Origin: a virus
Reading direction: 5' to 3' (one strand)
Virus record (IMG/VR): IMGVR_UViG_3300013100_000036
Span: 1 to 21,026 of that record
Length of the DNA stretch: 21,026 nucleotides
Under the pieces are notes generated by a model. The model saw only the letters and a list, made by a program, of their open reading frames with translations, made no database searches and was not told where the DNA came from. Position 1 is the stretch's first letter, and each line of letters starts with the position of its first letter. Shown here one piece after another: positions 1 through 21,026 of the stretch. The translations under genes were made by a program, and so were the position numbers.

Positions 1-122
1 GCGGTACGAACTCTTCGGTAATCACTACCAGTGTACGAGCGAGCAGTGCGAGTCAGGCAAAGGAAAAAATCAAGGAACGAGAGCGCGGTCAGGCAAAAAT
101 CATTTCTGCAGTAGAAACCTAA
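1..122 (+). CDS. C-terminal end of an unrecognised protein (partial)
   Basis: An open frame enters from the left edge (codons from position 3) and stops at TAA 120-122, giving 39 visible residues. The tail is Ser/Thr-rich, then Lys/Glu/Arg-rich (QAKEKIKERERGQAK), so it is probably helical and charged. No domain can be recognised from this fragment. It is followed by a hairpin and the next gene on the same strand. It lies outside the dusA junction, so it is probably host chromosome rather than phage. It could also be a chance open frame, since only 39 codons are visible. Confidence 0.45.
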   Translation, partial: GTNSSVITTSVRASSASQAKEKIKERERGQAKIISAVET

Positions 123-142
123 AACCAACAGATTACCTGCAT

Positions 143-173
143 AGCAAGCTCATATTATCGCTGTGAGCTTGCT
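143..173 (+). terminator. Hairpin between partial gene and 76-aa gene
   Basis: A perfect 10-bp inverted repeat (AGCAAGCTCA at 143-152 and TGAGCTTGCT at 164-173) encloses an 11-nt loop. It follows the TAA at 122 and precedes the ATG at 190. There is no clear T-run after the stem, so it may be a weak terminator or an RNA-stability hairpin. Confidence 0.45.
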
Positions 174-189
174 TACCTGAGGAAAAAGC

Positions 190-420
190 ATGGACGACGA
201 GATTCAGGAAAAAAGCGGACCTTCTTTCAACGAGTCGCTGGATAAAATGATGGGCGAAGCGTGGAGTGAAGTTAAGGATGATTTTTCCCATGGTACGGGT
301 ATGGACCGGGCTGCTTCGGCGGCAAAGCTGGTCGGCAAAGGGTCCTTTTATCTAGGTGTTAAATTTATTCAAAACCTACCTAATGCCATCGAGAAAATGA
401 AAGAGAAGCAGGCAAAGTAG
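190..420 (+). CDS. Small hypothetical protein, 76 aa
   Basis: The ATG is preceded by a purine-rich Shine-Dalgarno sequence (TGAGGAAAAAGC). The 76-residue product is acidic at the N-terminus (MDDEIQEKSG) and lysine-rich at the C-terminus (EKMKEKQAK). A short moderately hydrophobic stretch around residues 49-65 (GKGSFYLGVKF) is too weak to call a membrane segment. No family is recognised. A strong intrinsic terminator lies 18 bp after the stop, so it is probably a single-gene transcript or the end of one. It is on the host side of the dusA junction. That it is a real gene rests on the good RBS and the flanking hairpins. Confidence 0.6.
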   Translation: MDDEIQEKSGPSFNESLDKMMGEAWSEVKDDFSHGTGMDRAASAAKLVGKGSFYLGVKFIQNLPNAIEKMKEKQAK

Positions 421-437
421 TGCTGAGCTGTGCCTCT

Positions 438-478
438 AAAAATTGGCGGCTTTATCTAAATAAACTCGCCAATTTTTT
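438..478 (+). terminator. Rho-independent terminator
   Basis: An 11-bp perfect stem (AAAAATTGGCG at 438-448, CGCCAATTTTT at 467-477) with an 18-nt loop ends in six Ts. It closes the transcript of the 76-aa gene. It also argues that the frame open from GTG 420 is not translated from there, because the hairpin would lie inside that coding sequence. Confidence 0.8.
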
Positions 479-497
479 ACCCGATGTTTCTCTTGGC

Positions 498-860
498 ATG
501 GAACGTTCAATGATGGATGAGAAACTCGCTTACGTCTATTGGGCGCTATCTGACGCTTTTGTTGATACAGAAGTTGATTACGAAGCTATTGCACGCCAAA
601 CTGAAGACTATGACCCTGAGGAAATCAGGCGAATTCTTTATCATGAGGTAGCACCTGTCTGTCATACGAACCTTGAGACGGTGATTCCAATGACATGGTC
701 AGCATTCAATTTAGAAAACTTGAAAGCTGACATAAATGAAATGCTGGAGGCAAGAGAGAAAAGCAACTTCCGCCGACAATGGGACAAATTACTAATACGC
801 TGGCTTGAATTCAGATATGGCTACATCTGGAAGGACATCCAAAAACACTATCAGAAATAA
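498..860 (+). CDS. DUF7079-like hypothetical protein
   Basis: The frame is open from 420, but the terminator at 438-478 makes an internal ATG the better start: 498 (MERSMMDEK) or 510/513 (MMDEK, MDEK). None has a strong RBS. The product is about 120 residues. It shows the pattern I recall for DUF7079 proteins of Pseudomonas and relatives: an aromatic/LSDAFVDTEVDYEAIA opening, then EEIRRILYHEVAPVC, then a W-containing segment and a C-terminal helix rich in Arg and Trp. The function of that family is unknown to me. The gene stands alone on the host side of the dusA junction, followed by an apparently non-coding stretch up to dusA'. Family assignment is from memory and moderate; that it is a coding region is more certain. 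Confidence 0.65.
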   Translation: MERSMMDEKLAYVYWALSDAFVDTEVDYEAIARQTEDYDPEEIRRILYHEVAPVCHTNLETVIPMTWSAFNLENLKADINEMLEAREKSNFRRQWDKLLIRWLEFRYGYIWKDIQKHYQK

Positions 861-924
861 ATCCGCGCACAAAAAAATAAATCCAGTACACCTATTTCCC
901 TGCGACGAGTTAAAGGAGTAAGAA

Positions 925-987
925 ATGGCCCACATAATAGACAACTGCGTAGGTCAGATTTATTTACTACCAAGCATCCACTATTAA
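925..987 (+). CDS. Possible 20-residue peptide ORF
   Basis: An ATG six nt after a perfect AAGGAG (913-918) opens a 20-codon frame (MAHIIDNCVG...) ending in TAA. The RBS is better than those of most genes in the window, but the product is tiny and unrecognised. It lies between the DUF7079-like gene and dusA', so it could be a leader peptide, a decayed gene start or chance. Confidence 0.25.
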   Translation: MAHIIDNCVGQIYLLPSIHY

Positions 988-1086
988 TGAGCAAAGAAGA
1001 CAGACCTCCACCAGCCTCCAAACCCGTCCGCCCCCATTCCTGATAAACTCCCCCACCTCCCAGCCCCACCCAATCCAGAACCGCCA

Positions 1087-1164
1087 ATGTCCCCTATCTC
1101 CGCCACACCCGCCCCACTCTCCCGCCGCTTCTCCGTCGCCCCGATGATGGATTGGCACGGCTAA
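1087..1164 (+). pseudogene. dusA: Truncated 5' end of dusA at the prophage att junction
   Basis: Starting at ATG 1087 the frame reads MSPISATPAPL followed by SRRFSVAPMMDW, the conserved N-terminal FMN-barrel opening of tRNA-dihydrouridine synthase A. It then diverges (HG, stop at 1162-1164) where DusA should continue with TDRHCR. Only 25 codons remain of a gene of about 330. The 5' end of dusA is a known integration target for prophages and islands carrying a dedicated tyrosine integrase family. The simplest reading is that this is the displaced dusA start with its native upstream region to the left, and that the prophage begins inside 1120-1156. The other end, beyond this window, should carry a repeat of the att core that restores a full dusA. 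The functional dusA copy is not in the window. Confidence 0.85.
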
Positions 1165-1430
1165 TTCTACAGGCCTCTAAAGTCGCGGCCTCCAGCATCA
1201 TCAAGAAACGCACGTACCATTTTCGTACCACCCCATTTCTTTTTCTCCCCCTGGCGGGACAAGCGACATACCTCTCGTATCGTCGGAACACACGCCTGTC
1301 GCTCCAATCCCAAGCACTTCCCACAAACGTTTTTGTCGCGGGCAAAACGACTGCGCACGAGTGTCTCTTCGTCATCTGCATGAATGAGTGGCGAGGGCGA
1401 TCAGCTGTACCGTCTGATAGGTAATGCTGT

Positions 1431-1753
1431 TTTTTCGGCAAAGGCATCGGAAAAAGGTAATTTTTGTAAGTTCAACGGTCAATCTGGCTGAGAGCCTTGA
1501 TTTTACTGGGCTGCAAAGGATCGGCATGAAGTAATTTTTGAGTAATGTAGAAGTAAGGTAATTACCTTTTAAGGAAGTAATATTTGTTTTTATGCATCCC
1601 TTACAAATCAACAGCTTACAGCCATATTACCTTTTTCATTACTCAAAATTACTTTCCGAAGTAAGCCAGCAAAGCCAATGAATACGGGGCTTTCGCCGGT
1701 GTCCCGATATTCGAATTACCACATTACTTTTTTCCGATGGCGCTCCTGAAAAA
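1431..1753. repeat. Nested inverted-repeat structure with GTAAT/ATTAC boxes
   Basis: The outer arms are 1431-1461 and the reverse complement of 1723-1753: TTTTTC-N6-G(G/C)CATCGGAAAAA(G/A)GTAAT, identical at about 25 of 31 positions. A second, inner pair is 1528-1547 (GAAGTAATTTTTGAGTAATG) and the reverse complement of 1637-1656. Near the centre is a perfect 14-nt palindrome, AAGGTAATTACCTT (1555-1568). GTAAT boxes on the plus strand lie in the left half (about 1457, 1531, 1542, 1558, 1577). ATTAC boxes lie mainly in the right half (1561, 1626, 1638, 1648, 1715, 1723). No protein is encoded. It could be a MITE-like insertion, an array of protein-binding sites (integrase arms, terminase or a replication protein), or both. 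I see no obvious target-site duplication. Confidence 0.75.
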
Positions 1754-1932
1754 CCCGCATCGAAAGGTTTCGTCTACCTGTCTCCCGCTTCGCCAGATCC
1801 GCCCTGTCAGACCCCCACCCTTCGCAGGGATCCGCAGGCTTTTGGACCTTCGCCGCCACTACTACAGCGCCCGGCCGTGGGGGCGCTCGGCCAGGTGCAG
1901 GACTGCGGAAAAAAAGACCCATTTAGCCCGCA

Positions 1933-1950
1933 GGCGAGGTGGGGGGACGA
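1933..1950. other. Candidate cos site (cosN)
   Basis: The sequence GGCGAGGTGGGGGGACGA resembles the P2 cohesive end as I remember it (GGCGAGGCGGGGAAAGCAC): the GGCGAGG block and the following GGGG match. It lies in the expected place, upstream of portal gene Q and next to the att end as in phiCTX. The terminase encoded by P and M would cut here. The match is to a recalled sequence, so the exact cut position is not established. Confidence 0.55.
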
Positions 1951-2004
1951 CGGCGCGCGCCAAGCCACCCGCCTACACCTCTTTATGACACCGTCATGAG
2001 TACC

Positions 2005-2042
2005 TATCGGTAAGCTCATCGCCTCCCTACCGATACATCGGT
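2005..2042. repeat. Clustered inverted half-sites near cos (cosB-like?)
   Basis: TATCGGTA (2005-2012) is repeated inverted as TACCGATA (2028-2035). The second copy overlaps ACCGAT-AC-ATCGGT (2029-2042). Three ATCGGT half-sites within 38 bp, about 55 bp from the cosN candidate, suggest a binding site for a dimeric protein such as the terminase small subunit. The function is inferred. Confidence 0.4.
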
Positions 2043-2146
2043 CGAATCACGGAGTCGGCTTTGCCGTCATGACTGCCTTGACATACGCTTGGGCGATTGC
2101 TGAGAAGCCACTCTAAAACGACCACAATCGCAGGTGACGAAAGTCA

Positions 2147-2175
2147 TTACTGAAGCCGTGTTTGCTACGTATGAT
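2147..2175 (+). promoter_or_regulatory. Candidate promoter of the HEPN cargo operon
   Basis: A good -10 element, TATGAT (2170-2175), has a weak -35, TTACTG (2147-2152), at 17-bp spacing. The predicted start is about 80 nt before the TTG start of the first cargo gene. This would allow expression from the prophage without the late activator. The AT-rich stretch at 2207-2235 is an alternative promoter region. Confidence 0.3.
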
Positions 2176-2262
2176 AGGACTGGTTCCGGAAACGCGATGC
2201 AGGCGTTAAAAAATGAGAGAATATTATTAATTTGTTCGACGTAGAGAAGGGAGTTTCGCGTT

Positions 2263-2796
2263 TTGGAAGAGTCTGAACAAAACTATAGAGCGACAGCAAC
2301 TAACAGTCGAAAATACCCCAAACGCCTTACAGACTACATCGCCACTTTAGTCGGCAGAGGTAGACTTCTAGAGGCCAAGCATTTCTTCTTAGAGCTGTGC
2401 AAAACAAGCCCTAACCATGAAAAGACAATACGATTAGGCTACACCATTGCAATTGCCACCTTTGACAACGACTGGGTGTACAAATACGACAAACTCCTGA
2501 CTGACTCAGCGCAAGAAAGCAGTGAGGTGCTATGGTTTCGATTGCGCTATTATCAATCGCAAAACAACGTTGCAGCTTGCGAAAGTACAAGCTGCGAGCT
2601 ACTTGAAAAACGTCTAAGCAACGACCAACTTACCACCATTCTCGAAGTATGCATCGAACGACATAGCTACATAATAGCCGAACCTTTATCAAGATATTTA
2701 CAAAAGTACCGTATAACACTTTCCCCACAATTCAATACCTGGCTCAAGCAAATAGTTATCACTCAACTAATAGACTCCCTCCAGAGGTACAAATGA
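2263..2796 (+). CDS. Unknown helical-repeat-like protein, first gene of HEPN cargo operon
   Basis: The start is TTG at 2263, chosen because AAGGGAG lies about 8 nt upstream and no ATG is nearby. The 177-residue product appears wholly alpha-helical. It has repeated segments of the kind Y-x-x-x-L-x-x-x-G-R-x-x-E-A (residues about 23-45, LTDYIATLVGRGRLLEAKHF) and further helix pairs, reminiscent of TPR or other solenoid repeats. No named family is recognised. Its last codons overlap the next start (ATGA at 2793-2796), so the two genes are translationally coupled and probably act together. Base composition is much more AT-rich than the phage structural genes, a sign of separate acquisition. By position it is cargo between cos and Q. 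A partner or regulator role for the HEPN protein is inference. Confidence 0.75.
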   Translation: MEESEQNYRATATNSRKYPKRLTDYIATLVGRGRLLEAKHFFLELCKTSPNHEKTIRLGYTIAIATFDNDWVYKYDKLLTDSAQESSEVLWFRLRYYQSQNNVAACESTSCELLEKRLSNDQLTTILEVCIERHSYIIAEPLSRYLQKYRITLSPQFNTWLKQIVITQLIDSLQRYK

Positions 2797-3779
2797 CTAG
2801 CTTTCTAGTAGTGAAAATCTTGGATGATAGAAGCATCACGCTTCCATCCACCCTTAACTACGGAAGCGTTGAACCTCGATCTTATTCGGCTGATACCGAA
2901 CTCGAATCTCAGGCATTTGAAAAATCCGCATCCGAAGGCGGGCTGGATTTTAACAAACATAAAATATGCGCAAGAATTGCCACAATTGTGGACTGCGAAA
3001 CGCACATTGAAGCCATCCATATCGCCGACATCAAATTCTTGGAGGTCCTTGACTTTAAATCGACTGAATTTGCTGTATCAGCGATAAAGACATCCCGAAT
3101 TGGCCTAATCAAAGATTTATCTACAGGCGAAATCACACCCATTGAAAGATACGGATTTCAGCAGTCTCTTTCTTTCGTTGTACGGCACGGCGCGATACAG
3201 TGCATTGATGCGACCAGTTATGTTCTATCACTAAAAAATGAGCTTAGTGACCGATACAAGCGCTCTCTTCACTGGGGAAGAAACAGCAAAAACGAGACGA
3301 ATCCTCAACTGAAGATCATTTTTTTATGGTTTGCCTTAGAGGCGTTATTGAAAGCAGACGAAACCGATAACTGCGTCGAGAGCTATATTCGATTGTTTTT
3401 AGGCTTCCCAAATGGATTACAGCTTTTGATACTATCACCAACGGTGAGAGCCAAATTAGAAGACCATGAGAGATATAAATACTGGCAAAAACAACTTACA
3501 GAAACAGTTAAAGAAATTCGCGACTTCCGCAACAACTCCGTACACTCAGGATTTCGAAGCGTAGATTTCACAAAAGAAAAGCTAGAACTATTCAGCTCAA
3601 TAATGATTTATGCTGTAGGCAGGTGCCAAGCGGGAGTAATGCAAGGCCTGCTCAGCAACTTACAAACACTATCCGAATTCAAAGAATACGCAGTTCCTAT
3701 ATTTGAAAACAATACAAACCTAATAAATGACACTCACAACAATATTATTTACACTCTAGATCACCCTATGTATTACTAA
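2793..3779 (+). CDS. HEPN-domain protein (Apea-like), putative RNase effector
   Basis: This 328-residue protein is encoded in a 4-bp overlap with the gene before it. The N-terminal half (about 1-150) is beta-rich and unassigned. The C-terminal half (about 150-280) is helical and resembles the Apea-like HEPN domain: RYKRSLHW, then FLWFALEALLKAD, then EIRDFRNNSVHSGFR. The last contains the HEPN nuclease motif R-x4-6-H as R246-NNSV-H251. HEPN proteins with this motif are usually metal-independent RNases in toxin-antitoxin and anti-phage abortive systems. The motif and coupling are seen in the sequence; RNase activity and a defence role are inferred. The gene is AT-rich and sits in the slot where phiCTX carries a toxin gene. 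It converges on Q, with a GC-rich hairpin between them. I cannot match it to a named defence system. Confidence 0.75.
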   Translation: MTSFLVVKILDDRSITLPSTLNYGSVEPRSYSADTELESQAFEKSASEGGLDFNKHKICARIATIVDCETHIEAIHIADIKFLEVLDFKSTEFAVSAIKTSRIGLIKDLSTGEITPIERYGFQQSLSFVVRHGAIQCIDATSYVLSLKNELSDRYKRSLHWGRNSKNETNPQLKIIFLWFALEALLKADETDNCVESYIRLFLGFPNGLQLLILSPTVRAKLEDHERYKYWQKQLTETVKEIRDFRNNSVHSGFRSVDFTKEKLELFSSIMIYAVGRCQAGVMQGLLSNLQTLSEFKEYAVPIFENNTNLINDTHNNIIYTLDHPMYY

Positions 3780-3826
3780 TACCATATGGGGTTTCAATTC
3801 CTTCTATGACTACATTTGCTTAATCA

Positions 3827-3847
3827 CGGAGGGGTTACCCCCCTCCG
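3827..3847. terminator. Hairpin between convergent HEPN gene and Q
   Basis: A perfect 8-bp GC-rich stem (CGGAGGGG at 3827-3834, CCCCTCCG at 3840-3847) with a 5-nt loop overlaps the stop codon of Q (3835-3837 on the minus strand). There is no T-run on either side. It could act as a bidirectional terminator or protect 3' ends of both transcripts. Confidence 0.5.
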
Positions 3848-4854
3848 ACTTCATAGAGTCTGAATCGCATAATTTCTTCACCCAGCCAGTCGTTCAACTG
3901 AGTCATTCGCGTCTGTATCGGCTCCAGTTCATTGGCCGCATAAATCTGCGCCGCCTCCCGAATTGACCCAAACCCACCAGCGTTCTGCGGAACAATCCCC
4001 ATCAACTGCGGCGGAATGCGCAGGCTTGCCAACACGTCATCCCGCGTCTGATTCTTGATCGAGTTGAATTCATCCTTCGCTGCCACCTCGCTCACTGGGA
4101 TCAGCTGGATCCCGTCCTTCTTGCCGGTCGGCGAGTACACGAACAAATTCCGAAAATTCCCAGGCCCTTTCGACTCCTTCAACGCTTTCCGCAACGCATC
4201 AATATCAGCCTCAGTCTGCGCCGCATCCGTCATGTACAGAATGAACCCCGCATGACTGCCATTCTCGTAATATTTACGCCGAAACAACGTCGCCGACTCG
4301 TTCAACAACGCGGACTGCAAAGCGCTGATCCACTCCGGCAACCCATAAATCTCCTGGTGCAGATCGGCCTCTCGCAGATGAAAAATGCTGTCAGGCTCAA
4401 ACGCGTGTTCATCCTTCCACCCCCGCACCTGGTAGAACTGCCCATCCGGCCCAGCACGCATGTACTTGGCCAAGGGGGTTTCAAGCTTGCGAACCCCACC
4501 CAGCCGCGAACGCCGCCCCTCAAAATAGCCATTACCCAAGCACAAAAAGTCCAAGGCAAACTGCTCAAACGAAGCCCGCGAAAGCAGCGGATGCGGGATA
4601 AACGTCTTGCTCAGCAGGTTCCGCTTGAACATCAATCCCGAATGCAGATGCACGCTCGCCCCCACCGACCGGGCCAGCCCATCAAGCGACAGCGGAGGCT
4701 CATACCACCGCCCGTTGAACCAGCACTCCAGATAGTCGAAAACCTCCCGACCACCTAGCACCGGCGTCGGCTCGCCGAAGGAAAACACCTGCGTTCCCGC
4801 GCCGGTGGTGGACATGGTCGCGGGCAAACTCTGGTTGGCCATTTGTTCGGTCAT
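3835..4854 (-). CDS. Q: Portal protein (P2 gpQ-like)
   Basis: The 339-residue product matches P2 gpQ in length (344) and in typical segments such as VFDYLECWFNGRWYEPPLS near the start and LMGIVPQNAGGFGSIREAA near the end. The latter belongs to the phage portal (PBSX/P2 type) family. A dodecamer of this protein forms the portal vertex through which DNA enters and leaves the head, and it anchors terminase during packaging. The start ATG (4852-4854) overlaps the stop of P in an ATGA arrangement, so the leftward P-Q operon is coupled. Expression is probably from the late promoter between P and O. Q is the last gene before the cargo and cos region. Confidence 0.95.
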   Translation of the reverse strand: MTEQMANQSLPATMSTTGAGTQVFSFGEPTPVLGGREVFDYLECWFNGRWYEPPLSLDGLARSVGASVHLHSGLMFKRNLLSKTFIPHPLLSRASFEQFALDFLCLGNGYFEGRRSRLGGVRKLETPLAKYMRAGPDGQFYQVRGWKDEHAFEPDSIFHLREADLHQEIYGLPEWISALQSALLNESATLFRRKYYENGSHAGFILYMTDAAQTEADIDALRKALKESKGPGNFRNLFVYSPTGKKDGIQLIPVSEVAAKDEFNSIKNQTRDDVLASLRIPPQLMGIVPQNAGGFGSIREAAQIYAANELEPIQTRMTQLNDWLGEEIMRFRLYEVGGG

Positions 4855-6611
4855 CAGTAAATCTCCATGCGCCCGGTGTTGGCAGTGGTCTGCCCCTCAA
4901 GCGGTTCGTGGTGCAATGCGTGAAAGAGTGCCCAGGCCAGGTCGGCGTGGCCGGTGTTGTCGTTGCGGCCGGCGGTGTAGGTGTACTGGCGTCCGCCGGC
5001 GGTGACGGTTTTGCGGATCGCCATCAGCGACTGGGCCATGTCGGTCCAGCCGGCGTCGAATTCGAGCCGGCCCTTGTGGATCACGTCGTAGGCCTTAAGT
5101 ACCAGGCGTGTTTTGACTTCGGGCGAGTAGCTGAAGGTGGTGACCGCCGGGAAGAACTGGCGCACCAGCTGGGCCACGCCGCTGCCCAGACCGGTCACGT
5201 CGACGCCGATGTAGGTCACCCAGTAGCGGTCGCAGACGCTCTTGATGAACGCAGCCTGCGCGGCGAAGTCCATGCCCCGGAATTGGTGGCGTTCGAGGAT
5301 GCGAAACTTGCCACCCGGTACCAGGGGCGGCGCGACCACGACCATGCCGGAGCAGTCGCCCGTCTCGGCCGGGTCGTAGCCTATCCAGACCTGACGGTCG
5401 CCGAACGGGCGCATGGCGAACGGTTTGTAGTCCTCGGCCCACTCGACCCAGCTGTCCACCATGCACGACTGCAACAGGGTCAGCGGGAAGATGCTCGCGC
5501 CGTCATCGACAAACTCGCACATCAGCAGGTTGGCGAACGCTTCGGGGCTGTACTCCCGGCGCAGCTCCTCGATGTCGAACAAGTCACACCCACCCCGCTC
5601 CGCGTCCAGAATCGTGACGATCTGCCGCCACAATCGATCCTCACAGAACCGGCCCTGCTGGAGCGCGCCGTGGGACACGTCCACCTTCGTATGCTGCGCG
5701 GCGGGCTTGCCCTTGTTGAAGCGCTCGCCCGTCCAGAAGGTGTACGCCTCGTGGGCCATGCTCGACGGCGTGGAAAAGTAAGTCTTGCGCCACTTCTTGT
5801 GCATCGCCATGCCCGAGGCGACCTTGTTCAGCTCCTCAAACTTGAACGTCCAGAAGAACTCGTCGAAGTAGAAATTGCCGTGATAGCCCTGGGCGGTACG
5901 CGCGTTGGTACCGAGGAAAAACAGCTCGGCGCCGTTGGGCAAAACAATGGGATCGCCAGTCAGTTCGACGCCGATAATCTCGCGGCAGAACGCCTGAATG
6001 TAGCCCCGGAACAGGTAGGCCTGGTTCTTAGAAGCCGACAGGAAAATCTGGTTGCGCCCGGTGTCCAGCGCATCGATAAACGCCTCGCGGGCGAAGTAGT
6101 AAGTCGCACCGATCTGCCGGCTCTTGAGAATGACGCGGGTGCGCTGATTGCCAGCCCGGTACCAGTCTTTCTGATAGTCGAAACAGCCATCGATGAAGGC
6201 CTCGCGCAGCAGCTCGATTTGGTCTTCATCAATCTCGTTTTTGACCGCCTTTTTCTTCAGCTCGGCGTTGCGCTTGGCCAGGTTCGGGTTGAGGTCGGTT
6301 TCGGTACCGCCACCCTGAAAGCGCTGGATGCGCGCCTGCCGCTCCAACTGCCGGTGCAGCAAATCAATCTCTTTGAAATCGCCGCCGCTTTTCCCTTCCT
6401 TGAGGATGAGTTGCACCAAGCGCGCTTCCAGCGCCCCGCCGATGCGTTCGACGTTGTCGGCCCGGTCCCACTCATCGCGAGCCTTCCAGCTGTGTAGCGT
6501 TTTTTCCTTTTCGCCCGTAGCCTCGGCAATCTCGCAGATGCGCCAGCCCATCCAGTAGAGAAACTTGGATTGGCGGCGGGGATCGATGGGCAGCAGTTCG
6601 GTCGTAGTCAT
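4854..6611 (-). CDS. P: Terminase large subunit, ATPase/nuclease (P2 gpP-like)
   Basis: The product is 585 residues against 590 in P2. An N-terminal helix-turn-helix-like stretch (about 23-48, ICEIAEATGEKEKTLHSW) precedes a terminase ATPase. The ATPase has a deviant Walker A, KSRQIGAT (about 163-170), and a Walker B, FYFDEFFW (about 247-254). The C-terminal RNase H-like nuclease shows acidic residues in WIGYDPAETGD (about 409), YIGVDVTG (about 470) and GHADLAWAL (about 556). It would cut cos and pump DNA into the capsid together with gpM, docking on gpQ. The ATG at 6611 has no usable RBS. It lies about where the late promoter predicts transcription to start, so the mRNA may be leaderless. Confidence 0.96.
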   Translation of the reverse strand: MTTTELLPIDPRRQSKFLYWMGWRICEIAEATGEKEKTLHSWKARDEWDRADNVERIGGALEARLVQLILKEGKSGGDFKEIDLLHRQLERQARIQRFQGGGTETDLNPNLAKRNAELKKKAVKNEIDEDQIELLREAFIDGCFDYQKDWYRAGNQRTRVILKSRQIGATYYFAREAFIDALDTGRNQIFLSASKNQAYLFRGYIQAFCREIIGVELTGDPIVLPNGAELFFLGTNARTAQGYHGNFYFDEFFWTFKFEELNKVASGMAMHKKWRKTYFSTPSSMAHEAYTFWTGERFNKGKPAAQHTKVDVSHGALQQGRFCEDRLWRQIVTILDAERGGCDLFDIEELRREYSPEAFANLLMCEFVDDGASIFPLTLLQSCMVDSWVEWAEDYKPFAMRPFGDRQVWIGYDPAETGDCSGMVVVAPPLVPGGKFRILERHQFRGMDFAAQAAFIKSVCDRYWVTYIGVDVTGLGSGVAQLVRQFFPAVTTFSYSPEVKTRLVLKAYDVIHKGRLEFDAGWTDMAQSLMAIRKTVTAGGRQYTYTAGRNDNTGHADLAWALFHALHHEPLEGQTTANTGRMEIY

Positions 6612-6618
6612 GGCCGCG

Positions 6619-6677
6619 ATGCTGCCGCCCGCGCCCGCGACTCAATAGCGCTGCCGCTTGTACCGCCCTGCCCTACA
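6619..6677 (-). promoter_or_regulatory. Late promoter PP (Ogr-type), leftward
   Basis: The dyad TGTA-N11-TACA (6659-6677) is shared with the divergent promoter of O. Going left, 31-40 nt past the dyad, comes GCGGCAGCAT, which includes a -10-like hexamer CAGCAT (6619-6624). The same layout is found before V and FI. P2 late promoters bind Ogr at a TGT-N12-ACA dyad centred near -55; here the gap is one base longer. With that geometry transcription starts at or next to the ATG of P. Confidence 0.65.
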
Positions 6678-6717
6678 GTCCTGCCTCATTGCCGCAACTC
6701 GCGCGCGTCACGACCAT
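6659..6717 (+). promoter_or_regulatory. Late promoter PO (Ogr-type), rightward
   Basis: This uses the same dyad as PP (6659-6677). The -10-like hexamer GACCAT (6712-6717) sits at the same offset as in the other three late promoters. The predicted start, about 6724, leaves a leader of about 57 nt before the ATG of O at 6781. It should drive the O-to-S head and lysis operon. Confidence 0.6.
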
Positions 6718-6780
6718 GCCCTTCATCGCAACGCACTGCTCACCCAACAGCAGGCGCCCCAAGCAATGAGGATTTCCGGC

Positions 6781-7611
6781 ATGAAGAAGTTTCGCAGCAA
6801 CTGGTTCCGCGTCGCCGTCGAGGGCGCTACCTCGGACAAGCGCATCATCAAACGTACCTGGCTGGAACAGGCTGCGAAGAACTTCAACCCGTCCACCTAC
6901 GGCGCCCGCATCTGGCTGGAGCATTACCGGAGCGTGATGCCGGACAGCCCATTCAAAGCCTACGGCGACGTGCTGGCTGTGAAGACCGAAGAAGTGGACA
7001 TCAACGGGCAGAAGAAACTGGCGCTGTTTGCCCAGGTTGAGCCGACGTCCGATCTGATCGCCATGAACAAGGCGAAGCAGAAGATTTACACCTCCATCGA
7101 AATCGACGACAGCTTTGCCGATACCGGCGAGGCGTACATCGTCGGACTCGCGGTAACCGACTCCCCGGCCAGCCTTGGCACCGATGTCCTGGCGTTCTCC
7201 GCGCAGAAGCCAGACGCCAATCCGTTCAAGGATCGCCACTACTCCGCAACCTCGATGTTCACCGAAGCGCTGGAAACCGAGCTGACCTTTGAAGAAATCG
7301 AGGACAAACCAAGCCTCGGCGCTCAGCTGTTCAGCAAGGTGCAAATCCTGCTCGGCGGCAAACAGGCCAAGGATGACGCCGAGTTCTCGCAGATCAGCCA
7401 AGCCGTCGAGGCCGTCGCCGAACACGTCAAGGACCTGCCCGACCAACTGACCGCCGAGAAGAAGTTCTCCGCAGGCCTAAGTACCCGACTGGATCAATTG
7501 AGCAAGGACTTCACCGAGTTGAAGGCCAAGCTCTCGAACACCCAAGACCACAACCAGAAGAAGCGCCCTCCGGTCACCGGTGGCGACAACCAGGTCATGA
7601 CCGACTGCTGA
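6781..7611 (+). CDS. O: Capsid scaffolding protein and protease (P2 gpO-like)
   Basis: I chose ATG 6781 rather than earlier in-frame starts because GAGGA lies 7-8 nt upstream. This start also puts the protease residues at the P2 positions: Asp19, His48 and Ser105 (P2 Asp19, His48, Ser107). The 276-residue product (P2 284) has an N-terminal serine protease (about 1-150, with KKFRSNWFRVAVEG, WLEHYRS and IYTSIEIDD). Its C-terminal scaffold half (about 200-260) is helical and coiled-coil-like. It guides shell assembly, then cleaves capsid, portal and itself. It is the first gene of the rightward late operon. Confidence 0.95.
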   Translation: MKKFRSNWFRVAVEGATSDKRIIKRTWLEQAAKNFNPSTYGARIWLEHYRSVMPDSPFKAYGDVLAVKTEEVDINGQKKLALFAQVEPTSDLIAMNKAKQKIYTSIEIDDSFADTGEAYIVGLAVTDSPASLGTDVLAFSAQKPDANPFKDRHYSATSMFTEALETELTFEEIEDKPSLGAQLFSKVQILLGGKQAKDDAEFSQISQAVEAVAEHVKDLPDQLTAEKKFSAGLSTRLDQLSKDFTELKAKLSNTQDHNQKKRPPVTGGDNQVMTDC

Positions 7612-7654
7612 CAGCCGGCCCACCCACAGCCCCGACCCACGAAGGACGATATTC

Positions 7655-8674
7655 ATGCGTAACGACACTCGCGAACACTTCAACGCTTACCTGAGCCAGT
7701 TGGCGCGCCTAAATGGCGTGTCCTCGACTGCCGCCACTTTCGCGGTCGATCCGACCGTCCAGCAAACGCTGGAAACCCGCATGCAGGAATCCAGCGAATT
7801 CCTCGGCCAGATCGGCATCATCGGCGTCGATGAGCTGCAAGGCGAAAAAGTCGGCCTTGGCGTCAGCAGCACCATCGCCGGCCGTACCGACACTACCGGC
7901 AACGGCGTCCGCCAACCTCGCGACGTGTCGTCGCTGGACAAGAAAGGCTACGAAGCCAAGCACACCGACTTCGACACCGCGATCCGCTACGCGCAGCTCG
8001 ACGCCTGGGCGAAGTTCCCGGACTTCCAGGCACGCCTGCGCGACGCGATCCTCAAACGCCAAGCCCTCGACCGCATCATGGTCGGCTTCAACGGCGTCAG
8101 CGCTGCCGCCACCACCGACCGACAGGCCAACCCCCTGTTGCAAGATGTCAACATCGGCTGGCTTCAGCAGTACCGCAACAACGCCTCGGCGCGCGTGCTC
8201 AAGGATGGCAAAACCGCCGGCAAAATCGTCATCGGCACCGGTGCAGAAGCGGACTACAACAACCTCGACGCGCTGGTGTACGACGCCATCGCCAACCTGA
8301 TCGATCCTTGGCACCGCAAGGACCCGGGCATCGTGGTCATCCTCGGCAGCAACCTGGTGCACGACAAATATTTCCCACTGATCAACAAGGAACAGCCGGC
8401 CACCGAGAAATTGGCAACCGACATGATCCTGTCGCAAAAGCGCATGGGCGGTAAGCAGCCAATCGAAGTGCCGTATGTGCCCGACGGCGCTGCACTGATC
8501 ACCACGCTGAGCAACCTGGCCATCTACTGGCAGATCGGTGGACGCCGTCGCTACGTGAAGGAAGCGCCGGAAAAGAACCGCATCGAGAACTACGAATCCA
8601 GCAACGATGCCTATGTCGTTGAGGATTACGGCCTCGGCTGCCTGGTCGAAAACATCGAGCTTGAAGGGGCATAA
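7655..8674 (+). CDS. N: Major capsid protein (P2 gpN-like)
   Basis: The 339-residue product has the P2-family capsid features: the opening MRNDTREHFNAYLSQLARLN, then QTLETRMQESSEFLGQI, and a C-terminal QIGGRRRYVKEAPEKNRIENY segment with VVEDYG. The ATG at 7655 follows GAAGGACG. It forms the HK97-fold icosahedral shell and is normally trimmed at the N-terminus by gpO. The gene sits directly after the scaffold/protease, as in P2 (357 aa there). Confidence 0.96.
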   Translation: MRNDTREHFNAYLSQLARLNGVSSTAATFAVDPTVQQTLETRMQESSEFLGQIGIIGVDELQGEKVGLGVSSTIAGRTDTTGNGVRQPRDVSSLDKKGYEAKHTDFDTAIRYAQLDAWAKFPDFQARLRDAILKRQALDRIMVGFNGVSAAATTDRQANPLLQDVNIGWLQQYRNNASARVLKDGKTAGKIVIGTGAEADYNNLDALVYDAIANLIDPWHRKDPGIVVILGSNLVHDKYFPLINKEQPATEKLATDMILSQKRMGGKQPIEVPYVPDGAALITTLSNLAIYWQIGGRRRYVKEAPEKNRIENYESSNDAYVVEDYGLGCLVENIELEGA

Positions 8675-8677
8675 GCC

Positions 8678-9379
8678 ATGGCCAGCAGCCTCGCCAAGCA
8701 GCATTTCCAGCGAGTCACTGCCGCCATTGAGGCGGCAGCGACCGAACCCACGCAAACCATGGCCGGCGCCACGGCCTACGAACATCAGCTCAACCAGTTG
8801 CTGCAAGATCGCCTGCGCCTGAAACAGGTGCAATCGAATCAGGGCAAGGCCGAACTCAAGCGTCAGCTGCTGCCCGAATACATCCCCTACGTGCAAGGCG
8901 TGCTGGACGCTGGCCAAGGTGCCCAAGACGAAGTGCTGACCACCATCATGGTTTGGCGCTTCGATGCCGGCGACTTCACCGGCGGCCTCGACATCGCGCA
9001 GTACGTGCTGCAACACAAGATGGTCATGCCGGACCGCTTCGCCCGCACGCTGGGCTGTCTGGTCGCCGAAGAAGTCGCGACCGCCGCGTTCAAGGCGCAG
9101 AAGGTCGGCGAGCCTTTCGACTTGGCCGTCCTGCACCGCACCGCCGAACTGACCGACGCCGAAGACATGCCCGACCAGGCACGCGCCAAGCTGTTCCTCG
9201 CCATGGGGCGCGCAACACTCGAAGGCATCACCGACGAAAAGCCCGGTCAACCTGGCCAAGTGCAAGCCGGCATCGACTTGCTGAAAAAAGCCATCGACCT
9301 GCACGACGCCTGCGGTGGCAAAAAGGATCTGGAGCGGGCCGAACGCCTGCTCAACAAACTTGCTGCCGCTGGCAGCTAA
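8678..9379 (+). CDS. M: Terminase small subunit/endonuclease (P2 gpM-like)
   Basis: The 233-residue product starts 3 bp after N stops. It shows the P2 gpM pattern (P2 247 aa): a basic N-terminal part with LLQDRLRLKQVQSNQGKAELKRQ, the central VLTTIMVWRFDAGDF, and a C-terminal helical DLLKKAIDLHDACGGKKDLERAERLL. gpM works with gpP at cos during packaging. The translational arrangement and order N-M-L fit P2. Family assignment is from this pattern plus position. Confidence 0.92.
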   Translation: MASSLAKQHFQRVTAAIEAAATEPTQTMAGATAYEHQLNQLLQDRLRLKQVQSNQGKAELKRQLLPEYIPYVQGVLDAGQGAQDEVLTTIMVWRFDAGDFTGGLDIAQYVLQHKMVMPDRFARTLGCLVAEEVATAAFKAQKVGEPFDLAVLHRTAELTDAEDMPDQARAKLFLAMGRATLEGITDEKPGQPGQVQAGIDLLKKAIDLHDACGGKKDLERAERLLNKLAAAGS

Positions 9380-9483
9380 CCGAGCGTCCCCACGCACCCC
9401 GCCGGCTCGGGGCGGATCGGCCAGGCCGCTCCTCCTGAACGTGAAGCCCCGACCACCGGCGACCTATAACAGAGCGCAGATTC

Positions 9484-9954
9484 ATGAGCGGATTCGTAGC
9501 GGGCGGCAGCGGTACTCCGGCCACCAGCGGCCACATCAACACCGACCCCTTCTGGCCATCGATCGACCTCGACGACGTGCGCGGCACTTTGCGCATCGAC
9601 TCCAGCGTCACAGCGATCCGTCTGGAAACCGCGACCATCGCCGCCGCCATCAGCGTGAACCGCGAGTTCGCCACATGGCGCCGCGCCAAACAGGCCGAAG
9701 GCTACGCCACCCTCGCGGACGTACCGGCCGAGCAGATCGAGGACAAATCTGAACTGATTCACCTCTACCAACGGGCGATCTATGCGGCGACCGGCGCCGA
9801 AATCTGCGAGCGCTACCGCTCCTTCGACAGCACCAACAGCGGCAACCAAAACGCCGAAGAACTGACCCCGAGCATCGACGAATTGCGCCGCGACCAACGT
9901 TGGGCCGTGCGCGACTTCCTCGGCCTCGGCCGCACCACCGTGGAGTTGATCTGA
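9484..9954 (+). CDS. L: Head completion/stabilisation protein (P2 gpL-like)
   Basis: The 156-residue product (P2 169) contains the typical DPFWPSIDLDDVRGTLRID block, close to the GDPWWPDIDL region of P2 gpL, and a helical C-terminus ending in RDFLGLGRTTVELI. It binds the filled head at the portal and prepares it for tail joining. A 104-bp gap after M holds no gene. The ATG at 9484 has only a weak AGAG upstream. Its stop overlaps the start of X by one base. Confidence 0.92.
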   Translation: MSGFVAGGSGTPATSGHINTDPFWPSIDLDDVRGTLRIDSSVTAIRLETATIAAAISVNREFATWRRAKQAEGYATLADVPAEQIEDKSELIHLYQRAIYAATGAEICERYRSFDSTNSGNQNAEELTPSIDELRRDQRWAVRDFLGLGRTTVELI

Positions 9955-10166
9955 TGGCCGTCAGCATCCGCGCCCAGCAGAACGACACCGTCGATGCTCT
10001 GTGCTGGCGTCACTACGGCCGCACCGCTGGCGTCACCGAAGCAGTACTCGAAGCCAACCCCGGACTTGCCGACCACGGCCCGACCTTGCCGCAAGGCCTT
10101 CTGGTGCAAATGCCCGAAGCCCAAGCCGCCGCCCCGCAACGGCAGATGGTGAACCTATGGGACTGA
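9954..10166 (+). CDS. X: Tail protein X (P2 gpX-like)
   Basis: The start ATG shares a base with the stop of L (TGATG). The 70-residue product (P2 67) has the gpX/LysM-like pattern QNDTVDALCWRHYGRT, then VLEANPGLADHGPTLPQGLLVQMP. Small proteins of this type are thought to bind peptidoglycan or help tail assembly. Earlier in-frame starts would run into L and are rejected. Confidence 0.93.
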   Translation: MAVSIRAQQNDTVDALCWRHYGRTAGVTEAVLEANPGLADHGPTLPQGLLVQMPEAQAAAPQRQMVNLWD

Positions 10167-10220
10167 ACCGCCCGCACCGCGCCCTTGAACCCAACCACTC
10201 TGGATCATGGAATGAAACGC

Positions 10221-10535
10221 ATGCCTGACCGTCCCGATACCTGGGCCTGGCTCGCCGCCTGGCTCGAACAGAACTGGCCCGCCATCTACTCCGGCCTGCT
10301 GGCCGTTGTCATTGCGAGCCTTCGAGTGATCTACGGCGGCGGCACCGTGCGCCGGATGGTGATCGAGGCTCCCCTTTGCGGCGCACTCGCTCTGTCCGCC
10401 AGTCATGGGCTGTCACTGCTGGGGATTCCAGCCTCGACTGCGCCGTTCTTCGGAGGCGTCATCGGGCTGCTCGGCGTTGAGGGCACTCGCGCGGCCGCCA
10501 AGAAGATTTTCAACCGCAAGGTAGAGCAACTATGA
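10221..10535 (+). CDS. Y: Holin (P2 gpY position; lambda-type holin family)
   Basis: The product of about 104 residues begins MPDRPDTWAW. It has up to three hydrophobic segments: about 23-40 (SGLLAVVIASLRVIY), about 54-70 (CGALALSASHGLSLLG) and about 76-90 (FFGGVIGLLGVEG). A basic C-terminus, KKIFNRKVEQL, follows. This fits the phage holin, lambda family. It would permeabilise the inner membrane to release the muramidase encoded next. The starts at 10185 and 10212 are also in frame. I prefer 10221 because GGAA sits 8 nt upstream; a dual start cannot be excluded. The stop overlaps the lysozyme ATG. Confidence 0.85.
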   Translation: MPDRPDTWAWLAAWLEQNWPAIYSGLLAVVIASLRVIYGGGTVRRMVIEAPLCGALALSASHGLSLLGIPASTAPFFGGVIGLLGVEGTRAAAKKIFNRKVEQL

Positions 10536-11374
10536 CCACACTTCGCCACGGTGACCGCTCGCAAGCGGTTCGCAATCTGCAAAAGAGCCTCAACCAACAC
10601 GGCGCAAAACTGGACGTCGATGGCGATTATGGCGATGCCACGGAGAACGCCGTGCGCGCCTATCAACTCAAGGTTGGTTTGGTAGCCGATGGCGTCGCCG
10701 GCAACAAGACACTCAGCGCGCTCACCGGCACCGACTGCCAGCAGTTGCTGAAGAATGCCGACCTAGTCAACGCCGCCGAACGCCTCGGCGTGCCGCTAGC
10801 CAGCGTCTACGCGGTCAATGAAGTTGAATCGAAAGGCAGTGGCTTTCTCGATAATGGCAAACCGGTGATCCTGTTCGAACGACACATCATGTATCGCCAA
10901 CTGGCGAAGGTTCGGCACGAAGGCGACGACCCCGCCGCGCTCAAACGCCACGCTGATCAGTTGGCCGCAACCAACCCGGCCATCATCAATCCGAAATCCG
11001 GCGGCTATGCCGGCGGTAGCGTCGAACACCAGCGCCTGGCGACCGCTCGCCTGATCGACGACACCGCCGCGCTGGAGTCCGCTTCGTGGGGCGCGTTCCA
11101 GATCATGGGCTTTCACTGGCAGCGCCTGGGTTACAGCAGCGTGCAAGACTTCGTCGCCGCCATGAATGCAGGCGAGTCGCAACAGTTCGACGCGTTCGTC
11201 CGTTTCATCGAGACCGACCCGGTGCTGCACAAGGCGCTGAAGGGCCGCAAATGGACCGAGTTCGCCAAGCTCTACAACGGACCGGATTACCAGCGAAACC
11301 TGTACGACATCAAACTCCAGCGCGCCTACGAACGGCACGATGACTGCGGTTGTGGGCAGGCGGTGGCAGCATGA
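10532..11374 (+). CDS. K: Endolysin, N-acetylmuramidase with peptidoglycan-binding domain
   Basis: The 280-residue product is modular. Residues about 5-65 form a peptidoglycan-binding domain of the PG_binding_1 type (LRHGDRSQAVRNLQKSL, DGDYGDATENAVRAYQ, DGVAGNKTLSAL). Residues about 85-270 form an N-acetylmuramidase (DUF3380-type) domain. The likely catalytic Glu is E99 in the AVNEVESKGSGF motif (E97 is also acidic), and SWGAFQIMG lies further on. There is no signal peptide, so it depends on the holin for export. P2 gpK is a smaller, different lysozyme, so this is a functional replacement at the same locus. The ATG overlaps the holin stop (ATGA). Confidence 0.93.
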   Translation: MTTLRHGDRSQAVRNLQKSLNQHGAKLDVDGDYGDATENAVRAYQLKVGLVADGVAGNKTLSALTGTDCQQLLKNADLVNAAERLGVPLASVYAVNEVESKGSGFLDNGKPVILFERHIMYRQLAKVRHEGDDPAALKRHADQLAATNPAIINPKSGGYAGGSVEHQRLATARLIDDTAALESASWGAFQIMGFHWQRLGYSSVQDFVAAMNAGESQQFDAFVRFIETDPVLHKALKGRKWTEFAKLYNGPDYQRNLYDIKLQRAYERHDDCGCGQAVAA

Positions 11375-11577
11375 TCGACTTCGACGCGGTGCAGCGGCTG
11401 AATGTCCAGGACGGTGATCTGCTGGTAGTGCCAGAGGACAGCGATCAGCAGGACATGGTGCAACTGCGCGACGCGCTCCGCATCCAGAACCCTCAGCGCA
11501 AAGTCATCATCATTCGTGGCCCTATCCAGCACATGGACATCGGCGACATGAATCAACTCGGCTGGTACAGGGCGTGA
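11371..11577 (+). CDS. Small hypothetical protein in lysis cassette, 68 aa
   Basis: The ATG at 11371 overlaps the endolysin stop (ATGA). The frame ends at TGA 11575-11577, overlapping the GTG of lysB. The 68-residue acidic protein (LNVQDGDLLVVPEDSDQQD, then KVIIIRGPIQHMDIGDMNQLGWYRA) has no membrane segment or signal peptide. I cannot name a family. The tight overlaps on both sides show that it is part of the lysis operon. Its role, perhaps timing of lysis, is unknown. Confidence 0.8.
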   Translation: MIDFDAVQRLNVQDGDLLVVPEDSDQQDMVQLRDALRIQNPQRKVIIIRGPIQHMDIGDMNQLGWYRA

Positions 11578-12017
11578 GCATCTTGCGGCAGGCCTTGCTC
11601 GGCGTTGCATTGCTTGCAGCGCTGGGGCTGCTTATCTGGAGTCAGGAGCTGCGCATCAGCGGGGCGCACAAGGACACCCGATTGGCCGAGCAAGACGCCA
11701 CCCGCGCCCGAGAACAAGCCGAGCGCAACCTCGCCAATGCCAACGCGTTGCGCGACACCCTGCAACAGGAACGCAACGCCCAGACCACCCTGCGCACGCA
11801 ACAGGATCAACTGCGCCAAGGCCTGGCAAAGCGCGAACTCACCATCGAGGCTCTGAAACGTGAAAATGCCGATCTACGCAATTGGGCTGCACAGCTTTTG
11901 CCTGATGCTGCTCGCCGGCTGCGCGAGCGCCCCGCCCTCACCGGCGCCGACGCTTATCATCAGTGGCTGTCCGGCCGTGGTGCCGTGCACGCTGCCGGCG
12001 ACCAGCCCGCGCAGTAA
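11574..12017 (+). CDS. lysB: LysB/Rz-like i-spanin
   Basis: The start is GTG 11574 (GTGA overlap with the gene before). The 147-residue protein has one N-terminal membrane segment (about 5-22, ALLGVALLAALGLLIW). A long charged coiled coil follows (about 30-105, rich in Glu, Arg and Gln, e.g. EQDATRAREQAERNLANA). This is the layout of an inner-membrane spanin (DUF2570/LysB). It would pair with the LysC lipoprotein to fuse inner and outer membranes in the last step of lysis. Its 3' half contains lysC in another frame. Confidence 0.88.
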   Translation: MSILRQALLGVALLAALGLLIWSQELRISGAHKDTRLAEQDATRAREQAERNLANANALRDTLQQERNAQTTLRTQQDQLRQGLAKRELTIEALKRENADLRNWAAQLLPDAARRLRERPALTGADAYHQWLSGRGAVHAAGDQPAQ

Positions 12018-12117
12018 CGGCGATGAGCTCACCGAGCAGGATCGCGTCGAGGCGGCGTGGGCAGACTGTGCGAGCCAGGTGGACATGGTTTACCAACACC
12101 AGCAGGCCCGACCATGA
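11860..12117 (+). CDS. lysC: LysC/Rz1-like o-spanin lipoprotein, nested in lysB
   Basis: The gene starts inside lysB in a different frame. I chose GTG 11860 because GAGG lies 9-10 nt upstream; ATG 11866 is the alternative. The 85-residue product has a lipoprotein signal with lipobox LAGC (Cys21 from the GTG start), then a proline-rich segment (ASAPPSPAP). It ends in a short helical domain (ELTEQDRVEAAWADC). This is the Rz1-type outer-membrane spanin. The embedded arrangement is classic for P2 and lambda spanin pairs. Its stop overlaps the start of R (ATGA). Confidence 0.88.
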   Translation: MKMPIYAIGLHSFCLMLLAGCASAPPSPAPTLIISGCPAVVPCTLPATSPRSNGDELTEQDRVEAAWADCASQVDMVYQHQQARP

Positions 12118-12590
12118 ACAAGCCCGACAGCCTGAAAGCGCACCTGCTCGCTACCGTGGCCGAACTCAAGCACAACCCCGACCGGCTGTTGATCTTCATC
12201 GACAACGGTAAGATCCGCTGCACGGCCGCGCAGACGCTGTCGTTCGAGTACAGCTTCGACCTGCAAGTCATCCTCACAGACTTCGCCGGCCACCCCGACA
12301 GCGTAATGCTGCCACTGCTCGGCTGGTTGAGCGTGCACCAGTCCGAACTGCTGGAGAACCTGAGCAAGGCCGCTGACGGCATTCAGTTCGAGGCTGACAT
12401 TCTCGACAATAGCAAAGTAGACATGAGCCTGACCCTTCCCCTGACCGAGCGCGTGGTGCTGGGCAAGGACGACCGGGGTAACACAACCATCCGCCATCCC
12501 GGTGAACCGCAACGAGCTGCAGATTTCCTCGATCCTAACTGGATACCTGGCGCCCAAGGCACCGGCAGCGAGTGGGTACTGCCGAAATGA
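12114..12590 (+). CDS. R: Tail completion protein (P2 gpR-like)
   Basis: The 158-residue product (P2 155) begins MNKPDSLKAHLLATVAELKHNPDRLLIFIDNG. It shows the gpR pattern, with FEYSFDLQVILTDFAGHPD and a C-terminal LDPNWIPG. gpR and gpS are needed to finish the tail and to join it to the head. Both ends overlap neighbours by ATGA, so R, S and lysC are coupled. Confidence 0.93.
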   Translation: MNKPDSLKAHLLATVAELKHNPDRLLIFIDNGKIRCTAAQTLSFEYSFDLQVILTDFAGHPDSVMLPLLGWLSVHQSELLENLSKAADGIQFEADILDNSKVDMSLTLPLTERVVLGKDDRGNTTIRHPGEPQRAADFLDPNWIPGAQGTGSEWVLPK

Positions 12591-13045
12591 CCAACCGGTT
12601 AGAGGCGCTGGAGGATTGGGCGGCGGGATTGCTCGGGCAGCTTGAGCCAGCATCGAGAAACAAGCTGGCCCGTAGTCTCGGCCAGGCATTACGACGCAGC
12701 CAGCAACAACGAATCATTGCCCAACAGAATCCGGACGGCAGCAAGTACGCGCCGCGCAAGCAACGCAACCTGCGTGGAAAACAGGGCCGATTGAAACGTA
12801 AGTTGAAGATGTTCCATAAACTGCGCACAGCCAGTTTCTTCAAGGTGCACGGTGATGGAAGCGCTGTAATCGCTGGTTTTTCAGGGCGAGTGGCCCGAAT
12901 TGCAAGGGTGCACCAGTATGGGTTGATGGATCGTGCCGAACGTGGTGCACCCGAGGTGCAATACATGAAACGGGAGCTGCTGGGTCTGACTGAGACTGAT
13001 CTTGAGTTGATTCGCGACTTGCTTCTGAAACACTTAATCCTTTAA
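12587..13045 (+). CDS. S: Tail completion/virion morphogenesis protein (P2 gpS-like)
   Basis: The 152-residue product (P2 150) has the basic gpS/virion-morphogenesis pattern: LARSLGQALRRSQQQRIIAQ, NPDGSKYAPRK, RVARIARVHQYG and a C-terminal LRDLLLKHL-type helix (LELIRDLLLKHLIL). The ATG at 12587 overlaps the stop of R. Normally V follows. Here the operon is interrupted 11 bp later by an oppositely oriented cargo gene, so S is the end of this transcription unit. Confidence 0.93.
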   Translation: MTNRLEALEDWAAGLLGQLEPASRNKLARSLGQALRRSQQQRIIAQQNPDGSKYAPRKQRNLRGKQGRLKRKLKMFHKLRTASFFKVHGDGSAVIAGFSGRVARIARVHQYGLMDRAERGAPEVQYMKRELLGLTETDLELIRDLLLKHLIL

Positions 13046-13056
13046 CAGTTAAGCAA

Positions 13057-13899
13057 TTATTTCCAGCGACCTACTGCCGTAATTTGAAAAGCGCCGGCAC
13101 CTGGTGCACAAGCTTTAAAGTCTTCATCCGCAAATTTAATTCGAAACCCGCTTCTGGTCGTCATGATAGCCGCATACTTCGCTGGGTAGAATTCCGGAGA
13201 CAGTACTTGTAAAGGAAGAGGCAGATTCTTCAAAAACTCAAAATACTTGAGGACCTCATCCTTCTTGCCATCAACTAAAAAATCAATACCTTCGACAATC
13301 TCTGTTTCCGTAAGAAAAAATAGATAATTCAACACTAAATAATTGGCGACTCGCCCTCCCTTGAGTGGCACGGGATAACGATGCACGGGTTGATCCCTTC
13401 TTTCGTTAACGATCAGTTTTTCACCATCCATGAACGCACAATTGAGGATCATCTGCTCAGCAGGCTCGAGAATCGAACATCCGGCCCATTCTTGCTTTAG
13501 CTCAAACTTTGCAAGCTCGGGGAACCGTTCACTGAGAAAAATATTTCTTTCTGAGTCGTATAAAAAATCCCCTAGACTAATCGCGCCTCTTAACGGGAGT
13601 TTATTTTTGAAACCCAGTTCGAGTAAGAAAGAAACAGATGCCACAAAATTGTTGACATTATAGACATCATCAACCGGACACGAAACTAAGACTATGGAGT
13701 CAAACAAAAACTGAGAAAAATCAAAATTCTTTCTTCCTTCATCATCGCCTAGTGCTCCATAGAAAGTTTTTACTTTTGCCTCATCTATAAAAGACGAGTA
13801 CTTCTCATGCAGGCTATCTATATTCCCAGCTTCCAACCGCGCGGAGAACCCCAGTACATCCAGAAACGCAATGAGCCGATTTTCAAGTTTAATGACCAC
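13057..13899 (-). CDS. Class III nucleotidyl-cyclase-like protein, cargo gene
   Basis: The start is GTG 13899 with a very strong Shine-Dalgarno (AGGAGGT at 13903-13909). The 280-residue protein opens with RLIAFLDVLGFSARLE (Asp14). It then has FLFDSIVLV (Asp67) and PLRGAISLGDF (Arg104-Gly105). These match, in order, the first metal-binding Asp and DxxGF strand, the second metal-binding Asp on the beta2-beta3 hairpin, and the RxGxxxG strand of class III adenylyl/guanylyl cyclase folds. Residues after about 200 are unassigned. There is no membrane segment or signal. It is clearly AT-rich against GC-rich neighbours and faces against the operon, so it is a moron. Cyclases of this fold include the cCMP/cUMP synthases of Pycsar defence, but no effector gene is adjacent. 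Activity is not shown; it could be a degenerate or non-cyclase homologue. Confidence 0.7.
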   Translation of the reverse strand: MVIKLENRLIAFLDVLGFSARLEAGNIDSLHEKYSSFIDEAKVKTFYGALGDDEGRKNFDFSQFLFDSIVLVSCPVDDVYNVNNFVASVSFLLELGFKNKLPLRGAISLGDFLYDSERNIFLSERFPELAKFELKQEWAGCSILEPAEQMILNCAFMDGEKLIVNERRDQPVHRYPVPLKGGRVANYLVLNYLFFLTETEIVEGIDFLVDGKKDEVLKYFEFLKNLPLPLQVLSPEFYPAKYAAIMTTRSGFRIKFADEDFKACAPGAGAFQITAVGRWK

Positions 13900-13956
13900 G
13901 TTACCTCCTAGAGAGCTTGGAATTCACATACCAGTATTCAAAACTCAACCTTTTCA

Positions 13957-14015
13957 TGTAGCTGGGGATACTACAACCCTTGCCACTTTCTCCGCACGCA
14001 TGCGGGCGCCACCAT
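13957..14015 (+). promoter_or_regulatory. Late promoter PV (Ogr-type)
   Basis: TGTA-N11-TACA (13957-13975) is followed, 31-40 nt later, by GCGCCACCAT with the -10-like hexamer CACCAT (14010-14015). The dyad centre is 57 bp from the ATG of V, exactly as for P. The predicted start site is at the ATG, so the V mRNA may be leaderless; there is no RBS before V. This promoter restarts transcription after the inserted cargo gene. Confidence 0.65.
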
Positions 14016-14022
14016 CGGCGCC

Positions 14023-14595
14023 ATGAACGACTCAGCCACCCTCGCCCGCCTGATCGAAAATCTCATCCGCCTCGGCACCATCGCTGCCGTCCAGATGAAG
14101 CCGCCGCGCGTGCAGGTCAAAACCGGAACACTCACCACCGGCTGGCTACCATGGGTCGTCGCCCGAGCCGGCGCCGACCGCGAATGGAACCCGCCCACCG
14201 AAGGCGAGCAAGTCATCCTGTTCAGCCCATCCGGCCAACTCGGCAACGGCATCGTCCTGACCGGCCTGTTCAGCGACAACATCCCAGCCAACGGCGACCG
14301 TGAAGGCCTGCACCGAACGACCTACCGCGACGGCACCGTCATCGAGTACGACAGCGTCGCTCACCACCTCAACGCCACATTGGCCGAAGGCGGCACCACC
14401 AACCTGGTCAGCACCGGCGGCATTCACATCGTCGGCCCGATCACCCACGAGGGCGACTACACCCAGACCGGTAACCAGAACGTTACCGGCACGGTCACCG
14501 TGTCCAAAGACGTCATCGCGGCCGGCATCAGTCTGGTGAAGCACCTGCACGGCGGTGTCATGCCGGGCGGTGCGAAAACGGGGAAACCGGAATGA
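14023..14595 (+). CDS. V: Baseplate spike protein (P2 gpV-like)
   Basis: The 190-residue product (P2 211) starts MNDSATLARLIENLIRLGTIAAVQ. It has an OB-fold-like N-terminal half with GWLPWVVARAG and GEQVILFSPSGQLGNGIVLTG. A repetitive beta-helix tail (THEGDYTQTGNQNVTGTVTVS) follows, ending in KHLHGGVMPGGAKTGKPE. The H174-x-H176 motif resembles the metal-binding HxH at the tip of P2 gpV. The trimer would form the membrane-piercing needle. No RBS precedes the ATG. Confidence 0.93.
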   Translation: MNDSATLARLIENLIRLGTIAAVQMKPPRVQVKTGTLTTGWLPWVVARAGADREWNPPTEGEQVILFSPSGQLGNGIVLTGLFSDNIPANGDREGLHRTTYRDGTVIEYDSVAHHLNATLAEGGTTNLVSTGGIHIVGPITHEGDYTQTGNQNVTGTVTVSKDVIAAGISLVKHLHGGVMPGGAKTGKPE

Positions 14596-14936
14596 ACCGA
14601 GAAACCGGCGCAGCCCTCGGCCTGGTCGAACACATCGCCCAGTCGATCTCCGACATCCTGACCACACGCATCGGCACCCGCGTCATGCGCCGCGAATACG
14701 GCAGCTTGCTCCCGGAGCTGGTGGATCAGCCGTTCAATGACTTCACCCGTTTGCAGGTCTACGCCGCCACCGTCATGGCGCTGATGCGTTGGGAAACCCG
14801 CATCAGCCTCAGCCGTATTCAGTTCGTCGGCGCGAACCTGCAGGGCCAGGCGTCGCTGGAATTCGAAGGCACCATCGTCGACAACAATCAGCCGCTGAGC
14901 CTGAGCGTGCCTCTGCAACTGGGAGGCAGCGTATGA
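14592..14936 (+). CDS. W: Baseplate protein (P2 gpW / gp25-like)
   Basis: The 114-residue product (P2 115) belongs to the gpW/gp25 lysozyme-like baseplate family, with IAQSISDILTTRIGTRVMRREYGS and LLPELVDQPFN. It is part of the baseplate wedge that links the hub with the sheath. Start and stop both overlap neighbours by ATGA. Confidence 0.95.
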   Translation: MNRETGAALGLVEHIAQSISDILTTRIGTRVMRREYGSLLPELVDQPFNDFTRLQVYAATVMALMRWETRISLSRIQFVGANLQGQASLEFEGTIVDNNQPLSLSVPLQLGGSV

Positions 14937-15844
14937 ATACTTTCGTCGCCATCGACCTCGGCCAACTGCCGGCGCCGCAGATCGTCGAACAGATCGACTA
15001 CGAGCAGATCCTCGCCGAGCGCAAGGCGTACGCCATCAGCCTCTGGCCTGTGGAGGAACAAGCCGAGATCGCTGCACGCCTCAACATGGAGTCGGAGCCG
15101 CTGACCAAATTACTCGAGGAGAATGCCTATCGCGAAACCGTCTGGCGTCAGCGAGTCAATGAAGCATCCGTTGCCAATATGCTCGCCCTGGCCAAGGGCA
15201 CCGACCTCGAACAACTCGCCGCCAACTTCAATGTGAAGCGCCTGGTCATTCAAGCTGCAAACCCGACAGCGGTACCGCCCCTCCCAAAACTGATGGAAAG
15301 CGACGACAGCCTGCGCGAACGTGCGCAAATGGCATGGGAAGGCCTTAGCACCGCCGGCCCGCGCAACAGCTACATCTTCCACGCCCGGTCCGCTGACGGT
15401 CAGGTCGCCGACGCCACTGCCGAAAGTCCGGCACCGGCCGAAGCTGTCGTCACGGTGCAATCCGTCCTGGGCGACGGCACTGCATCGCCGGCGCTGCTCG
15501 ACAAGGTCAAAACCTACCTCAGCGATGACGACCGCAGGCCCGTCGCCGATCGGCTTACGGTCCAGGGCGCGGAGATCATCAATTACCAGATCAAAGCCAA
15601 AATCTACCCGCTGAGCAATGGCCCTGAAACGGAATTGGTCCTTGCAGCAGCCGAAGCCCAGTTGCTCCAGTTTGTGCATCAGCGCCGACGCCTGGCACTG
15701 GAGGTGTCCGAATCCATCGTGCATGCCGCGCTGCACGTCGAGGGCGTGCGCAAAGTAGTGCTGGAAGACTGGGAAGACATCGTCGCCACCAAGTACCAGG
15801 CGCCGTATTGCACGAACGTGGAACTGACATTGGGGGTTGAGTGA
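14933..15844 (+). CDS. J: Baseplate assembly protein (P2 gpJ-like)
   Basis: I chose ATG 14933 (MNTFVAIDLGQLPAPQIVE) because it overlaps the W stop as ATGA. A longer in-frame opening would run into W. The 303-residue product (P2 302) contains the Baseplate_J pattern with IARAMESxxLTKLLEENAYRETV-like text (NMESEPLTKLLEENAYRE), LAKGTDLEQLAANFNVKR and RAQMAWEGLSTAGPRNSY. It forms the peripheral baseplate wedge on which the tail fibres mount. Confidence 0.95.
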   Translation: MNTFVAIDLGQLPAPQIVEQIDYEQILAERKAYAISLWPVEEQAEIAARLNMESEPLTKLLEENAYRETVWRQRVNEASVANMLALAKGTDLEQLAANFNVKRLVIQAANPTAVPPLPKLMESDDSLRERAQMAWEGLSTAGPRNSYIFHARSADGQVADATAESPAPAEAVVTVQSVLGDGTASPALLDKVKTYLSDDDRRPVADRLTVQGAEIINYQIKAKIYPLSNGPETELVLAAAEAQLLQFVHQRRRLALEVSESIVHAALHVEGVRKVVLEDWEDIVATKYQAPYCTNVELTLGVE

Positions 15845-16467
15845 TGACCTACCAACCCCTGCTGCCGGGCAATTCGACACCACTGGAACGCCAAGCCGCG
15901 CATGCCTTGGCAGAAATCCAGCGCGTGCCGATTCCGTTGCGCACGCTCTACAACCCTGACCTGTGCCCCCTGCCCTTACTGCCGTACCTGGCCTGGGCGT
16001 TTTCGGTGGATCGCTGGGACAGCAAATGGTCGGAAGCCGCCAAGCGTGCCGCGTGCAGAGCCGCGTATTACGTGCACTCGCACAAGGGCACCATCGGCGC
16101 TCTGCGCCGGGTCGTTGAACCGCTCGGCTACCTGATCGAGGTCGCCGAATGGTGGCAGACCGTTCCCCCCGGCACACCGGGCACCTTCGCCTTGCGCATC
16201 GGCGTTCTCGACTCCGGCATCACCGAAGCGATGTACCAGGAACTGGTCTGGCTGATCGATGACGCCAAACCCCTCACCCGCCATCTGACCGGCCTCGACA
16301 TCGTGCTTGAAACCAAACTCGACGCGTTTGTTGGTTTCGCTGTTTACGACGGCGATGAAATCGACGTGTACCCCTGGAACAACCCGGACATCGATGTCGC
16401 GATCCGGGGTTACAGCGGCGTGAGCCTTTACACCCTCGACGAACTGGATGTGTATCCCCATGGTTGA
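15844..16467 (+). CDS. I: Baseplate/tail protein I (P2 gpI-like)
   Basis: ATG 15844 shares a base with the stop of J; a GTG one codon earlier is also possible. The 207-residue product (P2 176) has the gpI tail_P2_I pattern: LLPYLAWAFSVDRWDSKWSEA, AYYVHSHKGTIGALRRVVEPLGY and LIDDAKPLTRHL. The C-terminal extension after about residue 150 contains repeated DxYPxx units (DEIDVYPWNNPDID, DELDVYPHG). It overlaps the start of H by 8 bp. Confidence 0.94.
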   Translation: MTYQPLLPGNSTPLERQAAHALAEIQRVPIPLRTLYNPDLCPLPLLPYLAWAFSVDRWDSKWSEAAKRAACRAAYYVHSHKGTIGALRRVVEPLGYLIEVAEWWQTVPPGTPGTFALRIGVLDSGITEAMYQELVWLIDDAKPLTRHLTGLDIVLETKLDAFVGFAVYDGDEIDVYPWNNPDIDVAIRGYSGVSLYTLDELDVYPHG

Positions 16468-18277
16468 TCAGAACTCTATTTTCGGCGGCATGCTGACGAC
16501 GCAGGGCGCCGCCAAGAAAACCAACTGCGACGCCCTCGGTATTCCTTGGGAGCCGAGCCATATGCTGATTGGCGACGCCAATGGCACCGACCCGGTACCG
16601 AGTCCTTCGCAGACCAAGTTGATCAATCAGCGGTATCGCGCTCAGATCAATCAATTGTTCGTTTCACCTACCGATGAAAACGTCCTGATTGCCGAACTGG
16701 TGTTGCCGCCCGACGTCGGCGGCTGGTGGATTCGTGAACTGGCCCTTGAAGACAAAGACGGCGTGTTTAGCGCCGTTGCCAACGTCGCGCCGAGCTACAA
16801 GCCTCTGCTCGCCCAAGGCTCTGGACGCAACCAGGTGGTGCGGATGCACATCATCACCAGCGGCACGTCGAACATTCAGTTGAAGATTAATCCATCGGTG
16901 GTGCTGGCGACACGGAAATATGTCGATGACTCGGTAAAAAGCGCGCTGCCCGCAGACAAACAGGCGGGGCAATTCACTCGCGTCAAGATCGATAATAGAG
17001 GGGTCGTGCTGTCGGGAGATAACCCGGACACACTGGCCGCGATGGGCATCAAGGACACCTACACAGCGGCCGAAATAGACGAGCTGATTGCCAAAGCGAC
17101 GGCAATGCCAGTGGGCACCGTCGTGTCGTTCCCGCTGAACAAGATGCCGGCCGGCTTTGTTGAGCTGGATGGCAGCGTGAAGAGCAGCAGCGTCTATCCG
17201 GATCTGTCGGATTATCTGGGGACGGCTTTCAACAAGGGCAACGAGGGCACCGGCAACTTCCGTCTGCCGGATCTGCGCGCTGAGTTCCTGCGGGGTTGGG
17301 ATCATGGCCGGGGTATTGATGCGGGGCGAGCGATTGGCAGCGCCCAGCTCGGCACGCTCGTGGTGTTTGACAGCAACTATAGCGGCGGCGCATCGGTCGA
17401 TATCGCACGCGCTACGGCGGTCGAGGCTCAGGCGGATACCTATAAGGATTCGGATTATCCCAACGTCGGAATCTCTTACACGACCTCGGGCGTGACCGCC
17501 GGTGCGTACCCTTCGGGCGGTGGCGTCACCCGGCCGCGTAACGTGGCGGTGATGTGGTGTATCAAGGCTTGGAGTGCGCCGGTTAATCAGGGCGTGATTG
17601 ACGTCGGTATTTTGGCCGATGAAGTGCGCAAGGCGACGGGGCGTCTGATCGGCACGCGGCGAATTCGTGCGAGTCAGATTTACTGGTCGACGCCTGGAAC
17701 CAACAAAATTCGGGTGAAGGGACAGGGGGCAGGCGCTGCTGGCGGCGGTGCAGCATCCACCGCGACCGGGCAGGTTTCCGCCGGCTGCGGCGGCGGTGCA
17801 GGGGCGCCATTCGATACGTGGATTTTTAGCGGCTTTGACGGTGTGATTGCCACGATCGGCAAGGGCGGCACCGGTGTGCTGGTTGGTCCGGGTAATAACG
17901 GCGGGGCCACTTCGTTCGGGTCGCATGTCACCGCGCCGGGCGGTATCGGTGGCGGGTTGTCGGCGAACGTGGTGCCGCCGCTTTACCTCGGCCAGACCCC
18001 GAATTCACAGCCGGCAGTCGGCGCGACTGTCAAGAACGGTTCGGGCAAGGGTGGCGGTGGCGTCATTGGGCCAAAGACGGATTTTGTCGTGTCTGGCGAG
18101 GGCGGTGCGAGCGAAATGGGGCCGGGTGGTAACTCAATTTCAACCAGCTCGCAGGGGGCTGATGCGGTCAATCCGGGTGCGGGTGGTGGCGGTGCTGTTG
18201 CGCTTCCTTCCTACCCTGCTCATTTGCGTGGTGGCCATGGTGCTGATGGCTGGGTCGATGTTGAGGAGTGGACATGA
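16460..18277 (+). CDS. H: Tail fibre protein (P2 gpH-like) with glycine-rich tip
   Basis: The start at ATG 16460 gives MVDQNSIFGG, the usual opening of this family; ATG 16448 is also in frame. The product is 605 residues. Residues 1-160 form the conserved baseplate-attachment domain (GDANGTDPVPSPSQT, LPPDVGGWWIRELALED, VVLATRKYVDDS). About 215-300 is a tail-collar domain (PVGTVVSFPLNKMPAGFVEL, NFRLPDLRAEFLRGWDHGRG). The last 180 residues or so (from about 420) are glycine-rich (GQGAGAAGGG, AGCGGGAG, GAGGGGAV) and are probably the receptor-binding tip. Such tips vary between phages and set host range. The stop overlaps the next ATG (ATGA). Confidence 0.93.
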   Translation: MVDQNSIFGGMLTTQGAAKKTNCDALGIPWEPSHMLIGDANGTDPVPSPSQTKLINQRYRAQINQLFVSPTDENVLIAELVLPPDVGGWWIRELALEDKDGVFSAVANVAPSYKPLLAQGSGRNQVVRMHIITSGTSNIQLKINPSVVLATRKYVDDSVKSALPADKQAGQFTRVKIDNRGVVLSGDNPDTLAAMGIKDTYTAAEIDELIAKATAMPVGTVVSFPLNKMPAGFVELDGSVKSSSVYPDLSDYLGTAFNKGNEGTGNFRLPDLRAEFLRGWDHGRGIDAGRAIGSAQLGTLVVFDSNYSGGASVDIARATAVEAQADTYKDSDYPNVGISYTTSGVTAGAYPSGGGVTRPRNVAVMWCIKAWSAPVNQGVIDVGILADEVRKATGRLIGTRRIRASQIYWSTPGTNKIRVKGQGAGAAGGGAASTATGQVSAGCGGGAGAPFDTWIFSGFDGVIATIGKGGTGVLVGPGNNGGATSFGSHVTAPGGIGGGLSANVVPPLYLGQTPNSQPAVGATVKNGSGKGGGGVIGPKTDFVVSGEGGASEMGPGGNSISTSSQGADAVNPGAGGGGAVALPSYPAHLRGGHGADGWVDVEEWT

Positions 18278-18825
18278 GTATTTATGCGCGGATCTATGCC
18301 GATCAGGTGTTTGAGTTTGTCGAGGTGAGCGGCGATATCTCGACGATGTATCACCCCTCCATGATCTGGGTGTGTATGGACGGCATCGAGCCAGCGCCGG
18401 CCATTGGCTGGAAAGCGATCGAGATGGACGGAGCGTGGCAATTTTCGCCGCCAGGGTTGCCCGTCGTGGTTCCTGAGCCGCTGAGTGAAATTATCGCCGC
18501 CGAGCGTTTCAGGCGGGAGGGCACCGGCGTCACAGTCGAAGGGCTGTCCATCGAGACGACACGCGACAGCCAGGCGTTGATTGCCAGTACCGGATTGTCC
18601 GCAGTCCTTGATCCGGACTATCGCTGCAACTTCAAAACGGCCGCCGGTTTCGTCGAGATCGGATCGGCGCAAATTATTGCCATAGCCAAGGCCGTGCGTG
18701 CACACGTTCAGGCATGTTTCGACCGCGAACATGCGTTGTTGCAGGCGATTGAAGCCGGCGAGTATCGCGATGAAATGCTCAATGAGGGTTGGCCGGATTC
18801 GAAGACACCAACCGGCGAATCGTAA
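18274..18825 (+). CDS. G: Tail fibre assembly-like protein (DUF4376 type)
   Basis: ATG 18274 overlaps the stop of H; a GTG two codons earlier is rejected. The 183-residue product has an N-terminal beta part (MSIYARIYADQVFEFVEV). Its C-terminal domain contains SQALIASTGLSAVLDPDYRCNFKT-like text and HVQACFDREHALLQAIEAGE, as in DUF4376 proteins that follow tail fibre genes in Pseudomonas prophages. At the P2 G position it probably acts as the chaperone for folding of the H tip. Sequence similarity to P2 gpG itself is not evident, so the symbol is positional. Confidence 0.75.
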   Translation: MSIYARIYADQVFEFVEVSGDISTMYHPSMIWVCMDGIEPAPAIGWKAIEMDGAWQFSPPGLPVVVPEPLSEIIAAERFRREGTGVTVEGLSIETTRDSQALIASTGLSAVLDPDYRCNFKTAAGFVEIGSAQIIAIAKAVRAHVQACFDREHALLQAIEAGEYRDEMLNEGWPDSKTPTGES

Positions 18826-18838
18826 TCTGTCTCGTCGG

Positions 18839-18861
18839 GAGGCGCTGTCCTGTAGCGCCTC
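18839..18861 (+). terminator. Hairpin ending the V-to-G operon, overlapping the PF activator site
   Basis: A perfect 8-bp stem (GAGGCGCT at 18839-18846, AGCGCCTC at 18854-18861) with a 7-nt loop starts 13 bp after the stop of G. There is no long T-run. The right arm lies inside the TGTA-N11-TACA dyad (18851-18869), so transcription from upstream and activator binding at PF could interfere. Confidence 0.5.
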
Positions 18862-18909
18862 TCCCTACAAGTCCCAGCCCTCGCCCATCCGGCGCGCGCG
18901 CGGCAGCCT
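18851..18909 (+). promoter_or_regulatory. Late promoter PF (Ogr-type)
   Basis: TGTA-N11-TACA (18851-18869) is followed, 31-40 nt later, by GCGGCAGCCT with the -10-like hexamer CAGCCT (18904-18909). That 10-mer is identical to the PP one except for one base. The predicted start, about 18915, leaves a leader of about 30 nt before FI. Confidence 0.65.
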
Positions 18910-18945
18910 GTGCACTGTCATCCCATTTACTGCGCAGGCAAATCC

Positions 18946-20115
18946 ATGGCCGATTATCTTCACGGCGTGCGGGTGCTCGAACTCAACGACGGCACCCGCC
19001 CCATTCGCACCATCCCCACCGCCGTCATCGGCATGGTCTGCACGGCCGACGATGCCGACGCTACCGTCTTCCCGCTCGACACGCCGGTGCTGCTCATCAA
19101 CGTGCAGACCGCCGTCGGCAAAGCCGGCACCACCGGCACCCTCGCCGCCAGCCTGCAAGCCATCGCTGACCAGACCAAGCCCTACACCATCGTCGTGCGC
19201 GTCAAGGCAGGCGCCACCGAGGCGGAAACGGCCAGCGCGTTGATCGGCACCACCACCGCCGATGGCAAATACACAGGCATGAAAGCGTTGCTCGCCGCAA
19301 AGGCCAAAGTCGGCATGGTGCCGCGCATCCTCGGCGTGCCAGGCCTCGACAGCCAACCGGTGGCCACCGCTCTGGCGAGCATTGCCCAACAACTACGCGC
19401 CTTCAGTTATGTCAGCGCCTGGGACTGCAAAACCAAAGAAGAAGCTGTCGCCTATCGCGAGAACTTCGGCGCCCGCGAAGTGATGGTGATCTGGCCGGAC
19501 TTCCAGAACTGGGACACCGTCACCAGCGCCACGGTGAAAGCCTCGGCTGTCGCCCGTGCCCTCGGTCTTCGCGCCAAGATCGATCAGGAAGTGGGCTGGC
19601 ACAAAACCCTGTCCAACGTCGCGGTCAACGGCGTTACCGGCATCAGCGCCGACGTGTTCTGGGATCTGCAAAACCCGGCCACCGATGCCAACTACCTCAA
19701 CGGCAACGAAGTCACCACCCTGATCAACGAAGGCGGTTTTCGCTTCTGGGGTAGCCGCACGTGCAGCGACGATCCGCTGTTCGCTTTCGAGAACTACACC
19801 CGCACCGCGCAGATCCTCGCTGACACCATGGCCGAAGCGCAGATGTGGGCCGTAGACAGGCCCATGCACCCGTCCCTGGTGCGCGACATGATCGAGAGCA
19901 TCAAAGCCAAATTCCGCGAGATGGTCGGCAGCGGCTACTTGATCGGCGGCGACTGCTGGTACCCGGAAGACATCAACGACAAGGACACGCTCAAGGCCGG
20001 CAAGCTTTACCTCGATTACGACTACACCCCCGTGCCGCCGCTGGAAGACCTGACCCTTCGTCAGCGCATCACCGACCGCTACCTGATCCAGTTCGCCAGC
20101 AAAGTGAACGCCTGA
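18946..20115 (+). CDS. FI: Major tail sheath protein (P2 gpFI-like)
   Basis: I chose ATG 18946 (MADYLHGVRVLELNDGTRPI), the usual family start. An earlier in-frame codon at 18910 adds residues that look non-coding. The 389-residue product (P2 396) has IPTAVIGMVCTADDAD, LPLDTPVLL-like text (FPLDTPVLLI), LGVPGLDSQPVATAL and a C-terminal DYDYTPVPPLEDLTLRQRITD. It is the contractile sheath subunit. It is the first gene of the FI-FII-E tail operon under PF. Confidence 0.96.
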   Translation: MADYLHGVRVLELNDGTRPIRTIPTAVIGMVCTADDADATVFPLDTPVLLINVQTAVGKAGTTGTLAASLQAIADQTKPYTIVVRVKAGATEAETASALIGTTTADGKYTGMKALLAAKAKVGMVPRILGVPGLDSQPVATALASIAQQLRAFSYVSAWDCKTKEEAVAYRENFGAREVMVIWPDFQNWDTVTSATVKASAVARALGLRAKIDQEVGWHKTLSNVAVNGVTGISADVFWDLQNPATDANYLNGNEVTTLINEGGFRFWGSRTCSDDPLFAFENYTRTAQILADTMAEAQMWAVDRPMHPSLVRDMIESIKAKFREMVGSGYLIGGDCWYPEDINDKDTLKAGKLYLDYDYTPVPPLEDLTLRQRITDRYLIQFASKVNA

Positions 20116-20122
20116 ATCGGCG

Positions 20123-20138
20123 CTCCCCTACGGGGGAG
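20123..20138 (+). other. Small hairpin between FI and FII
   Basis: CTCCCC (20123-20128) pairs with GGGGAG (20133-20138) around a TACG tetraloop, 7 bp after the FI stop. There is no T-run, so it may stabilise the FI mRNA end or set the ratio of sheath to tube rather than terminate. Confidence 0.4.
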
Positions 20139-20161
20139 TCCGTACCCCGGAGACCAACGCC

Positions 20162-20677
20162 ATGGCCATGCCTCGCAAACTCAAAAACATGAACCTGTTC
20201 AACGACGGCAACACCTACCAAGGCGTTGCCAAAAGCGTCACCCCGCCGCCGCTCGGACGCAAGATGGAAAGCTATCGCGGCGGCGGCATGAACGGCCCGG
20301 TCAAGGCTGACCTCGGTTTCTCCGATGACGGCATCCAGTTCGAATGGAAAACCGGCGGGCTGGATCTGATCGCGCTCAAGCAGTTCGGCAGCGTCAACGC
20401 GTCCGGTGTGCAGCTGCGCTTCGCTGGCTCATTCCAGCAGGACGACACCGGCGAAGTCAGTGCGGTGGAAATCATCGTTCGTGGCCGCCACGAAACGATC
20501 GAGATGGGCGACGCGCAGCCAGGTGAAGACACCGAACACAGCATCACCACCACCTGCAGCTACTACAAGTTGATCGTCGACAACGAAGACATCATCGAAA
20601 TCGACTTGCTCAACTTCATCGAGAAGGTCAACGGCGTGGACATGCTGGAGAAACAGCGTTCCGCCATTGGCCTTTGA
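20162..20677 (+). CDS. FII: Major tail tube protein (P2 gpFII-like)
   Basis: The 171-residue product (P2 172) starts MAMPRKLKNMNLFNDGNTYQ, almost the P2 FII opening. It contains YRGGGMNGPVKADLG and ends with LNFIEKVNGVDMLEKQRSAIGL. GGAG precedes the ATG at 20162. It forms the rigid inner tube within the FI sheath. Order and size leave little doubt. Confidence 0.96.
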   Translation: MAMPRKLKNMNLFNDGNTYQGVAKSVTPPPLGRKMESYRGGGMNGPVKADLGFSDDGIQFEWKTGGLDLIALKQFGSVNASGVQLRFAGSFQQDDTGEVSAVEIIVRGRHETIEMGDAQPGEDTEHSITTTCSYYKLIVDNEDIIEIDLLNFIEKVNGVDMLEKQRSAIGL

Positions 20678-20708
20678 TCACCTTCAACCCTGACCACCGG
20701 AGCACTCC

Positions 20709-21026
20709 ATGGAAACCCAAAACACCGTCGAAACCCTACCAACAGCTGACGACAACACTGTCATCCTCGATACCGCGATCCAGCGAGGCAAGAGTCAGAT
20801 CGACAGCCTCACCCTACGCAAGCCTTGTTCCGGCGAATTGCGCGGCGTGCACCTGGTGGATCTGCTGAATCTCGACGTCGCCGCCCTGCTCAAGGTGCTG
20901 CCGCGCATTACCTCGCCGAGCATCACCGCCACCGAAGCCGCCGGCATGGACCCGGCCGACCTGCTCGCCTGCGGCAACAAGGTTGCGCATTTTTTGTTGC
21001 AGAAGTCGGTGAGGACGGACGCCTCC
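20709..21026 (+). CDS. E: Tail assembly chaperone E (P2 gpE-like), cut by window end
   Basis: ATG 20709 follows CCGGAG. The frame is open to the last base (106 codons visible). The gpE-type pattern LRGVHLVDLLNLDVAALLKVLPRIT, then EAAGMDPADLLACGNKVAHFLLQKS, is clear (P2 gpE 91 aa). The protein is the tape-measure chaperone; a minority product made by -1 frameshifting carries the E' extension. The heptamer T-TTT-TTG occurs in the right phase at 20990-20996. The end of E, and E', lie outside the window. Confidence 0.9.
   Translation, partial: METQNTVETLPTADDNTVILDTAIQRGKSQIDSLTLRKPCSGELRGVHLVDLLNLDVAALLKVLPRITSPSITATEAAGMDPADLLACGNKVAHFLLQKSVRTDAS
20990..20996 (+). other. Programmed -1 frameshift site in E
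   Basis: Six Ts and a G read, in the E frame, as CA(T)-TTT-TTG, i.e. the slippery heptamer T-TTT-TTG used in P2 E/E+E'. After a -1 slip the frame continues open (VAEVGEDGRL...) to the window end, as expected for the E' extension. Confidence 0.8.

Follow-up and report, generated by a model that had tools for sequence, protein, structure and literature searches.

A repeat element of about 330–340 bp is very probably an iteron-type replication origin of P2-like phages that do not have GpA, bound by the phages' own primase-helicase. It lies in the window, a 21,026-bp IMG/VR virus record of a P2-like phage, to which coordinates refer unless another record is named. We infer both the binding and the origin activity from sequence patterns and from analogy with known replicons. 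It is a phage element whose place between att and cos is conserved among P2-like members of the Peduoviridae that infect Pseudomonas, Xanthomonas and Stenotrophomonas. A first-pass annotation had considered four explanations: integrase arm sites, sites for terminase, iterons like those of an origin, and a non-autonomous insertion. Co-evolution with the primase-helicase gives good support to the iterons, and the other options fell away. The parts of the element and the landmarks around it are:

1421–1760, no strand assigned: whole element, the proposed iteron-type replication origin, with 12 GTAAT boxes and ~68–94% identity in relatives
1457–1470, + strand: left outer box pair GTAAT/GTAAG, 9 bp from start to start
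1493–1511, + strand: left box-free gap, a possible weak hairpin with modest statistics
1531–1581, + strand: left inner box cluster (1531, 1542, 1553, 1558/1561 and 1577), including a palindrome at 1555–1568
1582–1625, no strand assigned: AT-rich centre, candidate melting region (G+C 0.35), with a conserved CCTTAYAAATCA-like core at 1598–1610 in the alignment
1626–1665, − strand: right inner box cluster from the box scan (1626, 1638 and 1648 inverted; GTAAG at 1661 on the + strand)
1671–1693, + strand: right box-free gap, possible hairpin AAAGCC...GGCTTT, secondary and of modest statistics
1715–1727, − strand: right outer box pair from the box scan (1715 and 1723)
1087–1160, + strand: 5′ end of host dusA, the attachment site (att), outside the element, from the sequence and the dusA-linked integrase in relative L084
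1933–1961, + strand: P2-like cos region, separable from the element and usually ~180 bp to its right
3835–4854, − strand: portal
4854–6611, − strand: terminase

The symmetry of the element is much as first described. The outer arms (1431–1461 and 1723–1753), said to match at about 25 positions, match at exactly 25 of 31, and the next-best 31-mer pair at the same separation in the window matches at 19; a 38-nt version of these arms is 79% complementary. Within them lie the inner 20-bp inverted pair (1536–1555 and 1629–1648, 16 of 20 matching) and, near the centre, the perfect 14-nt palindrome AAGGTAATTACCTT, both also noted earlier. The claim of at least ten GTAAT/ATTAC boxes, forward on the left and mostly inverted on the right, is exceeded: 1421–1727 contains 12 exact boxes, mostly on the + strand in the left half and on the − strand in the right, compared to a mean of 0.76 and a maximum of 5 in 2000 dinucleotide shuffles of the element. 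GTAAG variants form further box-like sites at 1466, 1553 and 1661, and box starts in the left inner cluster are mostly 11 bp apart. The element has a G+C content of 0.38 versus 0.58 for the window, and hairpins in the box-free gaps are only modestly in excess over shuffles. As had been proposed, no gene accounts for the element; the open reading frames that touch it (1094–1447 on the − strand, 1152–1424 and 1737–1988 on the + strand) have no Pfam match, and no conserved gene starts there. A structured RNA was also considered and rejected, as an Rfam search gave nothing near threshold at the element.

The placement between att and cos was borne out by the dusA 5′ end on one side and, on the other, by the sequence at ~1933–1961, which we take to be a P2-type cos. 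In several relatives, 19 bp of the left gap (1493–1511) are found again in inverted form (~2701–2725 in L084), there between the dusA (att) core and the integrase gene. Separately, AAGTGGTACG-like repeats found by eye lie on both sides of the dusA core (1213–1232 in the window; ~2580–2690 and 2820–2845 in L084). Two cargo open reading frames occupy 2263–3779 between cos and portal. In a PADLOC comparison the second of them (2793–3779) weakly resembles ApeA (E 9e-4), which suggests a hotspot for defence or accessory genes.

The array stays to the left of cos, with box order and spacing unchanged, in about half of 80 viral contigs whose portal is related; many of the remainder end before the array region. 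Neutral drift of the boxes had been named beforehand as the outcome that would count against a functional site; in nine close sequences, box positions are 95% conserved versus 78% for other positions of the element, so such drift is not what is seen. The nearest relative with both element and primase (L013/G005) has a 94% identical element, and the same element is present in the isolated P. aeruginosa phages Dobby and Sirocco (Citexvirus). The array usually starts 450–520 bp before cos, with about 2 kb between element and cos in L030 and L039, and the distance from dusA/att to the element is ~1.9 kb larger in L012. These variable distances on both sides indicate a stand-alone element.

Alignment of relatives that first seemed to be without the element revealed that GTTAG replaces GTAAT at nearly every box, in register. 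An unbiased 5-mer count in 330-bp windows then identified arrays of GTAAT, GTTAG, GTAAC or GTAAG in most of 80 host-genome prophages (Pseudomonas, Xanthomonas, Stutzerimonas and Azotobacter); box sequences change together while the spacing is kept, and mixed arrays occur in L180, L188 and L190. If the protein that reads the boxes had changed, a dozen sites would be expected to change together in this way.

A candidate for that protein is encoded by the same phages. GpA (PF05840) was found in 0 of 46 P2-like relatives and is also absent from six distant phages with the primase described here; a P2-type GpA rolling-circle origin was rejected because of its absence from the 46 relatives. Instead, a Toprim primase-helicase of ~906 aa is present in 42 of the 46, the remaining four being shorter records, and the array-less L235 carries GpA. 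The protein belongs to phrog_1139 ('DNA primase'). Its ~900 aa carry a zinc-ribbon-like motif at the N-terminus and a predicted winged-helix-like domain at the C-terminus, together with a Toprim primase domain and a P-loop region. In the model of the C-terminus (mean pLDDT 87), the structural elements follow a winged-helix-like order. Its weak structural matches include SaPIbov1 Rep 8tch (VIA Z 5.2) and the Cch helicase 5dgk, and the scores, among them a Foldseek E of 0.54, are in the range of chance; a VIA match list for this model contained no recognisable P4 origin-binding domain entry, which is uninformative either way. An AlphaFold model that covers the helicase together with the C-terminus was set aside at a mean pLDDT of 59.5, and PDB sequence searches with the primase gave nothing useful.

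Several variations on this protein are worth recording. In many GTTAG-type phages, the primase contains an extra 26 aa with the pattern CxxC...CxxC before the C-terminal domain (e.g. L150 3407–6205, the G021 primase), and a partial second copy of the primase (residues ~530–780) lies directly downstream of the first in G010 (13022–13747), G014 (5126–5824) and G041 (29086–29820). The family phrog_20645, a 156-aa phage protein family whose function is not known, matches residues 785–906 of the Dobby primase (L093 25683–28403) and, judging from this match, is perhaps a stand-alone box-binding protein.

To compare the histories of boxes and proteins, we used 78 cases in which element and primase could be paired within the same prophage, 74 of them also with portal, TerL and gpM. 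All 74 have an array, one each, with 4–13 boxes. On FastTree trees evaluated against 30 shuffles, the primase tree shows 3 changes of the GTTAG state (shuffles give a mean of 13.9 and never fewer than 11), and box type changes 11 times on the portal tree, 12 on that of TerL and 13 on that of gpM, hardly better than shuffles. For two conserved genes near the primase, there are 12 changes with u135 (two genes upstream), as in shuffled data, and 8 with u79 (directly upstream). In the same 31 prophages, box type changes 6 times on the integrase tree versus once on the primase tree, and independent contrasts or pairs gave p=0.016 on the portal tree and p=0.031 on the TerL tree. We conclude from these trees that the element and the primase travel together despite the intervening genes, because box type follows the primase tree and not those of portal, TerL, gpM, u135 or integrase.

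The correspondence has exceptions. G024/L062 combines mostly GTTAG boxes with a primase of the GTAAT clade, and L210, L350 and L353 combine a zinc-insert primase with GTAAT boxes; thus, the code between box and primase is not strict, and the latter three contradict the zinc-knuckle insert as the specificity determinant. The C-terminal domain as sole tracker of box type was likewise rejected: trees of the N-terminal, middle and C-terminal parts give equal counts and so do not single out a box-reading domain. Arrays occur without a primase at five loci (L163, L168, L197, L167 and L172), which are apparently remnant prophages or contig ends. L163, L168, L197 and L160 are remnants of P2-like prophages that have apparently lost their early region, and in the first three the array persists.

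Complete phages with primases only 32–54% identical extend the pattern. A genome scan for short-repeat arrays found that the strongest such array in each is a single intergenic one of similar geometry: GGTAAC beside cos in Smp131, TGACA in PfPro, TGTGA in Escherichia phage ESSI2 and, in phi3, GGAAC immediately after the primase gene. Where primase identity is 32–51%, the boxes (TGTGA, TGACA, GGAAC) are unrelated to those of the element. The GGTAA array of Halomonas phage 4908 is weaker, and Bacillus phage ZY1 has no significant array in a record with a gene at both extremes, from which the region may be missing. Outer pairs 8–9 bp apart, inner boxes at ~11 bp and low G+C recur in these arrays, most clearly in ESSI2 and Smp131; the 9-bp outer pair is also found in Smp131, ESSI2, phi3 and Halomonas 4908, and the arrays are AT-rich relative to their own genomes. 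Gene order is different in phi3 and PfPro, where the array, instead of occupying the att–cos place next to the portal, adjoins the primase or integrase region, which argues that it belongs to the replication module. As a positive control, the same scan recovers the annotated crr iterons of P4 that adjoin attP, and in P2, which has GpA, it finds no such array near cos. Cumulative GC skew in Dobby was uninformative and does not single out the element.

The element could instead be a region that replication requires in cis but at which it does not start, bound by the primase-helicase in the manner of P4 crr or of a copy-control or incompatibility array, with the true start elsewhere. P4 does have two arrays, ori and crr, and its crr is beside attP, as the element is here. 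However, the complete genomes of Dobby, ESSI2, phi3 and PfPro each have only one strong array of this kind, and the array has its own AT-rich core, which makes this reading unlikely. We give still less credence to a centromere-like partition site, or to an array of regulatory operators for some phage DNA-binding protein besides the primase. Arrays of short sites are also known in partition and operator systems, but here u135, a nearby gene for an early regulator, shows no such tracking of box type, and no conserved gene begins at the element.

Two of the functions first proposed are now very improbable. Integrase arm-type sites of the phage attachment region would agree with the nearness of att and with the inverted box arrays, which recall attP arms. 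However, dusA integrases that are close relatives of each other may be accompanied by GTAAT or by GTTAG arrays, box type departs from the integrase tree, the array is common to phages with unrelated integrases, and the dusA spacing grows in L012; in addition, GTGGTACG-like repeats flanking the dusA core are, by eye, better candidates for arm sites than the boxes. The usual ~180 bp between element and cos would fit an accessory site for terminase at cos, but box type is nearly random on the TerL and gpM trees, the element can be about 2 kb from cos, and the phi3 and PfPro arrays adjoin the primase or integrase region instead. A non-autonomous transposable element (MITE), which the terminal inverted repeats recall and for which multiple copies in Pseudomonas genomes had been the proposed sign, can be dismissed almost entirely: 13 of 299 Pseudomonas genomes have a copy and never more than one, place and geometry are conserved in divergent phages, and the end arms are not conserved in class B.

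In keeping with an iteron-type origin, the element has short repeats in cis and two iteron sets that flank an AT-rich region, and in relatives (74 of 74 pairs) the putative initiator is on the same replicon; the window is a 21-kb fragment that does not reach its own primase gene. Drawing on P4 and PICI biology, we propose that the primase-helicase would bind the short boxes as two inverted half-arrays on either side of the AT-rich core, each with outer pairs 8–9 bp and inner boxes ~11 bp apart. Its assembly on both halves would melt the core around 1598–1610, and the melted core would allow helicase loading and priming, leading to theta-type initiation as in the P4 and PICI/SaPI satellites. 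The box sequence would be a recognition word that diverges in step with the initiator. A literature search found no published origin for these phages, and the records of Dobby, Sirocco, Smp131, ESSI2, phi3 and PfPro contain no origin annotation.

These results have broader implications. A widespread lineage of P2-like, helper-type phages probably uses a satellite-like (P4/PICI-style) iteron origin of fixed geometry, in which the word has been rewritten repeatedly along with the primase-helicase (GTAAT, GTTAG, GTAAC, TGTGA, TGACA, GGAAC), providing a natural series of matched initiator–origin pairs. This series makes the specificity code of a primase-helicase initiator directly testable. Among Peduoviridae, satellite-like replication appears to be common, a point of relevance to the source of satellite replicons.

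P2 is the textbook rolling-circle phage, and the relatives without GpA apparently replicate by a mode other than that of P2. They belong to a related phage family (Peduoviridae) and share its late-gene order, but in P2 rolling-circle replication starts from a nick site inside gene A. The same element is found in Dobby and Sirocco. P4, with its ori, crr and alpha protein (NC_001609), resembles the phages here in having short iterons in both orientations (8 bp in P4, TGTTCACC), a crr that adjoins attP and a phage-coded primase-helicase with Toprim. In contrast, P4 is a satellite, its ori and crr are kilobases apart, its box sequence differs, and the profile similarity of alpha to the primase is limited to the Toprim region (hhalign probability 38%, E 3e-4). 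The origins of PICIs and SaPIs, which use Rep or Pri-Rep, also differ in that the present case is a full P2-like phage rather than a satellite and the proposed origin is away from the primase gene, beside att and cos. The structural matches of the primase C-terminus to SaPIbov1 Rep and Cch are weak, with scores in the range of chance. PICI origins have been described as having an AT-rich region with a set of iterons on each side (PMC6092414), which is likewise the arrangement of this element.

Follow-up and report, generated by a model that had tools for sequence, protein, structure and literature searches.

Among described HEPN families, LA2681 has a conserved Rx4-6H motif and is entered in Table 1 of Anantharaman et al. 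2013 (PMC3710099) as "Fused to TPR, and in operon with TPR"; the portion of that paper on ApeA gives its N-terminal domain about 300 aa. Tha, a HEPN RNase of Staphylococcus prophages, is described in passages of PMC11087260 as activated by tail proteins and as blocking phages, while Ith, encoded by a separate small antisense overlapping gene, prevents autoimmunity. For AbiF systems, a regulatory RNA beside the genes is reported. Broader surveys also record the domain: passages from DefensePredictor (PMC13092281) count HEPN domains in 4 of the 31 additional systems validated there and name TPR in a legend, those from Vassallo et al. 2022 (PMC9519451) report a remote similarity to HEPN for 6 of 21 systems, and those from PMC9122126 name HEPN among the uncharacterized systems at the P4 hotspot. 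Neither the passages of PMC12988326 nor the titles or abstract openings among the matches listed describe phage defense by a TPR-HEPN gene pair.

Here we describe such a pair, genes A and B, in a 21,026-nucleotide stretch of viral DNA (the window; IMG/VR record IMGVR_UViG_3300013100_000036). We read it, with a probability of roughly 0.55, as a mobile conflict module of two genes. Most likely it is prophage cargo that acts against phages by abortive infection, in which a TPR-like protein (A) would control a HEPN RNase (B).

An AT-rich gene pair in a cargo slot beside the portal gene

Gene A (2263..2796, + strand) is an ORF of 177 aa with a TTG start, preceded by a Shine-Dalgarno-like AAGGGAG (2247..2253, +). 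Gene B (2793..3779, +) encodes 328 aa from an ATG that overlaps the stop of A in an ATGA (2793..2796, +). The initial annotation had placed both genes and the overlap at these positions and called the pair AT-rich, and the ORFs and base composition agree: the pair is AT-rich cargo, with a G+C content of 0.415 versus 0.603 for window positions 3835-21026 (42% versus 60%). At related loci (numbered with the prefix L), an AAGGAG stretch with a TTG start of A recurs in L016 and L019, and the ATGA overlap in L005, L013, L016, L019, L058, and L059, with GTGA in L056. Comparison of the window with L016 indicates purifying selection, pN being 0.30 for A and 0.17 for B and pS 0.72 and 0.76, respectively. 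Promoter-like and terminator-like sites at the pair are no more numerous than in shuffled sequences, and a scan of the window for a candidate AbiF-like regulatory RNA beside the pair gave no Rfam match at gathering score.

The pair adjoins, and converges with, portal gene Q (3835..4854, −), which lies outside the module and belongs to a relative of Citexvirus (the genus of phiCTX); portal genes occupy the equivalent position in Dobby, Sirocco, and D14A. Three Citexvirus relatives appear to have other genes in place of the pair, and B has no match among named phage records. Among P2-like phages, at least five have the TPR-HEPN module in the Q region, namely the window, L016, L019, L058, and L059. 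Portal identity to the window Q by local alignment is 56-71%, with 68% for L016 and L019 (339 aa) and 56-57% for L058 and L059. The initial proposal of a cargo slot is thus upheld by the occupants of three relatives and by the four additional phages. The ctx gene of phiCTX presumably sits in the same slot.

A TPR-like partner and a HEPN protein with an intact motif

Gene A had been described as all-helical and repeat-like, and its AlphaFold2 model (pLDDT 91.9, 10 helices) agrees. TPR chains are prominent among the fold matches (Z 11-13; Foldseek probability ~1.0, E 0.011 at best). The prediction of a TPR-like alpha-solenoid for A is a high-confidence one. At the level of profiles, no Pfam TPR model reached its gathering score for A, the nearest being TPR_8 (E 0.0025, L042) and TPR_19 (E 0.077, one of nine members). 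Pfam scans of A matched neither a DNA-binding domain nor a nucleotidyltransferase.

The C-terminal half of B is supported as a HEPN domain by its predicted fold and by weak, coincident profile matches. The domain (residues 146-290; 3228..3662, +) was delimited by model pLDDT, VIA-align matches, and invariant residues, 19 of the 28 invariant B residues falling within its 145 residues. Of the 14 ten-residue blocks that make up 151-290, 13 have a model pLDDT of 81-92; block 251-260, which includes H251, has 66. When the model was aligned to structures with VIA-align, HEPN-named chains held ranks 1-5 and 7, six of the nine best matches (Z 5.5-6.7, rmsd 3.3-4.0, 105-116 residues, model positions 143-290). 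Ranks 8 and 9 went to 1ufb and 7bxo, which we take to be HEPN/HepT proteins too, and rank 6 to a designed, unrelated protein (Z 5.5). As the tool cautions that Z below 8, or below ~13 for helical bundles, may reflect a common arrangement, the HEPN fold was accepted only jointly with the active-site motif. Foldseek with the B model returned no significant match. In profile scans, weak matches to Csx1, CARF-HEPN, DUF4145, RiboL-PSP, and Apea HEPN models coincide in this part of B; no HEPN-clan (CL0291-type) Pfam profile reached its gathering score, the best being RiboL-PSP (18.7 of 28.4 bits), DUF4145 (18.5 of 23.1), and HEPN_Apea (16.0 of 24.4). The HEPN assignment first made for the C-terminal half holds up when folds are compared and profiles are run on several members, even if none of the curated profiles by itself matches at its cut-off. 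Its qualifier, "Apea-like," fares less well: a weak match exists, but HEPN_Apea hits 1 of 11 members, below cut-off, and PADLOC ApeA 2 of 11, compared with 8 of 11 for PADLOC Csx1. DUF4145-type HEPN models, like those of the Csx1 type, match more B members than the Apea models do.

The predicted RNase active site is an Rx4H motif, R246-N-N-S-V-H251 (3528..3545, +), at the residues originally named. R246-N247-x3-H251 is present at all 16 B loci, which settles in the affirmative whether homologs keep R246 and H251; some of these loci were found with a query pattern demanding the R/H motif, and all seven relatives found without the motif in the pattern have it. An Ex3K motif accompanies it, with E183 invariant at 16 loci and K187 in at least 90% of 11 members. 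On the strength of the motif and the modeled fold, B would be an RNase.

Members of the B family are 324-344 aa long, and the HEPN domain is preceded by an N-terminal domain (residues 1-116; 2793..3140, +) modeled with low confidence in part. This region had been described as beta-rich; the secondary structure of the model is instead alpha/beta. No Pfam profile matches it at the curated cut-off. A weak alignment to the transposase 2ec2, presumably an HUH fold, is too weak for use (Z 4.7). In the Pfam scan of B as a whole, a MoaF_like match in 3 of 11 members (best E 0.03) was taken as chance. A CARF-type N terminus was rejected, as the Csx1 and CARF-HEPN matches sit at 162-275 (7 proteins with a match among 8 scanned) or 229-283 (window) wherever coordinates are given.

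Distribution of the pair

Relatives of B occur at 15 further loci, including prophages, Klebsiella and Pantoea plasmids, Shewanella, a chromosome with an attC-like element, and an Escherichia coli island. The module is mobile among phages, plasmids, and islands. A gene for A, frame-broken in one case, lies directly upstream of B at 16/16 loci, bearing out the expectation that homologs of the two genes occur together. Repeats of counted loci were left out (L004, a copy of L003; L010 and five other E. coli copies; L011, L017, L020, L048, L054, L055, and L060-L063), as were weak matches: L014/L021 (G736; E 3.2e-4) and L045, L046, and L047 (E 3.1e-6 to 1.8e-4). L045, L046, and L047 each align over part of a different kind of protein, in which Pfam shows no HEPN match, and a distant kinship to B is possible. 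A divergent form of the pair may also occur in one phage that, judged by eye, has a Gram-positive type of gene content.

The E. coli copy adjoins a Shedu gene in an island that also holds a type I restriction gene, and it could be among the systems of DefensePredictor (PMC13092281) or of Vassallo et al. 2022 (PMC9519451). It is the sole locus at which a known anti-phage gene was noticed as a direct neighbor, neighbors having been read unsystematically. The family is rare: B is found in 7 of 5426 E. coli genomes, with one strong match in 398 genomes taken as Pseudomonadaceae, and was absent from 368 other sampled Gammaproteobacteria and from 50,697 named phage records. A search in 56 genomes of one genus was empty, which is uninformative by itself.

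Function and alternative explanations

In the preferred reading of an abortive-infection system, B would be a HEPN ribonuclease, probably a dimer, with R246 and H251 at the active site, and its N-terminal alpha/beta domain may regulate the enzyme or bind a ligand. A, translated just before B and coupled to it, would bind B and hold it silent in the lysogen; infection by a competing phage would then lead A to switch B on. The HEPN fold and profile matches of B, the TPR-like A, placement in the Q region of five phages, purifying selection, conservation of the motif, co-inheritance, the Shedu neighbor, and the precedent of Tha count for a defense module. Against it count the low Z scores and subthreshold Pfam profiles of B, the low model confidence in part of its N-terminal domain and around H251, the rarity of the family, the single known anti-phage neighbor, in E. 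coli, and the fact that mobility alone fits toxin-antitoxin modules equally well.

Toxin-antitoxin addiction is the most probable of the alternatives. Here B would be a HEPN RNase toxin and A a TPR-like antitoxin made first, in a plain type II module that keeps a prophage, plasmid, or island in place, with phage defense secondary. The architecture suits this, the pair being a small co-directional operon with the partner gene upstream, at spacings from a 23-base overlap to ~17 bases apart; so do its residence on plasmids, prophages, and an island and beside the attC-like element, the correlation of A and B distances (r 0.961 for 15 loci, 0.937 for 12 nonredundant loci), and the best fold matches of B, which are HEPN toxins. 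However, no DNA-binding domain of A was matched in Pfam, and B has an N-terminal domain besides HEPN. At L012, moreover, A is frame-broken and B open, a state that a constitutive toxin would not tolerate unless it reflects a sequencing error or B is silent. On balance we consider an addiction module unlikely.

More doubtful still is a Tha-like prophage defense, in which the N-terminal domain of B would sense a phage protein and A would be an adaptor, or a self-immunity factor blocking activation at prophage induction. Tha offers the model for this, as a prophage HEPN RNase activated by tail protein and provided with a separate inhibitor gene in the account given in passages of PMC11087260, and B likewise has a domain besides HEPN. 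Yet B shows no similarity to a Tha-1/Tha-2 profile (hhalign probability 0.1, with a weak Tha profile of two rows only), and Ith is encoded by a small antisense overlapping gene whereas A is co-directional, TPR-like, and 177 aa long. A also accompanies B on plasmids and in the island, where prophage self-immunity would be needless.

Least probable of all is that the pair is a moron unrelated to defense, for example one that brings about lysogenic conversion or regulates genes of host or phage at the RNA level: prophage cargo often serves other roles, and Ser/Thr kinase and phosphatase genes adjoin the pair in L042, but the pair is also found away from phages, with Shedu as its neighbor in E. 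coli, and its RNase motif is intact at 16/16 loci.

Returning to the anti-phage reading, we tentatively propose, at somewhat less than even odds, a more specific form of it. The TPR-like A may be a dedicated sensor of incoming phage that licenses the HEPN RNase, in an old, previously undescribed two-component immune module of gammaproteobacterial phages, plasmids, and islands, with a divergent form in the Gram-positive-looking phage, that P2-like phages have used repeatedly in the Q region against rivals. If the pair is an immune system, it offers a compact two-gene test case for solenoid control of a HEPN RNase and for how a prophage can harbor this kind of enzyme and still be induced unhindered. 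The initial interpretation is supported in part: HEPN, the conserved R246/H251, the co-occurrence, and the cargo slot stand, the revisions concern the details of Apea likeness and the N-terminal fold, and sensing, regulating, or neutralizing B is a candidate role for A.

Comparison with known systems

Neither A nor B falls within a curated family of Pfam, NCBIfam, PHROG, or PADLOC. PHROGs and NCBIfam yielded no convincing match (the top PHROG match, with the A protein of Klebsiella, had E 0.003), sequence comparison found no convincing solved relative, and a search of a viral fold library stayed empty at E ≤0.001.

By structure, the top three matches of B are two HEPN toxins (8xdj, 8yuf) and a HEPN-MNT complex (8xeh), a likeness to HEPN-MNT (HepT-MntA) in the HEPN fold; the partner, however, is a TPR-like solenoid, not a nucleotidyltransferase, and B has the further N-terminal domain. 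With Csx1/Csm6-type proteins, B shares profile matches (PADLOC Csx1 in 8/11 members, CARF-HEPN in 7/11), located in the HEPN part wherever coordinates are given, but its N terminus has no CARF-domain match, and no CRISPR array or cas gene was noticed at the loci read. Like Tha-1 and Tha-2, B is prophage-borne with a C-terminal HEPN domain and an R-N-x3-H motif, which passages of PMC11087260 give as R265NSIMH270 in Tha-1; beyond the differing partner genes, "TPR" has no occurrence in the main text of that paper.

ApeA (PADLOC PDLC02157) likewise has a C-terminal HEPN domain with RN-x3-H, and window B matches its profile weakly (E 0.00093). HEPN_Apea, in contrast, does not match window B, and its best member stays below cut-off; two sampled HEPN_Apea proteins have 462 and 464 aa, well above the B range; only ~145 residues precede HEPN in B, and Pfam matched no model of the ApeA N terminus there; and B gave no profile-profile match to the two HEPN_Apea proteins, compared as a two-row profile. 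Profile score, protein length, and the comparison of profiles together led us to reject membership in ApeA.

The LA2681 family shares with the module a HEPN protein and a TPR partner in an operon, A being TPR-like by fold in the window and its gene lying upstream at every locus. It differs in that Pfam HEPN_LA2681 matches neither window B (E up to 10) nor 11 members (E up to 1). Kinship, judged by the Pfam profile, was rejected for want of a match; a search of 185 genomes for LA2681 proteins gave one partial, subthreshold match. The TPR-HEPN pair is a variant within a known kind, that of HEPN genes beside TPR genes as in LA2681, and not a new category; what it adds is a consistent TPR-HEPN module, inherited as a unit, that goes unrecognized in the curated libraries used.

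An AT-rich gene pair in a cargo slot of P2-like phages

Gene A (window 2263-2796, +), an ORF of 177 aa with a TTG start, and gene B (2793-3779, +), one of 328 aa with an ATG start, are joined by an ATGA overlap, just where the initial annotation had placed a two-gene HEPN cargo operon. The pair, with a G+C content of 0.415 against 0.603 for window 3835-21026, and the portal gene Q (3835-4854, -) are transcribed towards each other. The structural genes of the window, a virus record of 21,026 bases, resemble those of Citexvirus phages Sirocco and Dobby (76% identity over 41% of a 17-kb query), and hypothetical genes occupy the matching place in Dobby, Sirocco, and D14A; no relative of B was found among 50,697 named phage records. 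Elsewhere in the window, a second AT-rich island (13057-13899, -; G+C 0.41-0.44) holds a 280-aa ORF with no Pfam match at E 0.01, probably another cargo gene, and the AT-rich left part encodes a 146-aa protein (420-860, +) that matches Pfam DUF7079 strongly (E 1.1e-26).

The pair also adjoins Q in the P2-like prophages L016 and L019, with a gene for an SOS-response-associated peptidase (SRAP) on its far side (L016:2968-3681, L019:7837-8517 (-); the profile match is from L016). Phage records L058 and L059, in which A shares 31-34% and B 48% identity with the window copy, carry it in the Q region (Q 56-57% and P 59-62% identical to those of the window), with a large gene judged by eye to be replication gene A on the other side and an ORF of 367 aa (L058) or 69 aa (L059) between pair and Q. 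Q-region placement is therefore seen in five phages (window, L016, L019, L058, and L059; L056 is not included in this count), and in L057 the pair lies elsewhere, beside genes of tail or baseplate type, judged by eye. It is AT-rich in L016 (G+C 0.392 versus 0.606 for Q) and L059 (0.319 versus 0.544). Because pS between L016 and L019 is higher for Q (0.28) than for A (0.10) and B (0.08), sequence comparison suggests that the cargo has been exchanged between phage backbones. The L019 record also encodes a PIN_8 protein (10417-11796) and a RelA/SpoT-domain protein (12686-13738 (-)), possible further conflict genes, and proteins near the pair in L016 (5172-6239 (-)) and L056 (3371-4309 (+)) have in common, by eye, a 'QAG.D..IT..LS' stretch, possibly marking another shared cargo family.

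Relatives on plasmids, islands, and other phages

The pair is mobile. Relatives of B occur on three plasmids, two from Klebsiella and one from Pantoea (36.8-37.3% identity; 3/72,556 plasmids, the same three being returned by tblastn with A alone), in Shewanella sp. OPT22 (48% identity), in genomes G713 and G902, and in phage records L012, L015, L016, L018/L043, L019, and L056-L059. In 7 of 5426 E. coli genomes, the chromosome carries a pair nearly the same as that of Klebsiella (96.5-96.6%). Sampling of Gammaproteobacteria gave 1/369, that one being the already known centre genome; the order of this genome gave 3/394 (the centre itself, a strong match, and a weak match), and the family, taken to be Pseudomonadaceae, of a genome with a terminase 82% identical to that of the window gave 4/398, one of them strong.

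Outside the Q slot, the E. coli pair directly adjoins a Shedu gene (SduA_C) in an island that also has a type I restriction gene and a relaxase, and the G902 pair adjoins PP2C phosphatase and Ser/Thr kinase genes (L042:1798-3305 (-)) and a phage-type integrase. By eye, the Shewanella pair follows resolvase-like and transposase-like genes, that of L015 lies beside an integrase, and that of L012 is next to an antirepressor-like gene. C4 antisense RNA and isrK also lie next to the L012 pair. In G713, an attC-like palindrome stands right after B (L020:8644-8744); its DNA fold is modestly better than that of shuffles (z -1.88; 8/200 as good), that of the stretch upstream of A not clearly so (29/200 as good), and here A and B may form a two-gene integron cassette. 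The Klebsiella oxytoca plasmid has, about 4 kb away from its copy, annotated DUF86 and nucleotidyltransferase genes in a HEPN-MNT-type arrangement (L003:3311-3999 (-)). In another record (L047:3596-5984 (-)), a 602-aa protein with weak resemblance to part of B and no Pfam match has a YfbU-domain protein encoded upstream.

Co-inheritance of A and B

Gene A is directly upstream of B on the same strand at 16/16 loci, a set that includes the window and treats the two Klebsiella plasmids as one locus and all E. coli copies as another, which bears out the proposal that homologues of the two genes occur together. Searches were keyed on B alone, except that of E. coli (a DNA query with both genes); at loci reached through B, window and E. 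coli left out, A is present at 14/14. In L012 it is frame-broken. In L043 it is too divergent for the A profile, and a 217-aa protein overlapping B there shows TPR-type similarity, though weak (ANAPC3, E 0.0076). The ATGA overlap recurs in L005, L013, L016, L019, L058, and L059, as GTGA in L056; overlaps are of 8 bases in L015 and L057 and, taken from the first start, of 23 bases in L042 and L043, a 1-base gap separates the two genes in Klebsiella and E. coli, and spacing on the Pantoea plasmid is ambiguous at the B start. Identity matrices of A and B are correlated (r 0.961 for 15 loci, 0.937 for 12 non-redundant loci; 0/10,000 permutations as high; a first version took in 11 and 9 loci). Between window and L016, pN is below pS in A (0.30 and 0.72) and in B (0.17 and 0.76), indicating purifying selection on both genes.

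Frame-broken genes exist as well as intact copies. A is broken in L012 (L012:7491-7983), after an A-run. B is broken on the Pantoea plasmid (L002:7985-8040), close to the beginning of the gene, and in E. coli NCTC9104 (L010:15485-16520), where it has one base more than the sister copy. Such breaks are consistent with a module on which selection is relaxed or costly, though they may instead be sequencing errors. The open B beside the broken A of L012 counts mildly against a simple toxin-antitoxin pair.

Predicted folds and the HEPN motif

The model of A (pLDDT 91.9) has 10 helices, and TPR proteins feature prominently among its top structural hits (Z 11-13 in VIA-align; E no better than 0.011 in Foldseek). 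Matches to Pfam TPR models are below cut-off only, so A is a TPR-like solenoid by confident fold prediction rather than by sequence-level membership.

As no Pfam model attains its cut-off for B of the window or other members scanned, the case for B as a HEPN protein rests on converging profile matches, predicted fold, and motif. The window B matches PADLOC ApeA (E 0.00093) and a Csx20-type CARF-HEPN model (E 0.0059, residues 229-283). Across 11 members, PADLOC matches are to Csx1 (8/11, best 3.5e-5), CARF-HEPN (7/11), CARF-HEPN-Csx20 (5/11), and ApeA (2/11), those to Csx1 and CARF-HEPN with coordinates given all falling in residues 162-283; weak Pfam matches are to DUF4145 (4/11), MoaF_like (3/11), RiboL-PSP-HEPN (2/11), and HEPN_Apea (1/11). 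The AlphaFold2 model, built on seven sequences, has a mean pLDDT of 78, with 81-92 in all but one of the 14 ten-residue blocks of 151-290 and only 66 in the remaining block, 251-260, which contains H251. Among 996 chains aligned to it, HEPN-named chains take ranks 1-5 and 7 (Z 6.7-5.5, a range that, as the alignment tool cautions, may also reflect a common helical arrangement; rmsd 3.3-4.0, 105-116 residues). A designed binder is rank 6 (Z 5.5), and ranks 8 and 9, 1ufb and 7bxo, we take to be HEPN/HepT; Foldseek returned nothing at E 0.001 or better. For the N-terminus (1-116), the model predicts alpha/beta structure, confidence being low at 13-21 and 87-97, and no family was found for it in Pfam, NCBIfam, PHROGs, or PADLOC of 2023.

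R246, N247, and H251 are invariant in B, as is E183 of an Ex3K motif. Rx4-6H-type and Ex3K-type motifs are both given as HEPN-domain features in PMC3710099, and their conservation adds weight to the HEPN reading. R-N-x3-H-x-G-F-R is kept at 16/16 B loci, although the search pattern required it for L015, L016, L018, and L019, and one of two alternative patterns held most of it for L056-L059. It is also present in 7/7 relatives found without a motif-requiring pattern (L002, L003, L005, L009, L012, L013, and L042; L003 and L009 are near copies), so the conservation of R246 and H251 anticipated from the window holds among homologues. Of 28 invariant B residues, 19 lie within the 145 HEPN residues and 9 within the remaining 183.

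Comparison with known systems

In the mechanism that we favor, B would cleave RNA, A would bind B and act as a switch, and phage infection would be the trigger. A precedent is Tha, described in PMC11087260 as a prophage protein that has HEPN at its C-terminus, carries an RN-x3-H motif of the type found in B, and blocks phages; mutation of the His abolishes blocking. Some copies of B are already labelled 'HEPN domain-containing protein' by NCBI; A and B have no curated or convincing match in Pfam, NCBIfam, PHROGs, or PADLOC of 2023, and among the matches listed from the literature searched, supplementary files lying outside its coverage, none describes the TPR-HEPN pair. Recorded precedents for a HEPN gene with a repeat-protein partner are, in Table 1 of PMC3710099, the LA2681 family, 'Fused to TPR, and in operon with TPR', and AbiU2, with a Sel1-repeat gene as partner. 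Because such pairing is already known in kind and this version is absent from the libraries scanned, we rate the A-B pair a variant within the known HEPN/repeat-protein kind.
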